NCBI GenBank assembly: GCA_027484055.1
Contig: JAIXQH010000010.1
Location: 124,001 to 188,000, forward strand
Source of the DNA: Verrucomicrobiaceae bacterium
GTDB lineage: Bacteria; Verrucomicrobiota; Verrucomicrobiia; Verrucomicrobiales; Akkermansiaceae
Direction of reading: 5' to 3'
Length of the DNA stretch: 64,000 nucleotides
Both the position numbers and the translations under genes were made by a program. The notes under the pieces are model-generated. The model worked only from the letters and a program-made list of their open reading frames with translations, had not been told where the DNA came from and ran no database searches. Positions 1 through 64,000 of the stretch are shown piece after piece. The first letter of the stretch is position 1; every line of letters starts with the position of its first letter.

Positions 1-415
1 GGTGCTGAGGCATCGAGCCAAAGGATCATGCCGCCAGAACTGGGTGGCCTACACGCAGGCTGGCGTATGCGACGCAGGCGCGGCAATCCTCGGCCTGAAG
101 ATCGACCGAAATAGAATGCGGCGACTCCTCACGCTTCGTGAAGGTGGAGCGATGCTTAGTTTATTTCACAAAATGGTAGTAATTGAGTGAAGTCGGGGTG
201 GAGCTGGCTAGTTTTCCGGTTTTTGGGAAGAGAGCGAGGGGGCGATGATGGGCGGAAACGTTGATTTGATGAGGAAAGGGTGGCTTTCGCCATGGCGTGT
301 GGGGTGGTCAAGGGGCTGAACAGGGGCAGACGACGTGGCCCCGGGCAGTCCGGGTGAATGAGAAAGCCCATGCTCCGTGGTTCCGCTTTTTTATCCACGC
401 GGACCGCTGCGGAGA
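1..415. other. Window edge with no assignable gene
   Basis: This stretch lies downstream of the minus-strand lgt gene and reaches the window edge. A plus-strand frame is open from base 2 to a TGA at 188-190 and could be the tail of a gene entering the window, but its translation is not recognisable as any family. Another frame is open from base 1 to a TAG at 109-111. A short inverted repeat (CCCGG and CCGGG around GCAGT, near 342-356) is too weak to call a terminator for lgt. Nothing else is supported. Confidence 0.4.
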
Positions 416-1375
416 TCAGTCCATGCGATTTTGCGCCCGCCAGGCGTGAGTGAAGAAGGCGGCGGCGAAGAAGAACATGAAGAGGGAGAAAAACTGCCCT
501 TTGGTCATGAAACCAACCATCGCTGCGTCTGGCTCGCGGAATTGCTCGCCGATGATGCGGAACACGGCGTAAAGGCTGAAAAATAGGCCGGTGATCAGGC
601 CTGGTGGGGCTTTTGGGAATTTCAACCTGACACACCAGAGGATCAGAAAGAGCACAAGACCCTCCAGCAGTCCTTCATAAATCTGCGACGGGTGGCGGGG
701 TTCGAGAAACTGGCCCAAGGTTTCCGAGAGCTGAGGATTGTGGCGAGCGGCGCTGATGAGTGGGTCGAGGGTTTTAGCATCCGCCAGACTCGGCTCGATC
801 TGGACGCAGGCTTGCCAAGCGGCAGCTTGGACATCGGCGGGTTCTTGATCGAGTGAGAGCGGGAATTTCACCGCCCACGCCACGCCATGAGCGACTCTGC
901 CGTAGAGCTCGCCGTTGATGAAATTCGCGGCCCTGCCGAAAAATAGTCCGAGCGGTCCGACCACGCAGAGCCCATCCGCGAGTCCGGGCCATGAGAGCTT
1001 GTGTTTTTTCGCGTAGCACCACGTGAAAATCGCCAGCCCTAGAATCCCGCCGTGACTGGCCATGCCACCTTCCCAGACGCGGAAAATGAGCAGTGGATCA
1101 CTCAGGAGGCTACCCCAGCCGACTTTGGGCAAATGGTAGAAAAAGATATACCCGAGGCGTCCGCCGATGAAGACGCCGAATAGGGCGCAGGCGGCGATGA
1201 AATCTCCGGTTTGCTCGGGTTTGAGCACCCACAAGTGGCGCCGTGCGAGGTGGCGTAGCAGCAGGAAGCCGACTGCGAAGCCTAGTAAATAGGCGAGACC
1301 ATACCACCTCACCGCTAGACCACCGAAGATCGGTAGGGCGACCGGGTCCAAATTATGCACGTAATTGGCAAACAC
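416..1375 (-). CDS. lgt: Prolipoprotein diacylglyceryl transferase
   Basis: Inner-membrane enzyme that moves a diacylglyceryl group from phosphatidylglycerol to the lipobox cysteine of prolipoproteins, the first step of lipoprotein maturation. The 319-residue protein has several hydrophobic segments, the early RWYGLAY motif (23-29), the EGGMASHGG segment (102-110) and the Lgt signature GRAANFINGELYGR (147-160). The late RHPSQIYEGLLEG motif (227-239) is also present. Between residues about 172 and 225 is an extra polar segment not found in short Lgt proteins such as that of E. coli. It lies 45 bases downstream of cysS on the same strand and may be co-transcribed. The window also encodes lipobox proteins that would be substrates. 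Confidence 0.95.
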   Translation of the reverse strand: MFANYVHNLDPVALPIFGGLAVRWYGLAYLLGFAVGFLLLRHLARRHLWVLKPEQTGDFIAACALFGVFIGGRLGYIFFYHLPKVGWGSLLSDPLLIFRVWEGGMASHGGILGLAIFTWCYAKKHKLSWPGLADGLCVVGPLGLFFGRAANFINGELYGRVAHGVAWAVKFPLSLDQEPADVQAAAWQACVQIEPSLADAKTLDPLISAARHNPQLSETLGQFLEPRHPSQIYEGLLEGLVLFLILWCVRLKFPKAPPGLITGLFFSLYAVFRIIGEQFREPDAAMVGFMTKGQFFSLFMFFFAAAFFTHAWRAQNRMD

Positions 1376-1420
1376 GTCGGCAGCTCACACCATCCCCACG
1401 GTGCAAGCAAGCCAGCTTGT

Positions 1421-2809
1421 TCAGGATTCCCGGGTCAGGGTGTAATGATCTTTTCCATCCTGCATCGCCCAGCCCTGTGCGGCAAGTTCGGCACGGAGGG
1501 AATCGGATTCTGCCCAGTTTTTCGCGATGCGGGCCTGCCACCGCGCATCGGCGAGGGCTTGGATCGCGGGTGGGATGATTTCCTGCACTTCTTCAGGTAA
1601 ACTAAGGCCCAAGGCACGTAGGATGCGATTGAAGCCTGCCAGCGCTGCCGCTGCATCTTCCCCGCTCAAAGTCACGGCTTCACGGAGGCCGGTGAAAAGT
1701 CCGCCGAGCGCGCCGGGCGTGTTGAGATCGTGACTGAGACTGTCCCAAGCGGCTTGGAAGGGGCCGAAGTCTGCCCGCGTGAGTCGAGTGTCCGGCGGGA
1801 TTTTCGCTGCGAGTTGGCGGGCACCTTTGGCCAATTTCGCCAAAGCCTCACGAGCACCTGCCAACGAGTCCAAGGTGAAATTCAAGGGCTTGCGGTAATG
1901 CGCGCCGATGAGCACGTAGCGCACTTCCATGGCGCTGTGGCCCTTGGCTGCGAGGTCGGCGAGGGTGTAGAGATTTCCCAAGGACTTCGACATCTTCCCG
2001 CCATCCACCAGCAAGTGGGCGATGTGAAACCAATGCGCGGCGAAGTGGCCACCGCAGGCGCATTGGCTCTGGGCGATCTCATTCTCGTGGTGCGGGAAAA
2101 TCAAATCCACTCCACCGGAATGCAGGTCGAAGGACTCGCCGAGGTATTCGCGGATCATCGCCGAGCACTCCAAATGCCAACCGGGCCGACCCTCACCCCA
2201 CGGCGATTGCCAGAAATTTTCACCATCCTCCGGGCGGCGGGATTTCCACAGCACGAAGTCGGATAGGCTGTCCTTTTCGTATTCGTCCGAGCTGGAGCGG
2301 GAGTTCTGCGTTTTTCCGAGTTCGAGCTCGCGCTGGTCGAGCCGGGAAAGTCCGCCGTAGCCGGGGTAAGAGGAAATTTTAAAATACACCGAGCCGTCGT
2401 CGGAAGCGTAGGCATTTCCCTTTTCGATCAGAGTCTCAATCATCGCGATCTGCTGCGGAATGTGCTCCACCGCCGAGGGCTCAATGTGCGGCGGCAGTAG
2501 TCCGAGCGCTGCGCAATCCGCATGAAATTTCTCAGTCCAGCCACGCGTGAAGTCGCTGAGTGACTGGCCCGCTTTCTGCGAATCCCGGATCGTTTTATCA
2601 TCCACATCCGTCAGGTTGCGAACGTGGAGCGTGCGAGTGCCGCCGGTTTCCAGCGTCCGGCGCAGCACGTCTTGGAGGACGAAGGTGCGGAAATTTCCAA
2701 TATGCGCCGGGCCATAGACGGTGGGGCCACAGGCATAAAAACGAAACGTCGAGCCATCGATCGGGTGGAGATCGCGCTCGATCCGGGACATGGTGTCAAA
2801 AAGCCGCAT
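1421..2809 (-). CDS. cysS: Cysteinyl-tRNA synthetase
   Basis: Class I aminoacyl-tRNA synthetase that charges tRNA-Cys with cysteine in the cytoplasm. The 462-residue length is typical. The HIGH-type motif is HIGN at 36-39 and the KMSKS loop is at 272-276. The zinc site used to recognise cysteine is represented by C27, C215 and H240 with the following H and E. The C-terminal helical part is conserved, with the usual terminal tRNA-binding tail. The gene precedes lgt on the minus strand with a 45-base gap. Start chosen at the ATG giving the standard N-terminus (MRLFDTMSR). Confidence 0.96.
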   Translation of the reverse strand: MRLFDTMSRIERDLHPIDGSTFRFYACGPTVYGPAHIGNFRTFVLQDVLRRTLETGGTRTLHVRNLTDVDDKTIRDSQKAGQSLSDFTRGWTEKFHADCAALGLLPPHIEPSAVEHIPQQIAMIETLIEKGNAYASDDGSVYFKISSYPGYGGLSRLDQRELELGKTQNSRSSSDEYEKDSLSDFVLWKSRRPEDGENFWQSPWGEGRPGWHLECSAMIREYLGESFDLHSGGVDLIFPHHENEIAQSQCACGGHFAAHWFHIAHLLVDGGKMSKSLGNLYTLADLAAKGHSAMEVRYVLIGAHYRKPLNFTLDSLAGAREALAKLAKGARQLAAKIPPDTRLTRADFGPFQAAWDSLSHDLNTPGALGGLFTGLREAVTLSGEDAAAALAGFNRILRALGLSLPEEVQEIIPPAIQALADARWQARIAKNWAESDSLRAELAAQGWAMQDGKDHYTLTRES

Positions 2810-2865
2810 GGCGCGGTGTAGTGGCGGGCGGGGTGGGAGCCAAGTGCAAACCCACCGGTAACTGA

Positions 2866-3009
2866 ATCCCGAGCCAAGGGCAAGGGGATGCCTATTTGTG
2901 CGCAGGGTTGGGCTACGGCGTGCCAGCCATCACCGGCCTCTCCACCGCCGAACTCGCCCCCGACATCATCCTCTCCGAGTCCTTCGATGATCCCGAAATA
3001 CCAAATTGA
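2866..3009 (+). pseudogene. Possible gene relic upstream of the antitoxin
   Basis: A plus-strand frame is open from just after a TGA at 2863-2865 to a TGA at 3007-3009. Its translation reads like the C-terminal end of a protein (GYGVPAITGLSTAELAPDI and on) with coding-like third positions, but it has no start codon or N-terminal part. I do not recognise the family. It could equally be chance openness in GC-rich DNA. It ends inside the operator-like palindrome of the toxin-antitoxin promoter. Confidence 0.2.
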
Positions 3010-3034
3010 CCATTATTCTGGTCAAAGTTATCTT
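3006..3034 (+). promoter_or_regulatory. Promoter with overlapping palindromic operator for the toxin-antitoxin pair
   Basis: The perfect 7-base arms TTGACCA and TGGTCAA (3006-3025) are separated by 6 bases. The left arm includes a -35-like TTGACC (3006-3011), and a -10-like TATCTT follows at 3029-3034 with a 17-base spacer. The antitoxin ATG is at 3041. Palindromes of this kind are typical operators for Phd/YefM autorepression, so repression by the downstream antitoxin is inferred. Confidence 0.6.
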
Positions 3035-3040
3035 ACCGAT

Positions 3041-3304
3041 ATGAAAGCTGTGGAACCAAAGGCGAAACACATTCCGGTCTCCGAATTCAAGGCACACCTT
3101 ACGGAATACATACGCGCCATCGAAAACGGCGAATCACCCATCCAGATCACACGCCATGGAAAGGTCATCGCCACTGTCGGCAGACCTTTGGAAGCTGCCA
3201 TCCCAGCGCTCCTCGGTGCCGGGAAAGCCACCGGCAGTCTCAACGAAAGCTACGACCCGCAGGCTCCGGCATTCGATGAAGACGACTGGGAGATCAACCA
3301 CTGA
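3041..3304 (+). CDS. Phd/YefM-family antitoxin
   Basis: Predicted antitoxin of a type II toxin-antitoxin pair. The 87-residue protein has the family's N-terminal DNA-binding fold, visible as the segment IPVSEFKAHLTEYIRAIENG followed by IQITRHGKVIATV, and a flexible acidic tail (DEDDWEINH) that would wrap the toxin. The open frame continues upstream to 2888, but the ATG at 3041 begins the conserved domain and lies just behind the -10-like box and operator, so it was chosen. It ends 7 bases before the PIN toxin gene, the expected antitoxin-first order. Known members neutralise the toxin and repress their own promoter. Confidence 0.85.
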   Translation: MKAVEPKAKHIPVSEFKAHLTEYIRAIENGESPIQITRHGKVIATVGRPLEAAIPALLGAGKATGSLNESYDPQAPAFDEDDWEINH

Positions 3305-3311
3305 CACCTCC

Positions 3312-3737
3312 ATGCCCGGTTACCTTCTCGACACCTGCGCTTGGATCGATTCCCTCCTCGCCCCGGAAAAGTTGCGCCCGCAGATCCGGAAAATCATCGC
3401 GAGCACCGTTCCGCTTCACCTCTGCTCCATCAGCCTCATCGAGTTCGCCAGAAAGGAAACGCGCGGTGACATCACCATCTCCATGCCCTGCGCGGAATGG
3501 TTCGAGCGCATCGCCCTGCCCAAAGGGAAAATCTCCGTCCTCGATGTGCTTCCCCAGATCGCCGTTGATGCCACCCGCCTCCCACTGCCTTTCAACAACC
3601 GGCAAGGCAATCCCCACAAGGATCCCATGGATCAGATCATCGTCGCCACCGCCCGCCACCACGATCTCACCATCCTCACCTGCGACCAGATCCTGCTCGA
3701 CTACGCGCACGTCCGCACGGAGAAATCCCGCCCTTAA
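3312..3737 (+). CDS. PIN-domain ribonuclease toxin (VapC-like)
   Basis: Predicted Mg2+-dependent ribonuclease toxin of about 141 residues, the usual PIN toxin size. The acidic active-site residues are visible: the N-terminal LLDTCAWID (first Asp), ISLIEFARKE (Glu), and the C-terminal DPMDQIIVATARHHDLTILT followed by C-D with the last Asp residues. The frame is open further upstream, but the ATG at 3312 gives the canonical PIN N-terminus and follows the antitoxin stop by 7 bases, so the two are translationally linked. VapC-type toxins cleave tRNA or rRNA; the target here is unknown. Confidence 0.88.
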   Translation: MPGYLLDTCAWIDSLLAPEKLRPQIRKIIASTVPLHLCSISLIEFARKETRGDITISMPCAEWFERIALPKGKISVLDVLPQIAVDATRLPLPFNNRQGNPHKDPMDQIIVATARHHDLTILTCDQILLDYAHVRTEKSRP

Positions 3738-3794
3738 AATCCCTCTTATCAATTTTTTCATGACCTGCTACCAGCAGGCCGCCTACAGGAAGAC

Positions 3795-4181
3795 GTGTCA
3801 GGATTTCTGCGGAATTTGATCGGAAAATGGGGTTTGGTCTTTCCGCCTAGGCGGCGTAGGCTGGCGGCGGAAATGAAGAGAGAGCGAGACGAACGAGTGA
3901 AACAAGTCGTCACCGGGGTAAGCATCTTGATGCTGCTGATGGTGGCGGTGCCCAGCTTGCTGATGACCTGGCGCATCGTGCCTGGCTTGGTGGGGGAAAC
4001 CTTGGGGACGATCATGGGCATCGTGACGACGCCATTTTTCATGGAGGCGACGTTCGTGATTCTGGGCTTGGTCATCGTGATCACGCTCAATCATTTTCGC
4101 CAGGTGCGGGAAGGGGATGACTTCGTTACCCTCGAGATCGCTGAGGATCCGGAAGTGAAAAGTGAGTCTGAGGCCCATTGA
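3795..4181 (+). CDS. Small membrane protein of unknown function
   Basis: Not assigned to a family. The 128-residue frame starts at a GTG; an in-frame ATG at 3873 would give a shorter protein of 102 residues. The sequence has a basic N-terminal region, one hydrophobic segment (about residues 40-60) and another (about 83-103), then an acidic tail. It is therefore probably a two-pass inner-membrane protein. It precedes another small membrane protein by 9 bases on the same strand, suggesting a small operon with the following YbjN-like gene. Nothing in it suggests catalysis. Confidence 0.6.
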   Translation: MSGFLRNLIGKWGLVFPPRRRRLAAEMKRERDERVKQVVTGVSILMLLMVAVPSLLMTWRIVPGLVGETLGTIMGIVTTPFFMEATFVILGLVIVITLNHFRQVREGDDFVTLEIAEDPEVKSESEAH

Positions 4182-4190
4182 TTTTTGACG

Positions 4191-4676
4191 ATGGCAGCCA
4201 AGATTCAAGCTCCGGAAAAAGAGCTGCGCTTCACCCGCTCTGGGCAAGCGGCGCTGTTCTGGATGGCGTCTGCGATGCTGGCAGCGGTGGGCGTAACTCT
4301 CCTGGCCACGGCGATTTATCGCGATACGAATCCGGAATTGCTGCATCCCTTGTGGGCCTTGATACCGCTGGGCTTATCGGTGGGGCTGGGGCGGATCGCG
4401 GTGAGCTTGACGCGGCATGCGTATTTGATTTTAACCCCGCTAGGTCTAGAAATTTTCCCGTTTTTCCGTCCTGCGGCGGGGATGCAGTTGGTGATGTGGC
4501 AGGAGCTCGACCATAGCAGTGCGAACGAGAAGCTGACCCGCTTGACCCTGCACCGCGATGCGGCGGAGACCTCTGGTATCCACTTGTCGCTCAGGCCGAT
4601 TTGCAGGGATCGCCGGACCTTGCTTGCCAAAGCCATCAGCGGGCGGCTATCTCCGGCCAGCCGAAACGGTCACTAA
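4191..4676 (+). CDS. Two-pass membrane protein of unknown function
   Basis: A 161-residue protein with two hydrophobic segments (about residues 22-45 and 55-75) followed by a soluble tail that resembles a PH-like membrane-protein arrangement (LILTPLGLEIFPFF and a strand-rich region). That resemblance is weak and no family is claimed. A TTG lies two codons upstream; the ATG at 4191 was preferred. It sits between another small membrane protein and a YbjN-like gene, with a gap of 5 bases to the next start, so the three genes at 3795-5197 probably form one transcript. Confidence 0.6.
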   Translation: MAAKIQAPEKELRFTRSGQAALFWMASAMLAAVGVTLLATAIYRDTNPELLHPLWALIPLGLSVGLGRIAVSLTRHAYLILTPLGLEIFPFFRPAAGMQLVMWQELDHSSANEKLTRLTLHRDAAETSGIHLSLRPICRDRRTLLAKAISGRLSPASRNGH

Positions 4677-4681
4677 TTATT

Positions 4682-5197
4682 ATGCGTTCTCATTCCCGAC
4701 AAATTCTCACGGTGGAAGAAACCTTCGGCCAAAATGGCTGGCACTGCGAACTGGTGGAAGGGCGCGATGTCTTGCGAGCCGGTTTCGATGCCCATCACAC
4801 CCGGGTGGACCTCATCGCCCAGGCATTTCCTGCGCTGAATGCCCTGGTCGTCGTGTCTGAGTCTCGTCTCAGTTTTGATGAAACCCACCTCGTTTCCGTG
4901 CTTGAGCTGCTGGCCCGAGCCAATAAACAGCTGACGCTCGGTGGCTTTGAGTATGATATGGACCGCGAGTTCTTGGTTTTCCGGATTACCAATTTGTTCG
5001 AGCGGGAAAAGTATGACTCGGATATCATTTCCTCGATGGTCCACTGCGCCATCGCTGAGTTGGATCGCATCACCCCGTATGCGGCGATCGTTCGGGATAC
5101 GCCGAGTGATTTACTGGCGGATCTGGATCTCGCGCGGCTGCTGCTGCGCGAGGACATCATTCCACCGGTGCCGGGAGATGAAGAAGAAGAGTATTGA
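4682..5197 (+). CDS. YbjN-domain protein
   Basis: A 171-residue cytoplasmic protein that matches the YbjN family pattern: an N-terminal half describing an alpha/beta chaperone-like fold and the motif ARANKQLTLGGFEYDMDREF, where family members carry a conserved 'N..L..G.F..D' run before a strand. The family is related in fold to type III secretion chaperones and to stress-related proteins; its biochemical role is unclear. The C-terminus is acidic (PGDEEEEY). The frame is open upstream to 4601, but that part overlaps the preceding gene; the ATG at 4682 was chosen. Probable operon with the two preceding membrane-protein genes. Confidence 0.65.
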   Translation: MRSHSRQILTVEETFGQNGWHCELVEGRDVLRAGFDAHHTRVDLIAQAFPALNALVVVSESRLSFDETHLVSVLELLARANKQLTLGGFEYDMDREFLVFRITNLFEREKYDSDIISSMVHCAIAELDRITPYAAIVRDTPSDLLADLDLARLLLREDIIPPVPGDEEEEY

Positions 5198-5236
5198 GGC
5201 TAGACCTTGAGGGTTGTGTCCGCTAGATCATAGGCC

Positions 5237-6541
5237 ATGAACTGGCTTGCCCTTATTGGATTTCTTAGTCTCTGCACGGCGGCCTTCGGCGCAGATAGCG
5301 AGTGGCGCGTTTGGAAAAGTTCCAGCGGATCGAAGATCGAGGCGAAGCTCATTTCAAAGACCCCGGCGGAGATCATTGTCGAACGGCGTGATGGCAAGCA
5401 ATTGACCGTCAAGCTAAGTCAGCTCTCGCCAGAAGATCAGGCTTTCCTCTCCAGCGCCGTTAGCCCCGCAGCAGCGAGCGCACCGACACCTGCTCCAGTC
5501 TCCGCTGGAAATGGCAGCGTTGAGGGGCTTCCTGCGACTCCTGGAGCCACTTCCTCTGCCATTCCATGCATTGCCGACCCGAAATGGTCGTATCTGCTTT
5601 ATCTGCCCAAAGCGTTCGATCGTAGTAAGTTGTGGCCCGTCTGTTTCATCATGGCTCCCGGTGGCGGCGACCCGCGGAACATGACGCGCTACATCCTCGC
5701 TGCTGAGCAACTGGGCATCATCATGGCGCTCTCGAATGAATCGAAAAATAAGTTCGATGACAGCGACCTCGCCATGGCGGCGATGGTGGTGGACGTTTAC
5801 GGTCGCCTGCCCATTCTGAAGAATCTAACGATGGTGTCCGGCATGTCCGGTGGTAGCCGGATGGCCTATTTACTGGCGGAGCGGGAGAAAACCGTCGCCG
5901 GTATCCTCGCCTGCGGCTCTGGATCGGGCGTGTATTTGAAGGAAGCCGAGTTCCGGGATGCCAAGCTCCGTCCAGATACCGTCGTTTGTAGTCTCATGGG
6001 GGCGAGCGACTACAATCGCCGCGAAGCGGTGGAATCTCACAAGGGCTTTTCAAAAAGTTCCCGGTTGATCTGGTTCCCTGGCAGTCATGCATGGGCAGAG
6101 GAGCCACTGATTTTCGAGGGACTCGCACACGTTTATGGAGCCATTCTGGGCAAAGCTCGCGACCCAGGACTCCAGGGTCTGCGGGTGAATTTTTCCAGAA
6201 CTTTGCTGACGTGGGCCAAGCAGCAATCGAGTCAATCCCCATTTATCACCCATGGCTGGTGTAAATTTCTCGCCGATTTCCCGGGCGACCCGAGTGTCCG
6301 CAGTGAGGCCAGTGCTTTGGTCGGAGAATTGGCGAAGGCTCCCGGGCTCGCTCGCTCCGAGAAGGCTGAGAAAATCGTCACGGATTTCACCGAAAAATAC
6401 CTCAGCGATGGGGACACTAGAGCAGATAAAGTGGCAGATCCATCGCGGCAAAAAGAAGCGGAGAAAAAGGCAGCCGACTTCGAGGATCTTCCCCAAGCGG
6501 AGATTCTCAAGCGTCTCGGAAAAGAAGTCACCGGCGGGTGA
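5237..6541 (+). CDS. Secreted SHD1-domain protein with an alpha/beta-hydrolase-like domain
   Basis: A 434-residue protein with an N-terminal signal peptide (cleavage near AAFGA, residue about 19). Residues about 21-75 form an SHD1 domain (WRVWKSSSGSKIEAKLISK then LSQLSPEDQAFL), a small domain common in Verrucomicrobiota and Planctomycetes exported proteins. After a Pro/Ala-rich linker, residues about 110-320 look like an alpha/beta hydrolase of the esterase type, with the nucleophile-elbow-like VSGMSGGSR. The C-terminal region is helical and charged. The substrate is unknown. Export to the periplasm or beyond is inferred from the signal peptide. It stands alone, convergent with the downstream histidine kinase gene. 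Confidence 0.7.
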   Translation: MNWLALIGFLSLCTAAFGADSEWRVWKSSSGSKIEAKLISKTPAEIIVERRDGKQLTVKLSQLSPEDQAFLSSAVSPAAASAPTPAPVSAGNGSVEGLPATPGATSSAIPCIADPKWSYLLYLPKAFDRSKLWPVCFIMAPGGGDPRNMTRYILAAEQLGIIMALSNESKNKFDDSDLAMAAMVVDVYGRLPILKNLTMVSGMSGGSRMAYLLAEREKTVAGILACGSGSGVYLKEAEFRDAKLRPDTVVCSLMGASDYNRREAVESHKGFSKSSRLIWFPGSHAWAEEPLIFEGLAHVYGAILGKARDPGLQGLRVNFSRTLLTWAKQQSSQSPFITHGWCKFLADFPGDPSVRSEASALVGELAKAPGLARSEKAEKIVTDFTEKYLSDGDTRADKVADPSRQKEAEKKAADFEDLPQAEILKRLGKEVTGG

Positions 6542-6559
6542 GCGTACGCTCGTGCCGAG

Positions 6560-8662
6560 TCACGCAGGTAAGCTTGTCTGAGAAAGCGGTCTGTAGCGCT
6601 GGATCGCTGCTTGGAGCGATTCGCTGGTGATGGGCTTGCTGATATAATCATCCATCCCAGCATTCAAACAGGTCTCGCGGTCGCCCTGCATGGCGTTCGC
6701 CGTGACCGCGATGATCCATGGTCGCGCGGATGGAGGTGCCATGGCACATAGGCGAGTCGCGGTCTGTGGCCCGTCTAGCAGAGGCATTTGCATATCTAGC
6801 AAGAGAATGTCGTAGGTCTGGCGGGAAACCGCCTCCAGCACTTCTAGGCCATTTGCCACCGTGGTGCAGGTGTAGCCGAGACGATTTAAAAGTAAGATGG
6901 CCACGCGCTGATTCACGGGGTGGTCTTCTGCGAGTAGGATGCGCAGGTTGGCGCGTTTGAGGCACTCGTCTTGGTCGGTTGATGTCGGTGACTCAGACTC
7001 GGGTTGATAGAGATGGATCAGCGCATTAAATAGAGCGGAACTCTTGACCGGCTTGGTGAGGACTTCTGCGAATGGATAGGGAAGGCGCTTGCTGCCCATT
7101 TCAGGGTCCTCCGTCAGAGCAAGAATGGTGAGCTGCCCGGGAGGTTGACTTTGGTAAATGCTGCGGATGAAGCCCTCATCATTCACGTCTAGGACTTGTA
7201 AATCGAGGATCACGAGGTCGAAGGTAGAATCATCCAAAAGCAGGCGCATGGCTTCGGCACCTGAGTTGGCGATGACTGGGATGAGCTCCCAGCGCTGTGT
7301 CTGGAGTTTGAGGATTCGGACTTGCACCGCATCGTCAGTGACGATGAGCACTTTGCGTCCGACCAGTTTCGAAGGCAGCGTGGAGAATGCGCTGGGGGAC
7401 TCTAGCAGGGGAATTTCGAATTGGAAATCCGAGCCATGGCCAAGGGTGGACTCGACCCAAATTCGCCCTCCCATCAGATAGACCAGTCGGTGGCAAATGG
7501 CCAAGCCAAGCCCGGTGCCACCATACTTGCGCGAGGTCGAAACGTCGATTTGCGAAAAGGCTCGGAATAGAGTTCCCGCACGCTCGGCTGGGATGCCGAT
7601 GCCGGTGTCCTTGACGGAAAAGTGCAACAGCGGCAATGAGTCAGGATGCTTGCCAGAGCGCTGTGAGATGGTCACCAGGACCTCACCCTTTTCCGTAAAT
7701 TTCACGGCGTTGACGATTAGGTTGACCAAGATCTGCCGGAGGCGCGTGAGATCACCGAGGATCGATTCCGGTACATCATTTTCGATTTTAAGCAGCAGGT
7801 GTAGCCCCTTTTGCGAGGCGGGTCGGCTTGATAAGTCCAAGGCTCCTTCCACACAGGCTCTGAGTGAGAAGGGGACGCGCTCGAATTGAAGATGTCCGGA
7901 TTCGATTTTTGAAAAATCTAAGATGTCGTTGATCAGTGCCAGCAGGCTTTCCCCACTGGTCCGAATGGTGCTCACGAACTCGCGCTGCTCTGCGCTGAGC
8001 GGGGAATGCTGGAGCAGCTCACTCATGCCGATGACGGCATTCATGGGAGTGCGGATTTCGTGCGACATGTTCGCGAGGAACTCGGCCTTGGCCCGTGAGG
8101 CGGCTTCTGCAGTGCGCTTGAGATGTTCAGCCTGGGCAGTGGCTGCCTGGAGGGAAATGTTTCGCTGACGCAGGGCGATTTCCGTCATCACCATGGCGGC
8201 GAGGTCACTTAGGAGTGAGAGATCGCTCTCGCTCCAATCGCGCGGTTGACCGTCGATGACGCAGAAGCTGCCAATGACGAAGCCGTCTGAATCACACACC
8301 GGAAATCCAAGATACGCTGCGACACCTAAGTCTCTCACCGCCAGATTATCGCAGACGAGAGGATTGTGCTTAGCGTCCGTCACGACGAGTGGTGAGCCGG
8401 TGGTCACCACATGTTGGCAAAATGAATGGGTCAGTGGCGTCTCACGCGCGTCGTTCGCCGGACCGGTGAGGCCGACAGCGGATTTGAAAAATTGGCGGTG
8501 ATCATCCACCAGCGAGAGCAAGCTAACCGGTGCCTTGAGCACATGCGCGGCCATGCGCGAGAACCGGTCGAAGTTTTCCTCCGCCTCGCTATCGAGCAGG
8601 AGTAAATTCCGCAGAGCGGCCAAGCGTTGCGGATCGTCGAGTGAGCGTGGCGTCGAGATCAT
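6560..8662 (-). CDS. GAF-domain hybrid sensor histidine kinase with two receiver domains
   Basis: A 700-residue cytoplasmic signalling protein without membrane segments. Order: GAF domain (about 15-165; [16 protein letters not shown] is typical), coiled coil, HisKA with the H-box [19 protein letters not shown] (phospho-accepting His201), HATPase (N box [31 protein letters not shown]), a first receiver domain (VLIVTDD, LVILDL, LTKPV) and a second one ([25 protein letters not shown]). Both receivers keep the acidic pair, an Asp in the phosphorylation strand and the late Lys. No output domain is present, so phosphate probably passes to a separate Hpt or response regulator not seen here. The ligand of the GAF domain is unknown. 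Confidence 0.92.
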
Positions 8663-8750
8663 GGGTTGTTAGCTCACTGAATGATATTTCATGAGCTACG
8701 TTGTAAGCATGGCTGATTCTCGTGAAGTGCCAAGCAATATTTAATCCACT

Positions 8751-11700
8751 TTACATGAGTTTGAGCAGCCCTAGCAAATCATCGCTATCCACTTGATCGC
8801 CCTTTTTCACGGAAATTTCGACGACGGTTCCATCGGCGCTGGCGGACACGGTGGTGAGCATTTTCATGGCTTCTAGCACGATGAGTTTGTCCCCCGCTTT
8901 CACCGGTTGTCCCGGGAGCACGGCCACTTCGGTGACCATGCCGGGCATCGGCGCGCAGATGTTGGTGGGATCGCTTGGGCGGCCTTTGGCGCGTGCAGTC
9001 GTGGAGGTTGCTTTGAGCGAGTTGTCGGTGACGATCGACTCGCGCGGCATTCCGTTGAGTTCGTAAAACAGAGCTCGCCGCCCTGCGCTGTCGGCCTCGC
9101 CGATTGAGATGAGCTTGATGATCAGCACCTTACCGGTGTCGATCTCGATCTCGATTTCCTCGCCGATTTGCAAGCCGTAGAAAAACGCGGGCGTCGGCAG
9201 GCCGCTGAGGTCGTCGTATTTTGCGCGAAAGGCGGTGAAATCTGCAAACACCTGCGGATACATCAAGTGCGAGTAGAGATCGTCATCCGTGGCGGGGCGG
9301 CCGAGTTTCGTGCTCAGTTCGCCGCGTGTGATTTCGAGATCGATCGGGGCCGCCAGCTCGCCGGGGCGCTTGGACGTAGGTTGGCGATTGCCGAGCACCA
9401 CGCGCTGCACGTCAACGGGCCAGCCGCCGTCTGGCTGGCCGAGTCCGCCGGCGAGCATGTCGATGACGCTCTCGGGGAAGTCGATGGAGCCGGGCTTCAG
9501 CGTGGGCACGTCTGCGGCTTTGATGTTACGAGTGACGAGGAACATGCACATGTCGCCCACGACTTTCGATGATGGGGTAACTTTGACGATGTCGCCGAAG
9601 AGCTGGTTCACCTCGGCATAAGTCCGGGCGATTTCGCGCCAGCGGTGACCGAGGCCCATCGAGTTTGCCTGCTCGCGGAGGTTGGTGTATTGGCCGCCGG
9701 GCATTTCGTGTTCGTAGACTTCCGCCGTGCCGGAGCGTGGTGCGGAGTCGAAGGGTTGGTAGAAGCTGAGCACCGTTTCCCAGTAGTCGGAAAACTCGTT
9801 GAGCGAGTTGAAATCCAGCCCGGGATCACGCTCGGTATTGGCAAGCGCGGCGGCCACCGAGTTGAGATTGGGCTGCGAGGTGGAGCCAGACATCGAGGAA
9901 ATGGCGAGGTCCACGATGTCCGCGCCTGCCTTGGAGGCGGCGAGGATGGAAGCGGAGTTGATGCCCGAGGTGTCGTGCGTGTGAAAATGGACGGGTATGC
10001 CGATTTCATCCTTGAGCGCACTGATGAGTTTCCATGCGGCGTGGGGTTTGCAAAGGCCAGCCATGTCCTTGATGCAGAGCATGTGAGCACCCATACGCTC
10101 CACTTCCTTGGCCTTCTCGACGTAGTATTTTAGTGAGTATTTATCCCGCCGTGAGTCGGTGATGTCGCCGGTGTAGCAGATGGCCGCTTCGCAGACGGCC
10201 TTGCCGTGGTCGCGCACGGCCTCCATGGCCACTTTCATGTTCGGTAGATAGTTGAGCGAGTCGAAGATCCGGAAAATATCCATGCCGGAGTCCGCCGCGT
10301 GCTTGACGAATCCCGCCACCACGTTGTCTGGGTAGTTCGAGTAGCCGACTGCATTTGATCCGCGGAAGAGCATTTGGAAGCAGATGTTCGGCACCTTTTC
10401 GCGCAGGCGGCGCAGGCGATCCCACGGGCACTCACTGAGGAAGCGCATGGCGGTGTCGAAGGTGGCACCGCCCCACATTTCTAGGGAAAATAGCTCAGGG
10501 GTGCGGTGGGAAATCGCCTCGGCGACGCGCAGCATGTCGAAGGTGCGCATCCGGGTGGCGATGAGGGATTGATGCGCGTCTCGGAAGGTGGTGTCGGTGA
10601 TGAGTAGGCGCTTTTCCGCGAGGATCCACTCGGCGAATTTCTCGGGTCCAAGCTCCAGCAGCACATCCCGGCTGCCGCGCGGCACGACGGCCTTGTGCTT
10701 GATGATCAATGAGTCCGGCACCACCGTACGGAGCAGTGGCTTGGTCGGCTTCCAGCCCTTGGTGGTCGGATTCCCATTCAGCGTGATGTCGGAAAGGTAG
10801 GAAAGCGTACGAGTGGCGCGGTCTCGGCGGCGTTTGAAATGGAACAGCTCCGTCTTCGTGTCGATCAACTTGGTGTGCGCTTGGCCGCTGCGGAAGGTCT
10901 CGTCGGCGATGACGTTTTCGAGAAACGGGATGTTCGTCTTCACCCCACGGATGCGGAACTCGCGAAGGGCTCGGTCCATCCGTTGGCAGGCCATCGGGAA
11001 GTCCCGACCCATGGCGGTGACTTTCACCAACATCGAGTCATAATACGGCGTCACCACCGAGCCGGCATCGCCCGAGGCGGCGTCCAAGCGAATGCCGAAG
11101 CCAGCGGCCGAGCGGTAATTGAGAATGCGCCCATAGTCGGGAGAGAAATTTTTCTCTGGATCTTCCGTGGTCACGCGGCACTGGATCGCGAAGCCATTGC
11201 ACGGCATTTCCTCTTGCGGTGGGATGGCGATTTCTGGGCTAAATAAGGAATGCCCGGCGGCCACGAGGATCTGCGAGCGGACAAGGTCGATGCCGGTCAC
11301 GCACTCGGTCACCGTGTGCTCGACCTGGATGCGTGGATTCATCTCGATGAAAAACCAGTCATTCTGGTCCATGTCGTAGAGGAACTCCACGGTACCAGCG
11401 TTGTCGTAACCGATGCCCTTGGCGAGTGAGACGGCGGCGTCGCAGAGTTCCTTGCGGACCTTGGGGTCGAGGTGCATGGCTGGCGCGACTTCGACGACTT
11501 TTTGATAACGCCGCTGCACCGAGCAATCCCGCTCGTAAAGGTGGACGACGTTTCCGTGTTGATCGCCGAGGATCTGCACCTCGATGTGCTTGGCGCGGGT
11601 GATGTAGCGTTCGAGGAAAACGGCCGCATTTCCGAAGGCGTTGAGCGCTTCGTTCTGTGCCTCTGCCAGCAGACCAGCGAGTAGTCCGGCATTTTCCACC

Positions 11701-12230
11701 ACCCGCATGCCGCGACCGCCGCCGCCGAAGGCTGCTTTGATGATGAGGGGGAATCCGATGTCTTGGGCGACTCGGAGCGCTTGTTCGGGATCGGTGATGG
11801 GCTCTTCCGTGCCGGGAAGGGTGGGGACCTTGTAGCTGTGGGCGAGTGCCCGAGCGGCGGTTTTATCCCCCATGTTTTCGAGTAAATCGGGTGACGGGCC
11901 GATGAAAATGATATCTTCCCGCGCGCAGGCCCGGGCGAATGCGGCATTTTCCGAGAGAAATCCGTAGCCGGGGTGAATCATCGTCACGCCCTTTTGCTTC
12001 GCTAGGGTGACGATGCCTTCCACGTCTAAATACGCGCCGACTGGCCCTTTGGAAGCGTCCAGTTGGTAAGCCTCGTCCGCCTTGAAGCGGTGGATGGAAA
12101 AACGATCTTCTTCGGCGAAAATGGAAACGGTCCGGAGGCCTAACTCATTGGCCGCGCGGAAGATCCGGATGGCGATTTCCCCGCGATTGGCGGCCATTAA
12201 CTTTCCTGGACGTGTTAAATTCTCGGGCAT
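8751..12230 (-). CDS. pyc: Pyruvate carboxylase
   Basis: Biotin enzyme that carboxylates pyruvate to oxaloacetate with ATP and bicarbonate, refilling the TCA cycle and feeding gluconeogenesis. At 1159 residues it is the single-chain alpha4 form: N-terminal biotin carboxylase (about 1-450; GGGGRGMRVV ATP loop, EMNPRIQVEHTVTE), central carboxyltransferase HMGL-like barrel (DTTFRDAHQSL through FHTHDTSG), an allosteric/PYC_OADA segment, and a C-terminal biotinyl domain with LEAMKM (biotinylated Lys about 1123). The open frame extends upstream to 12413, but the ATG at 12230 begins the conserved N-terminus and avoids overlap with the upstream gene. It follows the DUF6172 gene by 58 bases. Confidence 0.95.
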   Translation of the reverse strand: MPENLTRPGKLMAANRGEIAIRIFRAANELGLRTVSIFAEEDRFSIHRFKADEAYQLDASKGPVGAYLDVEGIVTLAKQKGVTMIHPGYGFLSENAAFARACAREDIIFIGPSPDLLENMGDKTAARALAHSYKVPTLPGTEEPITDPEQALRVAQDIGFPLIIKAAFGGGGRGMRVVENAGLLAGLLAEAQNEALNAFGNAAVFLERYITRAKHIEVQILGDQHGNVVHLYERDCSVQRRYQKVVEVAPAMHLDPKVRKELCDAAVSLAKGIGYDNAGTVEFLYDMDQNDWFFIEMNPRIQVEHTVTECVTGIDLVRSQILVAAGHSLFSPEIAIPPQEEMPCNGFAIQCRVTTEDPEKNFSPDYGRILNYRSAAGFGIRLDAASGDAGSVVTPYYDSMLVKVTAMGRDFPMACQRMDRALREFRIRGVKTNIPFLENVIADETFRSGQAHTKLIDTKTELFHFKRRRDRATRTLSYLSDITLNGNPTTKGWKPTKPLLRTVVPDSLIIKHKAVVPRGSRDVLLELGPEKFAEWILAEKRLLITDTTFRDAHQSLIATRMRTFDMLRVAEAISHRTPELFSLEMWGGATFDTAMRFLSECPWDRLRRLREKVPNICFQMLFRGSNAVGYSNYPDNVVAGFVKHAADSGMDIFRIFDSLNYLPNMKVAMEAVRDHGKAVCEAAICYTGDITDSRRDKYSLKYYVEKAKEVERMGAHMLCIKDMAGLCKPHAAWKLISALKDEIGIPVHFHTHDTSGINSASILAASKAGADIVDLAISSMSGSTSQPNLNSVAAALANTERDPGLDFNSLNEFSDYWETVLSFYQPFDSAPRSGTAEVYEHEMPGGQYTNLREQANSMGLGHRWREIARTYAEVNQLFGDIVKVTPSSKVVGDMCMFLVTRNIKAADVPTLKPGSIDFPESVIDMLAGGLGQPDGGWPVDVQRVVLGNRQPTSKRPGELAAPIDLEITRGELSTKLGRPATDDDLYSHLMYPQVFADFTAFRAKYDDLSGLPTPAFFYGLQIGEEIEIEIDTGKVLIIKLISIGEADSAGRRALFYELNGMPRESIVTDNSLKATSTTARAKGRPSDPTNICAPMPGMVTEVAVLPGQPVKAGDKLIVLEAMKMLTTVSASADGTVVEISVKKGDQVDSDDLLGLLKLM

Positions 12231-12288
12231 TACGTTGAGAATCTTAGGGGCTAACGGCACGCCCGTGAAGCTGAAATCTAGAGAGATT

Positions 12289-12594
12289 TCACACAGAATC
12301 CGATTTTGGCGATTTACTCGTCCGGTGGCCTGGCGTGGCGAGGATCTCGATGTAAACCGTGGCGGAGCCGCTGGCTGCTGCGGTGTCGATGGCGCTGCCG
12401 AGTTCTTCGACATGCTTCGTCTCTGGGGCGGCCTCGCCAGCGCCTATTTTGCAGGCGAAGTCCCAGAAATCCACGCCTTCGGGTAAGGTTTTTTTCCGCT
12501 CGCGTTTGATGTATTTCCGGACGTCGTTCTTGATTTGTTCTAGAACGCGAGCGGGTGCATGATTGGGAGCGGTGAGTGGGAAATTCTTTTTCAT
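12289..12594 (-). CDS. DUF6172 family protein
   Basis: A 101-residue basic protein with no signal or membrane segment. It resembles the DUF6172 family: an N-terminal MKKNFPLTAPNHAPARVLEQ followed by IKNDVRKYIKRERKKTLPEG and VDFWDFACKIG, and a C-terminal strand with TVYIEILA. The family has no known function; the regular, charged N-terminal helix suggests a nucleic-acid or protein-binding role, which is inference only. It lies immediately upstream of pyc on the same strand and is probably co-transcribed with it, while the carbonic anhydrase gene is divergent at 12660. Confidence 0.75.
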   Translation of the reverse strand: MKKNFPLTAPNHAPARVLEQIKNDVRKYIKRERKKTLPEGVDFWDFACKIGAGEAAPETKHVEELGSAIDTAAASGSATVYIEILATPGHRTSKSPKSDSV

Positions 12595-12659
12595 AGGCGT
12601 GTGTGTCGGGGGGAGGGGGATTTGTCTAGAAGAAGTGTTGGTTTCTTATAACTTGGGGC

Positions 12660-13172
12660 ATGGCCATTGAGACTATTGCCGGATTTAGCCCTTCCATCCA
12701 CCCAAGTGCCTTCGTCGCGGCGAGTGCGGATGTGATCGGGCGAGTGACTTTGCACGAGGAATCGAGTGTCTGGTATCAGGCGACGCTGCGGGGGGATATC
12801 AACGAAATCGTCATCGGCCCACGGTCGAATGTGCAGGACCATGTGGTGATTCATTTGTCGGACGATCATGGATGCTACCTTGGGGAGTTGGTGACAGTCG
12901 GGCACTCGGCGATTCTTCACGCTTGCACGGTCAAGGATGAGGTGCTCGTCGGGATGGGGGCGATCGTGCTGGACGGCGCGGTGATCGGGGAGCGATCTAT
13001 CATCGGCGCAGGGGCCTTGGTGACGGGTGGGACGGTGATCCCGCCGGGCTCCTTGGTGCTCGGTTCGCCAGGGAAAGTGGTGCGCACGCTTTCGTTGGAG
13101 GAGCAGTCGAAGGTCAAGAATTGGGCCTTGAAGTATGTGGCCGGCTCGCGGGTCTATCTGGCGCGAGATTGA
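12660..13172 (+). CDS. Gamma-class carbonic anhydrase-like protein
   Basis: A 170-residue left-handed beta-helix protein of the gamma-carbonic anhydrase (YrdA/CaiE-like) family. The hexapeptide-repeat pattern runs over nearly the whole chain. The three zinc-ligand histidines expected of the family are visible as H65 (VVIHLS), H82 and H87 (VGHSAILHAC). Members form trimers with metal at subunit interfaces; some hydrate CO2 and others are only structural or acyltransferase-like, so activity is not proven. Its position divergent to the pyc operon is suggestive, since pyruvate carboxylase consumes bicarbonate. Confidence 0.85.
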   Translation: MAIETIAGFSPSIHPSAFVAASADVIGRVTLHEESSVWYQATLRGDINEIVIGPRSNVQDHVVIHLSDDHGCYLGELVTVGHSAILHACTVKDEVLVGMGAIVLDGAVIGERSIIGAGALVTGGTVIPPGSLVLGSPGKVVRTLSLEEQSKVKNWALKYVAGSRVYLARD

Positions 13173-13175
13173 AGT

Positions 13176-13958
13176 TTAGAGAAATGGATTTCCCACTCGC
13201 TCTTCACCCAGCGTGGTGGCGGGGCCATGGCCTGGGAGTAGGATGGTCGAATCGGGTAAGGGGCCCAGCGCGTTGTGAAGACAGCTCAGGGCGTGCTGGT
13301 AAAGTGCGGGAGTCGGGCAGCCGCCGATGGAGCCTGCGAAGAGCGCGTCACCGGTGACGAGGATGGGCACGCCGAGTCCTTCGACATGGTAGCCGAGGCT
13401 GGGGGTGGCATGACCGGATAGGTCGCAAGCTCGCAGGGTCAGGGGGCCGCACTGGATGGCGTCACCGGGGAAAATCGGCCGACAGTGCTCGATGGCTGGA
13501 GCATGGATGATAATGTTTTTCGCGAGGAATGAAGCATTTCCACCGATGTGGTCGTGGTGCCCGTGGGTGATGAAAATCCGGTTGAGCTGGCGAACCCCGA
13601 CTGCGGCGAGAGCGACGGCGCATGAATCTGGTTGCTTGCCGGTGTCGAAGAGGACCGCGATGTCCGGGGTCCAGATCAGCCAGGCATTCACTCGATCCGG
13701 ACCAGATGGTAAATCCAGCCGGTGGATCTGCGAGTGGTGGAGTGGCTTAGGCTGGTAGCTGGCGAGGTCGAGCAGGGCCTGAGGATTTAAGCGAAGGAGA
13801 GTGGCGAGCTGACGGGCAACCGAGGCGGAGAAATCGCCCTTAATGAACGCAAGTATTTCATTTTCAGACAGTCCTGTGCGCTTGCCGGCCTCGCTCGCGG
13901 AGAGTCCATAGCCTCTGAGTGCCTTGCGAGTGACATAGGAGAAGTCGTCTTCGAGCAT
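13176..13958 (-). CDS. Metallo-beta-lactamase-fold hydrolase with N-terminal helix-turn-helix
   Basis: A 260-residue protein from the ATG at 13958. Residues about 8-60 form a helix-turn-helix-like region (LSASEAGKRTGLSENEILAF). The rest is a metallo-beta-lactamase fold with the metal motif THGHHDH (H132, H134, D136, H137), then SGHATPSLGYH, VTGDALFAGSIGG and the late LLPGHGPAT. Such folds include glyoxalase II-like thioesterases and ribonucleases; the substrate is not evident. The frame is open further upstream to 14009, overlapping the previous gene, so the ATG just after that gene's stop was preferred. It is the third gene of the tatC transcript and ends 4 bases from the convergent carbonic anhydrase gene. 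Confidence 0.75.
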   Translation of the reverse strand: MLEDDFSYVTRKALRGYGLSASEAGKRTGLSENEILAFIKGDFSASVARQLATLLRLNPQALLDLASYQPKPLHHSQIHRLDLPSGPDRVNAWLIWTPDIAVLFDTGKQPDSCAVALAAVGVRQLNRIFITHGHHDHIGGNASFLAKNIIIHAPAIEHCRPIFPGDAIQCGPLTLRACDLSGHATPSLGYHVEGLGVPILVTGDALFAGSIGGCPTPALYQHALSCLHNALGPLPDSTILLPGHGPATTLGEERVGNPFL

Positions 13959-13974
13959 GATGAAATGGGGGCAG

Positions 13975-14823
13975 TTAGGCAGAATTACGGGCCTTCGCAC
14001 GGACTCCAAGAAAAGTGATCAGCCCTGCGAATGCCAAAAAAACCACGGCGGCGATGCCAAGCGTGGTGAAGAGGCGGCCACTCGCGGAGTCCACTTGTGA
14101 GCGGCTTATGAGGTCCACGGGGACTTGGCCGGGTTTGCGGGTGAGGTGGAGTTTGCCGCCGGTGAGGGTGATTTCGGTGAGTTTCGCCATGGCCGGACCA
14201 ATGACTGGATCGGTGAGGTAGCGCTCGGTGATTCGGTAGGGCGACATTTGATCGATGAACTCGGGAGCGACGCGCTTGCCGGGGACGTCGATGCGGTCGA
14301 TTTTGAGGACGATTTCATGTTTCAAGAGGGTGGGTCGCACGGTCATGGTGCCGTTGAGGAAGCGTGAGTCCGAGGCGATCCAGCCCTGTTCCCCGGTCTG
14401 GGTAAAGCGGGGCTTGCCGTTGAGGGGGAATGAAATGGCGAGCTGCATGGTCTCGGCATCCACGCTGGTGACACGGAGGGTGCCGCGGAGTTCCTTGAAG
14501 GCGTCGTAGGTGGCGATTGCGAGGTTCAGGTCTTCAAGGGAGAGTTCGAGTGAGGCTTCGCCTTCACCGGCGAGTGCTTGGCGGAAGGTTTCAACTCGCT
14601 GGGCGAGGTCGAGCAGCTTCGGTTCCTGATGTTCGAGTGATGAAATCTCAATCGGAAGCGGGGCGACATCGGTGAATTTTGCGATTTCATTGAACTGTCG
14701 GAACAGCGTCACGACGGAGAATCCGATGAGGAATACCATCACGGCGAGGGCCGCGATGAGGATCGCACATCCGGCAAATGGCGAGCGGGTGCTGGGGTCT
14801 CTTGCTGGCTTAGCGTCGGTCAT
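13975..14823 (-). CDS. Membrane-anchored protein of unknown function
   Basis: A 282-residue protein not assigned to a family. A hydrophobic segment at residues about 16-42 and a second one near the C-terminus (about 250-275) suggest two membrane passes with a large domain between them, probably outside the cytoplasm. The middle is rich in predicted beta strands (for example TLRVTSVDAETMQLAISFPL) and lacks cysteines or catalytic motifs. It starts 12 bases after the tatC stop and ends 16 bases before the metallo-hydrolase gene, so the three genes are likely co-transcribed. A role in the envelope is only inferred from topology. Confidence 0.65.
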   Translation of the reverse strand: MTDAKPARDPSTRSPFAGCAILIAALAVMVFLIGFSVVTLFRQFNEIAKFTDVAPLPIEISSLEHQEPKLLDLAQRVETFRQALAGEGEASLELSLEDLNLAIATYDAFKELRGTLRVTSVDAETMQLAISFPLNGKPRFTQTGEQGWIASDSRFLNGTMTVRPTLLKHEIVLKIDRIDVPGKRVAPEFIDQMSPYRITERYLTDPVIGPAMAKLTEITLTGGKLHLTRKPGQVPVDLISRSQVDSASGRLFTTLGIAAVVFLAFAGLITFLGVRAKARNSA

Positions 14824-14835
14824 TGGAGCGGGGAA

Positions 14836-16179
14836 TTAGAGATCGAGACGGTCTTGTCTTGGTTTTTCAGGCTCAGCTTCCGGCTCAATGTAAGGCAGGA
14901 TATCCGTCGAGTGTGGGTCCTTGGGAGGGTATTCGGAATCATGGTCGTCGTGCCAGCCGTCATCTCCAGATTCGTAAAAATGATGGTCCTCATCATGCCA
15001 ATGAGTCGCTTCATGTTCGTGATCGGCAACGGGTGAAGGTAATGGCGTGTTGAGGAGTAAGCGCTCCATGCGTTCACGAGCCTCTTGCTCTTCTTTGATT
15101 CGGTTCTTCTTGCGGTCGAAGTAGGCCAGCCAGATGCAGATTTCATAGAGGATGATCATGGGGGCGGCCATGAGGCACATCGTTAAAATGTCTGGTGTGG
15201 GCGTCAGCACCGCTGCCGCGACGAAGATGGCGACGATGGCGTAGGAGCGGGTTTTCGACATGGTTTCGTAACCCAGCAGCCCAAGTTTCACGAATACCAT
15301 CACCACCACTGGTAGCTCAAACGAGGCACCAAACAGCAAGGTGAACTGGGTGGCGAATGAGATATACTCACCGATGCGCCAGTCATTGGAAATGCCCATA
15401 TCTCCACTCCACTGATAGAAAAACAACAAGGTCTTCGGCAGTACCAAGAAGTAGGCAAAAGCGGTGCCCATGATGAATAAGCCGAAGCCCACCGCCATGG
15501 CCGGCCAGAGCACCTTTTTCTCATGGCTATGCATTCCGGGGAGGACAAATTGCAGGATGAAAAGCAAGAGCAGGGGGAATGACACCACGATGCCGGCCAC
15601 AAAGGACAGCTTCATCGAGAGCATGAAGCCCTCAGTCGGCTTCAAGGCGGACATCATTTTGAGATTTCCTTGCGCGTCGCTATCCGTATTCGGCTTGGTG
15701 CGGAGGAGTGCTTTGACTTGGCGTTTGAACTCGTCGCTTTCCGGCAGGGAATTGACGAATGCCTCGCGCTTGTCTTCGGCCAGTGCCATGGCCGCGCGCA
15801 GTAGGCTCACCGACTTCGCATGGAAGGCGATTTCTGGTTTTCCGAGCGATTCGTAAAAGAGCTCGCGTTGTTCTGGCGTGAGATTCATCGCCGCATGTTC
15901 GACCTTGCGGGTTTCTCCCCAAATTTCTGGAGACAGCTTGCGCGGCGCGTCGTCCGGTAAGGTGGATTTGAGCTGGGTGATCAGCACCTGGTCCACCGGA
16001 TGCCGGAAAAACTCCATGATCTTCTTATTAAACGCAAAGCAGGCGATCATCGCGATCACCAGTGTGAGCACCACGCGGGTGATCATCGTGCGCAAATCCT
16101 CAAGATGCTCTAAAAACGGTTTTTCGTGTTCCGGATGTGAGTGTTCCCGAAGCTGGATGACTTTTTTGAGCAGATACAT
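14836..16179 (-). CDS. tatC: Enlarged TatC, Sec-independent twin-arginine translocase subunit
   Basis: Polytopic receptor of the twin-arginine pathway, which exports folded cofactor-containing proteins; ActB and the 5'-nucleotidase in this window carry twin-arginine signals. The TatC core is clear: FLEHLEDLR at 22-30, six hydrophobic helices, and FGASFELPVVVM. The protein is 447 residues against about 250 for typical TatC. The excess is a polar, helical insertion at residues about 60-178 in the first periplasmic loop and a C-terminal tail of about 75 residues rich in His, Asp and Glu. Start at 16179 places the conserved N-terminus correctly; the frame opens further to 16338. tatA/tatB are not in the window. 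Confidence 0.9.
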   Translation of the reverse strand: MYLLKKVIQLREHSHPEHEKPFLEHLEDLRTMITRVVLTLVIAMIACFAFNKKIMEFFRHPVDQVLITQLKSTLPDDAPRKLSPEIWGETRKVEHAAMNLTPEQRELFYESLGKPEIAFHAKSVSLLRAAMALAEDKREAFVNSLPESDEFKRQVKALLRTKPNTDSDAQGNLKMMSALKPTEGFMLSMKLSFVAGIVVSFPLLLLFILQFVLPGMHSHEKKVLWPAMAVGFGLFIMGTAFAYFLVLPKTLLFFYQWSGDMGISNDWRIGEYISFATQFTLLFGASFELPVVVMVFVKLGLLGYETMSKTRSYAIVAIFVAAAVLTPTPDILTMCLMAAPMIILYEICIWLAYFDRKKNRIKEEQEARERMERLLLNTPLPSPVADHEHEATHWHDEDHHFYESGDDGWHDDHDSEYPPKDPHSTDILPYIEPEAEPEKPRQDRLDL

Positions 16180-16315
16180 TCGTGTGAGAGCGGGATTCAA
16201 GCCCCGGTCAACCCACACCGCAAGGGCAGATGTCTGAGGCTGTGGAAATCTGGCGTTGCGGCGCATGGTCAGGTGTTGCAACTTCGCGCGGCGACTTCGC
16301 CCACCTAATTCTCTC

Positions 16316-17533
16316 ATGTTCGATCCCGCATCCGTCATCCCTGAGTTCCCGATCCTCGACCAGTCGATCCAAGGCCGCCCCCTCGTCTATTTGGATAACG
16401 CTGCCACCACACAGAAGCCGATGGCGGTGCTGCTCAGCTCGCGCCATTACTATGAGTCGATCAACTCGAACATCCACCGTGGCACTCACCACTTGGCGCG
16501 GATGGCCACGGAGCAGTTTGAAAAAGCCCGCCAGACCATCGCGAATCACCTCGGTGCGGCCAGCTCAGATGAGGTCATTTTCACATCAGGCGCGACGGAT
16601 GGGATCAATCTTGTGGCAGAAATCCTCGGTCTCTCAGGGCGTATCCAACCGGGCGACGAAGTGCTCATTTCCACGCTTGAGCACCATTCCAACATCGTCC
16701 CCTGGCAACTGCTCTGTCAGCGCAGCGGTGCCACGCTCAAAGTCATCCCGTGTCATGAAGACGGCACGCTCGACCAGACGGCGTTCGTCGGGCTGCTCAG
16801 CTCGCGGACCAAGATTCTGGCCCTGACATGGATTTCCAACTCCTTCGGCACCATCAATCCAATCGCAGAAATGGCCACGGTGGCGAAAAATGCCGGGGCG
16901 CTCGTCCTCATCGACGCCGCCCAAGCTGCGGCTCACCTCCGGATCGACGTGCAGGCGCTGGACATCGATTTCCTCGTCTTTTCCGGCCACAAGGTTTATG
17001 CACCCACTGGCATTGGCGTGCTCTGGGGGAGGGCCGAAATTCTCAACGCACTGCCACCCTGGAAAGGCGGCGGCGAAATGATCAAAGAGGTCACCTTTGA
17101 AAAAACCACCTACAACGAGCTGCCCTTCAAATACGAAGCAGGCACGCCAAACATCGAGGGAGCCATTGCTCTCGGGGCGGCACTCGACTTCATCCACGAC
17201 CTCGGACTTAGCGGAATCCAGAAGCATGAGGAAAAACTCATCCGTTCCGCTGCTGATGCGCTTTCGGGGATTTCTGGGATTCACTTCTACGGCCCAAGTG
17301 ACCGGGCGGGTGCTCTGTCGTTCAATTTCGCAGGCATCCACCACTACGACCTCGGCACCCTCATGGACCAGATGGGCGTGGCCGTCCGCACGGGTCACCA
17401 CTGCTGCCAGCCGCTCATGGCCCGCTTCGGCATCACGGGCACGGTGCGAGCTTCATTCGCCCTGTATAACACCGAAAGCGACGTGCAAGCGCTAGCCGCC
17501 GCTACGGAAAAGGCCGTTTCCATGCTGCGGTGA
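16316..17533 (+). CDS. sufS: SufS-type cysteine desulfurase
   Basis: PLP enzyme that takes sulfur from cysteine as a persulfide for Fe-S cluster assembly. The 405-residue protein has the class V aminotransferase fold. The PLP lysine lies in SGHKVYAPTG (K226), and the persulfide cysteine is in the SufS-type motif TGHHCCQPL (C363/C364, with C364 at the usual position). The ATG at 16316 gives the standard N-terminus; the frame opens slightly further upstream. It is divergent from tatC. No other suf gene follows; a remnant toxin-antitoxin pair lies directly downstream on the other strand. Demand for Fe-S clusters is high in this region (ActB, complex I, NadA). Confidence 0.92.
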   Translation: MFDPASVIPEFPILDQSIQGRPLVYLDNAATTQKPMAVLLSSRHYYESINSNIHRGTHHLARMATEQFEKARQTIANHLGAASSDEVIFTSGATDGINLVAEILGLSGRIQPGDEVLISTLEHHSNIVPWQLLCQRSGATLKVIPCHEDGTLDQTAFVGLLSSRTKILALTWISNSFGTINPIAEMATVAKNAGALVLIDAAQAAAHLRIDVQALDIDFLVFSGHKVYAPTGIGVLWGRAEILNALPPWKGGGEMIKEVTFEKTTYNELPFKYEAGTPNIEGAIALGAALDFIHDLGLSGIQKHEEKLIRSAADALSGISGIHFYGPSDRAGALSFNFAGIHHYDLGTLMDQMGVAVRTGHHCCQPLMARFGITGTVRASFALYNTESDVQALAAATEKAVSMLR

Positions 17534-17541
17534 ATGTCGAA

Positions 17542-17748
17542 TCACGCGACTGGTCGTGAGAGATTGCTTCTCCGTCTGCCGCTGGCGTCGAAGTGGTGCC
17601 GTTCTGGATATTGGCGGGCATACGCGGCGGCCTCGGAGAATTCATTCCAAAAATCCTCCGCCAGTTGATCTGAAATCTTCGAGTAAAAGCTGAGAATCTC
17701 CCGGATCTCGTCCTGCACCCGGACATGATAGCGCAGCCCCCTGCTCAT
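17542..17748 (-). CDS. C-terminally truncated ParE/RelE-family toxin
   Basis: The 68-residue product matches the first two thirds of ParE-like toxins: YHVRVQDEIREILSFYSKIS, DQLAEDFWNEFSEAA and YPERHHFDASGRRRSNLSR. In full-length relatives (about 95-100 residues) this is followed by two more strands and the final helix with an FPYHxxF-type motif; here the frame ends after NLSRPVA. About 30 residues are therefore missing. The truncation point is 8 bases from the sufS stop, as if a deletion joined the two genes. The ATG overlaps the antitoxin stop by 4 bases, the usual coupled arrangement. The toxin is probably inactive. Confidence 0.65.
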   Translation of the reverse strand: MSRGLRYHVRVQDEIREILSFYSKISDQLAEDFWNEFSEAAAYARQYPERHHFDASGRRRSNLSRPVA

Positions 17749-17951
17749 CTTCCGACGGCTTGCCTGAGTTGCTCGTGAGTCAAGAGAGTGATGGAATCAG
17801 CGTCCATTTCGGCTTCCCGCCGCTCCAACTCCGCATCATCTGGCCCGAGCGGGCACCCGCGCAGTCCCGCCAGCAAATGAGCCGCAAGGCCGGCTTGGTC
17901 TTCAAGGGTGAGCTGATCGGCGACTTGAATCGCTTCAACAAGTGTCTTCAT
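17745..17951 (-). CDS. Addiction module component family antitoxin
   Basis: A 68-residue acidic protein resembling the 'putative addiction module component' family that is regularly paired with ParE/RelE toxins: LVEAIQVADQLTLEDQAGL, then LLAGLRG, and a charged C-terminus with DDAELERREAEMD. The frame is open upstream, but the ATG at 17951 begins the conserved part. The stop overlaps the toxin start (ATGA), giving antitoxin-first order on the minus strand. If the toxin is inactive as its truncation suggests, this antitoxin may be a relic still under weak selection. Confidence 0.65.
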   Translation of the reverse strand: MKTLVEAIQVADQLTLEDQAGLAAHLLAGLRGCPLGPDDAELERREAEMDADSITLLTHEQLRQAVGR

Positions 17952-18327
17952 GGCAGCAGAATCGCGAATCTCGACCATCCCGTCAACTTCAGCTCCTCTA
18001 AGGACGGCCCCATGCTCCACCCTCGGCAGTTTTCTCGATCCACGCGAGGTGGAAAAACACTTCGCACCCCTCCTCAAAAACCGCCCCAGCCCCGAGCAGC
18101 GCTGGGCGCAAAAATCCGGTGCTACCGCATTTCCTGGTCTTTAGCTTCGCTCGATCTAGCAGCGATCGATTTCCTCCTCTTGAACTTGGCGCTCTTGGCG
18201 GCTTGGCGGTGAAAAACTCTTCCCTCGCAACCCTGCACCCCAGCCTCACTGTGAAATGGTGACAGGTCCGCAAGGCCATGCTACTTCTTGATCGGCCGCT
18301 GGTAGGCCAGCACGAACCTAGCATCTC
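17952..18327. other. Intergenic stretch with a possible coding relic and a short repeat
   Basis: No intact gene was found between the antitoxin and the CoaC-like gene. A plus-strand frame at about 18018-18144 translates to SFLDPREVEKHFAPLLKNRP and on to a TAG at 18142-18144; it reads like a protein C-terminus without a start, so it may be a relic. From 18184 to 18213 the hexamer TTGGCG occurs three times in close succession (in CTTGGCGCTCTTGGCGGCTT and just beyond). The promoter for the downstream gene should lie near 18240-18320, but no clear boxes stand out. Confidence 0.3.
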
Positions 18328-18867
18328 ATGAACATCGTCCTCGGCATCTCTGGCTCCATCGCCGCCTACAAAGCAGCGGACCTCGCCTCCCAGCTCGTCA
18401 AGCAGGGGCATGAGGTCCATGTGGTCATGACCCAGTCGGCCACCGAGTTCATCACGCCGCTGACTTTTCAAACGCTCACTCGCCAGCCGGTGCTCGTCTC
18501 CTTGGAGGATGAAAAACAATCTTGGAAACCCGGCCACATCCATCTCGCCGATGCCGCAGACCTCCTCCTCGTTGCCCCCGCCAGTGCCAACACTCTCGGC
18601 CAGTTTGCCAACGGCCTCGCTGCCGATCCTCTCGCCTCGATCTACCTCGCCCTAACGCGTGACACCCCAGTGCTCATCGCCCCCGCCATGAATGGAAAAA
18701 TGTGGCTACATCCTGCCACTCAGCGGAACGTCGACCGACTTGTGGCTGACGGCTGCCACTTAATTTCTCCTGCCGAGGGCGATCTCGCCTGCGGCTACCA
18801 AGGCATCGGTCGGTTAGCGGCGGTTGAGGAGATCCTCAGCCATCCGCTGCTCGCAGCTGCCCGGTGA
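18328..18867 (+). CDS. coaC: Phosphopantothenoylcysteine decarboxylase-like flavoprotein (CoaC)
   Basis: A 179-residue flavoprotein of the HFCD family. Visible features are the N-terminal GISGSIAAYKAADLASQL, the catalytic-His region HIHLADAADLLLVAPASANT, the substrate-binding PAMNGKMW and the LACGYQGIGRL segment that carries the conserved cysteine. It would decarboxylate 4'-phosphopantothenoylcysteine to 4'-phosphopantetheine in coenzyme A synthesis. In most bacteria this domain is fused to the synthetase CoaB; here it ends after the CoaC part, so CoaB must be elsewhere or the protein acts on another peptidyl-cysteine substrate. It is convergent with the sugar operon, and a hairpin separates them. 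Confidence 0.82.
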   Translation: MNIVLGISGSIAAYKAADLASQLVKQGHEVHVVMTQSATEFITPLTFQTLTRQPVLVSLEDEKQSWKPGHIHLADAADLLLVAPASANTLGQFANGLAADPLASIYLALTRDTPVLIAPAMNGKMWLHPATQRNVDRLVADGCHLISPAEGDLACGYQGIGRLAAVEEILSHPLLAAAR

Positions 18868-18886
18868 ATCATCGGGGAACGTCTTC

Positions 18887-18919
18887 AGGCAGGGACAGCC
18901 CGGAGGTCCGTCCCTGCCT
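18887..18919. terminator. Hairpin between convergent genes, possible bidirectional terminator
   Basis: Perfect 10-base arms AGGCAGGGAC (18887-18896) and GTCCCTGCCT (18910-18919) enclose a 13-base loop. It lies between the CoaC-like gene on the plus strand and the last gene of the minus-strand sugar operon. There is no long T-run on either side, so termination strength is uncertain. Confidence 0.55.
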
Positions 18920-18936
18920 TGGGGCGTTAAGGTGGA

Positions 18937-19938
18937 TTAAATCGCCGCTTCCACTTCAAGCATGGCCTTGAGGATATTTTCCCAAGTCTCAGGTTGTTCG
19001 AGGACTTCGTTGGCGAACATGCAGCCATCCCAGCAGATGTGCTTGATGCCACGGGCTGCGGCGTCTTTGAGCCAGTAGCTGGAGGCTTTGGCGATGTTGA
19101 GCTTGCCGTTCGGGTCATTGGCGAGGCAGTGGCGGCCTGTCTTGTCGTGGGAACCGGTGCCGTGGACCGAGCCGTCGTTCTGGGCGACGTGGAAGTCGAT
19201 GGTCCATGGGCGCAGGGCGTCGGTCATGGTCTTGTAAGCGGCCCAGAATTCCTCATCCGAATAACCTTCCTTCAACAAGGCGGCTTCCGGCGCATTGTAG
19301 CCGAGCAGGTAAAGGTAGGTGTGGGCGAGGTCCGCTTGGAAACCGACGACGCCGGGCATGGCGGTAGCTTCGAGAGTGTCGAGCATCGCTTTCCAAGAGT
19401 GCATGCCTGCCCAGCAGATTTCGCCTTCGGCGGCAAGGCGTTCGCCATAACTCTCGGCGATTTTTCCCGCCTTGCGGAAGGTCTCGGCGATTTTTTTCGT
19501 GCCTGCTACGGGATCGGCCACCCACTCGGCAGGTCCGGTCGCGGAGTCGATGCGGATGACGCCGGATTGGCGGACGCCGTGTTCGTTGAGTAATTTCCCA
19601 ATTCGGCAGGCTTTTTCAACCGCGAGCAGGAATTTTTCCTGATCCTCCACCGAGCCCATGGCAGACGCGCCGACGGTGCCTGGCCAAACGGGAGCGACCA
19701 GCGAACCGACATTGAGGCCGTGACTCGCGATCTGGTCTGCCATCGACTTGAGCGCGTCATCAGTGAGGTCAGGATCGGTGTGGGGGTGGAACAGGAAAAG
19801 GTCCACACCGTCGAACTTACGGCCATTCACCGTGGTGGCGGCAGTCAGTTCGAGCATGTGTTCGAGCGAGATGGGTGGGTGATCGGTGCCGGGTTCTTTA
19901 CCGACGAGGCCGGGCCACATGGCGTTGTGTAGTTTCAT
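18937..19938 (-). CDS. Sugar phosphate isomerase/epimerase family TIM-barrel protein
   Basis: A 333-residue cytoplasmic protein with the xylose-isomerase-like (AP endonuclease 2) TIM-barrel pattern: alternating strands and helices with metal-binding acidic and His residues in [49 protein letters not shown] and HICWDGCMF. Members isomerise or epimerise ketoses and inositol-type sugars using a divalent metal. The substrate here cannot be told. It is the last gene of a four-gene minus-strand cluster, 31 bases after the cupin gene. Confidence 0.78.
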
Positions 19939-19969
19939 TTTTTTAGAGTTAGAGGTTATTAGTTAGAAG

Positions 19970-21232
19970 TTATTGGTTTTTGTAGGCTCCCATGGCGGGG
20001 GCGTTTGGATTCACCTCGGGGCCGAAATATCTCAGTGCTACGAGTGGCTCGGTGAGGGAGGTGTTCTTGAAGGTGACACCTTGCTGGGCGGCCGACTCGG
20101 TGCAGAAGAATTCGTCGTTGGCGAGTTCGTTGAAACGGAGTAGTTTCGGGCAGTTGAGGCGGAGCTTGTTGGCGAAGCCTTCACCTTGCACGACGATGAG
20201 TGAGTAGGCGCCGTTGTCCTTGATCGTGACGCTTTGGCCCGGCTCGACGGTGATTTCCTTGGCGGTGAAGTATTGGAAGCCATCGACTTTTCCATAGACG
20301 ATCCACTTGTCGTGGTAGCCTTCACCTTTCTCGGCGGTGACGGGTTCGAGGTAGTGGTTGTCCTTGAAATTCGGATCGACGTTCTTTTCCCAATCGAGCT
20401 GATCGATGATGAAGTCGATGTCCTGGTGCTTGTCCTTGGGCATGTCTTTGACGAGCAGCGACCATGGCACTTCACGACCTTCCACGAGGTTTTGATACAT
20501 GCCGAAGACGTCCGATCCCCATTGCGGTTCATAGGTGCAGAGCGACCCGGGAGCGTGGAGGATGCAGGGGTCGATGAGCCAACCGGTGCCGACTTTGAGG
20601 CGATAGGCTTTTGAGAGATCGAGGATGCCGTTTTCGCCCTTGTTCCAGTTGGCGATGCATTTCCGGACTTGATCACGGGTGGTGCCGGGTTCGAAGCCCA
20701 TGAAGGTGTAGGGGAAATTATTGCCGACGTTGTTGTGCTGCGGCGGGAAATAATAGGACTCCGGCTTGCCTTCCTGGCCGACGAGGGCCGCTTGCTCGGC
20801 GCTCTGGTGCATGTGGTGGGGGATGGGGCCCATGTTGTCGAAAAACTTCGAGTAAACCGGCCATTTTCCATACTTGTCCCAGAGTGTCTTACCGATGATG
20901 CCCGCACCGGACTCGGCGATCGCGTCGCGCAGCGTGAAGCGCTCCTTGCCGACGACGACGTAAGAGAGTCCTTCATCGCCATCGCGGCCCTCGTTGGCCG
21001 TCTCGGTGGTGGAGCCAAACCAGCGCTCGTCGATGCCGCCGCGATTGAGGCCGTAGGCGTAGGTGTCGTCCGGGTGGAGCTTTATGCGGAGGCCGGGTTG
21101 TAAAAAGGAGCGAGGGACCCAGGTCGGAGAAAGGCGGAGGAGGCCACCGGTGTCTTCAAGATGCCCGTCGATGAGGGCCTTGAGGTTGCTTGAGGTGGTG
21201 GAGAGGTCTGCGGTGGTGCGTGGTGTGGTCAT
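19970..21232 (-). CDS. Cupin-domain protein of a sugar operon
   Basis: A 420-residue cytoplasmic protein with two cupin-like halves resembling class I mannose-6-phosphate isomerases: GLRIKLHPDDTYAYGLNRGG, a His-rich PHHMHQSAEQ, LKVGTGWLIDPCILHAPGSL and a C-terminal barrel with ITVEPGQSVTIKDNGAYSL and VVQGEG. Metal binding by His and Glu is expected; exact isomerase activity is not established. Similar cupin proteins occur beside xylose-isomerase-like TIM barrels in sugar catabolic operons, which fits its place here between a mutarotase-like protein and a TIM-barrel gene. The gap to the upstream gene is 47 bases. Confidence 0.7.
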   Translation of the reverse strand: MTTPRTTADLSTTSSNLKALIDGHLEDTGGLLRLSPTWVPRSFLQPGLRIKLHPDDTYAYGLNRGGIDERWFGSTTETANEGRDGDEGLSYVVVGKERFTLRDAIAESGAGIIGKTLWDKYGKWPVYSKFFDNMGPIPHHMHQSAEQAALVGQEGKPESYYFPPQHNNVGNNFPYTFMGFEPGTTRDQVRKCIANWNKGENGILDLSKAYRLKVGTGWLIDPCILHAPGSLCTYEPQWGSDVFGMYQNLVEGREVPWSLLVKDMPKDKHQDIDFIIDQLDWEKNVDPNFKDNHYLEPVTAEKGEGYHDKWIVYGKVDGFQYFTAKEITVEPGQSVTIKDNGAYSLIVVQGEGFANKLRLNCPKLLRFNELANDEFFCTESAAQQGVTFKNTSLTEPLVALRYFGPEVNPNAPAMGAYKNQ

Positions 21233-21279
21233 GAGCTTTTAAGTGTGGAGAATACGAGAATGGTGATGGCTTGTTTCAG

Positions 21280-22377
21280 TCAAAGCACAAATTTCCAGTC
21301 GAGCGGGACGAGGATTTCGATGCCGGATTCGTCAGTGATGGTCACCGCATTTTCGCCATGGGGGCGGATGCTTGAGACTCGGGAAAATCCACCTGGCACG
21401 ATCGCCGCGGCTTGAATGATGCGGAGCGAGACGGTTTCTCCAGGCAGAAAAAGTCGGCTCGTTGGGATGCCCAATGCGGCAAGTCGATCCTCGCGAGCGA
21501 TGTCAATGCCGTCTGAAAAATGCGAGCAGACCTCCTCGATGCCGAGTCGCCCCAGATGCCGACCATCCCACGGCGAGGCCGAGCGACCGCCGTTGGAGAA
21601 CCAGAGCATGGTAGCGGGGAAGTCCTCAGGATTTTTCAGCGAAAACCACAGTGCGCCCTCGAACACCGCCGCCGACCAGGCGAAGGGCTGCTCGGGAGTC
21701 GCGGGTGCGTTCACCATCATGACGAGGTCGTCATTTCCGGCGCGTGCTGGATAATGCGTGAGATCCGCTAGGCTACCAGCGGCGAGCGGCACGCTTTCGA
21801 GGGATTGGAAAATCCCACCGGGTGCGAGCGCCTGAGACGCTCCATCGGCGGGGGCGGAGAAGCAACCGGGATACACGGAGGCCCAGCGGAAATCGCTCGT
21901 GCTGATGCGTCCAGCGCCTTCCGCGAGTTTGGAAAAATCGAAAATCGGGTGATTCCCGTAGTTGAAATTCCCGCTCAAGCCGGTGATTCGGTGCTCCGCA
22001 TAAATCGCGTGCTGGCCGGGTCGCACGGACAGGATTTTCTCCACGCGCGCCCCAGAATCCGTGGTCTGGATGCTGCAATGCAGGGTGGAATCCGAGGCGG
22101 AAACGAGGGACCATGCCGCATTGGCGGTGTCACCGTGCGGTGGGCCATTTTCCTGACCGCCGAAGGGTAGGCAGAGGAAATCTCCGCGTAGCACCGAGAG
22201 CAGGGGCGGGAGTTCTGGATACTCGGCAGGTGTCCATGGCGCGAGGGCGTAGGGCGAAAAATCCCGCCCCGGCAGGTGGAAGACAACCGGCGCGAGGTGC
22301 CCGGCGCGTGCCGTCACCGCGAGGTCCAGCTCGGGCGTTTTCAGTTCAAATGAAGCTTCACCGTGGAGGATAGACAT
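21280..22377 (-). CDS. Aldose-epimerase-like (galactose mutarotase fold) protein
   Basis: A 365-residue cytoplasmic protein, mostly beta strand, resembling the galactose mutarotase superfamily in layout: an N-terminal sandwich with LDLAVTARAGHLAPVVF, a DFLCLPFGGQENGPPHGDTA segment where mutarotases place substrate-binding residues, and later NYGNHPIFDF and LWFSNGG. Catalytic Glu/His residues could not be assigned with certainty. It starts 7 bases after the upstream TIM-barrel gene, so the two are tightly coupled. In context it probably handles the cyclic form of the sugar processed by this operon. Confidence 0.6.
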   Translation of the reverse strand: MSILHGEASFELKTPELDLAVTARAGHLAPVVFHLPGRDFSPYALAPWTPAEYPELPPLLSVLRGDFLCLPFGGQENGPPHGDTANAAWSLVSASDSTLHCSIQTTDSGARVEKILSVRPGQHAIYAEHRITGLSGNFNYGNHPIFDFSKLAEGAGRISTSDFRWASVYPGCFSAPADGASQALAPGGIFQSLESVPLAAGSLADLTHYPARAGNDDLVMMVNAPATPEQPFAWSAAVFEGALWFSLKNPEDFPATMLWFSNGGRSASPWDGRHLGRLGIEEVCSHFSDGIDIAREDRLAALGIPTSRLFLPGETVSLRIIQAAAIVPGGFSRVSSIRPHGENAVTITDESGIEILVPLDWKFVL

Positions 22378-22384
22378 GGCGAAA

Positions 22385-23404
22385 TCAGACGGTGAGAAAT
22401 CCTCGGGCGGCCAAGTTATTCAAGCGGTGAGCAATGTCCGCCAAGCCATCTGCCGTGACCTGCGAGTAACTCCGGCCATCCCGCGTATCAATGCCGTGGC
22501 CCGGATCGAGCTGGCGCAGCAATTCCAGCGCAGGGTCCTCGTGATCGAACACCTCGACGAAGACGTGGCGGAGCTCGCCCGTTTTCGCGGCAGCGGTGAG
22601 CAGCGCGGAGATCCAGCCATCGTCAGTCGATAAACACCCCCGAGTCGTCGGGGCGGAGGCGTGGAAAATCCCGAATTCCCCAGCCGCGGCAATGCTGGTG
22701 ATAAGCGACTCATTTTCCGCGATGGAGAATCCCGAATCACCACAATGCGAGGCGTCGGTGAGGATTTTGAAAAACGTCTTGCCCAGTGCCTGATTCGCCG
22801 CAGCCACGAACTGCCAGACGCGGTCGAGATTGGTGAAGGTCTTAAACTCGCCGGGGCGGAGGAACTCGATGTGCCAATGCTCCACGCAGGACCCGGCGAT
22901 GCCTGCTTCTTCATAAACCCGCAGGTGCAGCTTGACGTTCTGGGCGACGGCGGCAGCCAAATCCACCCCATCTCTGCGGACTTCCGTGGGGTTCATCCAC
23001 AGCTCGACGCTGGTGGATGAAACGTGGCGGACGCCGTGGGTGATCGCCGAGCGGACGGCTGAAACGAGTTGGGCGACGACCGAGTCTTCGTCAGCCGGGT
23101 TCATCGGGTTCGCCCCGCCGACCATGATGATGTAGTGGATTTCCAAGCCGAGGGCCTTCAGACCGGTCACCAGTTCCGCGACTTCCGCTGGGTCCGCCGA
23201 GGCGAAAAAGGGAATCTGGACGCACGTCAATTTCACCCGTGAGAGAGCGCAGATTTCCTGCATCGCGAAGAGGGTGCGGAGCGTGCCATCGGGATTGCGC
23301 GGAAATTTCCCGGCTTCATCCGGCACCAGGCAGCCGACGAATTTGAGGTGCGTGGGGACGATTCCGAGCTGGATGTTGGGTTTTAAGTCGATTGACGCGG
23401 ACAT
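22385..23404 (-). CDS. Xylose-isomerase-like TIM-barrel protein, first gene of the sugar operon
   Basis: A 339-residue TIM-barrel protein of the sugar phosphate isomerase/epimerase superfamily. Metal or substrate residues are suggested by the barrel-strand ends IHYIIMVGGANPMNP, VEHWHIEFLRPGE, FKILTDASHCGDSG and HVFVEVFDHEDPAL. It is unlike the TIM-barrel gene at the other end of the operon in detail, so the two probably catalyse separate steps rather than being recent duplicates. As the first gene of the minus-strand cluster, its promoter should lie in 23405-23457. Substrate unknown. Confidence 0.7.
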   Translation of the reverse strand: MSASIDLKPNIQLGIVPTHLKFVGCLVPDEAGKFPRNPDGTLRTLFAMQEICALSRVKLTCVQIPFFASADPAEVAELVTGLKALGLEIHYIIMVGGANPMNPADEDSVVAQLVSAVRSAITHGVRHVSSTSVELWMNPTEVRRDGVDLAAAVAQNVKLHLRVYEEAGIAGSCVEHWHIEFLRPGEFKTFTNLDRVWQFVAAANQALGKTFFKILTDASHCGDSGFSIAENESLITSIAAAGEFGIFHASAPTTRGCLSTDDGWISALLTAAAKTGELRHVFVEVFDHEDPALELLRQLDPGHGIDTRDGRSYSQVTADGLADIAHRLNNLAARGFLTV

Positions 23405-23457
23405 GAGCGAACGCTAGCGGATCAGTTCTGAGGGGGGGAAGGCCGAAATTGATGAAA

Positions 23458-24381
23458 TTAGTCCGACTCTGCTGAGTCCGTGCGCGGGGCGAAGGTGGAA
23501 ATGCTGGCGAGTTTTTCCCAGAGCACGCGCTCTTCATCGCTGAGGACGGTGGGCAGCTTGAGGCAGAGTTTCGCGTAAAAATCCCCGCGTTCGGAGGATT
23601 TTGCCTTGGGCAGACCACGGCCACGGACGCGGAGGAGTTGGCCTTCTTCACAACCGGCGGGCACGCGGAGTTTCACGGAGCCATCCAAGGTCGGCACGCT
23701 GAGCTGGGTGCCGAGCACCGCTTCCCAGGGCGCGAGATCGAGGTCATGATACAAGTCCGCCCCGTCGGTGGTGAAATCGGGATGCGCCGCATGGCGGACG
23801 CGGAGGTAGAGATCGCCCGCAGCGGCACCACCGCTGCCAGCGTGGCCTTGGGCGGCGAGCTTGATGCGCTTCCCATGGGCGATGCCTGCGGGGATGCGGA
23901 CTTGGAAGGATTGATTTTCAACTTTTCCAGTGCGGGGATCGGTGGATTGCAGGGAAATCTGACGAACGGAGCCATTCATCGCTTCATCGAGCGTGACGAG
24001 GATGTCGCCCTCGACATCGCTGCCCCGGCGTCCCGGTGCGGGACCGGTGGGGTGGCCGCCGCTGAAATATTGCTCGAAGAAGTCACTAAAGCCGGTGCCT
24101 CCGAAGTTGAAATCGCCCCCCGGCGCACTTCGGCGGCGCGGGCCTTGTGGGTTTTGCCAATCCGCGCCGAGCTGATCATATTTTTTGCGCTTTTCGGGAT
24201 CGCTAAGGACTTCGTTGGCCTCGTTGATTTCCTTGAATTTCGCCTCAGCGGATTTTTTATCGGTCGCCACATCCGGGTGATGCTTGCGCGCGAGTTTGCG
24301 GAACGCGCTCTTGATCTCTGCGCCAGTCGCATCTCGTGAGACGCCGAGGGTGGCGTAGTAGTCTTGAAAATCAGCAGCCAT
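23458..24381 (-). CDS. DnaJ-like co-chaperone (CbpA type)
   Basis: J-domain protein that stimulates DnaK. The 307 residues comprise an N-terminal J domain with the HPD triad (H35-P36-D37), a Gly/Phe/Arg-rich linker with a run of GG-containing segments, and two C-terminal beta domains (VEGDILVTLDEAM, YLRVRHAAHPDF, LRVPAGCEEGQLLRVRGRGL). The zinc-finger region of full DnaJ is absent, so it is of the CbpA class. It lies between the sugar operon and the cytochrome-WD40 gene on the same strand, with about 40 bases on each side. Confidence 0.9.
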   Translation of the reverse strand: MAADFQDYYATLGVSRDATGAEIKSAFRKLARKHHPDVATDKKSAEAKFKEINEANEVLSDPEKRKKYDQLGADWQNPQGPRRRSAPGGDFNFGGTGFSDFFEQYFSGGHPTGPAPGRRGSDVEGDILVTLDEAMNGSVRQISLQSTDPRTGKVENQSFQVRIPAGIAHGKRIKLAAQGHAGSGGAAAGDLYLRVRHAAHPDFTTDGADLYHDLDLAPWEAVLGTQLSVPTLDGSVKLRVPAGCEEGQLLRVRGRGLPKAKSSERGDFYAKLCLKLPTVLSDEERVLWEKLASISTFAPRTDSAESD

Positions 24382-24423
24382 GTGTGAGAAAGAATGGACT
24401 CGCTGTGAGCGGTAAATCGACTT

Positions 24424-26295
24424 CTATTTCGAGGGAATGCAGTTGAGCGTGGTGAAGTAGCTTTTCAGGATCGCAGTGGCGTCGCGGTCCCTGCGGTGGG
24501 TGAGGGGGGCGCTGTGCTCGATGGCCTCGCGCTGGAGAAGCAAGTCGTTCTCGACCTGCTGCATTCGCTCGTTCTGCTGGTCGATCTTTGTCTGGACGGC
24601 CGCTTGGGTGGCCTTGATTTCGGCGGCGAATGGTGGGCTTATTTCGGAACTTGTTAACAGCCTCGCAAGTTGTTCACATTCGTTGCGTAGCTTGTTTAGA
24701 GCGTTTGATTCAAGCGAGTGTTTGGCGGCCAGTTCGGTGAATTTGAGATCCTTTTCGTCCAAGGCGGTCCTCGACTTTTCCGCATCGCGGCGGGTGTTGA
24801 GGGCTAGATTTTGAATAGCGGCGGCGGTCCAGCGCTTGAAAGAAGACTGGGTTTGTTTGAAGGATTCGGCCTGCGGATCTTGTTTTCCGAGGTCAAACGA
24901 TAGTTTGATTAAGCGGTCAGCGATCGTGGGTGGATTGCCTTGAACTTCGCCCAAGAGCTTAGAATCGGACGCTTGAAACGATTGAATAAGTCCTTTGTTA
25001 TCAGCGATAAATAGACGATTTCCCGTAAACTCAAGAGCGAGAGCGGTCGGGATCGAATTGAGGTTGCTGAGGACTTGGCGGGCTGGGTTGAAGTCGGGTT
25101 TCCAGAGTTTCACGGTCTTATCGCGCCCAGCGCTGACGGAAGATCCGTCGGGGCCGAAGGCGAAAGCAGTGACGCCACCTGGGTGGGCGTTGGCGATGCT
25201 CTTGACGACGCTGCCGCCGTTCATTTCCCAGAAGCGGATCGAGCCATCTTCGGAGGAGCTGGCTAAAATATTCGAGTCCGAGCGGAAGCTGAGGGCGGAG
25301 ATGGCGCTTTGGTGGCCGCGGAGAGTGTGGAACTCGCCGGCGGTCTGGCTCTCCCAGACGTAAACGCCGCCGTTGCGGTCGCCGCTGGCGAGGAGCACGC
25401 CATCGGGTGAGAAATCGAGGGCGGTGATCCAGTCGCTGTGTTTTTTGATCGATTTGATCAGGGAGCCATTTTCCGTGTTCCAGAGTTTGAGCAGTCGAGA
25501 CGGGCCACCCGTCGCGACGATGTCGAATCCGGGTCGGATGTCTGTGGCGAGCACGCTGTCGAATTCCTTGCCGACACTCAGGACGCGATCGCCCGTGCGG
25601 ATGTCAAAAGTCACGGTGAGTCCCGATTTCCCCGCGATCCCGCCCCCGACGATGAGGTAGCGGGCGTCGGGCGTGAAGGCGAGCGAGACGGGTTCTCCTT
25701 CGGGAAAGGGCAGGATGCCGATCAGTTCGAGTGTCTCCGTGTGGTAAAGCAGGATTTGCTGTTGGCCAGTCGCCGCCAGCAGCGGTGCCCACGGCGAAGC
25801 GACCATGGCGTGAATGGATGCAGCGCGAGTGGTCACGGTGACAGGCTCCAGCAGCAGGTGTTCCGGCATCGGCGGTGGGCCGGTGGGCTTCATCGCGCCT
25901 GTCTGGACGGTGGTTGCAAATTTGGGCTTCGAAGGTTTACGAACTGCGGATGTCTTATTTTCAAGAAGTCCGTCTTCGATCCAGCGCTTGATGAGGGAAA
26001 TCTGTGGTTTGCCGAGCGGCTCGCCCTCCGGAGGCATTTTTTTTTCGCCGCCTTGGAGGACGCAGGAAAGCAGAGCCGAGCCAGTATCGCCGGGTTCGAC
26101 GATTTTCCCGCCCGAGCTGCCTTTTAATGTGGTGGTGTAAGAAGAAAGATCGAGTCCGCCCTTGGTTTTGTCGGGATTGTGACAGTTGCAGCAGGATTGC
26201 TGAAAAATCGCCGAAATGTGATCGTCAAAAGTCACCTTGTCATCGGCAAGCGCGAGGGCTGCGAGAGAAAGAAAAATGAAGAAATGGCGAAGCAT
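24424..26295 (-). CDS. Secreted c-type cytochrome with WD40 repeats
   Basis: A 623-residue exported protein with a signal peptide (residues 1-17). A single c-type heme site CCNCH (35-39) sits in the planctomycete/verrucomicrobial cytochrome domain (FDDHISAIFQQSCCNCHNPD, then GDTGSALL and KKMPPEGEPL with a candidate Met ligand). WD40 repeats follow from about 150 to 430 (for example WITALDFSPDGVLLASGDRN, VWESQT, ALSFRSDSNILASSSEDGSI). The C-terminal third is helical and charged, probably a coiled coil. Function is unknown; such proteins are abundant in this phylum. Start moved to the ATG at 26295, which gives the better signal peptide. Confidence 0.8.
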   Translation of the reverse strand: MLRHFFIFLSLAALALADDKVTFDDHISAIFQQSCCNCHNPDKTKGGLDLSSYTTTLKGSSGGKIVEPGDTGSALLSCVLQGGEKKMPPEGEPLGKPQISLIKRWIEDGLLENKTSAVRKPSKPKFATTVQTGAMKPTGPPPMPEHLLLEPVTVTTRAASIHAMVASPWAPLLAATGQQQILLYHTETLELIGILPFPEGEPVSLAFTPDARYLIVGGGIAGKSGLTVTFDIRTGDRVLSVGKEFDSVLATDIRPGFDIVATGGPSRLLKLWNTENGSLIKSIKKHSDWITALDFSPDGVLLASGDRNGGVYVWESQTAGEFHTLRGHQSAISALSFRSDSNILASSSEDGSIRFWEMNGGSVVKSIANAHPGGVTAFAFGPDGSSVSAGRDKTVKLWKPDFNPARQVLSNLNSIPTALALEFTGNRLFIADNKGLIQSFQASDSKLLGEVQGNPPTIADRLIKLSFDLGKQDPQAESFKQTQSSFKRWTAAAIQNLALNTRRDAEKSRTALDEKDLKFTELAAKHSLESNALNKLRNECEQLARLLTSSEISPPFAAEIKATQAAVQTKIDQQNERMQQVENDLLLQREAIEHSAPLTHRRDRDATAILKSYFTTLNCIPSK

Positions 26296-26361
26296 GGCGG
26301 CGAGCAATCATCAACCATACGCTGGTGGGTCGCCCGGGCTTGCGGCAATTTTGAGCGGGAA

Positions 26362-26796
26362 CTACGAAGATCGCCCTTCTTCCGCATCCATGAGATCGAA
26401 ATAGGTTTGGATGTCGTCCCGGTGGCCCAGTCCGGCTTCGATTTTTTGGCGCTCCACTCCGGCAGAGCCACTGTCGCGCCAGCCTCGTTTGGTCAGAAAG
26501 GCATTCCAGACTTCGATCTGCTCGGCATCGGGTTGGTGACCTTGGGCGAAGCACCATTCGAGGATTTCTTCATCCGCGCCGCCTTGTAAAAGTCGCTCGG
26601 TCAGTGCGTCGAAGTCGACGCGGAGAAATTTGCACAAGCGATCATCGAAAGTGCGATTTCCAGGGACGATCCCCACATGATAGCCAGCGGGCAGTGCTGC
26701 TTGAGCGTGAAGTTTGATCTTATCAATCACGCGGGCAAAAATGACAATTCCGTGAGTGAGGTGGCGTGGGCTGCGAATGGGGAACTCCATAGTCAC
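26362..26796 (-). CDS. DUF5069 family protein
   Basis: A 144-residue soluble protein matching the DUF5069 family: PRSPRHLTHGIVIFARVIDK, CKFLRVDFDALTERLLQGGA, DEEILEWCFAQGHQPDAEQI and GHRDDIQTYFDLMDAEEGR. Its function is not known. A second in-frame ATG lies two codons in. It is divergent from the TetR regulator gene, and the palindromic sites between the two genes could control both. Confidence 0.75.
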   Translation of the reverse strand: MTMEFPIRSPRHLTHGIVIFARVIDKIKLHAQAALPAGYHVGIVPGNRTFDDRLCKFLRVDFDALTERLLQGGADEEILEWCFAQGHQPDAEQIEVWNAFLTKRGWRDSGSAGVERQKIEAGLGHRDDIQTYFDLMDAEEGRSS

Positions 26797-26845
26797 CGGA
26801 CTCTAAAAGCGACCCAAGCGGCTTGGCAATCTGGATTTTACCACT

Positions 26846-26892
26846 CGATTGAATCGTGCGTTTGACATTCCGATTTGAAACGATTGAGTCGT
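26846..26892. promoter_or_regulatory. Two palindromic sites and a promoter in front of the TetR gene
   Basis: CGATTGAATCG (26846-26856) is a perfect odd palindrome and ACGATTGAGTCGT (26880-26892) repeats it with one arm mismatch; their centres are 35 bases apart. A -35-like TTGACA lies between them at 26862-26867, so the second site would overlap the -10 region or start of transcription. This arrangement fits autorepression by the TetR-family protein whose gene begins at 26900. Direct evidence is only the repeats. Confidence 0.5.
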
Positions 26893-26899
26893 GCCACTC

Positions 26900-27652
26900 A
26901 TGCGTGAAATGATTCTCCCAGAAACGGGTTCCAAACGAAAATTGCTGGATGCTGCCGAGCAGTTATTCGCCGAAAAGGGGTTTGAAGCGGTGTCCGTCCG
27001 GGACATCACTCAGTTGGCCAAGGTCAATGTAGCGGCGGTAAATTACCATTTCGGGAGTCGCGAGGCTCTCCTGGGTCTCGTGATGATGCGTTACCTTTTA
27101 CCTGTCACGGAAGATCGGATTGCGCGATTGGAAATCATTGAAAAAAAACGACTTACAGACATTTCTTTGGAAGAAACAATAGAAGCCTTAGTGCTGCCTC
27201 TGATGGGGGAGGTGACCAAATCAGAGCTCTCCCAACGACTGTTTCATCGTTTGATGGGGCGTATCTTTTCCGAGCAAGGCACGGGCCTGCCATCAAGCAT
27301 CGAGCCACAAATTCAATTGGCGAACGATCGTTTCACACGCTTGTTTGCATCGCTTCTCCCGCAACTTGATCAGGAAGAATTGGCATGGCGAATTCACTTT
27401 CTGGTGGGTGGGATGCTGCACATTTTGACGCATCAGGACATCATCAGCCGCCTATCGAAAGGAGCTTCCGGGTCTCCATCGATCCAGGTCACCGTGAAGC
27501 GTTTTGTGGATTTCGCAGCAGCGGGAATGCGGGCAGGGGAAATTCGTGAGTCGGTGGAAATCGAGAAAATCCCAGTGCCGGAGAGCCCAAAAATCCCGGA
27601 ACCCGTCGCACCGCCTGAGCCGATCAGTCCGCAGGTGATGTTCGATTTCTAA
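26900..27652 (+). CDS. TetR-family transcriptional regulator
   Basis: A 250-residue repressor-type regulator. The N-terminal helix-turn-helix is canonical (KLLDAAEQLFAEKGFEAVSV, then RDITQLAKVNVAAVNYHFGS). The ligand-binding part is all-helical and hydrophobic, and the tail is Pro-rich (PESPKIPEPVAPPEPI). The ligand is unknown. A GTG at 26891 is also in frame but would overlap the second operator-like palindrome; the ATG at 26900 was chosen and one at 26909 remains possible. No efflux or enzyme gene is directly adjacent on the same strand, so its targets other than itself and perhaps DUF5069 are unclear. Confidence 0.88.
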   Translation: MREMILPETGSKRKLLDAAEQLFAEKGFEAVSVRDITQLAKVNVAAVNYHFGSREALLGLVMMRYLLPVTEDRIARLEIIEKKRLTDISLEETIEALVLPLMGEVTKSELSQRLFHRLMGRIFSEQGTGLPSSIEPQIQLANDRFTRLFASLLPQLDQEELAWRIHFLVGGMLHILTHQDIISRLSKGASGSPSIQVTVKRFVDFAAAGMRAGEIRESVEIEKIPVPESPKIPEPVAPPEPISPQVMFDF

Positions 27653-27654
27653 GC

Positions 27655-27672
27655 TCCGTAGCGACCTACGGA
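27655..27672 (+). terminator. Hairpin terminator after the TetR gene
   Basis: Perfect 7-base arms TCCGTAG and CTACGGA enclose the tetraloop CGAC, followed by TTTCTCC. It starts 3 bases after the TetR stop codon, a position that fits a rho-independent terminator, although the T-tract is short. Confidence 0.5.
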
Positions 27673-27725
27673 TTTCTCCATTTCGGAGTGTTCAATTTCA
27701 AAGACAGCTCTAGGTTCCTGCCCCC

Positions 27726-28805
27726 ATGTCTGTGAAGATTCGTTTTACCTCTGCTACCGCTGTCGGCCTTGTTCTCGCGAAAGTCGGCCATCCTCAACGC
27801 GACGAGCCACTTCAAACTTCGAAGGAAGTCTTTAAAGTGGCGGAAGAAGACCAAGAAACCTTGGCCGCCATTTTCCTGAAGCCCTTTAAAAACCTGACGG
27901 CGCATCGTTTCAGCCATCATTCATCCTTGGACCAGCATGAGATGAATGCCTACGCGACAGCCGTTTTCGTGGCGGACGACGGCTTGCTCGAAAAAGGCTG
28001 CGACATCGCCAAGCGGCTCTACGCCAAATCAAACCACCCGAACATCAAGTCCGGCGACCTGTGCATCTCGCTGATCAAGAACATCGACATCGACGGCGAA
28101 CTCACCCAAGGCCTTTGCATCTTGAAGTCGGAAAGTGTGGTGCCGTTTCTGAGCATTTCCACCCGCGACGGCGATCTCGAACTGCACACGGAGCAGGGGA
28201 TCAACCCGGAAAAAATCGACAAGGGCTGCCTCATTCTTAATCACCTCGCGACCAAGGGTTACTACGTGCTCACCTTCGACCGGAGTGGCTCGGATTCGCG
28301 GTTCTGGGTGCGGGATTTCCTCGGAGTGGTGCCGATCACTGACAGCCCATTTCTCACGAACAAGTATGCAAATATGGCAGTCGCTTTCATGGAGAAGGAG
28401 CAAAAGAGCAAGCCCACAGCCGATGACGACACCCCGCCGTGGGACAGCACGAATGCAGCGCGCGATGCGATCACCTACTTTGAGGAGAAGGAAAAATTCA
28501 GTCTGCCGGAGTTCGAGGAGCAGGTCTTGAAGACGCCGGAGGCCAAGGCGAAATTCGCCGAGCATCGCTCCCAGATCGAGCAGGAGCAGGGTCATAAGCT
28601 TGATGATTCCTTTGAAATTTCCAAAAAAGACGTCACCAAGGCCAAGAAGAAGATCCGCTCCACCATGAAGCTCGACACCGGGGTAGAGATCCGGCTGAAG
28701 CCTGCCCTCGCCGCGAAACCGGATCAGGTGCTCGAGCACGGCTTCGATGAGGAGCGAAAAATGAAATTCATCAAAATTTATTTCAACGAGGATCTCGCCG
28801 ACTAA
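27726..28805 (+). CDS. Nucleoid-associated protein (YejK/NdpA family)
   Basis: A 359-residue cytoplasmic protein that resembles the 37-kDa nucleoid-associated family in length and order: an N-terminal region with FLKPFKNLTAHRFSHHSSLD, a central LCISLIKNIDIDGELTQGLCI and FLSISTRDGDLELHTEQGIN, SDSRFWVRDFLGVVPI, and a basic C-terminal helix-rich part (KKDVTKAKKKIRSTMKLDTG). E. coli YejK binds topoisomerases and the nucleoid; that role is transferred by family, not shown. parC lies about 1.5 kb downstream on the same strand. It is followed within 8 bases by a lipoprotein hydrolase gene. Confidence 0.65.
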   Translation: MSVKIRFTSATAVGLVLAKVGHPQRDEPLQTSKEVFKVAEEDQETLAAIFLKPFKNLTAHRFSHHSSLDQHEMNAYATAVFVADDGLLEKGCDIAKRLYAKSNHPNIKSGDLCISLIKNIDIDGELTQGLCILKSESVVPFLSISTRDGDLELHTEQGINPEKIDKGCLILNHLATKGYYVLTFDRSGSDSRFWVRDFLGVVPITDSPFLTNKYANMAVAFMEKEQKSKPTADDDTPPWDSTNAARDAITYFEEKEKFSLPEFEEQVLKTPEAKAKFAEHRSQIEQEQGHKLDDSFEISKKDVTKAKKKIRSTMKLDTGVEIRLKPALAAKPDQVLEHGFDEERKMKFIKIYFNEDLAD

Positions 28806-28813
28806 GTCTCACG

Positions 28814-29644
28814 ATGCGCTCCCCCCGCCATTATCTCCTTTTCCTGCTGATCTGCCTCAGTGGCTGCGCGCTGCCCAAAGTGGCGGTTCATGAGGGATAC
28901 TCGCTGAAGCGGAACATCACCTACACCCCGGAACGCTGGCCGGAGGCGGTGTTGGGGGATTTCTATCGACCTCGTGTCAAGCGCTTGGTCCCAGCTGTGC
29001 TGTTGATCCATGGGGGTGCTTGGACCGGGAAGGATGGGCGCTGGCAGATGGAGCCGATTGCGAAACGCCTCGCTTGCAGGGGCTACGCCGTCTTAAATGT
29101 CACGTATCGCCTCGCCCCGCAATGGCGCTACCCGGCTCCTGCTCATGATGTGCAAGAGGCCGTCAAATGGTTGCGTGACCATGCGGTGGAGGAGGGGATC
29201 GACCCGCTACGGATCGCCATTTACGGCTACTCGGCAGGGGGCTACCTGGCCACTCACGTCGGCTTGATCGAAGGTCCCGAGAGTGCCCACGTGCGCGCCA
29301 TCGTCGCGGGTAGCGCACCGAGTGATCTGCGATTTTATCCCGGCGGTGATCTGGTTCCACAATTTCTTGGCGGCACGCAGCGGGAAATCCCGGAGCGTTT
29401 TAAAGAGGCATCACCCGTCACCTACGTCACCCGGCGGAGCCCGCCGATGTTCATTTACCATAGCACGGGGGATCAGCTGGTGCCGCCGGAGCACGCATGG
29501 GCGATGATGGCGGCTTATGAGAAAAATCGAGTGCCCTACGAGAGCTACTGGATCGATGGGCGCGGGCATGTGGGGGCATTTTTGCTCCCCAGCGAGTCGG
29601 TCAGTGCCGCCATCGATTTTCTGGATCGTCAATTGTCTCCCTAG
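28814..29644 (+). CDS. Lipoprotein alpha/beta hydrolase (BD-FAE/esterase type)
   Basis: A 276-residue envelope esterase. The signal sequence ends in a lipobox LSGC with the acylated Cys at residue 18, so Lgt (also in this window) should modify it. The hydrolase fold shows the oxyanion motif HGGAW (66-70), the nucleophile motif GYSAGG with Ser140, a late Asp in HSTGDQLVPPEHAW and His in DGRGHVGAF. Relatives act on acetylated or feruloylated carbohydrates and on small esters; the substrate is unknown. It follows the nucleoid-protein gene by 8 bases and may share its transcript. Confidence 0.82.
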   Translation: MRSPRHYLLFLLICLSGCALPKVAVHEGYSLKRNITYTPERWPEAVLGDFYRPRVKRLVPAVLLIHGGAWTGKDGRWQMEPIAKRLACRGYAVLNVTYRLAPQWRYPAPAHDVQEAVKWLRDHAVEEGIDPLRIAIYGYSAGGYLATHVGLIEGPESAHVRAIVAGSAPSDLRFYPGGDLVPQFLGGTQREIPERFKEASPVTYVTRRSPPMFIYHSTGDQLVPPEHAWAMMAAYEKNRVPYESYWIDGRGHVGAFLLPSESVSAAIDFLDRQLSP

Positions 29645-29715
29645 AGCCGTCTTGATCTGCAATCTCGTGCTAGACCTTCGCCCTAACCCCGTCTCTACTT
29701 CCCCCACACCTCCAA

Positions 29716-30285
29716 ATGAGTCTTCTTTTCTTCAAGCGCGCCTTAGCAAATCCCATCCGCGTCGGCTACCTAGTCCCAAGCTCGGGTTTTCTGACCCGAC
29801 AAACGGCGAAGCGCATCGACTTTTCAAAACCGCGCGTCGTCATCGAGCTTGGCCCCGGAGAAGGTTGCCACACCCGGCAAATCGTCCGCCGGATGAATGC
29901 AGAGTCCAAGCTCATCCTCATCGAGCTAGACGAGCATTTTGCCGCGCATTTGGAAAAACAGTTTGCCGAGGACCCGCGCGTCACCGTGATCCATGCAAAT
30001 GCGCTGGAATTGTTACCCACGCTGGAGCGCCTCGGGATTTCGAATCCAGACTACATCGTGTCCGGCATCCCCTTCACCATCATGGGGCGGGAACTCCGTG
30101 AGCAGCTCCTTTCTAGCATCTCGCAGGCCATGGGGCCTGAAAGCATCTTCATCACCTACCAAGTTTCCCATCTCATCGCCGAGCACGAGCTCTTCGATCT
30201 CGCCCGCAGCCGCCAGTGCCTGCTCAATGTCCCGCCGATCAAAGTGATGGAATTGAGAAAATCGGCGGCTTCCATGGCGATTTGA
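29716..30285 (+). CDS. SAM-dependent methyltransferase resembling phospholipid N-methyltransferase
   Basis: A 189-residue class I methyltransferase. SAM motif I is VIELGPGEGCHT, followed by LILIELDEHF (motif II acidic residue) and RVTVIHANALEL. The N-terminal FFKRALANPIRVGYLVPSSG resembles the amphipathic start of PmtA-type phosphatidylethanolamine methyltransferases and of rRNA dimethyladenosine transferase relatives. The motif IVSGIPFTIM occupies the position of the catalytic NPPF-like loop. Phospholipid methylation is therefore plausible, with an rRNA-type substrate as alternative. It is a single gene between the hydrolase and parC. Confidence 0.72.
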   Translation: MSLLFFKRALANPIRVGYLVPSSGFLTRQTAKRIDFSKPRVVIELGPGEGCHTRQIVRRMNAESKLILIELDEHFAAHLEKQFAEDPRVTVIHANALELLPTLERLGISNPDYIVSGIPFTIMGRELREQLLSSISQAMGPESIFITYQVSHLIAEHELFDLARSRQCLLNVPPIKVMELRKSAASMAI

Positions 30286-30366
30286 ATTCGCCCTGCTGAG
30301 TTCATCACCCGAACTCCTCACCACAGGCTTGCACGCTGGCTCAGCGTTCACTAACCCTCCTCGCAC

Positions 30367-32349
30367 ATGACGCACGATCCGGACCAACATGCCTCGCTGG
30401 GAGCGATGTATTCCGACTATTTCCTCGACTACGCCAGCTACGTCATCCTCGAGCGGGCGGTGCCTCACTTGTACGACGGCCTCAAGCCCGTGCAGCGGCG
30501 CATCCTCCACGCGATGGATGAACTCGACGACGGTCGCTACAACAAAGTGGCCGGAATCGTCGGGAATACCATGAATTACCACCCGCACGGCGACCAATCC
30601 ATCGGCGCAGCCATCGTCGGGCTGGGGCAGAAAGACCTACTCATCGACACCCAAGGGAACTGGGGAAATACCCTGACGGGCGATGGCGCGGCGGCTCCTC
30701 GGTACATTGAAGCCCGCCTCACCAAGTTCGCCAATGAAGTCGTTTTCAACCCGAAAACCACGAATTGGCTCCCCAGCTACGACGGTCGCCGGAAGGAACC
30801 GGACACGCTGCCGGTGAAATTTCCCCTGCTTCTCGCCCAAGGCGTGGAAGGCATCGCCGTGGGACTCGCGTGTAAAATCCTGCCACACAATTTCCACGAA
30901 CTCATCGAGGCCGCCATCGCCGTTCTCCGCGATCAACCCTTTTCCCTGGTGCCAGATTTCCCCACCGCTGGGATCATGGACGCATCTGACTACCGGGATG
31001 GCCTGCGTGGCGGGAAAATCCGCGTCCGCGCCCGCATAGCCACGGATAAAAAGGGCGTCCTCCGCATCACGGAAATCCCCTTTGGCACCACCACTGGCGC
31101 GTTGATGGAGTCGATCGTCGCCGCAGCGGATAAGGGCAAAATCAAAATCGCCAAGATCGAGGACAACACCGCTGCCCATGCGGACATTCTCGTTTATTTA
31201 CCCGCTGGGGCCGATGCGGATCTGACACGCGACGCGCTCTATGCATTCACCGATTGCGAACTGACCATCTCGCCGAACGCCTGCGTCATCGTGGATGGGA
31301 AGCCGCAGTTCCTTGGTGTTTCTGAAATCCTCCGCCGCACGACCTTTCACACGCGGGATCTTCTGCAACAGGAGTTGCAAATCAAACTCGCCGAACTGGC
31401 CGAAAAATGGCATTTCAGCTCGCTGGAGAAAATCTTCATCGAGAACCGAATCTACCGCGACATCGAAGAATGTGAGACTTGGGAAGCCGTGCTCAAAGCC
31501 ATCGACGACGGCTTGAAGCCCTTCAAAAAACTGCTCAAGCGCGAGGTCACCGAGGAGGATCTTACGCGCCTCACCGAGATTAAGATCAAACGCATTTCCA
31601 AATTCGACTCCTTCAAGGCGGACGAGGAAATCCGGGGCTTGGAAAAACTCATCGAGGAGACCGACAAGCACCTTCGCAACCTGACCCGCTACACCATCCG
31701 CTGGTATGAGGAACTCGGGAAAAAGTACGGCAAGGACCGCGAGCGGCGCACCGAAATCGCCTCCTTCGAGCGCGTGGATCGGATGCAAGTCGTCGCGGCG
31801 AATGAAACGCTCTACCTCGATGCGAAAAATGGCTTTGCCGGCTACGGTCTGAAAAAAGACGGCGAGCCGATCGAAAAATGCTCCACCATCGACGACCTCA
31901 TCACCTTCTCCCAAGACGGGAAAATGTGCGTCATGAAAGTCGCCGAGAAGGTCTTCGTCGGCCAGAAGCTCCTGCGCGTGGCGATTTTCCGGAAGGACGA
32001 GGATTTGATTTACTCGATGATCTACCGTGACGGTCGCGACGGCCCGATCCTCGCCAAGCGTTTCACTGTCGGCGGCATCACCCGCGACAAGGAATACCAA
32101 CTCACCAAGGGCACGCCGGGTAGCAAGGTGCTCTATTTCGCCTTCCACAAGACCAACGAAGAAAGCGCCGCGCAGATGCTGCTCGTCCACCTCAAGTCTG
32201 GACTGCGGATGAAGAATCTCATCCGCCCGCTGCACTTTGCCGAGTTTGGTATCAAGGGCCGAGCGAGTGCGGGAAATCTAGTCACCAAGCACGGTATCGA
32301 AAAAATCGTCCGCGCCCCCAAGGACTACGACCCGACTCTGGGTGCTTGA
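30367..32349 (+). CDS. parC: DNA topoisomerase IV / gyrase-like subunit A (short form)
   Basis: Type IIA topoisomerase A subunit that cuts and rejoins DNA. The 660-residue protein has the winged-helix breakage domain (GLKPVQRRILHAM, NYHPHGDQSI), the catalytic tyrosine in AAAPRYIEARLT (Y113), the tower and coiled-coil regions, and a short C-terminal beta region rather than a full GyrA beta-pinwheel with a GyrA box. This is the ParC-like form common in Bacteroidota and Verrucomicrobiota. At the quinolone-determining positions the sequence has Gln and Ala where E. coli GyrA has Ser83 and Asp87. The partner parE is not in the window. Confidence 0.88.
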   Translation: MTHDPDQHASLGAMYSDYFLDYASYVILERAVPHLYDGLKPVQRRILHAMDELDDGRYNKVAGIVGNTMNYHPHGDQSIGAAIVGLGQKDLLIDTQGNWGNTLTGDGAAAPRYIEARLTKFANEVVFNPKTTNWLPSYDGRRKEPDTLPVKFPLLLAQGVEGIAVGLACKILPHNFHELIEAAIAVLRDQPFSLVPDFPTAGIMDASDYRDGLRGGKIRVRARIATDKKGVLRITEIPFGTTTGALMESIVAAADKGKIKIAKIEDNTAAHADILVYLPAGADADLTRDALYAFTDCELTISPNACVIVDGKPQFLGVSEILRRTTFHTRDLLQQELQIKLAELAEKWHFSSLEKIFIENRIYRDIEECETWEAVLKAIDDGLKPFKKLLKREVTEEDLTRLTEIKIKRISKFDSFKADEEIRGLEKLIEETDKHLRNLTRYTIRWYEELGKKYGKDRERRTEIASFERVDRMQVVAANETLYLDAKNGFAGYGLKKDGEPIEKCSTIDDLITFSQDGKMCVMKVAEKVFVGQKLLRVAIFRKDEDLIYSMIYRDGRDGPILAKRFTVGGITRDKEYQLTKGTPGSKVLYFAFHKTNEESAAQMLLVHLKSGLRMKNLIRPLHFAEFGIKGRASAGNLVTKHGIEKIVRAPKDYDPTLGA

Positions 32350-32429
32350 GTGAATAGAATACCAGTCTCAACGCTCGCTAGCCGAAGTTCCGACTTCTCA
32401 AGTGCGCGCAACTGGGAAAGTTTCGCCTC

Positions 32430-32747
32430 ATGGCAGTGTGTGAGTGTACGGACGTGGCAACCGGGATCGGGATCTGTGCGGGTTTTCTAGCGCTACTGGT
32501 GCTCATGCTCTTCATCCTGTGGAGGAAACTCGTGCGGATTGAAAATCGACTCAACCAGTGGACGCCTCAAAAGCCTGCGCGAGTTACGTCACACACCGCC
32601 GCCGCAGATCTCGACTCATCCCAGACCAGTCATTTCGAAGAATTTCTCAACGAAGACCCCAGCCGCAGGGAATTGAGCAAGGGCGAACAGTTCAGCGCCT
32701 TTCGGAAATGGCGCCAAGAAAGAGGCATGAATTGGTCCAAATCTTGA
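32430..32747 (+). CDS. Small single-pass membrane protein
   Basis: A 105-residue protein with one strongly hydrophobic segment (residues about 12-32) after a short Cys-containing N-terminus, then a soluble tail with KLVRIENRLNQW and a charged C-terminus (SRRELSKGEQFSAFRKWRQE). No family recognised. It lies between parC and the respiratory locus on the same strand, 80 bases after parC and 186 bases before actA, so it may be a separate transcript or the last gene of the parC unit. Confidence 0.5.
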   Translation: MAVCECTDVATGIGICAGFLALLVLMLFILWRKLVRIENRLNQWTPQKPARVTSHTAAADLDSSQTSHFEEFLNEDPSRRELSKGEQFSAFRKWRQERGMNWSKS

Positions 32748-32882
32748 GCCGAATCTGCCCGACGATTGCTTCGTCACAGACTCGTTACAAAAAGTGTCGC
32801 AAATCCCTTTTTCGGATTGCATGACCCGGTTTCGTTGGCATCCTCCGCGTGTCCGAAGAATTTAAGAAAAGTTTCGGAATGA

Positions 32883-32904
32883 GCTTGTGAAAAATTTCAC
32901 AAGC
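32883..32904. promoter_or_regulatory. CRP/FNR-type palindrome upstream of actA
   Basis: A perfect 22-base palindrome with arms GCTTGTGAAA and TTTCACAAGC around AA. It contains TGTGA-N6-TCACA, the consensus half-sites of the CRP/FNR superfamily. It ends 29 bases before the actA start. A closely similar palindrome precedes nuoD at 63300-63317. The short distance to the ATG places it near the transcription start or in the leader, so repression or a leader hairpin are alternatives to activation. Confidence 0.6.
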
Positions 32905-32933
32905 AACACATTTCAGCACGCATCGCGCTTCTT

Positions 32934-33632
32934 ATGGCAAACATTTTCCCACGCTGGTCCAATCTACTGCCCCTCAAAATTGCTGTCTGCGCTGGAAGTG
33001 CTGCGGCAGGTGTAGCACTTGCATTCGCCTACTACGCCACTCCCAAGTCACTCGTGGTCGGTTACCAGCCATCCCAACCGATTCCCTTTTCGCATAAAAT
33101 CCACGTGGACCAGCTCGGGATGGATTGCCGCTATTGCCACTCATTCGTGGATGTCGCTGGCCACTCGAATGTCCCGACGGGTAGCACCTGTTGGAATTGT
33201 CACCAACACGTCCAGCGCAACAGCCCCAAGCTCGCTCCTCTTCATAAATCGATGGACGTGAACTACCCCGGCTACGATGGCAAACCCATCGAATGGGTGC
33301 GGGTCCACAAAGCCCCAGACTACGTTTATTTCAACCACTCCGCCCACGTGAACCGCGGCATCTCCTGCCAAAGCTGCCATGGCGACGTGAACAAAATGGA
33401 GGTCGTCTACCAAGCGGAGTCTCACTCCATGGGCTGGTGCCTCGAGTGCCACCGCGCCCCCGAGAAAAACCTCCGCCCGCTCGAAGAAGTCTATAACTTC
33501 AATTATAACGCGGAGACCTATCTTGCCAACAACCCACAGCTTGGCATCAAAACCACTGAGGATCTCGGTCTCAAGCTCAAGGAGCAATTCATGGTCAAAC
33601 CAAAGGTGACCTGTGCCACCTGCCACCATTGA
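32934..33632 (+). CDS. actA: ActA, pentaheme cytochrome c subunit of alternative complex III
   Basis: Multiheme cytochrome of the quinol:electron-acceptor oxidoreductase alternative complex III, which replaces the bc1 complex. The 232-residue protein has an N-terminal membrane anchor (about 15-35) and five CXXCH heme sites starting at C65, C86, C145, C169 and C227, matching the pentaheme class, with extra histidines suited to bis-His ligation. It is the first gene of the plus-strand respiratory locus and is preceded by a CRP/FNR-type palindrome. The next gene starts 46 bases downstream. Confidence 0.92.
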   Translation: MANIFPRWSNLLPLKIAVCAGSAAAGVALAFAYYATPKSLVVGYQPSQPIPFSHKIHVDQLGMDCRYCHSFVDVAGHSNVPTGSTCWNCHQHVQRNSPKLAPLHKSMDVNYPGYDGKPIEWVRVHKAPDYVYFNHSAHVNRGISCQSCHGDVNKMEVVYQAESHSMGWCLECHRAPEKNLRPLEEVYNFNYNAETYLANNPQLGIKTTEDLGLKLKEQFMVKPKVTCATCHH

Positions 33633-33678
33633 TTTTCAAGACCTTCTTAACCTTATTTCACCCTTTCCGTAGTTTAAC

Positions 33679-36600
33679 ATGAGCAAGCGCATTTGGCATC
33701 ACCCAGAAGTCCCCGTCGGCGAAACCACCGTCGCATGGCGCAGTGTAGGACAACTCGAAGATACCGCCGAGTTCCGTCAATGGATGGACCGTGAATTTCC
33801 ACGAGGTGCGGCAGAACTCGCCAATGATGATGAAGTCGAGACCTCGCGTCGTTCATTCCTCAAGTTGATGGGAGCCTCCACCGCCCTTGCGGGTTTCGGC
33901 ATGGCCGCTTGTCGCCGTCCTGAAGGATACATCGTTCCCTACACCAAAGCTCCTGAATGGGTGATTCCTGGAAATGCCACCTACTACGCCTCCGCCATGC
34001 CGCGTGCCACAGGTGCCACCCCACTGGTAGTGACCACCTTCGAGGGCCGCCCCACGAAGCTCGCTCCTAACAAGTTACACCCAGATGCCGAAGGCACCGA
34101 CGCCTTCGCTCAAGCTTCGGTTCTCGATCTCTACTCGCCCTCACGCTCAAGAGTCATCCTCAAATCGGGGAAAAGTGCTCCACGCGCTGAGTTAGAAAAA
34201 GTCATCGCTGGTCTCGCCACCGACACGGCCGCTAAAATCGGTTTCCTCTTCGGTGCCGATGACAGCCCGACCCGCGTTCGCCTCATCAAGCAGCTGGCCG
34301 AGAAATATTCTGATGGTCGTTTTTACCAATACGAAGCGCTCGCAAGTGAGTCCTCGGCTCTGGCCGTGGGTGACGGGGTAAAACTCGTTGCTGATTTCTC
34401 TAAAGCGGACCGCATTGTCTCATTCGACTGCGACTTTGCTGGCACGGATTCACAAGGTCCTGTCACCCCATTTTTCGACCGTCGGAAGCCAGAAGGCAAA
34501 TCCTACACCGAGAAGCCAGACGCTTCCTCGATGAACCGTCTCTACTCCGTCGAAGCCGCTTACACCCTCACCGGTGGGATGGCAGACCATCGCCTCCGGA
34601 TTGCTTCAAGCCAGATCACAGCGGTCGCCGCTCAAGTGGCAAGAGGCCTCGGCGTGAATGCTGGCGTCGCCATCGTCACGCCGGAACTTACCGATGCAAA
34701 ACAGATCGCATGGGTCGAAGGCCTGGTCGCAGATCTTAAAGAGAACGCTGGTAAATCACTTATTCTCGCCGGTTCCCGCCAATCCGTGGCGCTTCACCTT
34801 TTGGCGTATGCCATTAACTCCAAGCTCGGCAACATCGGCGAAGGCAAGCCCCTGCTCGCCGTGCAATCCGGTACCAAGGGTCTTGGCAGCCTGACCAAAC
34901 TCAAGTCGGACATCGACTCCGGCAAAGTGACGACACTGGTGCTTCTGACCCCCGGAAATCCGATTTATGATGCCCCAGCTGACCTCAAGTTTGCCGAGTC
35001 TTTCGCCAAACTGCAGACCAGCATCCACTTGGGCACCCGCACGGATGCCACGGCTCACGCTTCCACATGGCACATACCAGCAGCCCACTATCTTGAGGCT
35101 TGGTCAGATGCCTCCACAGCTCGCGGCACACACACGGTGGTGCAGCCCATGATTCTGCCGCTCTACAAAGACTGCGTTTCAGAATTTGAACTTCTTCTCG
35201 CTCTGCTTTCCACGGATGGCAAACTGCTCAACGGGGAAGGGGAGAAAGGTGCCGCTTCACCCGCCTACGCCGCCGTCCGTGCCACGTTCTCCGCACTCGC
35301 TGGGGAAGAGGAAAGCGCCTGGAAAAAATTCCTCAGAGACGGATTCCTCGCCGGTTCAAAATATGCCACTGCAACTCCGGCCTCCCGCTCGGAAATGTCG
35401 GTGGAACAACCCGCGAGTGCGCCTACCAAAGACTCACTCGAAGTGATCTTCGCAACGGATTCCTCGATTTACGACGGGCGCTGGATCGACAATGGATGGC
35501 TCCAAGAAGCTCCAGATCCGATTTCAAAACTCACGTGGGACAACGTTGCTCTGATCGCTCCTAAGACCGCAAAAGACCTCGGCATCTACGAAGAAATTAT
35601 CGCTCTTGAGACACCAACGGCTTCGAAATCTCCCGACAGCGAAGGTGAAAATCGCAAATCACCCATGATCAAGGTCGAGGTGAATGGTCAATCCCTCGAA
35701 ATTCCCGTCTTGGTCTCATTTGGCCAAGCCGAAAATACTATCGTCATCCCACTCGGCTACGGCCAAGGCTTCGATCAACACGACGAATTAAAGCGTGGTC
35801 CTCACAACGCCACTCACGTCGGCCTTGTAGGAGTCAACCGTGGCTTCAATGCCTACCCGCTCCGCACCGCTTCCTCATCCTACATCGCCACCGGTGCAAA
35901 AGTGACCTCGACTGGGAACCGCTACTCTGTCGCAATCACCCAAGAGCACAACGGCATGTATGGTCGTGCGCTCGCTCGTGAGGTTTCCACTCTTAAGGAT
36001 GAGGAAAAAGGCTCATTTGACGCCCAGCTTGCCGGAGTCGCCAAGCAGGGCAATGATTCCCACGCCCCGCCGAATGTTTCCCTCTACAAACCGGAAGATC
36101 GCGCTGGGAAAACCCTAATCAACGACCCACTTCATCAGTGGGGAATGTCCATCGACCTATCCTCTTGCATGGGTTGCAACTCCTGCCTCGTGGCTTGCCA
36201 ATCGGAAAACAACATTCCGATTGTCGGAAAAGAGCAAGTCGCCCGCGGTCGCGAAATGCACTGGATCCGCATGGATCGCTACTTCGCCACTCAGAAAGAT
36301 AACACCTTCGACTCAGACAATCCCGCACTCGTCCCGCAGCCCGTCGCTTGCGTGCAATGCGAAGCCGCTCCCTGTGAAACGGTCTGCCCGGTGAACGCTA
36401 CCATCCACACCGAAGACGGCTTGAATGCCATGGCATACAACCGTTGCATCGGCACTCGCTACTGCGCGAACAACTGCCCCTACAAGGCACGTCGCTTCAA
36501 CTACTTCGACTACAACAAGCGCAACCCGCTCATTTCTCACAATCTCTACAAAGGACCATTCGGAGAAACTCAAGTGGGTGAGGCAGCTCACCTTCAGAAA

Positions 36601-37011
36601 AATCCTAACGTCACCGTCCGCATGCGCGGTGTGATGGAAAAATGCACCTACTGCGTCCAGCGTCTCAAAGACGCCGTCATCCGCCAAAAGCGTGGTCAAA
36701 AACAAGAAGCTCTCCTCGCCGGCAAGGAATCCATCGAGATGCAAGTGACCAGCCACACCCTGCGGATTCCCGTGGATTCGGTGAAGACCGCCTGCCAAGA
36801 CGCTTGTCCTGCCAGCGCAATCACTTTCGGCAATCTGCTCGACGAAGAAAAATCTGCCCTCGGTCGTAGCAAACGCATTGACCGAAACTACGATCTCCTT
36901 AACTACATCGGCACCCGACCACGGACCAGCTACCTGGCCCGCGTCAAGAATCCGAATCCGAAAATGCCTGATGCCCAGTTTATCGGCAAAGCGACCGTCC
37001 ACATGGTCTGA
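33679..37011 (+). CDS. actB: ActB, Fe-S and molybdopterin-oxidoreductase-like subunit of alternative complex III
   Basis: Large periplasmic electron-transfer subunit, 1110 residues. A twin-arginine signal (SRRSFLKLMG at 56-65) ends at a lipobox-like Ala-Cys78, so export through Tat is expected. The N-terminal part resembles molybdopterin oxidoreductases but lacks cofactor-binding motifs, as is known for ActB. The C-terminal 300 residues carry the ferredoxin-like clusters: CMGCNSCLVAC, CVQCEAAPCETVC, CIGTRYCANNCP (Thr in place of one Cys, consistent with a [3Fe-4S] cluster) and CTYC with ACQDACP. ActB1 and ActB2 are fused here. It passes electrons from the quinol site to the cytochromes. Confidence 0.92.
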   Translation: MSKRIWHHPEVPVGETTVAWRSVGQLEDTAEFRQWMDREFPRGAAELANDDEVETSRRSFLKLMGASTALAGFGMAACRRPEGYIVPYTKAPEWVIPGNATYYASAMPRATGATPLVVTTFEGRPTKLAPNKLHPDAEGTDAFAQASVLDLYSPSRSRVILKSGKSAPRAELEKVIAGLATDTAAKIGFLFGADDSPTRVRLIKQLAEKYSDGRFYQYEALASESSALAVGDGVKLVADFSKADRIVSFDCDFAGTDSQGPVTPFFDRRKPEGKSYTEKPDASSMNRLYSVEAAYTLTGGMADHRLRIASSQITAVAAQVARGLGVNAGVAIVTPELTDAKQIAWVEGLVADLKENAGKSLILAGSRQSVALHLLAYAINSKLGNIGEGKPLLAVQSGTKGLGSLTKLKSDIDSGKVTTLVLLTPGNPIYDAPADLKFAESFAKLQTSIHLGTRTDATAHASTWHIPAAHYLEAWSDASTARGTHTVVQPMILPLYKDCVSEFELLLALLSTDGKLLNGEGEKGAASPAYAAVRATFSALAGEEESAWKKFLRDGFLAGSKYATATPASRSEMSVEQPASAPTKDSLEVIFATDSSIYDGRWIDNGWLQEAPDPISKLTWDNVALIAPKTAKDLGIYEEIIALETPTASKSPDSEGENRKSPMIKVEVNGQSLEIPVLVSFGQAENTIVIPLGYGQGFDQHDELKRGPHNATHVGLVGVNRGFNAYPLRTASSSYIATGAKVTSTGNRYSVAITQEHNGMYGRALAREVSTLKDEEKGSFDAQLAGVAKQGNDSHAPPNVSLYKPEDRAGKTLINDPLHQWGMSIDLSSCMGCNSCLVACQSENNIPIVGKEQVARGREMHWIRMDRYFATQKDNTFDSDNPALVPQPVACVQCEAAPCETVCPVNATIHTEDGLNAMAYNRCIGTRYCANNCPYKARRFNYFDYNKRNPLISHNLYKGPFGETQVGEAAHLQKNPNVTVRMRGVMEKCTYCVQRLKDAVIRQKRGQKQEALLAGKESIEMQVTSHTLRIPVDSVKTACQDACPASAITFGNLLDEEKSALGRSKRIDRNYDLLNYIGTRPRTSYLARVKNPNPKMPDAQFIGKATVHMV

Positions 37012-37048
37012 TTGAAACCTTACCTGAGTTCCTAAATTTTAATTCAAC

Positions 37049-38524
37049 ATGGCATCCACCACCCAGACCGCAGCTGAGTCCCACACTGGAGTAAAAATCC
37101 CGGTGCTTAAGCGGGAAAAACTCATCCTCAGCGGTCGCTCGTATCACTGGATCACAGACCGCATCTGCGGAGTTGTGGAAAACCGGCAGCCGTTTCTCTG
37201 GTGGTTGCTTTTTATCCCATCGGCATTGATCGCCCTGATCGGCGTCGGCGGGGGCTTGACCTATCTCGTTTCTACCGGTGTCGGTGTCTGGGGTATGTCC
37301 AACCGGGTGTTCTGGGGATTTGATATCACCAACTTCGTTTTCTGGATCGGTATCGGCCACGCTGGAACCCTGATCTCAGCGGTGCTCTTCCTAACCCGCC
37401 AAAATTGGCGGACCTCAATTAACCGCGCGGCAGAAGCGATGACGATCTTCGCGGTGGTTTGTGCAGGTATCTTCCCAGCCTTCCACGTCGGACGCGTCTG
37501 GTTTGCCTGGTTCCTCGCTCCTGTTCCGAATGCGAATGCGATCTGGCAAAACTTTAAATCACCTCTCCTGTGGGACGTTTTCGCGGTCTCCACTTACTTC
37601 ACCATCTCCTTGATCTTCTGGTATTTAGGCATGGTCCCTGACCTTGCAACGATCCGGGATCGCTGCAAACCCGGTGTCCGTAAAATCCTCTACGGTATTT
37701 TCTCCCTCGGCTGGCGTGGCGGTAATCGTCAGTGGAGCCACTACGAAATGGCGTATCTCTTACTGGCCGCTCTCTCCACCCCGCTTGTGCTTTCTGTGCA
37801 CTCCGTCGTCTCCTTTGACTTCGCCACATCCGTCGTTCCCGGCTGGCATACCACCATTTTCCCACCCTACTTCGTCGCAGGCGCGATTTTCGGCGGCTTT
37901 GCGATGGTGCTCACCATCATGGTTCCTGCGAGATTCATCTATGGTCTTCAGGATTTGATCACCATGAAGCACATCGACAACATGGCGAAGATCATCCTCC
38001 TAACTGGAACGATCGTGGGCTACGCCTACCTCATGGAGCTCTTCGTCGCATTCTACTCCGGCTCGATCTATGAAATGGATGCCTTCAAATTCCGGATCGC
38101 CGGTCCTTATTGGTGGGCCTACGCCGCAATGATGTCGCTGAATGTGCTTTCCCCACAAATCTTTTGGTTCAAAGCATGCCGCGAAAATCTCTGGGTCATC
38201 ATGTGCGTCGCCATGTGCGTGAACGTAGGCATGTGGTTTGAACGATTTGTCATCATCGTCACCACACTCGCCCGGATGTGGCTACCAGGTGATTGGAAAT
38301 CCTACTCACCAAGTGGTGTGGAACTCATGACATTTGTCGGGACAATCGGTCTCTTCCTCGCCTTGTTCTTGATGTTCCTCCGCTTCCTTCCCTGCATCAA
38401 CATTGCCGAGGTTAAGTGGACACTTCTTGAGTCAGATCCACACTTTGACGATATTGAGGATCATCCAGATCATGGAACTAACATAGAAGCCGCTTACCAA
38501 AAAGAATTGGTATCCGCTAAGTAA
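37049..38524 (+). CDS. actC: ActC, NrfD-like quinol-binding membrane subunit
   Basis: Integral membrane subunit of alternative complex III with about ten transmembrane helices in 491 residues, of the NrfD/PsrC family that binds quinol near the periplasmic side. Visible conserved segments include [54 protein letters not shown] and [19 protein letters not shown]. The C-terminus is soluble and acidic. It follows actB by 37 bases and is paralogous to ActF, as in all known alternative complex III loci. Confidence 0.92.
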
Positions 38525-38557
38525 CTCTCCTAACGAACCACCTTCCACTAATTTCTC

Positions 38558-39112
38558 GTGAGCACCACCCGCAAACGCGTTTATGGCTATCTAGCCGAAT
38601 TTAAGAGTGCATCAGCTCTCTACAAAGGCGCGGAGAAAATCCGCGACGCTGGTTTCAAAAAATGGGACTGCTACTCGCCATATCCCATCCACGGTCTTGA
38701 TGGGGCAATGGGCATGAAGCGTTCGATTCTTCCATGGTTTGTTTTCTTCGGTGGGATGACTGGGACCGCAACTGCATTTGCCCTCGCCTACTCGACGCAA
38801 GTGGTGATTTACCCAACCATCGTCCAGGCAAAGCCCGCGAACATTTTCACGATCCCAGCGTTCTTCCCGATCATGTTCGAACTCACGATTTTATTCTCCG
38901 GATTTACCGTGCTGTTTGGACTGCTGGCTTTAATCCAACTCCCGCGCTTAAACCATCCCTTGTTTGCGAGTAAACAATTTAGCCGTGCGACAGATGACGG
39001 CTTCTTCATCGCCATCGAGGCGCGCGACAGTAAATTCAGCCCCACCGAAACCCGCGAGCTACTCGCATCCATCGGTGGGTCCAGTATCGAACTCGTCGAA
39101 GAAGAAGACTGA
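38558..39112 (+). CDS. actD: ActD, DUF3341 membrane subunit
   Basis: Small membrane subunit of alternative complex III (184 residues, DUF3341). Two transmembrane helices (about 58-80 and 95-120) follow a soluble region with GYLAEFKSASALYKGAEKIR and the family motif YPIHGLDGAMG. The start is GTG at 38558, the only start that preserves the conserved N-terminus. The C-terminal DDGFFIAIEARDSKF lies on one side of the membrane. It follows actC by 33 bases. Confidence 0.9.
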   Translation: MSTTRKRVYGYLAEFKSASALYKGAEKIRDAGFKKWDCYSPYPIHGLDGAMGMKRSILPWFVFFGGMTGTATAFALAYSTQVVIYPTIVQAKPANIFTIPAFFPIMFELTILFSGFTVLFGLLALIQLPRLNHPLFASKQFSRATDDGFFIAIEARDSKFSPTETRELLASIGGSSIELVEEED

Positions 39113-39153
39113 CTCGTAAATAGCCTATCGATAATCATCAATTTATTTTTTAA

Positions 39154-39804
39154 ATGCGCTACTTTTTCCTAACCTACGCACTCATTGCGTTGCTCGTCGT
39201 CGGGATCTTCGGACTCCGCGGGCAGAAGTTTGACAAACCACCGGTCCGGATATTCCCAGACATGGATGAACAAGATAAGCTACGTGCCCAAAAACCCGAT
39301 GCCTTTTTTGCCGACGGTCATGGCGCACGCTTACCCGTGACACAAACTCAACCTCGTGGTTTCAACGCAGCAGGGGAGAAGTCCATCGGTGGCATCTCAG
39401 AGTATGAGTTCGGCGGTCAAACCGGTTATTACTATACGGGTCATGTCGGAGATTACTTCGGCACGGGTATGCCAGAGGAACTCAAGCTCACTCAAGAAAC
39501 TGCCGAGGCGCTGATTCACCGCGGTAAGGAACGTTACGGAATTTATTGCGCGGTTTGCCACGGAAAAGCAGGCGACGGCCAAGGCATCACCAGTAACTAC
39601 GGAGTCCCCGGCATTGCAAATTTCCACCTAGAAAACTTCAAATCGGCTGCTTACCCAGACGGGAGAATGTTTGAAACCATTACAAATGGTAAGGGGATGA
39701 TGGGTGCCTATGGCTACAGCATTCCTGTTGAAGATCGGTGGGCTATCATTTCCTACGTTCGGACGCTACAAGCCGCCAAAGATGCTCAAGCCAAGGCTAA
39801 CTAA
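39154..39804 (+). CDS. actE: ActE, monoheme cytochrome c subunit
   Basis: Membrane-anchored cytochrome c of alternative complex III, 216 residues. A hydrophobic N-terminal helix (about 3-21) is followed by a soluble domain with one heme site CAVCH (132-136) and a candidate Met ligand in the TNGKGMMGAYG loop. ActE is thought to hand electrons to the terminal oxidase or a soluble carrier. No lipobox cysteine is present, unlike some ActE proteins. It is spaced 41 bases from actD and 20 from actF. Confidence 0.88.
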   Translation: MRYFFLTYALIALLVVGIFGLRGQKFDKPPVRIFPDMDEQDKLRAQKPDAFFADGHGARLPVTQTQPRGFNAAGEKSIGGISEYEFGGQTGYYYTGHVGDYFGTGMPEELKLTQETAEALIHRGKERYGIYCAVCHGKAGDGQGITSNYGVPGIANFHLENFKSAAYPDGRMFETITNGKGMMGAYGYSIPVEDRWAIISYVRTLQAAKDAQAKAN

Positions 39805-39824
39805 AACTTTCTGACTTAATCGAA

Positions 39825-41135
39825 ATGGCCCATCACCACGTCACCTCTGCCGATATCGCCATCAATGGCGATCATCTAGATCCCTCAAAATCTTCCAAAA
39901 TTAAAAAGGCTTCCATGATCGTTGCCACCCTTGGGACGATTCTGAGTTTATATTTACTTTTTGCTGCCGACGAGAAAATCCGAGGCTCCTTCGCCTACTC
40001 TTGGCTGTTCGCATTTTACTTTTTCATCACTCTATCGATAGGCGGAGTGTTTTGGACTTTGCTGCATAATGTATCCAATTCGAGCTGGGGAACCTCAGTA
40101 CGGCGGACTTTCGAAAACCTTGGTTCCACTTTTCCATGGATGTTCCTCTTTTGTTTGCCGCTACTTTTTCCACAAGTCCATGGCTACCTCTATGAGTGGA
40201 TGAATATTCATGATGCTGCGACGGGTTCTGTGAAGGAGCACCTCCATCATGTGGATCATCTTCTCTATAATAAGTATTGGTTCATGAATGAACCTTTCTG
40301 GTACGGACGCGTTGCTTTTTATTTTGTGGGTCTTAGCACCGTCATCTATGGACTGCGTAAACTTTCAACAGCCCAAGACACCGATCCTAACCCTGGAATC
40401 AAGCGTCTTCTGACGGCTCGTTACCATTCGACCTACCCGCTGATCATCTTCGCACTAACCATCACGTTCACAGGTTTCGACTTCTTAATGGGGCTTGATT
40501 ACAAATGGTTCTCGACCATGTGGGGTGTCTATTTGTTTGCAGGCACCGCACTCAATTCGATGGCTGTCATCGTTCTGGTTTGCACCTGGCTCAAGAGCAA
40601 AGGCCATCTCAAGCACGTCACAACCCCTGAACACTTCCATATCATGGGTAAGCTGATGTTCGCTTTTACGACCTTCTGGGCCTACATCGCTTTCTCTCAG
40701 TATTTCCTGATCTGGTATGCGAACATTTCTGAAGAAACGTCCTACTTTGCCACTCGCAACACGGGCAATTGGAACATCGCCATGTATTTCCTCGTCTTTG
40801 GTCACTTCGTCGTCCCGTTTGTCGTCCTACTCCAAGCGTGGTTGAAGAAGAATCCCAAACTGCTGTCCGTAGTTGCGGTTTACACGCTCTGCATGCACGC
40901 ACTGGATCACTACCTCATCACCATCCCTGAGCGCGGAATTTCACTTGGAAATATAAAGCCGGATGTATTCGGTGCGATCCAAGTTTCCATTCCTGGTGCT
41001 TTCTGGGGTGACATACTCGCATTCATCACCATTGGTGCTGCGTTTATCTTCTTCCTCCTCCGTGCTCTTGGCCAGCACTCCCTCTATCCGAATCGCGATC
41101 CTCGCATTCTTGAGTCGGCTAATATCTCAAACTGA
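39825..41135 (+). CDS. actF: ActF, second NrfD-like membrane subunit
   Basis: A 436-residue polytopic membrane protein, paralogous to ActC. It has about ten transmembrane helices; conserved segments include ITFTGFDFLMGLDYKWFSTM, WAYIAFSQYFLIWYANISEE and LFGHFVVPF-like VFGHFVVPFVVLL. The N-terminus is His-rich (MAHHHVTSAD). In known complexes ActF supports the quinol module without its own quinol site. It ends 11 bases before the next cytochrome gene. Confidence 0.9.
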   Translation: MAHHHVTSADIAINGDHLDPSKSSKIKKASMIVATLGTILSLYLLFAADEKIRGSFAYSWLFAFYFFITLSIGGVFWTLLHNVSNSSWGTSVRRTFENLGSTFPWMFLFCLPLLFPQVHGYLYEWMNIHDAATGSVKEHLHHVDHLLYNKYWFMNEPFWYGRVAFYFVGLSTVIYGLRKLSTAQDTDPNPGIKRLLTARYHSTYPLIIFALTITFTGFDFLMGLDYKWFSTMWGVYLFAGTALNSMAVIVLVCTWLKSKGHLKHVTTPEHFHIMGKLMFAFTTFWAYIAFSQYFLIWYANISEETSYFATRNTGNWNIAMYFLVFGHFVVPFVVLLQAWLKKNPKLLSVVAVYTLCMHALDHYLITIPERGISLGNIKPDVFGAIQVSIPGAFWGDILAFITIGAAFIFFLLRALGQHSLYPNRDPRILESANISN

Positions 41136-41146
41136 TTTTTCATTTC

Positions 41147-41905
41147 ATGGACCCATCAAAAGACAATCCACTGTTACGCTTCGCCACTTTTTGGTGGGGT
41201 CTTGGCACATTTCTCGTTTTTGCTTTATTACTCGCGGTGATAATGTTTTTCAACTCATCGGGCCCGATCTCACTAGAGGATGCTCCCGCCAAAGTGAGAT
41301 ACGAAACTAAGGCAAAAACCGATGCCGCCCAATCGTCGGCTGTCAGTATAGAAGCGATCCAATCAGTCACGGATGTAGTTGCAAAGACGCTCGTTGCCTC
41401 AAAGCCAATCGCGGTGGAGAGCCCCTCTCAGATCGTGCCAGGTTCTGCGACTTCCAAGAAGTTAGCCTCAGCTCCAGCAGTTGACACCAAGGCAATGGAC
41501 TCGGCTTCTTCCGCATCAGATGCCCCAATCGATCCAGCCGTTCTCGCTGTCGGTAAGGCTCAATTTGTTGTCTGTGGTGCTTGCCACGGTCAAAATGGTG
41601 AAGGCGGAGCAATAGCTCCACCACTCGCAGGTTCGGAATGGGTGAAGGGGCCTATCTCCAATCTGATCAAGATCCAATTACGTGGGCTCAATGGCCCTAT
41701 CTCTGTGGCTGGTAAGGAGTATAACTTTCCAGGCGGTATGGCTGCTCTAAGTTATCAAACCGACGAGCAAATTGCATCTGTCTTAACATACGTAAGGAAT
41801 AGTTTCGGAAACAAAGGCTCTGCCGTGAAACCTGAACAAGTCGCGGCTCTTCGTGGTGAAGTGGGTAAGCCGCAGGTCACTGCGGGTGAACTAATCAAAC
41901 CCTAA
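41147..41905 (+). CDS. Membrane-anchored monoheme cytochrome c, first of a pair
   Basis: A 252-residue protein with an N-terminal transmembrane anchor (about 15-36), a long Ala/Ser/Lys-rich periplasmic linker (about 45-130) and a C-terminal class I cytochrome c domain. The heme site is CGACH (143-147), with GGMAALSY supplying the likely distal Met, and the ending YVRNSFGNKG. It is a paralogue of the cytochrome at 44202, which shares the YVRNxFGN ending, and the two flank the CcoN/CcoO-like genes. It probably carries electrons between alternative complex III and an oxidase; annotation as a CcoP equivalent would be only positional. Confidence 0.85.
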   Translation: MDPSKDNPLLRFATFWWGLGTFLVFALLLAVIMFFNSSGPISLEDAPAKVRYETKAKTDAAQSSAVSIEAIQSVTDVVAKTLVASKPIAVESPSQIVPGSATSKKLASAPAVDTKAMDSASSASDAPIDPAVLAVGKAQFVVCGACHGQNGEGGAIAPPLAGSEWVKGPISNLIKIQLRGLNGPISVAGKEYNFPGGMAALSYQTDEQIASVLTYVRNSFGNKGSAVKPEQVAALRGEVGKPQVTAGELIKP

Positions 41906-41928
41906 CTGAGATTCTTAAACTAAAGTCG

Positions 41929-43434
41929 ATGTCTTCTGCTAATTCAACTACCAGTGAACAGGACGCAATACTGCGCTCCGGGATTGATCGCTCATTGCGC
42001 CATCCAGTGATGTTCTTCCTCACCAGCGGTGCTGCATGGCTCGCCGTATCCATCGTTTTGGGAATCGTAGCTTCTTGGAAGGTTCACAGCCCAGAACTGC
42101 TCTCCGGCTGTGCTTGGCTGACTTACGGAAGAGTGTTTCCTGCACACATCAATGCTCTAATCTATGGCTGGGGTTTCCAAGCTGCTTTTGCGATTATCAT
42201 TTGGATGATGGCTAGGCTCTCAAGAAAAGAGTGCAAGGCGGTAGGAACCATTCTTGCCGCCGGCCATATCTGGAACTTGGGTGTTGCACTGGGCATTGTC
42301 GGGATTTTTGCCGGTTTCAGCACGGGTATCCCGTGGATGGAATTTCCAATATTTGCTTGGCCAGTGTTACTAGTGAGTTACATCAGCATTATCATCTGGT
42401 CATTCATCCAGTTCAGGGTTCGTCCTGAAGGCCATGTCTATATTTCTCAGTGGTATTTTTTAGCGGCGATGATCTGGTTCCCTTGGATTTATATCACTGC
42501 GAACACATTACTGTTATGCATCCCGGGACACCCATTAATGGGGGTTGCCATCAATACTTGGTATAAGTCAGCAATTCTTTTTCTATTCTTCACGCCAGTC
42601 GCGCTCGGTGCCGCTTATTACTTGGCTCCGAAAGTAACCGGAAGTTCAGTTTACAGTTACTCATTGGCCAAATTAGGATTTTGGTCACTTGCCATCATCG
42701 CTCCATGGGCCGGCATGCAGAAGTTGGTCGGCGTGCCAATACCTTACTTTCTGCCTTATGTCGGTGCGGCAGCAACGGTTCTACTATTTGTTCCGGCAAT
42801 AACGGCTTCCATCAATATTCTCAAAACCGCAACTTCTTCGCGCGATGTCTTAAAAGGAAGTCCATCTCTGCAGTTCATGACAGCGGGAATCGTTGGCTTG
42901 GTCATCATGGCTTGTGCTGCCGTCTTTTTAAATCTGCCAAATTCCACTCTTCCGCTGTCGCAATTTTCGATGTCGGGCTACGGCTTTCAAATCCTTGCAC
43001 TGTATGGATTTTTCAGCCTCGTGATGTTTGGCTCGATCTATTTCATCGTGCCAAGAGTAACTCGTCGGGAATGGTTATCTCGTCGATTGATCAAAATGCA
43101 CTTTTTCTTCTCCATCTACGGGATCATGACGGTTGCCCTCATCGCGATTTTTGGGGGTATTCAACAAGGCGCCGCGCAAGAAGCGTTCGAGCAACCTTGG
43201 CAGAATGCAGCGACCTCGGCCTTCCCATATGCGGTGGCGACTACGATCGCATGGTGTTTCATCCTATTCTCGAATGTCTTCTTCTTCCTTCAACTCACTC
43301 TGATGTGGCTTCGACTTGGACGTCGGAGTTCGCACCCGACGCTACTCACTTCATCGCATGACTCCTCATCAAGCCCTCACGGGGATGATGGTGACATCGA
43401 CAATGCTGGTCCCGCTTTTCAAGCCACGCACTAA
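41929..43434 (+). CDS. ccoN: CcoN-like heme-copper oxidase subunit I homologue lacking the active-site ligands
   Basis: A 501-residue, about twelve-helix membrane protein that aligns with CcoN of cbb3 oxidases over its length: TYGRVFPAHINALIYGWG keeps the low-spin heme His (H73), and YYLAPKVTGSSVYSYSLAKL and YFIVPRVTR match flanking motifs. But the CuB and heme-b3 ligands are gone: WYGHN is WYKSA (211-215), the AGPHHL site is AGMQKL (261-266), and the GHVHSG helix reads GFQILA (352-357). There is no histidine between residues 202 and 390. It therefore cannot form a binuclear centre and is not an oxygen reductase. Its C-terminus is His/Ser-rich. It sits in frame with ccoO-like and two cytochromes. 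Confidence 0.85.
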   Translation: MSSANSTTSEQDAILRSGIDRSLRHPVMFFLTSGAAWLAVSIVLGIVASWKVHSPELLSGCAWLTYGRVFPAHINALIYGWGFQAAFAIIIWMMARLSRKECKAVGTILAAGHIWNLGVALGIVGIFAGFSTGIPWMEFPIFAWPVLLVSYISIIIWSFIQFRVRPEGHVYISQWYFLAAMIWFPWIYITANTLLLCIPGHPLMGVAINTWYKSAILFLFFTPVALGAAYYLAPKVTGSSVYSYSLAKLGFWSLAIIAPWAGMQKLVGVPIPYFLPYVGAAATVLLFVPAITASINILKTATSSRDVLKGSPSLQFMTAGIVGLVIMACAAVFLNLPNSTLPLSQFSMSGYGFQILALYGFFSLVMFGSIYFIVPRVTRREWLSRRLIKMHFFFSIYGIMTVALIAIFGGIQQGAAQEAFEQPWQNAATSAFPYAVATTIAWCFILFSNVFFFLQLTLMWLRLGRRSSHPTLLTSSHDSSSSPHGDDGDIDNAGPAFQATH

Positions 43435-43462
43435 ATAGATACCAATTCTAGATCTGAAATTC

Positions 43463-44164
43463 ATGAGCTTTCGTATATTCATTCTTGGACTCTCGGCAAC
43501 TTTCGGTGTTGCTTGGCTTACTGTTGTCGTTGTTCCCTATATAACGATGAAGAATCTCAAGCCGATTGAGCTCAATGAGGCAGTCGATGGCGCCAAAGGA
43601 ATTTTTTATCCTAAAAGAACTGGTAGAATCGCGAATGGTGCCCGTGTCTATGCTGAGAATGGCTGCTATCTGTGCCATACCCAAGTGATCCGGCCAACCT
43701 ATGCGGGCAACGATCTTTATCGCGATGACTGGGCAGGATTAAAAGCGGATCCGGATCGGGGTGATACTCGCCGTGAGACGAATGCTTACGACTTCTTTGG
43801 GGAAAAATTCGCACAAGTGGGTGTTTCCAGACTTGGTCCTGACCTATCGAATTTGGGGCGTCGGGTTGAATCGATTTATGCAGCGGGTAAGGACCCAGCC
43901 AACTGGTTGTTTTCACATCTCTACAATCCAAGAAATGAGCCGAAACGGTATCAGTCCACTTGCCCGTCGTTCAGATTTTTGTTCGTGGAGCGCACGATCA
44001 AGGGGAATCAATCGTCGGATGCCCTTCCGTTTAGCGTAGATCAAAATGTCGAGATCGTTCCCAATGCGGATGCGAAAGCTTTAGTCTCTTACCTTTTATC
44101 ACTTAAAAAGGATCAAGCCATCCCTGCCGTGTTGAACTTCGCCCCACCTAAAAACAAAGGTTAA
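43463..44164 (+). CDS. ccoO: CcoO-like membrane-anchored cytochrome c lacking the usual Met ligand
   Basis: A 233-residue cytochrome of the CcoO type: N-terminal transmembrane helix (about 7-28), then GCYLCHTQVIRPTY with heme site C68-C71-H72, and LGPDLSNLGRR. In CcoO the distal heme ligand is the Met of an S-x-MP motif near residue 165; here the same place reads STCPSFRF, with Cys167. No methionine occurs after the heme motif at all, so His/Cys or His/His ligation is implied if heme binds. It is paired with the ligand-less CcoN-like gene, 28 bases downstream of it. Confidence 0.82.
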   Translation: MSFRIFILGLSATFGVAWLTVVVVPYITMKNLKPIELNEAVDGAKGIFYPKRTGRIANGARVYAENGCYLCHTQVIRPTYAGNDLYRDDWAGLKADPDRGDTRRETNAYDFFGEKFAQVGVSRLGPDLSNLGRRVESIYAAGKDPANWLFSHLYNPRNEPKRYQSTCPSFRFLFVERTIKGNQSSDALPFSVDQNVEIVPNADAKALVSYLLSLKKDQAIPAVLNFAPPKNKG

Positions 44165-44201
44165 AACCTTGAATTAAATCGATTCCTACCTAGTTTCCAA
44201 C

Positions 44202-44966
44202 ATGCCAAATAAGAATCAACACTCTGACTTAGACGAGTCAATTAACGTGACTGAAGCCCATGGCCGAATCGTTCGTGAAGCGGCAGCATGTGCCCGTGAA
44301 AAGCGGATCGTCCAAAATGGGATCGAGCCCGTTTCTCTCTGGGCGCTTGGAGCTTGTGCGATTGTCTTTGTCATCGCCGGTGGTATCCTCGGTGGAGGTG
44401 GTAATCTTTTCGCTTATGGCACCAACTTTCGTGAAGGCTATGTGAGAACCCCCGCTCCTGGTGCCGCCGATTCGGGGCCCGTGCCTAAGGAGGCCCTTGT
44501 GGCTTATATGGCGAAAGGTGCTAAAATTTATTCGGCAAAATGCAATGGCTGCCATGGTTCCGATGCCAAGGGCAACGGTGCGACTTTCCCCTCTTTGGTC
44601 GGCTCTAAATGGGTTCTAGGTGAAACTGAGCGCTTTGCGATGATTGTTCTTAACGGTCTTCAGGGACCTGTATCCAATGGAACCACTTATGGTGTCATGC
44701 CTCCGCAAGGAATCGGCATGTCCCCTGAGGACCTAGCCGGTGTGATGACATATGTCAGAAACAACTTCGGCAATTCAAAGGGTGACGTTGTGACGATGGA
44801 AATGGCGAAAGCTGCTATCGACGTCTCAGGAGTGCGCAAAAAAGTTGGAACTTCAGTCACTGGACCTGAACTTGAAAGCGATCATCTTAAGAATCTCTCT
44901 GGCACACCGCTTGATCCTAAAACACTTGTCGATCCCATTACCTTGGAAGCGTCAAAACTACCTTAA
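44202..44966 (+). CDS. Membrane-anchored monoheme cytochrome c, second of a pair
   Basis: A 254-residue cytochrome with a soluble N-terminal region, one transmembrane helix (about 44-66) and a C-terminal class I domain. The heme site is CNGCH (114-118); candidate Met ligands lie in YGVMPPQGIGMSPED. It shares TYVRNNFGN with the cytochrome at 41147, which marks the two as paralogues that bracket the CcoN/CcoO-like genes. A gap of 154 bases separates it from coxA, the largest within the locus. Its place suggests electron transfer toward the aa3 oxidase. Confidence 0.83.
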   Translation: MPNKNQHSDLDESINVTEAHGRIVREAAACAREKRIVQNGIEPVSLWALGACAIVFVIAGGILGGGGNLFAYGTNFREGYVRTPAPGAADSGPVPKEALVAYMAKGAKIYSAKCNGCHGSDAKGNGATFPSLVGSKWVLGETERFAMIVLNGLQGPVSNGTTYGVMPPQGIGMSPEDLAGVMTYVRNNFGNSKGDVVTMEMAKAAIDVSGVRKKVGTSVTGPELESDHLKNLSGTPLDPKTLVDPITLEASKLP

Positions 44967-45120
44967 TTCATCTTCTCATGATGTTTAATGCATCAGAGTC
45001 AATCTTCCTTCAGTCCGCCAAATCTAAATCAGCCTCATTCTATCGTAGTGAATAACGCGATATCATTGATCTTCGATTCGCTTTCACTCCATTAACTTTT
45101 TAACCCCGCACGACGGTAAT
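44967..45120. other. Intergenic gap before coxA
   Basis: A 154-base AT-rich gap, the largest inside the respiratory locus. It holds no supported gene; a 25-codon frame at 44978 has no supporting features. A second promoter for the oxidase genes could lie here, but I see no convincing boxes and no terminator hairpin, so read-through from actA is equally possible. Confidence 0.35.
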
Positions 45121-47037
45121 ATGAGTTCACACTCCACATCAATCACTGAGCATAATGATCATGATGACTCCCATCATGACGACCATCACCATGAACTAGG
45201 ATTTATCCAAAAATGGATTTTTTCGACAGATCATAAGATTATTGGTCTCCAATACGGTATTACGGCGCTTAGCTTCCTCGCTTTTGGATTCTACTTGATG
45301 ATGGTCATGCGCTGGAGCATTGCCTACCCACATCAACCATTGCCTGAATGGATGAGTTGGGTATTCACTGACGGCTGGAAAGCACGTTGGTTACAGGATG
45401 GCAAAGTGACAGGAGAGACGTATAACATGTTCGGCGCGATGCACGGGACCATCATGGTATTCCTTGGCATTGTTCCACTTGGTTTTGGCGCTTTTGGAAA
45501 CTACGTGACGCCTCTCCAAATTGGAGCGCCTGACATGGCGTTTCCGAGACTGAATATGGCGAGCTATTGGATTTACTTACTTGGCGGTTTGGTCATGTGC
45601 AGTTCCTTTTTCTTTGAAGCTGGTGCTGCAAAGTCCGGGTGGACCAATTACTCACCACTTGCTGGTTTCGCTGACGGTCAAGTGGTTAATCAATGGTTAG
45701 CAGGGCAAACCCAGTGGCTGGTCGGACTAGTGCTTCTGATCACTTCATCGCTTCTCGGTTCGGTGAATTTTATTACGACCATCATCAATTTGCGAGTGCG
45801 AGGCATGACATGGATGAGAATGCCATTCTTTGTATGGTCGATGCTTGTCACTGGCTTCCTGTTGCTTCTCGCTTTCCCACCACTTGAAGCTGCTGGAATC
45901 ATGCAATTGATGGACCGAGTAGCTCACTCATCATTCTTCATGCCTTCAGGTCTATTCACCAAGAGCGAAGGCCTCGCTGATTTGTCAGGCGGTGGATCTC
46001 CGCTACTTTTCCAACATCTATTTTGGTTCCTAGGCCACCCAGAAGTTTACGTCCTCTTACTCCCTGCATTCGCATGCGTGAGTGAAATCATTCCGGCTAA
46101 CACTCGCAAACCTCTTTGGGGCTACAAGTCGATGGTTTACTCGGTATTGGTTTTGGGATTCCTCTCATTCGTTGTTTGGGCGCACCACATGTACATGACT
46201 GGTATGGGCGCAGCGGTTTCCACGTTCTTCCAAACGACGACAGTCCTGATCTCGGTTCCTTCCGTGGTCATCATTACCTCCATGCTCATCTCACTTTGGG
46301 GTGGATCAATTCGCTTCACTCCGCCGATGATCTGGGCCTGTGCTTTCATTCCCATGTTCGGTATCGGTGGACTGACAGGTCTCCCGTTGGCATTTAATCT
46401 GGCTGACCTACATCTACATGACACATATTACGTCATCGGTCATTTCCACTACGTGGTAGCACCAGGTATCCTCTTTGGATTCTTCGCGGGTATCCTTCAC
46501 TGGTATCCAAAGATCACTGGGCGGTTCATGAGTAAAACACTCAACCATCTTCATTTCTGGCCAACTTTGATCTGCATGAATTTGATTTTCTTTCCGATGC
46601 TCGTGCAAGGCATGGCAGGTTTCCACAGACGCTGGTATAATGGGGGAGATGCTTATCTATCCAAAGCCGCAGATAGCGTAAACGTCTTTGGTAACACGGT
46701 GGCTCAACACATAGACCTGAACATATTGATGTCATCGGGTGCATGGCTCATGGCTTTTTTCCAAATTTTCTTTATCATCAATCTATTTACTTCATGGAAA
46801 TTTGGTAAAAAAGTCACCAGCGACAATCCTTGGGATGCGACCACCTTAGAATGGGCGACGCCCACACCTCCAGGACACGGGAATTTCACGAAAGAGCCAA
46901 TCACATATCGCGGGCCTTACGAATACAGCAGACCAGACTGTGATGCTGATTTTCTCCCGCAATGGACTGAGCCTAAACGGAGCCACACACTCGACACCGC
47001 TGTCGTAAGCCAAGAAGCTGCAAGTTCTAAAGCATAA
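45121..47037 (+). CDS. coxA: Cytochrome c oxidase subunit I (aa3 type)
   Basis: Catalytic subunit of the A-family heme-copper oxidase that reduces O2 and pumps protons. The 638-residue protein keeps every ligand: heme a His108 (MFGAMHGT), CuB His306 with cross-linked Tyr310 in GHPEVY, His355-His356, and the heme a3/heme a pair H441 and H443 in VIGHFHYV. This contrasts with the neighbouring CcoN-like protein. The N-terminus is unusually His/Asp-rich (about residues 11-24) and may bind metal. The gene order coxA-coxC-coxD-...-coxB is unusual in having subunit II last. Confidence 0.96.
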   Translation: MSSHSTSITEHNDHDDSHHDDHHHELGFIQKWIFSTDHKIIGLQYGITALSFLAFGFYLMMVMRWSIAYPHQPLPEWMSWVFTDGWKARWLQDGKVTGETYNMFGAMHGTIMVFLGIVPLGFGAFGNYVTPLQIGAPDMAFPRLNMASYWIYLLGGLVMCSSFFFEAGAAKSGWTNYSPLAGFADGQVVNQWLAGQTQWLVGLVLLITSSLLGSVNFITTIINLRVRGMTWMRMPFFVWSMLVTGFLLLLAFPPLEAAGIMQLMDRVAHSSFFMPSGLFTKSEGLADLSGGGSPLLFQHLFWFLGHPEVYVLLLPAFACVSEIIPANTRKPLWGYKSMVYSVLVLGFLSFVVWAHHMYMTGMGAAVSTFFQTTTVLISVPSVVIITSMLISLWGGSIRFTPPMIWACAFIPMFGIGGLTGLPLAFNLADLHLHDTYYVIGHFHYVVAPGILFGFFAGILHWYPKITGRFMSKTLNHLHFWPTLICMNLIFFPMLVQGMAGFHRRWYNGGDAYLSKAADSVNVFGNTVAQHIDLNILMSSGAWLMAFFQIFFIINLFTSWKFGKKVTSDNPWDATTLEWATPTPPGHGNFTKEPITYRGPYEYSRPDCDADFLPQWTEPKRSHTLDTAVVSQEAASSKA

Positions 47038-47080
47038 CACGGTTACTTCGTTTTCTCACTCAAAAGACTACCTATTTAAA

Positions 47081-48694
47081 ATGGAAATTCCCTACGTTGT
47101 CACCCCTAGAAAAGACACTGGTCTTTTCAACTCAAAGATCGCCATCTGGTTGTTTCTTGCCTCCGAAGTCATGCTTTTTGGTGGCTTCTTTTCAGCCTAT
47201 GTCTTCTTGAGGCTTGGTGCGGATTTCCCATGGCCAGAACGCACACTGCCCGTATTACCAGGCTTGATTAATACCTTCGTGCTAATCGGTTCCTCAGTGA
47301 CGGTTGTCTTTGCATGGGCTTCTTTGAAATTACGCGATTGGAGAAAGTTCCAGATTTTTATGGGCATCACCGTGGCATGTGCTGCGATTTTCATGGTTTT
47401 GAAAGGGGTTGAATACAATGTAAAGCTACATCACCAAGCGGTTCGTCTTAAAGACTACACGGTTATTGAAGGTCACTTAGGCAAGGAGACTGAAAACGGT
47501 AAGCCTGTTCTCAATCACCATGGTAAAGAGATCGAAGAAAACCTGATCTTAGTAAATGCTAAGAAGTTTACCTTTAACACCGTTCGTTTTTACAAGCCGT
47601 GGATTGAGGAATTATTGACTCAAGCGAATCACCACAATGCAAAGATTACGCTTTCAAGTGATGTGGTTGCAGTCGTGAGGGAAGGCCAACCAGCAGAGTT
47701 AGTAGCCAAGGCTGGGGTACCGCTTAGCATCGAGCTATTGACGAAACTTCAAAAGACTCACTTAGCGGCGAGAAGTCATAATGGCGAATACCGCACTCAA
47801 GCTCTGCGGCAGGAATGGGTAAATGCGCACACTGCAAACCCGGACAAGCAGGATTGGCAAATCGCTGCTGACGTTAACATTGATATGAAAGCGCTCGCAC
47901 CAAAGTTACTCGATGAGATCTCTTCGGTTTCCTTCGACGTCGTGCCTCCTTCAAAATTTGATTTCCAACCTCGTGACATTAAAGAAGCCGACGGACAATC
48001 TCGTTTACGCGATGATACAGTGGTCGATGGTGAACTCCTTGATAGCCCGATGGTTTTTCATGCAGTTGATGCGATTGATTTCCAGCATCTCGCTATGAAA
48101 GCGGTCGAGAAGGGTATGGATCCCATTGTCGCAATCGATAACTCATGGTTGGTTAAAAATAATGTTTTCGCCAAGGAGGCATGGGAATGGAATAAGGTGC
48201 AAGTCGCCAAAATCGAAAAACGCTTGCTGGATGACTATGGCACGGATGCCAAAACTGGAAAACCGAACCGCGAACCTACTCTGAAAGAGAGATATCGAAT
48301 CGGCTGGAAGGACTTTGTCGCAAAGTCCGATGGCGTAGATCGTGATAAGGAGACGATTAAACTTAAGGAAGAATTTTTCGGGCCTGACTATCACGGCCGG
48401 GAAGAGAAAGCAACTTTTGAAGGTTTCGCTGTTCCTCGCGAGCAGGTCGGGTTTGCTGCTAAATTCACTCCAGCTTGGAATACCTACTACGCCCTCTATT
48501 TTACAATTACCGGACTCCACGGCTTACACGTTGTAGGTGGTGCTTTGGTTCTCGCTTATTATTTATTCTTTGGTCGTCAGATGTATCTGACCAATCCAGA
48601 ATGGTTGGCAAATCGGGTCGAAGTGGGTGGTCTCTTCTGGCACTTTGTTGACCTTGTTTGGATCTTTGTTTTCCCGATTCTTTATTTGATGTGA
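47081..48694 (+). CDS. coxC: Cytochrome c oxidase subunit III with a large insertion
   Basis: Subunit III of the aa3 oxidase, 537 residues against about 200-260 usually. The membrane parts are clear: SKIAIWLFLASEVMLFGGFF (18-37), LINTFVLIGSSVTVV, FMVLKGVEY (104-112), TGLHGLHVVGG (about 477-487) and WHFVDLVWIFVFPILYL at the end. Between helices V and VI lies a polar insertion of about 340 residues (about 116-458), partly helical and charged, without cysteines or a known domain. From subunit III topology the V-VI loop is on the periplasmic face, so the insertion should lie outside the cell membrane, near the cytochrome c side. Confidence 0.9.
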   Translation: MEIPYVVTPRKDTGLFNSKIAIWLFLASEVMLFGGFFSAYVFLRLGADFPWPERTLPVLPGLINTFVLIGSSVTVVFAWASLKLRDWRKFQIFMGITVACAAIFMVLKGVEYNVKLHHQAVRLKDYTVIEGHLGKETENGKPVLNHHGKEIEENLILVNAKKFTFNTVRFYKPWIEELLTQANHHNAKITLSSDVVAVVREGQPAELVAKAGVPLSIELLTKLQKTHLAARSHNGEYRTQALRQEWVNAHTANPDKQDWQIAADVNIDMKALAPKLLDEISSVSFDVVPPSKFDFQPRDIKEADGQSRLRDDTVVDGELLDSPMVFHAVDAIDFQHLAMKAVEKGMDPIVAIDNSWLVKNNVFAKEAWEWNKVQVAKIEKRLLDDYGTDAKTGKPNREPTLKERYRIGWKDFVAKSDGVDRDKETIKLKEEFFGPDYHGREEKATFEGFAVPREQVGFAAKFTPAWNTYYALYFTITGLHGLHVVGGALVLAYYLFFGRQMYLTNPEWLANRVEVGGLFWHFVDLVWIFVFPILYLM

Positions 48695-48726
48695 GCATCA
48701 AACGCATTTTTTAAAACATTAATTCT

Positions 48727-49068
48727 ATGGCTGATACTCCTGAAGCAATCCGTAAATCCGTTCGCACCTATATGTTCGTGGGTGCCGTATTATTCGTTGG
48801 AACCATCGTGACGGTTCTTGTCGCTACGGTCCCCGCCTTTGATGTGGGTGAACACGGGTTCGATAAATGGGACTGTATCCTAGGTCTTACGATCGCCACA
48901 ATCAAAGCTTCTCTAGTTGCGTTTATCTTCATGCACCTTAACCATGAAAAGAAGGCCGTTTACTGGCTATTCGGTTCTGGACTTTGCATGGTCTGTAGTC
49001 TCGCAGGCCTCACGGCCTTAGCAATGTATAGTCCTATCTTCGATAAATACTTCTTCTCAGGACATTAA
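48727..49068 (+). CDS. coxD: Cytochrome c oxidase subunit IV (prokaryotic type)
   Basis: A 113-residue protein with three transmembrane helices (about 17-36, 52-72, 80-101), the size and topology of the prokaryotic oxidase subunit IV (COX4_pro/CyoD-like) family. The conserved middle helix reads ATIKASLVAFIFMHLNHEKK, a signature of the family. It lies 32 bases after coxC in the cox cluster and is probably an accessory subunit for assembly of the Cu centre. Confidence 0.85.
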   Translation: MADTPEAIRKSVRTYMFVGAVLFVGTIVTVLVATVPAFDVGEHGFDKWDCILGLTIATIKASLVAFIFMHLNHEKKAVYWLFGSGLCMVCSLAGLTALAMYSPIFDKYFFSGH

Positions 49069-49091
49069 ACCAACCATTCATCAGCAAACAC

Positions 49092-49292
49092 ATGTCAATT
49101 AAAGGCTTCCATCTAGTATTCGTGACGGTAAGTACCTTACTTTGTTTGTTTTTGGTATTGTGGGCATTTGCTTTTACGGCGGAGAAATCAACAATCGCGA
49201 CAATCTTGGGAGTTGTTGGCGCTTTAGGTGCTATTTTGATGCCGATCTATGGTGTTTATTTTTATAGAAAACTCAATCGAATTCATTGCTGA
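49092..49292 (+). CDS. Tiny membrane protein of the cox cluster
   Basis: A 66-residue protein with two hydrophobic segments (about 6-28 and 35-56) and a basic C-terminal tail ending RIHC. No family recognised. It lies 23 bases after coxD and 28 before the next small gene, on the same strand and in the same spacing pattern as the oxidase genes, so it is likely a small subunit or assembly factor. Function is inferred from position only. Confidence 0.6.
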   Translation: MSIKGFHLVFVTVSTLLCLFLVLWAFAFTAEKSTIATILGVVGALGAILMPIYGVYFYRKLNRIHC

Positions 49293-49320
49293 ATCGATTT
49301 TGTCTCAATCTCATTAATTT

Positions 49321-49551
49321 ATGAACTTTTCTACAACTCTTCTAGCCTGCTCAACCTGTCGTGCGACCATGATTGATGGAGGCGGCGATGCTGCGGGTTG
49401 GTCTATTTTCTTTTTACTCGCTGTGGTAGTGGCAATGCTGGCGGGCATTAGTTATTTCATGATTCGTATCATGCGTCGTGAGAGACTCAATTTTGATCCG
49501 AGTTTGTCTGACGATTATATCCAGAAGCCAGAAGCATCCCATTCAATTTAA
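49321..49551 (+). CDS. Tiny membrane protein with N-terminal CxxC
   Basis: A 76-residue protein with an N-terminal CSTCRATM segment preceding one transmembrane helix (about 25-48) and a soluble tail. The CSTC could bind metal or form a disulfide on the periplasmic side. No family recognised. It lies between the other small gene and coxB in the cox cluster. A role in Cu or heme insertion is conceivable but not shown. Confidence 0.55.
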   Translation: MNFSTTLLACSTCRATMIDGGGDAAGWSIFFLLAVVVAMLAGISYFMIRIMRRERLNFDPSLSDDYIQKPEASHSI

Positions 49552-49570
49552 TCATTTCACAACATTCAAC

Positions 49571-50365
49571 ATGAGTCCGTCTAAGTTCTTAGGTATTCCA
49601 GCAAATTTCTCCTCGCATGGTGGTCAAGTTGACCACATGATTGATGTGGTGCATTGGTTCATGATCGCCCTCTTTGTGGGATGGACCGTATTTTTCTTTT
49701 ATTGTATCATTCGGTTTTGGCATAAGAACAACCCGAAAGCTTCATATGACGGGGTCAGAAGTCATCTTTCGAGTCACTTGGAAATAGGAGTTATCATCGT
49801 AGAGGCCGTGTTGCTTTTAGGATTTGCATTTCCGCTGTGGGCGGCTCGGGTGGACAACTGGAAAGAGGTGCAAAACTTAAATCCAAATCGTGTGCGAGTG
49901 GTCGGTTGGCAGTTTGGCTGGACGTATCATTACCCCGGAAGCGATAATAAATTCGGTCGGACAAACCCAGATTTGATATCTGGCACGAATGATCTAGGTA
50001 TCGATTATACGGATCCAAATGCTTTAGACGATTTCACAAGTCCTATTCTTAAGCTACCAGTCGATCAGGCAGCTGTGCTTAATATCGGGACAAAGGATGT
50101 GATTCATAATTATTGTATCGTCCCGATGCGCATCCAGCAGGATGCAATCCCCGGCCGACAAATACCGATGTGGTTCACTCCGATCAAGACGCTAGAGACG
50201 CATGTGGTGTGTGCACAGCTGTGCGGAGAGGGCCACGCCAACATGGTTGGTTCCATGGAGGTTGTTCCAAAAGATCAGTATGACACTTGGTTCAAATCCC
50301 AGACCGAGTCTGCACTTAAGACCAATAGTCCCAAGCCTCCTGCTGTAGCAATGATCAATCCCTGA
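49571..50365 (+). CDS. coxB: Cytochrome c oxidase subunit II
   Basis: CuA-bearing subunit of the aa3 oxidase, 264 residues. Two N-terminal transmembrane helices (about 27-47 and 72-90) are followed by the cupredoxin domain. The CuA ligands are all present: H179 (VIHN), C214 and C218 (CAQLC), H222 and M225, with Gln216 where Glu is usual. No heme c domain is fused, so the enzyme is aa3 rather than caa3. The frame is open upstream to 49478, but the ATG at 49571 gives the correct N-terminus and avoids overlap with the previous gene. Subunit II being last in the cluster is unusual. Confidence 0.93.
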   Translation: MSPSKFLGIPANFSSHGGQVDHMIDVVHWFMIALFVGWTVFFFYCIIRFWHKNNPKASYDGVRSHLSSHLEIGVIIVEAVLLLGFAFPLWAARVDNWKEVQNLNPNRVRVVGWQFGWTYHYPGSDNKFGRTNPDLISGTNDLGIDYTDPNALDDFTSPILKLPVDQAAVLNIGTKDVIHNYCIVPMRIQQDAIPGRQIPMWFTPIKTLETHVVCAQLCGEGHANMVGSMEVVPKDQYDTWFKSQTESALKTNSPKPPAVAMINP

Positions 50366-50374
50366 TTGATTGTC

Positions 50375-50689
50375 ATGTCTGATATCAATGAAATAGACCG
50401 CGATGATTTCCGGAATCTACTCATTGAAATCGGCAAGACTCGCATACCATTTGGGAAATTCGGGATTAAATTTTATCCTCCGGCAGGGGTTCCCATCATG
50501 GATTTGCCGGCTGAGTATCTGGCCTGGTTTTACGAAAGAGGATTTCCTAAAGGTCGTCTTGGCGAGTTGATGGCTCAAGTTTGGGAAATCAAATCGGTTG
50601 GGATGGACTCGGTTTTTGACCCAATTCGAAGGCTCAATGGCGGGCGTTTTCCGCTCCTGCCCCCACGGACTAAGACGTTTGAGTTTTAA
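50375..50689 (+). CDS. DUF3820 family protein
   Basis: A 104-residue soluble protein of the DUF3820 family, whose members show a motif of the form PFGK(Y/F)...G.P..DLP..YL.WF, followed by KG/RG-FP-x-GxLG. Here it is IPFGKFGIKFYPPAG, PIMDLPAEYLAWFYERGFPK and GRLGELMAQVWEIKSVGMD. The family occurs with DNA-repair exonuclease domains, but its own function is unknown. Start moved from a TTG at 50366 to the ATG at 50375. It is 9 bases after coxB and may be co-transcribed. Confidence 0.75.
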   Translation: MSDINEIDRDDFRNLLIEIGKTRIPFGKFGIKFYPPAGVPIMDLPAEYLAWFYERGFPKGRLGELMAQVWEIKSVGMDSVFDPIRRLNGGRFPLLPPRTKTFEF

Positions 50690-50735
50690 CGGCCCTCCGT
50701 GGCTGACGCGTCTTGCATTTTCTTTTGGATTGTGA

Positions 50736-52277
50736 ATGCTGCGCTTCATGAGCGGGATCACAAACACAAGACGTCAGTTTATAGTAGGCTCAAGTGCTTG
50801 GTTGGGTGCTTCCGCTTTAGGCTGTGGTTCCCAAGACTCGGACACTAAAACTGTTTCAATTTTCCATACGACCGATCTTCATGGGCACATCTTGCCCACT
50901 CAAACTTACACAGGGACTCAAGATGTAGGAGGGTTTGCTCGCTGTGTCTCGTGCATTCGCAAGTGGAGATTGGAGTCTCCCAATTCACTACTCGTCGATA
51001 TCGGTGATGTCTATCAAGGCACGGCTGAGAGTTTACTGAATGGTGGAAAACTGATGATTAATCTGTTCAATCGCTTGGGTTATGATGCTTGGACACTTGG
51101 GAATCACGATTTCGATTGGGGACCTGAACTCTTAGATGCGAATTTAGCGTTATCTAAATCTCCGATCCTGACAGGAAACATCAAACGTGATGGTAAATCT
51201 CCTGGTTCTCTGGATGGAGCATGGAAATCGGTTTTACCATGGACCATGAAAGAAGTGGGAGGCTTTCGTATCGCTCTCATTGGCTTGATCACTCCGGGCT
51301 TACCTTTTTGGTTGTCTCCAGAGACACTTGCTGGTTCAGAACCTACGAACCCCTCTGAGTCATTAAAGCGGTCGATCGCCGAGGCTCGTTCGGAGAAGGC
51401 GGATGCGATAGTAGTCATGGGTCACATGGGTTTCCGTAAAGAAGATGATTTTGCAAATCCGCTGCGCGAGATCATTCAGAACAATCCTCTCGTAGATGTG
51501 TTCTTGGCCGGGCACACGCACCAAGATCAGCCCTCTTGGTTGATCGGTGGGACACTATGCAGTCAGGCGAGTTACTACGGAATTCACTGTGGACGTATTG
51601 ATCTCACCTTCGATCTGGCATCTCGGAAGCTCGTCCGTCGCGATGCTTCTACGATGCTGATGGATAAGCGCTTCGATTTAGATCCTGTGGTCATTGAGAC
51701 CGCGCAGCCAGATTTGAAAACAGCTGAAGCCCAGATGGCACGAACGCTTGGAACCGTTAAAGAGGTGATCGATGGCAAGGGACGTGGTAATCGATTGTCA
51801 CAGCTGTTTTGCGAGTTTTTTAGTGATGCTTTGGCGCGAAATGGCACGGCGGTCGATGGAGTATTTCACGGAACTTTCGATACGGGAGACCTCTCAATCG
51901 GTCCGATTACGGTGGCCGATTGTTGGAAAATGCTACCTTACGAGAATTTGCTGAGCACGGCGGAATTGACTGCTGAAGAGCTCATCGAGATCGTTTTGGA
52001 GGACCGTAAAGAGCGTTCGGATCGCTTACTTTGGCCGTTTGAAATTGAGTTTGATTCTCAAGGTCTTGCCACGCGCTATCTTTACCGGGGCGAAACGGTG
52101 ATCAGTGGACGGCGTTTTAAAATTGGATTTAATAGTTATGATCTTCAGTCCGGTGGGCAAAAACTCATGCGTTTGAGAGAAATCGTTTATCAAGCCTCGG
52201 CAAAGCGACAGACAACGGTGATTGATACCCGTAGTGCTCTGATTGACGGGATTCTCAATCGTAAGGAGATTTCATAA
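50736..52277 (+). CDS. 5'-nucleotidase/UshA-like metallophosphoesterase with Tat signal
   Basis: A 513-residue periplasmic phosphoesterase. A twin-arginine signal is visible (TRRQFIVGSSAWLGAS) ending in a lipobox-like LGC. The metallophosphatase motifs are TTDLHGHILP, GNHDFDW and GHTHQD, and the C-terminal 5'-nucleotidase domain starts near residue 330 with NRLSQLFCEFFSDALARNGT. It would release phosphate from nucleotides or sugar phosphates outside the cytoplasm. A second in-frame ATG at 50748 also precedes the signal. Export by Tat fits the presence of tatC here. Confidence 0.88.
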   Translation: MLRFMSGITNTRRQFIVGSSAWLGASALGCGSQDSDTKTVSIFHTTDLHGHILPTQTYTGTQDVGGFARCVSCIRKWRLESPNSLLVDIGDVYQGTAESLLNGGKLMINLFNRLGYDAWTLGNHDFDWGPELLDANLALSKSPILTGNIKRDGKSPGSLDGAWKSVLPWTMKEVGGFRIALIGLITPGLPFWLSPETLAGSEPTNPSESLKRSIAEARSEKADAIVVMGHMGFRKEDDFANPLREIIQNNPLVDVFLAGHTHQDQPSWLIGGTLCSQASYYGIHCGRIDLTFDLASRKLVRRDASTMLMDKRFDLDPVVIETAQPDLKTAEAQMARTLGTVKEVIDGKGRGNRLSQLFCEFFSDALARNGTAVDGVFHGTFDTGDLSIGPITVADCWKMLPYENLLSTAELTAEELIEIVLEDRKERSDRLLWPFEIEFDSQGLATRYLYRGETVISGRRFKIGFNSYDLQSGGQKLMRLREIVYQASAKRQTTVIDTRSALIDGILNRKEIS

Positions 52278-52351
52278 ATCTTCGATCAGGCGCGGTCGAT
52301 TTCGTAATTTCTTCACTCGCCAAGGCAAGCGCTTCATGCTGTTTTGCGGCA

Positions 52352-54169
52352 GTGTCCGCTGTCACCAACATCTCTTCTTATCGTTTCGTCGAACTCACTG
52401 ATCTCAAAGCCCTGCGTGAGTCTCTGCTCGCTGACTGCAAATCTTGGAGTCTAAAAGGGACCATCCTTTTAAGTACGGAAGGCATCAATCTCTTCGTGGC
52501 GGGTAGTGCGGAGTCGATCAATTTGTTGCTGGCTAAACTTCGAGCGATACCAGGGCTGGAGGACTTGATGCCTAAGATCAGCATTAGCGATGAACAGCCA
52601 TTCAACCGAATGCTCGTTCGGGTCAAAAAAGAGATCATTTCCTTTGGCATGGAAAGCATCCGCCCGGCGAACTATACCTCGCCGAAATTGTCGGCGACTG
52701 AGTTGAAACGGTGGCTAGATGAAGGGCGTCCAGTGACTTTGCTGGATACGAGAAATGACTACGAGGTAAGGCTTGGCAGTTTTAAAGGTGCGATTATTCC
52801 CAATATTTCAACATTCCGTGAGTTTCCTGAAGCGGTGCGGAAGCTTCCTGAGGAATTGAAGCAGCAGCCTGTGGTGATGTTTTGCACCGGCGGAATCCGC
52901 TGTGAAAAAGCTGGACCGTTCATGGAGCAGGAAGGATTTCGTCAGATTTTCCAGCTTGATGGCGGGATTTTAAAGTACTTTGAAGAGTGTGGCGGCGAGC
53001 ATTATGAAGGCGAGTGCTTCGTGTTTGATCAGCGGGTCGGCGTCGATCCAGGCTTGCAAGAGTCGGATTATGCCGTGTGTTTCGCTTGCCAAGCACCACT
53101 GAATAAAGCCGACCAAGAAGATACTCGCCATGTGGAGGGGGTTAGTTGTCCGCATTGCTTCGTGAGTGCGCCGGAGCGTATGGCTGAGCGGATTGAGCGG
53201 ATTCAAGAGTCGATTCTCCGAGTTTCAAATCCACTACCGGGGTCGTTCGCACTGGAAAATCGACGGCCTGTGAACATTCCGGCGACGCTGGCCGGGCTGA
53301 CGCTCTTGGAGGCTTTGGTTCAGTTGTTCCCACAGGTCACTCCCGAGGAGTGGGAGGCACGCTGTGATGAAGGGCGATTTGTGAACTATGGCGGAATCCC
53401 TCGTGGTAAAGAGCATGTCGTGCACGGTGGTGAGCGGGTGGTCCAAGTGTTTCCGCCTGCGGTCGAGCCCGCCGTCTCAGCAGAGATTCAAATTCTTCAT
53501 GAAGATGAGGCCATCATGGTGGTTCACAAGCCGGCACCACTGCCGATGCATGCGTCTGGGCGGTTCCACCGGAACACGCTCCAATTCATTTTAAATCTGG
53601 CACTTGCGCCGAAGTATCCTCGGCCGGTGCATCGGCTCGATGCCAATACGACGGGGCTGGTTCTCTTTGCCCGGACCCGACATTTTTGCCGTTTATTGCA
53701 AGGTCAATTCCTAGCGGGGAGCGTGGTGAAGCAATACCTGGTGCGAGCGCAAGGTCAGCCGTTGGTGGACACCTTTTTTTCAGAAGCGCCGATTTCCGCC
53801 GAAACCGAGGTCATGGGGACACGGCGCGTGGATGAGATTGAGGGGCTTGTATCTCGAACTGATTTCGAGGTGATCGAGCGTTCATCGGATGGGACCACTT
53901 TATTGCTTGCGACACTAGGGACGGGCCGGACCAATCAAATCCGCGTCCACTTGTGGCAGCTAGGATACCCGGTGGTCGGCGACCTCACCTACCTTGCTGG
54001 GCATCGAATTGGCGAGGTTCAAACGCTCGATATCGAGTCCCCACCGCTGCAACTTCACGCGTGGAAACTTGCGTTTCGTCATCCGCTGAGCGGGGAGAAT
54101 CTTCAATTTGAAGCGGCTCGGCCCGACTGGGCTTTGGAGGAGCTCACTGCGACTGTTCCAGCATCTTGA
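52352..54169 (+). CDS. Fusion of TrhO (tRNA uridine-34 hydroxylase) and an RluA-type pseudouridine synthase
   Basis: A 605-residue fusion of two RNA-modification enzymes. Residues 1-270 are TrhO/UPF0176: an N-terminal acylphosphatase-like part, a rhodanese domain with catalytic Cys178 in VMFCTGGIRCEKA, and a Cys-rich zinc-like region (CFACQAPLN, CPHCF). Residues about 295-600 are an RluA-family synthase with an S4-like start (GRFVNYGGIPRGKE) and the active-site motif HRLD (427-430, catalytic Asp430). TrhO hydroxylates U34 in tRNA; the synthase target is unknown but a tRNA site is likely. Start is a GTG. The 3' end overlaps nadA by 26 bases in convergent orientation. Confidence 0.9.
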   Translation: MSAVTNISSYRFVELTDLKALRESLLADCKSWSLKGTILLSTEGINLFVAGSAESINLLLAKLRAIPGLEDLMPKISISDEQPFNRMLVRVKKEIISFGMESIRPANYTSPKLSATELKRWLDEGRPVTLLDTRNDYEVRLGSFKGAIIPNISTFREFPEAVRKLPEELKQQPVVMFCTGGIRCEKAGPFMEQEGFRQIFQLDGGILKYFEECGGEHYEGECFVFDQRVGVDPGLQESDYAVCFACQAPLNKADQEDTRHVEGVSCPHCFVSAPERMAERIERIQESILRVSNPLPGSFALENRRPVNIPATLAGLTLLEALVQLFPQVTPEEWEARCDEGRFVNYGGIPRGKEHVVHGGERVVQVFPPAVEPAVSAEIQILHEDEAIMVVHKPAPLPMHASGRFHRNTLQFILNLALAPKYPRPVHRLDANTTGLVLFARTRHFCRLLQGQFLAGSVVKQYLVRAQGQPLVDTFFSEAPISAETEVMGTRRVDEIEGLVSRTDFEVIERSSDGTTLLLATLGTGRTNQIRVHLWQLGYPVVGDLTYLAGHRIGEVQTLDIESPPLQLHAWKLAFRHPLSGENLQFEAARPDWALEELTATVPAS

Positions 54170-55079
54170 GCAGCGGCGCTTCTGCACGAGCCCGCAGGGA
54201 TTCTTCCATCTCGACGCGAGGTTCTAAGCGGTCGAGGCAGTCCCTGAGCTTCTGGAGTGTATTCATTTTCATGTAGCGGCAGTCCGCGCAGGCGCAGCGA
54301 TCGGTGGGACCGGCGATGAGATTTTTATCCGGGCACTCTTTACGCAAGCGGTGGAGCATGCCGCTTTCGGTGACGACGATGATGTCTTTGACCGGGGCAT
54401 TTCTGCAGTAGCTGATCATTTTTTCCGTGGAGCATACCTCGTCAGCCAGTAAGCGCACCGCTTGTGTGCACTCAGGATGTGCGACGACCAGTGCCTCGGG
54501 ATATTCCGCTTTGATCCGGTTGATCGAGTCGCGGGTGAATTCCACGTGGACGTAGCAATTTCCCTTCCAGAGATCCATTTTACGGCCAGTTTGCTCGATG
54601 ACCCAGGCTCCGAGGTTCTCGTCTGGCACGAAGAGAATGGGCCGATCTTTTGGGGCTAGATTGACGATTTTCACGGCGTTTCCGGAGGTGCAGATGACGT
54701 CACAGAGGGCTTTGACGCCGCCGGAGCAATTGATGTAGGCGATGACGTAGTAGTTTTTTTCAGCATTTGCTTTTAGAAATGCTTCGAGCTGGGGAGCGGG
54801 GCAGGATTGTTCGAGCGAGCATCCGGCATCCGCGTCGGGGAGCACGACGATCTTGCTGGGATTCACAATTTTGGCGGTTTCTGCCATGAAATGGACTCCG
54901 CAGAAGACGATGACCTCGGCCTGAGTGGCCTTCGCATGATAGGCGAGTCCCAGCGAATCTCCCACATAATCGGCGACGTCTTGAATGTCACCGGTTTGGT
55001 AGTTGTGAGCGAGGATGACCGCATTTCTGGCTTTTTTGAGGGCGAGGATTTCCTCCTTGAGATCGAGGGCAGCAAGCAT
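54144..55079 (-). CDS. nadA: Quinolinate synthase A
   Basis: [4Fe-4S] enzyme that joins iminoaspartate and dihydroxyacetone phosphate into quinolinate, the second step of de novo NAD synthesis. The 311-residue protein shows the three-fold pseudo-symmetric fold and the cluster cysteines: FCGVHFMAE, the Cys of VAHPECTQAVR, and the C-terminal TDRCACADCRYMKMNTL. HNYQTGDIQDVADYVGDSLG near the N-terminus binds substrate. nadB is not in the window. The gene is followed convergently by the TrhO-RluA fusion and preceded by a bactofilin gene (23-base gap) on the same strand. Confidence 0.95.
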   Translation of the reverse strand: MLAALDLKEEILALKKARNAVILAHNYQTGDIQDVADYVGDSLGLAYHAKATQAEVIVFCGVHFMAETAKIVNPSKIVVLPDADAGCSLEQSCPAPQLEAFLKANAEKNYYVIAYINCSGGVKALCDVICTSGNAVKIVNLAPKDRPILFVPDENLGAWVIEQTGRKMDLWKGNCYVHVEFTRDSINRIKAEYPEALVVAHPECTQAVRLLADEVCSTEKMISYCRNAPVKDIIVVTESGMLHRLRKECPDKNLIAGPTDRCACADCRYMKMNTLQKLRDCLDRLEPRVEMEESLRARAEAPLLKMLEQSQ

Positions 55080-55102
55080 GGTGGTGAGCGGGTGAGCGTG
55101 AA

Positions 55103-55930
55103 CTAAGGTGGCGTGGCCATTTCGATGGTGCCAGTATGAGTGGCGCCGGCTTTGACGATTAATGAAGAGGTGCGGACTAGTCCTTGGAGATGAGCCCGCT
55201 TTTCGAGTGTGACAGGGCCTGTGCAGGTGATTTGGCCGCGGACGTGGCCGTCGATGAAGGCACTGGTGGCGGTGACCGGGTGGAGGAATTCGACGCGGGC
55301 ACCTTTCTCAATCCGCAGGTTTTTACAGTGCACCTTGCCGATGATTTTACCATGACTGCGGATGATCAGGTCGCCAGAGCACTCGACAGAACCGGCGATC
55401 TCACCGAGGACGATGAGATCGTGGCAGCGGAGTGTGACTCCGGAAACGACGCCCGATTTTTGAATGATGACGTTGCCACACGTTTGAATTCGGCGGTTCC
55501 AGACTTCGTTGATTTCGTAGTCGAGCAGGCTGATGTAGCCGCTGCATTTTGGGCACTGGCTTGATTGGGCTTCTCCGGCAGTGTTGTAGGAGTAGCTGCA
55601 ATTGAAGCAAGTGATCTTACGTGGTGGCCTGCTGGGATTGAAGAGGCGCATCAAAAATGATTGGGGCGGCTGCAAAGTCGGGCCACGCCGGAGGAGAGGT
55701 GCAGGTTTCGGGGCGAGTGGTAAGGGCTCCGGCTCTGGGTCCCCCTCTTTACGTGGAGTGGCCAAGCGGGTGATGGGGCGATTTCTAACCACGCCTTTAC
55801 CGTCGCGAACTTGGAAATTCGCCCGGCATGACCGGCAAAGGGTCGAGACGACCAGTGCAGGCTCAGACTGACTGTGGCCACATTCTGGGCACTCTACCTC
55901 GATGCGATGGCGGTTTGGCTCATCGGACAT
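55103..55930 (-). CDS. Bactofilin-domain protein with two zinc ribbons
   Basis: A 275-residue cytoplasmic protein. Two four-cysteine zinc ribbons come first: C14/C17/C32/C35 (ECPECGHS and CRSC) and C108/C111/C126/C129 (CFNCSYSY and CPKCS), separated by a Pro-rich linker. A bactofilin (polymer-forming cytoskeletal) beta-helix domain follows (about 140-275; GEIAGSVECSGDLIIRSHGK, HVRGQITCTGPVTLEKRAHL). Bactofilins assemble into filaments that position cell-wall enzymes; zinc ribbons on one are unusual. It lies 41 bases from the next bactofilin gene on the same strand. Confidence 0.82.
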   Translation of the reverse strand: MSDEPNRHRIEVECPECGHSQSEPALVVSTLCRSCRANFQVRDGKGVVRNRPITRLATPRKEGDPEPEPLPLAPKPAPLLRRGPTLQPPQSFLMRLFNPSRPPRKITCFNCSYSYNTAGEAQSSQCPKCSGYISLLDYEINEVWNRRIQTCGNVIIQKSGVVSGVTLRCHDLIVLGEIAGSVECSGDLIIRSHGKIIGKVHCKNLRIEKGARVEFLHPVTATSAFIDGHVRGQITCTGPVTLEKRAHLQGLVRTSSLIVKAGATHTGTIEMATPP

Positions 55931-55971
55931 GACGGCGTGTGTGGGTGAGTGGAGGATAAATCCTCAACGAG

Positions 55972-56523
55972 TTAGGAATCAGTGCCAGCAAGGTCGCCTT
56001 GAATGGGAACTTCTGGTGCGGAGCTCTTAGGAGCAGCGGCAGGGAGGTTCGCTGGGTTACCGACGGTGGATTTACCGATGAAGATGGCTCCTGCTTCGAT
56101 GGAGAGTGTCTTCGCTTTGATGTCACCGATGACTTCAGCGCTCGACTTGAGCTCGACGCGGTCGCTGGCAGTGAGGTTGCCATGGACTTTTCCGTAAACG
56201 ACGACAGTTGCGGTTTTGATCTCTGCCTTAATGCGAGCATTTTCACCCACGGTGAGGCTGCCGTCTGAGTGGATTTCGCCGTCGATTTTACCGTCCACGA
56301 CGAGGTCGTTACTGAATTTCACGATGCCTTTGATTTCCACGTCGGTGGAAAGCACGTTGCGAGTGGACGCCGCAACCGGGCGAGCTGTGGCGGCGGACGG
56401 CTGTGGAGAGCCGTAAGAAGGAGCCGTAGGGGATGGAGCGGAATCCAAATGACGGGATTCCTGAATGGGTGGAGCTGACCGTTGAGGCTCACTAGTTTCT
56501 TGGCCGATGACTTTTTTGAACAC
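55972..56523 (-). CDS. Bactofilin
   Basis: A 183-residue bactofilin. A disordered N-terminus rich in Pro, Ser and Ala (about 1-60) precedes the beta-helix domain (about 62-150; VEIKGIVKFSNDLVVDGKID, GEIHSDGSLTVGENARIKAE, LKSSAEVIGDIKAKTLSIEA), and a short Pro/Ala tail. It probably forms non-polar filaments with or beside its zinc-ribbon paralogue. It is the upstream gene of the pair, and nadA follows both. Confidence 0.88.
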   Translation of the reverse strand: MFKKVIGQETSEPQRSAPPIQESRHLDSAPSPTAPSYGSPQPSAATARPVAASTRNVLSTDVEIKGIVKFSNDLVVDGKIDGEIHSDGSLTVGENARIKAEIKTATVVVYGKVHGNLTASDRVELKSSAEVIGDIKAKTLSIEAGAIFIGKSTVGNPANLPAAAPKSSAPEVPIQGDLAGTDS

Positions 56524-56572
56524 GAGATAGGAGGGTGGTTGAGGTTATTGAGATGTCAAATTCATTCAAGGC

Positions 56573-57325
56573 TCAGGGTTGAGGAGCCGCTGGGGAATCT
56601 AGAGTGGGAGCGCTTTGCGGCGCTAGGGAAGGCGGTGGGGTGGGGGAACTTGGTGGCTCTGGGGGTGCTGGTGGGGCTTCAATCTCGGTAGGAGACTGAG
56701 TCGTCAGAGTCGTGAGGCGGGCGGTGGCTAGAGACGTGAAATTACTATCGGTGAATTTTTGGACCTTCGTATAGTATGTCTTGGCCTTTTCGAGATCACC
56801 GGCGGTTTTGGCGATGTCGCCGAGTGAGATCAGGGCAAATGGGGCGATGTAGTCGGCGGCCGAGTCACTGGCTAGCTCTTCAAAGCACTGACTTGCGTCG
56901 CCCGTTTTTCCTTGAGTGAGGAGTTTCGCGCCGAGGCTGGCCTTGGCGGTGAAGCGTGCGGGGTGGCTGGGAAATGCGGTGAGGAATTTCTGCAGGGTCG
57001 CGATGGAGTCATCTTGTTTTCCGGCGGTCCACTGGGAATTGGCAAGTAGCACCATGGCGCTGCCAGCGGCGGTGGATTGTGGGCTGGAGTCAATCACGGC
57101 CTGAAATCCAGCGAGATCTTCAGCTTTGCTCAACGCGGCACCGGTGCTCTGCGTCTGACTCGTCTGGATGCCTCGGTAAATCACTGCGACTGCGGCGAGG
57201 ATGATGAGGAGGATCGCCAGGACGAGGATGCCCTTTTGGTTGCGGTCTAGAAACTGCTCAAAGGCATTGGGCGCTTGTGATATTTCAGCGAGCGGGATGG
57301 AAGATTCTTTGAGGTCAGCGGACAT
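56573..57325 (-). CDS. TPR-type membrane protein (YfgM/ancillary-Sec-like)
   Basis: A 250-residue single-pass protein: a cytoplasmic N-terminus (MSADLKESSIPLAEI), one transmembrane helix (about 33-51) and a periplasmic helical-repeat domain of TPR character (GSAMVLLANSQWTAGKQDDS, SLGAKLLTQGKTGDASQCFE, ISLGDIAKTAGDLEKAKTYY). The layout matches YfgM, which associates with SecYEG and chaperones, but sequence identity cannot be judged here. The C-terminus is strongly Pro-rich. It is 49 bases upstream of the bactofilin pair on the same strand. Confidence 0.7.
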   Translation of the reverse strand: MSADLKESSIPLAEISQAPNAFEQFLDRNQKGILVLAILLIILAAVAVIYRGIQTSQTQSTGAALSKAEDLAGFQAVIDSSPQSTAAGSAMVLLANSQWTAGKQDDSIATLQKFLTAFPSHPARFTAKASLGAKLLTQGKTGDASQCFEELASDSAADYIAPFALISLGDIAKTAGDLEKAKTYYTKVQKFTDSNFTSLATARLTTLTTQSPTEIEAPPAPPEPPSSPTPPPSLAPQSAPTLDSPAAPQP

Positions 57326-57489
57326 GATGGAGGTTTCGCAAAGCTGCGGAGACGGATCAAAGCGGCAGTGGCGTCGAAATCAATGCGGAAGTCTGGAAGT
57401 TTTCGTTTTTCGGTAGATTCCCCAGATCAAGAAGGGCGGCGTGGGTTTTTCTTGGTGAGGTCGGGGTGAGCTGCTTAGGGTGTCTGCGC

Positions 57490-58617
57490 ATGTCGAAACG
57501 GGTTTACGTGGTAGCGGGTGAGCTGAGTGGAGATGCTCACGGGGCGGGATTGTTACGCAGTTTGAAAGAGCAGGTGGTAGCGCTGGAAATCCGAGGAGTG
57601 GGCGGACCGGAAATGAGCGAGGTGGCGGACGGGATGGTGAAAGACTGGGTCGAAGATGCCGCGGTGATGGGGGTCTGGGAGGTTTTGAGGCGGTATGATT
57701 GGTTCAAGGAGCGTTTTTCCGAGCTGCTGGATGAGTTGCTTGAGTTTAGGCCAGACGTCTTGCTGTTGATCGATTACCCGGGGTTTAACCTACGTTTTGC
57801 CGAGGCGGTGCGGCGCGAGTTGCCAGAGGTGAAGATCATTTATTACATCAGTCCACAGGTCTGGGCGTGGAATAAGGGGCGGATTCCGAAAATGGTGAGG
57901 CTGCTGGACGAAATGCTGTGTTTGTTTCCGTTTGAAAAACCCATTTTCCAAGAGGCTGGACTGAAAACGACCTTCGTAGGGCATCCCTTGGTGGATGAAC
58001 TGGAGGAGAAGCGGATCGCCGGAGCTGAGCGGGCGGGGGACTTGGTTGGGCTATTTCCGGGAAGCCGAGAGCGGGAAATAGCCCGACTTTTTCCATTGAT
58101 GATCGAAACCGCGAAGGGCTTGCACGCCTGGCGAAATGATCTGAAATTCGCGGTGCCAGCGGCGTCTGCGAAGCTGGCTTTGCAAATCGAAGCCCTACTG
58201 CAAGCGGCAGGAGCGATGGACTTGGTGAAGGTGACAACGGGGGGCAGCCAAGCTCTGATGCAGCAGGCTTGTTGCGCGGTGATCGCCAGCGGAACGGCGA
58301 CGTTGGAGGCGGCTTACTACCGGTTGCCGTATTGTCTGGTGTATCGGACGGCACCGCTGACTTACTTTTTGGCGAAAATTTTGGTAAAAATCCGCTACAT
58401 CGGATTGGTGAATATATTGGCAGGTGAAGGGGTCGTCGAAGAATTGATCCAAGACCGTGCGGTGGCCCCAGCGGTGGTGAAAAGCCTGAAGCGGTTCTTA
58501 GAAAATCCGGAAGAGCGCCGGAATTTGGAGCTGCGTCTGGCCGACACGGCTGACCGCCTCGGTGGAATAGGTGCCCACCAACGAGCGGCGACGGCGGTGG
58601 CGGGCTGGCTTGCTTGA
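57490..58617 (+). CDS. lpxB: Lipid-A-disaccharide synthase
   Basis: Glycosyltransferase that joins UDP-2,3-diacylglucosamine and lipid X to the lipid A disaccharide, showing that the organism makes lipopolysaccharide. The 375-residue protein begins VYVVAGELSGDAHGAGLL, with the LpxB hallmark GELSGD, and has IYYISPQVWAWNKGRIPKM, FPGSREREI and CVIASGTATLE-type segments. A GTG eight codons upstream (57466) is in frame; the ATG at 57490 gives the standard start. It is monocistronic in this window, with a 163-base gap upstream. Confidence 0.94.
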   Translation: MSKRVYVVAGELSGDAHGAGLLRSLKEQVVALEIRGVGGPEMSEVADGMVKDWVEDAAVMGVWEVLRRYDWFKERFSELLDELLEFRPDVLLLIDYPGFNLRFAEAVRRELPEVKIIYYISPQVWAWNKGRIPKMVRLLDEMLCLFPFEKPIFQEAGLKTTFVGHPLVDELEEKRIAGAERAGDLVGLFPGSREREIARLFPLMIETAKGLHAWRNDLKFAVPAASAKLALQIEALLQAAGAMDLVKVTTGGSQALMQQACCAVIASGTATLEAAYYRLPYCLVYRTAPLTYFLAKILVKIRYIGLVNILAGEGVVEELIQDRAVAPAVVKSLKRFLENPEERRNLELRLADTADRLGGIGAHQRAATAVAGWLA

Positions 58618-58690
58618 TTTTTTGATGTCTTACAGAAACAATTGCCTTGGGGGTTGCGTTTCGCGGGTGAGTGGCTATTGAAGCGCCGCG

Positions 58691-58870
58691 ATGAAATCAT
58701 TCTCCATCATGCTTGCGGGTCTTTCCCTATTTGCCGTTTCCTGTGAACGCCACGACTTTGAAGGTCCAGATGGCACCAAGCAACTTCACGAACACCACGG
58801 TGCCGCCCACCAGGAGCATGCCGAAGCTGCGACTGAACATGAGGCGCATCCAGCAAAGGCGGAGCATTAA
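58691..58870 (+). CDS. Tiny His-rich lipoprotein
   Basis: A 59-residue protein short enough to be missed by ORF filters. A signal sequence (MKSFSIMLAGLSLFAVSC) ends in a lipobox with Cys18, and the mature part is rich in His and Glu/Ala (QLHEHHGAAHQEHAEAATEH). It is therefore probably a periplasmic, metal-binding-like lipoprotein, although metal binding is inferred only from composition. It starts 73 bases after lpxB. Its TAA overlaps the convergent RibD-type gene by 4 bases. Confidence 0.6.
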   Translation: MKSFSIMLAGLSLFAVSCERHDFEGPDGTKQLHEHHGAAHQEHAEAATEHEAHPAKAEH

Positions 58871-59502
58871 CGGCTACGCTGGTAAGTTAGAAAACACTCG
58901 CCTGATTCAGGAATTGGCCGGAGTTCACGGAGTTTAAATTCAAGGGAGCTTGGCAGATATTCGGCAGGGATCCCGGTTGGAGTTGCCGACTTTAAGCCAC
59001 CGAAGAGTGTGTGCCCGGCCAAGGTGGCGTGGAACTCGTCGATGACATCTAGCGCTGCAAGAGCTTTGATCAACTGGCCTCCGCCCTCACAGTGGAGTCT
59101 CGCCACGTGGTATTGGGTGGCCAATTTTTCTAAAAATCCCAAAAGTGACATATGATGCACCGTATACCCCGCAGCCGAAGAGCTGGCTGTTGTGGCCGCG
59201 CCGGTGACGAGTAGGTGGATGTGGCCTCCGGGGCGCTGAAAGACGGGATGCTGGAAATCAAAGTTCCCGCTATGAGATACGACACAGCGCAGCGGTTGCG
59301 GTGAGCGATTTGGAACCACCATCGTCATGCGGTCCGCTTCGAGCGTGCCCCTTCCGATAAGGATGGCGTCGGCGGTTTTTCGTAAATCCAAGAGACGTTG
59401 ATAATCCGCAGAAGAAGTCCAGCCAGACGGCCGTGGCGGTGATGATGAAATTTTACCATCCGCTGAGATGGCTAAGTTCGTGGAAATCACAGGGCGGCGC
59501 AT
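58867..59502 (-). CDS. RibD C-terminal-domain reductase (dihydrofolate-reductase-like)
   Basis: A 211-residue NADPH-binding reductase of the RibD_C family. The N-terminal PVISTNLAISADGKISS is the family hallmark; ILIGRGTLEADRM and LHCEGGGQLIKALAALDVID follow. In riboflavin synthesis this domain reduces the pyrimidine intermediate, normally fused to a deaminase; here it is a single domain and may act in riboflavin or another pteridine/pyrimidine reaction. It is divergent from the transporter gene and convergent with the His-rich lipoprotein. Confidence 0.82.
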   Translation of the reverse strand: MRRPVISTNLAISADGKISSSPPRPSGWTSSADYQRLLDLRKTADAILIGRGTLEADRMTMVVPNRSPQPLRCVVSHSGNFDFQHPVFQRPGGHIHLLVTGAATTASSSAAGYTVHHMSLLGFLEKLATQYHVARLHCEGGGQLIKALAALDVIDEFHATLAGHTLFGGLKSATPTGIPAEYLPSSLEFKLRELRPIPESGECFLTYQRSR

Positions 59503-59641
59503 GCCTAAAGGTGATACTCGGTGGCGATGATCACAAGAGCGGCGACAAGCCTGGAAGCCTGTTTTTTGCGAAGCCTACCCTTGTCAAAGCGCAATTGGCA
59601 CTTCATAGGGGCGTGCCTGTCATCAGGATTTTTCAGAAATT

Positions 59642-61480
59642 ATGTCAATCGAGATTGGTTTAACGTTGTTGGTGATCGTGCTCACACTCACGGCATTCAT
59701 CCGTGAGTGGGCAGCGCCGGATGTTATCGCGCTCAGTGTTTTGTGCCTCGTCGTGGCGTTAGGCTTGGTGAGTTTTAATCAGATGCTGGAGGTCTTTAAA
59801 AACGAGGCCCCGCTGACGATCGCGGCCCTATTCGTCATCGGTGGCTGCTTGGAGAAGTCCGGAGCGGTGGATAATATCGGTAGAATGTTGCGAGACCGAC
59901 TCTCTGGGAATACCCGTACGGCAATTTTCGCGTTTTCCGTCATCACAGCCACTTTCAGCGCATGGATGAACAACACCGCTGTGGTTGCCATCATGCTACC
60001 CGCGACACTTGGCTTCGCTCGTTCCAAAAACATCGCCGCTTCACGGCTGCTCATGCCGCTATCCTATGCTTCCATTCTAGGTGGAGTCTGCACCCTGATC
60101 GGGACTTCCACCAACATCGTCGTCAATGGCTCATTGGTCAAAAATCACGTCGCCCCCATGACGATGTTCGAACTCGCTCCAGTTGGCGTGCCCTTGGCCA
60201 TCGCGGGTATCATCTATTTAACGATTTTCGGCCCCCGCCTGATTCCAGCGCGTTCTTCGATCACGGGTGCCTTGGAAATTGAGAACCGCACCTCGCCGCT
60301 CTATCATCTCCTCGTGACCGAAGCATCGCCCATGGTCGGAAAATTACTCGCGGAGACTCCGATGGGTGACAAGGCGTTGGGCCTCCATGTCATGGAAGTC
60401 CGCCGCCGTGGAGCTAGGGTCTTGATTCCCTTATCTCGGCTGGTGGTCGAAAAAAATGATCGTTTTCTCGTGGCGCTCCATCGCCGCCGCGGACCTGCGG
60501 CAAATCCGGAAACCTTGTTTGAATCCATTGGCACCCAAGTGCTGTCCACGGTCGATGGCATCGTCTCGGAGTTGGTCGTGCGAGATGAATCGTCGCTACT
60601 CGGTAAGACTCTAGCAAAAGCGGATTTCCGGCAAACCTATAATTGCGTCGTGCTGGCCTTACACCGAAATGGGGTGAACAGCACTCACCGCATCTCAGAA
60701 CTCGCGCTGGAAGTCGGGGATACCTTGTTAGTGGTAACGGCTGCCAATAATTTAGAAGCCCTTGAGGCGACTAGAGACTTCATTCTGACAGATTCGCCGG
60801 ATGATTTAGCCGAGCAAGAACATCCGAAGCGGGTGTCGAAAAAAGTCATCCTTTCATGGTCGGTCTTATTCCTTGTAGTCGCCACGGCTATGCTAACGGA
60901 TCTTCTAAATCCGGTTTTCCCTAGTGTTCCGAAGATCCCGATCTTTTACGCAGCGCTGGTCGGCAGCTTGGCGCTGCTATGGTGTCAAGTGATCACCCCG
61001 CGCGAGGCGTATGCGAGCATCGACTGGCAAGTGCTTATCATGCTCTATGGGTTGCTAGGTTTAGGAATGGCCATGGAGGCGACCGGAACCGCCAAGTGGC
61101 TTGCGGAAGGATTGGTTCACATCGCCGAGCAGGTAGTCTCTCCTGAGCACCTGCCGTTGTTATTGTTGTGGATGATGTTTTTCCTGACCGTGTGCTTGAC
61201 CGAAGTGCTCTCGAACAATGCGACGGCTCTCATCCTCGTGCCGATCGTGCTCACACTAGCCGCTGAAATAGGAGTGAGTCCACGGCCATTCATTATCGCA
61301 GTGACCGTGGCCGCTTCGACCGCATTTGCACTGCCGATGGGATACCAGACGCATATGATGGTCTATGGCCCGGGGGGCTATAAATTCACCGATTTCCTGA
61401 AAGTCGGCATCCCACTGAACTTCATTTGCTGGGTACTATCCTGCCTCCTGATCCCGTTGATCTGGCCTTTTGAGAGGTAG
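59642..61480 (+). CDS. SLC13/DASS-type transporter with RCK_C domains
   Basis: A 612-residue membrane transporter of the SLC13/ArsB-like permease group. About ten to twelve transmembrane helices surround two central TrkA-C (RCK_C) regulatory domains (about 225-390; MEVRRRGARVLIPL, LVVRDESSLLGKTLAKADFR, NCVVLALHRNG). Conserved helix segments include MNNTAVVAIMLP and SNNATALILVPIVLT, the paired NN/SNN signatures of this superfamily. Members move sulfate, dicarboxylates or other anions with Na+; the substrate is not evident. Divergent from the RibD-type gene with a 139-base gap. Confidence 0.85.
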   Translation: MSIEIGLTLLVIVLTLTAFIREWAAPDVIALSVLCLVVALGLVSFNQMLEVFKNEAPLTIAALFVIGGCLEKSGAVDNIGRMLRDRLSGNTRTAIFAFSVITATFSAWMNNTAVVAIMLPATLGFARSKNIAASRLLMPLSYASILGGVCTLIGTSTNIVVNGSLVKNHVAPMTMFELAPVGVPLAIAGIIYLTIFGPRLIPARSSITGALEIENRTSPLYHLLVTEASPMVGKLLAETPMGDKALGLHVMEVRRRGARVLIPLSRLVVEKNDRFLVALHRRRGPAANPETLFESIGTQVLSTVDGIVSELVVRDESSLLGKTLAKADFRQTYNCVVLALHRNGVNSTHRISELALEVGDTLLVVTAANNLEALEATRDFILTDSPDDLAEQEHPKRVSKKVILSWSVLFLVVATAMLTDLLNPVFPSVPKIPIFYAALVGSLALLWCQVITPREAYASIDWQVLIMLYGLLGLGMAMEATGTAKWLAEGLVHIAEQVVSPEHLPLLLLWMMFFLTVCLTEVLSNNATALILVPIVLTLAAEIGVSPRPFIIAVTVAASTAFALPMGYQTHMMVYGPGGYKFTDFLKVGIPLNFICWVLSCLLIPLIWPFER

Positions 61481-61580
61481 ACCAGAACTTTGACCTTCAA
61501 GGGGCTTGATTTTATGATTGCTCCTAGTGATGCTTGGCGAGATCCATAAGGTCTCCCCCTTCTGATTAATGAATCTGATT

Positions 61581-63305
61581 ATGGCTAACGAGCATCCATT
61601 CCATTTCCTATTTGAATCTCTTGGGCGTTTGCCAAGTGCTCACGCGGAATCCGTCAACCGCCTAGCATCTCAGGAATTACTGGATACCCTGTCCGTCCCG
61701 GTCGAGAAAATGGGTCGCTGCATTCTCTTGAAAGCACCTCGTGCGGGCCATGGGAAAACGCATCTCCTCTCCCGGATCCAGCATCAACTCGGAAGCACTC
61801 ACGAATTTATCCAACTCCAAGCGACCTTCGGCACGCAGGTCGATGCGGCGTCTGTCATCGACGACACCTTGCGCCGCTTACTCCGCCACCTACCCGCCGC
61901 CGGGGGGCTCTGCTTTCTGGATATAGTGGCACGGCGCTTACTCGCCACCGCGCTTCAGCCGCTGGTGGCTTCCGGTGAAGTGCCCTGCCAAGACCGGGAA
62001 GGTGCCATCACGGCCTTACGTATGCGGCCGGTTGAGACGTTCGACTTCCACCATCCTAATGCCATCACAGCGCATTGGACTCGGGAAAACTTTGAGGTTT
62101 TGGGGCAGCGCTTCAGCATCGAGCTCGCCCAGCGAATGAATCTCCCGTTCAATGGCGTGACATTCTGGGTTCATGAACTTTTCTGTTTCGCCTCAGCGGC
62201 ACTGGACAGTCCCACTCGGATTCAAGTGCTGGCAGAATCGGTACGGACTGCCAAGGGCCCGAAAATCGAGAAGCTGCAAGCCCTGCTCGGCTTGATTAGC
62301 TCACTGATGAGAGTCGTCCTCGTGGCAGACGATCTCGAAGGGTTTTCCTCGGATGAGTCAGCGGCTCTGAAGCTTGCGGCATTTCTTGGAACACTACGTG
62401 AGTCAGTGGAACGCATGGATGTGATTCTCTCCGTGAACCAAGATATTTGGTCCAGCGCCTTCTTACCCCGACTCAGCGGTGGTCTCGTTGATCGCTTGTC
62501 TGAGGTGATCGTAGAACTCGAACCGCTGACTGAGACAGAAATGTCGGATCTTCTCGACTCACGCGTCCCTGGCCTAGGTCACCGAGTTCTACAACACATC
62601 GACATCTCCGCATCCGGGACACACGCTCGCGGAGTCATTCGCGCAGCAGGGCTGGCCTGGCTCAAGGCCACCGCCATGGACAGTATGCAGGCAGGCATCG
62701 AAGTGCCACCAGCTCCCGCACTTGAAGCCTTTGCTCCAAGCGCTTGGTCTGACGCCGCTCCCGTCGAGGCGAAGGATCTGCCTCCAGTCGAGCCGCAAGC
62801 AGTTGCAGCAGCAACATTCAGTCCGGTCGAGTCTTGGCCTGCCCCCGTCTTCGTCCCCGCACCTGAGGAAACCCTAGAGCCAATTCTAGCTCCTAGCCCG
62901 GTCTCTACCTGGGACGCTTTCCAGCAAATCACCCCGGCAACCCCCCACACTCCGGCTGAACCCGGACCGGTGATCGGCGAGCCAGTCTCCACGAATCCGC
63001 CGTTTGAAAACTCCTATGCGGCTCCTGTCGCTTGGAATATCGCTCCGGCTGAAGTTCCAGCCGCTTGGCAGCAAACTACCCCTGTGCCTGCTCCGGCCCA
63101 GCCGGCGAGTCCGTTTGATTCTGCGACTCCCAGTGTTGCCATCTTGGCGGAGGAAAGTCCCTTTGTCGGAATCAATCACACGACTCCTACGGCGGAGTCC
63201 CTTCCGACTCCAGCGACCGCTGCGGTGGGCGCTGTGAGCGATACGGATCGTGTCGATGACCTGCTGCGCCAATTCCGCGAGCGATACGGTCGCGGAGGCT
63301 TGTGA
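61581..63305 (+). CDS. P-loop ATPase-like protein with a Pro/Ala-rich tail
   Basis: A 574-residue protein of unknown family. The N-terminal half (about 1-340) is an ATPase domain: a Walker A-like loop ending GHGKTH (K59), whose first Gly is replaced in APRAGHGKT, and a Walker B-like VVLVADDLE. A sensor-like NQDIW and DRLSEVIVELEPL follow. The C-terminal third is low-complexity, rich in Pro, Ala, Ser and Val, ending in a short conserved helix DDLLRQFRERYG. No signal or membrane segment is present. Alternative ATG at 61569. It ends at the CRP/FNR-type palindrome upstream of nuoD; its TGA is within that site. Confidence 0.55.
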   Translation: MANEHPFHFLFESLGRLPSAHAESVNRLASQELLDTLSVPVEKMGRCILLKAPRAGHGKTHLLSRIQHQLGSTHEFIQLQATFGTQVDAASVIDDTLRRLLRHLPAAGGLCFLDIVARRLLATALQPLVASGEVPCQDREGAITALRMRPVETFDFHHPNAITAHWTRENFEVLGQRFSIELAQRMNLPFNGVTFWVHELFCFASAALDSPTRIQVLAESVRTAKGPKIEKLQALLGLISSLMRVVLVADDLEGFSSDESAALKLAAFLGTLRESVERMDVILSVNQDIWSSAFLPRLSGGLVDRLSEVIVELEPLTETEMSDLLDSRVPGLGHRVLQHIDISASGTHARGVIRAAGLAWLKATAMDSMQAGIEVPPAPALEAFAPSAWSDAAPVEAKDLPPVEPQAVAAATFSPVESWPAPVFVPAPEETLEPILAPSPVSTWDAFQQITPATPHTPAEPGPVIGEPVSTNPPFENSYAAPVAWNIAPAEVPAAWQQTTPVPAPAQPASPFDSATPSVAILAEESPFVGINHTTPTAESLPTPATAAVGAVSDTDRVDDLLRQFRERYGRGGL

Positions 63306-63317
63306 AATTTTTCACAA
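63300..63317. promoter_or_regulatory. CRP/FNR-type palindrome upstream of nuoD
   Basis: The 18-base palindrome TTGTGAAATTTTTCACAA contains TGTGA-N6-TCACA and shares its GCTTGTGAAA left flank with the palindrome upstream of actA at 32883-32904. It overlaps the TGA of the preceding gene and ends 52 bases before the nuoD ATG, a plausible regulatory position. Binding by a CRP/FNR-family protein is inferred. Confidence 0.6.
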
Positions 63318-63369
63318 AGCCCTTGCGAAATTGCCAGCTTTGGGCGTTTCTCTTGGCGGCAAAACAGGC

Positions 63370-64000
63370 ATGAGCACCACTATTCAAGAAATCGAGGCAC
63401 CCGACAGCATCGCCCGCACCGCCCGTGCTGCTGACCATTACCATTCTGTGACCGATGACCTCGTCGGAGAGCGAATGGTGCTTAACATGGGGCCTTCTCA
63501 CCCAGCGACTCACGGAGTTCTGCGACTCATTTTAGAGCTAAATGGCGAGGTTATTCACTCCGCAGATCCGGATGTGGGCTTCCTCCACCGCGGAGATGAA
63601 AAAATCGCTGAGAACATGCATTACAACCAGTTCGTTCCCTACACGGATCGTCTGGATTACTTGGCCCCGCTCGCCAACAACGTTGCCTACGCCTGTGCGG
63701 TGGAGAAATTGATGGGTTGGACCCTGCCGCCGCGTGGCCAGGCACTGCGCGTGCTCTGCTGCGAACTGGCCCGCATTTCCTCCCACATGCTCGGAGTCGG
63801 CGTCTGCGCGATGGACGTCGGTGCGATGACCGTTTTCCTTTACACCTTCACCGAGCGGGAAAAGGTTTACAACCTCTGTGAACAGCTCACCGGCGCTCGG
63901 TTCACCACCTCATACACCCGCGTCGGTGGCCAAGTTCGCGACATGCCACCCGGATTCGAGGCTTCCGTCCGCACCTTTCTGGATGAGTGCCTCGTCACCA
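63370..64000 (+). CDS. nuoD: NADH-quinone oxidoreductase subunit D (5' part, cut by window end)
   Basis: The 49-kDa subunit of complex I, which forms the quinone site with NuoB. The window holds the first 210 codons, with no stop before the edge. Conserved segments are MGPSHPATHGVLRLILELNG, GFLHRGDEKIAENM with the NuoD HRG..K motif, PYTDRLDYLAPLANN and CELARISSHMLGVGV. It begins with a normal NuoD start rather than a NuoCD fusion. Genes nuoA-C are not immediately upstream, where an ATPase-like gene lies instead. A CRP/FNR-type palindrome precedes it. Confidence 0.93.
   Translation, partial: MSTTIQEIEAPDSIARTARAADHYHSVTDDLVGERMVLNMGPSHPATHGVLRLILELNGEVIHSADPDVGFLHRGDEKIAENMHYNQFVPYTDRLDYLAPLANNVAYACAVEKLMGWTLPPRGQALRVLCCELARISSHMLGVGVCAMDVGAMTVFLYTFTEREKVYNLCEQLTGARFTTSYTRVGGQVRDMPPGFEASVRTFLDECLVT

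Follow-up and report, generated by a model that had tools for sequence, protein, structure and literature searches.

What does a homolog of the catalytic subunit of cbb3 oxidase do in a respiratory operon once the ligands of its oxygen-reducing center are gone? The question is raised by the window analyzed here, a stretch of 64,000 nucleotides from a Verrucomicrobiaceae bacterium (GenBank assembly GCA_027484055.1, contig JAIXQH010000010.1, positions 124,001 to 188,000 of the forward strand). In it, one co-directional run encodes ActA to ActF of alternative complex III (ACIII), a cytochrome c, CcoN-like, CcoO-like and CcoP-like proteins, and then coxA, coxC, coxD and coxB. The genes are given below in window positions; ActA, ActB, ActD, ActE and ActF are names that we assigned from gene order and presume to be correct.

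32934..33632, + strand: ActA, pentaheme cytochrome c of ACIII (Pfam cytochrome c7/c3, five CxxCH motifs)
33679..37011, + strand: ActB (gene order)
37049..38524, + strand: ActC, NrfD family (PF03916, 1.2e-20)
38558..39112, + strand: ActD (gene order; no NCBIfam match)
39154..39804, + strand: ActE, monoheme cytochrome c (name from gene order)
39825..41135, + strand: ActF (gene order; no Pfam or NCBIfam match)
41147..41905, + strand: extra monoheme cytochrome c between ActF and the CcoN-like gene (Pfam)
41929..43434, + strand: CcoN-like subunit of 501 aa with the heme-copper oxidase subunit I fold, without binuclear-center ligands
43463..44164, + strand: CcoO-like monoheme cytochrome c, heme motif kept (FixO, 4.8e-10; best CcoO chain in the PDB, 6.9e-7)
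44202..44966, + strand: CcoP-like monoheme cytochrome c (Cytochrome_CBB3 in Pfam, 6.3e-11; NCBIfam)
45121..47037, + strand: CoxA, aa3-type (A-family) subunit I (COX1, 432 bits; TIGR02891, 554 bits against a cut-off of 671)
47081..48694, + strand: CoxC, subunit III, 537 aa, with two COX3 stretches separated by a long insertion (Pfam)
48727..49068, + strand: CoxD-like, subunit IV (named by position)
49478..50365, + strand: CoxB, subunit II (PF00116, 2.6e-10; TIGR02866, 117 bits against a cut-off of 148)

The CoxA translation has the motifs GHPEVY, HHMY and HFHYV. The CcoN-like frame opens with ATG and stays open throughout, starting 23 bp past the cytochrome c gene and ending 28 bp ahead of the CcoO-like gene. 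The initial annotation had described its product as a homolog of cbb3 subunit I over its whole length, and three kinds of comparison bear this out. Pfam COX1 matches residues 27-440 with 137 bits, the sequence matches CcoN chains in the PDB (9g6b_A, 6.8e-24; 3mk7_A, 1.9e-22), to which its identity is 20-22%, and Foldseek with an AlphaFold2 model built from 59 sequences (mean pLDDT 84.2, pTM 0.87) ranks CcoN chains best (3mk7_A, TM 0.83/0.89; CcoN structures 0.82-0.83 by query), with NO reductase and ba3 oxidase after them. The protein has the fold of the heme-copper oxidase superfamily over its full length, by sequence and by model, and is predicted to form a bundle of about 12 helices. It is not a ccoN equivalog by the NCBIfam profile TIGR00780, scoring 110.6 bits against a cut-off of 583, some 473 bits short. 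CcoO-like and CcoP-like genes adjoin it as in a cbb3 gene cluster, and the CcoN-like gene follows actA-F across the lineage, loci at contig ends being partial.

Seven positions define the ligand set: low-spin His, CuB His, Tyr, CuB His, CuB His, b3 His and low-spin His. We take the assignment of each of these histidines to its cofactor, the CuB ligands excepted, as an assumption. The CuB assignment comes from the available part of PMC3578206. As the reference we used the window genome's own cbb3 protein (L109, an 833-aa frame on another contig). The residues concerned are encoded as follows.

42145..42147, + strand: codon of His73, helix II, low-spin heme ligand and sole survivor of the six heme and copper histidines
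42559..42573, + strand: WYKSA, residues 211-215, in place of WYGHN; CuB His replaced by Ser214
42709..42726, + strand: AGMQKL, residues 261-266, in place of AGPHHL; CuB His pair replaced by Gln264-Lys265
42982..42999, + strand: GFQILA, residues 352-357, in place of GHVHAG; b3 His replaced by Phe353 and low-spin His by Ile355

The three replaced motifs stand where the initial annotation had placed them, and the active-site Tyr, slightly upstream of AGMQKL, is Ala258. H73 lies in PAHINA, which begins at residue 71. The histidines of the protein are at 25, 53, 73, 113, 169, 201, 391, 469, 477, 484 and 501, so the annotated absence of His between residues 202 and 390 is confirmed. Overall the seven positions read H-S-A-Q-K-F-I in the window protein; they read HHYHHHH in 25/25 C-type or related proteins that are not ACIII-linked. 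The CuB histidines (S214, Q264, K265), the proximal His of heme b3 (F353) and the catalytic Tyr (A258) of a functional cbb3 oxidase are all absent, and at the same positions so are the His ligands of heme b3 and FeB that would mark a NorB-like nitric oxide reductase. Helix X normally supplies two His, one for heme b3 and one for low-spin heme b; with F353 and I355 there, the low-spin heme is also short of one of its two axial ligands. The annotated retention of His73 for the low-spin heme therefore holds for that residue but not for the bis-histidine site, whose second position is I355. Compared with CcoN of cbb3 oxidase, the window protein shares the full-length fold, the gene order N-O-cytochrome c, the CcoO-like partner, the helix II His and the conserved His of HF(W), here H391; it differs in having neither CuB His nor b3 His, no catalytic Tyr and no second low-spin His. 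Judged from these residues, the protein is not expected to carry out heme-copper O2 reduction, which supports the annotation on this point.

Two trivial explanations were ruled out. Helix X and the HH motif are not misaligned, since gap-free alignment to relatives bearing the histidines extends over all three motif stretches. Error in sequencing or assembly is excluded because the full set is missing in 80/80 named loci, from separate records, these being the best 80 of 523 confirmed relatives in a scan of contigs from named genomes that overlaps in part with the survey described below. The loci come from Akkermansiaceae, Luteolibacter, Roseibacillus, Persicirhabdus, Haloferula, Verrucomicrobiaceae or Verrucomicrobia, and some labels of metagenome-assembled genomes among them (Akkermansia muciniphila, Prosthecobacter debontii) may be loose. 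It had been proposed to look for orthologs beside actA-F and to ask whether they share the loss, and they do: among these best 80 of 523, none has a complete set, 3/80 have one CuB His left, one row contains an X, b3 His and the second low-spin His occur in 0/80 (the latter position being I, V, M or S in 80/80), and H73 is kept in 80/80.

A wider survey covered 387 Verrucomicrobiota genomes, of which 122 had a match to the window protein at 1e-10, some only to other C-type proteins. It yielded an ACIII-linked set of 93 proteins, the window's and those of 92 loci; L122, on a 5-kb contig without visible act genes, was counted because it falls inside the clade. The full ligand set (six His and Tyr) is present in 28/93, at about 34-41% identity to the window protein, and incomplete in 65/93, hereafter intact and inactive. 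Among the 65, Tyr and the second CuB His are never kept, the b3 His is kept once and the second low-spin His three times, while the first CuB His survives in 10, the third in 18 and the first low-spin His in 25; at the H73 position, His is thus gone in 40/65. H73 itself is present in 16/16 rows of the window's family and 6/6 of its sister family, some of these genomes recurring among the named loci. The inactive side includes the cultured strains Roseibacillus persicicus, Luteolibacter marinus and Persicirhabdus sediminis. A search with the DNA pattern for WAGMQK matched 28/384 genomes, some at other places, and did not widen the survey. In the window's family, genus g2 (genomes of 2.2-3.5 Mb), which may be Akkermansia, gave no match at 1e-10 in the 20 genomes listed, unlike the other listed genera.

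The ancestral form was the catalytic subunit of a C-type heme-copper oxidase encoded with ACIII. This follows from the persistence of full ligands in 28/93 ACIII-linked proteins and from the trees: on the protein's own tree (118 rows, ligand columns omitted), the ACIII-linked proteins are one clade apart from other C-type proteins (100, starred). How many separate losses followed depends on which tree is trusted. The protein's own tree has three changes of ligand state, all forced by starred branches, and groups 62/65 inactive rows together (support 86). A tree of ActB plus ActC, for the 84 loci in which both genes were found (26 intact, 58 inactive), has eight changes, seven of them forced by starred branches, and a careful tree of 40 rows, hand-picked to represent groups, has nine, six of them forced (bootstrap 5-95% range, 9-10). 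With regain of the site disallowed, no rooting tried on the 84-row tree gives fewer than 10 losses. Long-branch attraction may have drawn inactive rows together on the protein's own tree, and monophyly of the mixed family f5, the grouping given by the operon, is not rejected by the CcoN-like sequences themselves in an AU test (p = 0.356; 74/93 rows after thinning, f5 having been picked after the operon tree was inspected). We therefore set aside a history of few ancient losses only, the pattern of the protein's own tree, given the eight and nine changes on the ActB plus ActC trees and this non-rejection. The sequences suggest that ligand loss occurred repeatedly, apparently several times; transfer of inactive copies between lineages may explain some of the cases. 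One inactive protein, L054, is nested among intact relatives on both trees (support 100/100, end branch 0.081 on the 40-row tree). Two others, L039 and L142, have intact rows as neighbors on the protein's own tree (98, starred) and are placed with inactive L062 and L068 and intact L119 on the operon trees; they retain both low-spin His, with CuB, heme b3 and Tyr gone, an intermediate state.

What, then, is the function of a subunit so altered? We favor, as the reading with the better part of the probability, a model in which the CcoN-like protein has little or no redox activity of its own and serves as a scaffold keeping the CcoO-like and CcoP-like cytochromes on ACIII. The lineage that began with an oxidase has shed CuB, heme b3, Tyr and one or more low-spin ligands and retains its fold, its place in the operon and its c-type partners. 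The helix bundle would hold the two monoheme cytochromes beside ACIII, and menaquinol electrons would leave ACIII through them to the cell's oxidase, in the window's family probably the aa3 enzyme encoded next. Only the gene order points to docking on ACIII. A scaffold that holds cytochromes is supported chiefly by the contrast between the heme-c side, which has been kept, and the heme-b and copper side, which was lost: across 64 inactive loci, CxxCH is present in 59/59 CcoO-like proteins and 63/63 downstream cytochromes detected, and across the named loci (best 80 of 523) in 75/75 and 75/75. The CcoO-like gene went undetected by BLAST, or lies beyond the stretch, in 5/64 inactive and 5/80 named loci, and the downstream cytochrome in 1/64 and 5/80 (again the best 80 of 523).

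Several observations count against the scaffold. A pure scaffold would not need H73, yet the residue never varies in the window's and sister families; the CcoO-like gene is undetected in some loci; the protein's own tree allows as few as three losses; and adjacency to aa3 does not follow the loss on the tree. In the available text of PMC8552683, deletion of ActE in Flavobacterium johnsoniae leaves electron transfer to aa3 unimpaired, which indicates that extra cytochromes are in principle not needed. A structural role in the ACIII locus, one of the suggestions in the initial annotation, is nonetheless the best remaining explanation.

Among the rivals, the simplest is that the gene is a decaying pseudogene or leftover in a respiratory operon. 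The often long inactive branches on the protein's own tree would fit it, as would the existence of intact orthologs and a dN/dS that reaches 0.24 in inactive pairs as against 0.07 in intact ACIII-linked pairs. Yet the compared rows are open frames of at least 437 aa, and the single TGA inside four matches (G354, G257, G119, G158) still leaves frames of 493-523 aa. For inactive pairs 82-99.5% identical, dN/dS is 0.02-0.24 where dS is finite, and for intact pairs 0.01-0.07 (the comparison spanned 178 pairs, among them pairs of other C-type proteins, and dS was saturated in several). The alignment of 59 sequences has 65 invariant columns, M263, Q264 and K265 are at least 90% conserved, and the gene is found in 16 genomes from six genera of the window's family. 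The inactive copies are maintained under purifying selection, and we rejected decay on dN/dS and conservation, leaving it hardly any probability. With its open 501-aa frame, its ACIII operon and this selection, the gene is, as annotated, intact, in frame and inside a respiratory locus. The initial annotation had held that intact orthologs beside a decaying copy would speak against it; 28 intact ones do exist, but the inactive copies are not decaying. In the window's family, the emptied metal site appears to be filled by a conserved putative pair of Lys265 and Asp/Glu354 that may lock the helix bundle without cofactors. In the named relatives (best 80 of 523), residue 264 is Q in 75/80 and residue 265 K in 74/80, and residue 354 is D or E in 78/80, the window copy having Q; residue 354 is A in 24 and S in 4 of the 28 intact relatives, and V in 13, A in 10 and S in 2 of 25 other C-type proteins. 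A basic 265 with an acid 354 occurs in 24/65 inactive proteins from more than one lineage, including the separate inactive rows of the eight-row L056 group and L077 (R265/D354) and L076 (K265/D354). These residues could instead serve a new catalytic or ion-conducting use, the putative Lys-Asp/Glu pair together with Tyr and Lys forming a proton path coupled to ACIII turnover. Y231 and K235, each in 78/80 named loci (best 80 of 523), and the recurrence of the pair in separate rows would suit such a path. The pair is present in only those 24 rows, the window copy has Q354, and we know of no energetic driver; we regard the proton path as improbable.

A heme could also remain. One heme b might still sit on His73, its second ligand unusual or missing, and pass electrons between ACIII and the cytochromes. 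The constancy of H73 in the named loci and the two families speaks for this, as do the nearby residue 68, R in 67/80 and K in 12/80 named loci (best 80 of 523), and the two low-spin His kept by L039 and L142 after loss of the binuclear center. Against it stands the I, V, M or S at the second ligand position in 80/80 of those best 80 of 523, and since His is lost at the first position in 40/65 inactive proteins, a heme cannot be the general function. The annotated idea of electron transfer through heme b accordingly fails as a general account; a lone heme on H73 is possible within the window's and sister families, and as an explanation we rank it as a minority view, some way above the proton path. 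Finally, the protein might be an assembly or regulatory factor for the adjacent aa3 oxidase. Among the loci fetched, coxA-C-D-B does follow the CcoN-like gene in the majority from the window's family and in those from the sister family and methanotroph group. But coxA was not found in 38/64 inactive loci within the stretch fetched (about 9 kb per side of the CcoN-like gene, some shortened by contig ends); it was found in 26/64, as against 2/27 intact loci. Over seven independent intact/inactive pairs separated by starred branches, the aa3 neighbor showed no association with ligand loss: on average its presence differed concordantly in 0.0 pairs, discordantly in 0.9 and not at all in 6.1, a comparison of low power with too few pairs to reach significance. 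The same low-power pairs leave unsupported the idea that an adjacent aa3 oxidase drove the loss, and with the coxA count they leave the annotated link specifically to aa3 unsupported as a general one. An aa3 factor seems to us very unlikely.

In the favored model, electrons would go on to another enzyme. In a COX1 search of hand-chosen genomes, a further COX1 protein was found in 20/20 with an inactive copy and in 9/10 with an intact copy. The tenth, G001 (a 1.7-Mb genome, 99% complete), matches COX1 only through its intact ACIII-linked protein, so the intact form is plausibly a real oxidase. The fully liganded ACIII-linked C-type oxidase of Verrucomicrobiota shares its family and operon with the window protein; it differs in that the 28 relatives keep the seven residues, which the window protein does not, and may be true oxidases. 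Related operons with and without a presumably working built-in oxidase are a natural experiment through which the module's role apart from O2 can be addressed.

We know of no CcoN-, CcoO- or CcoP-like module between ACIII and aa3 in the F. johnsoniae supercomplex. Like the window, that system pairs ACIII with an aa3 oxidase, and ACIII works with aa3 there as its sole electron source, according to the available part of PMC8552683; the contact between the two runs through oxidase subunit III in the accessible text of PMC8361435. The fused cbb3 protein of Nitrospina gracilis is likewise a C-type oxidase with unusual active-site residues, but in the part of PMC3578206 at hand a Trp is replaced and the neighbors of the CuB His are odd, and CuB His is not described as lost.

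These findings bear on the verrucomicrobial methanotrophs. PmoA is encoded in 5/5 genomes of group f4, which in this phylum points to such organisms. The ACIII-adjacent CcoN-like proteins of f4 (L080-L084) read ADAAHQT or SESSHFV at the seven positions. Each f4 genome has a single match to the window protein at 1e-10, and a ccoN profile search of the five found 0/5 above the cut-off, with a best score of 33.7 bits. One of these proteins, L084 (G072), has diverged too far to be picked up by Pfam COX1 at E <= 0.001, and proteins of this kind are therefore easily missed or misnamed in surveys. From sequence, the "cbb3 oxidase" beside methanotroph ACIII appears to be a ligand-less CcoN-like protein, and we predict that it does not reduce O2. 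In the portions of these papers available, PMC6688271 treats the gene next to ACIII as a cbb3 oxidase that fits the high O2 affinity of SolV and low-O2 growth of Kam1, PMC8498564 and PMC10205796 count cbb3 among three terminal oxidases of verrucomicrobial methanotrophs, PMC11102522 reports cbb3 and aa3 genes next to ACIII in strain IT6, and PMC8170126 credits the Pantelleria genome only with aa3 and ba3; the same portions of the five contain no mention of missing ligands. An ACIII-linked C-type oxidase in verrucomicrobial methanotrophs and Opitutaceae is noted in the available text of PMC8498564, citing Refojo et al. 2010; that text counts the methanotroph copy as an oxidase, whereas the copies in the five f4 genomes are without ligands. 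If the site is gone, inferences of high affinity in methanotrophs will have to be corrected, and O2 affinity must be explained by the aa3 and ba3 enzymes. Ligand-less CcoN-like proteins should not be tallied as O2-using enzymes.

In the literature searched, from which Refojo et al. 2010/2012 fell outside, we found no description of a ligand-less ACIII-linked CcoN. Chances are about even, in our estimate, that a further reading holds: an oxidase has turned repeatedly into a non-catalytic subunit within one operon family (six to seven changes forced and eight to nine by parsimony on the operon trees), giving a previously undescribed assembly in which a cofactor-poor "ghost cbb3" bearing c hemes stands with ACIII and a separate oxidase, with some sites rebuilt as a buried ion pair and the methanotroph "cbb3" included.

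Some further features of these loci are worth recording. More distant Verrucomicrobiota (L085-L093) encode a different, stand-alone CcoN-like protein of about 455 aa with all ligands, together with a CcoO-like gene; a seven-heme cytochrome of 584-600 aa adjoins it in 5/9. The extra cytochrome between ActF and CcoN has CxxCH in 9/13 window-family loci in which the gene was detected (L034-L037, L052, L113, L143, L149 and L150 were named with it) and in 0/5 detected in the sister family, where the frames are 126-278 aa. CoxC is 533-611 aa long in the window's family relatives, 441-489 aa in the sister family and 263-290 aa in the methanotroph group.
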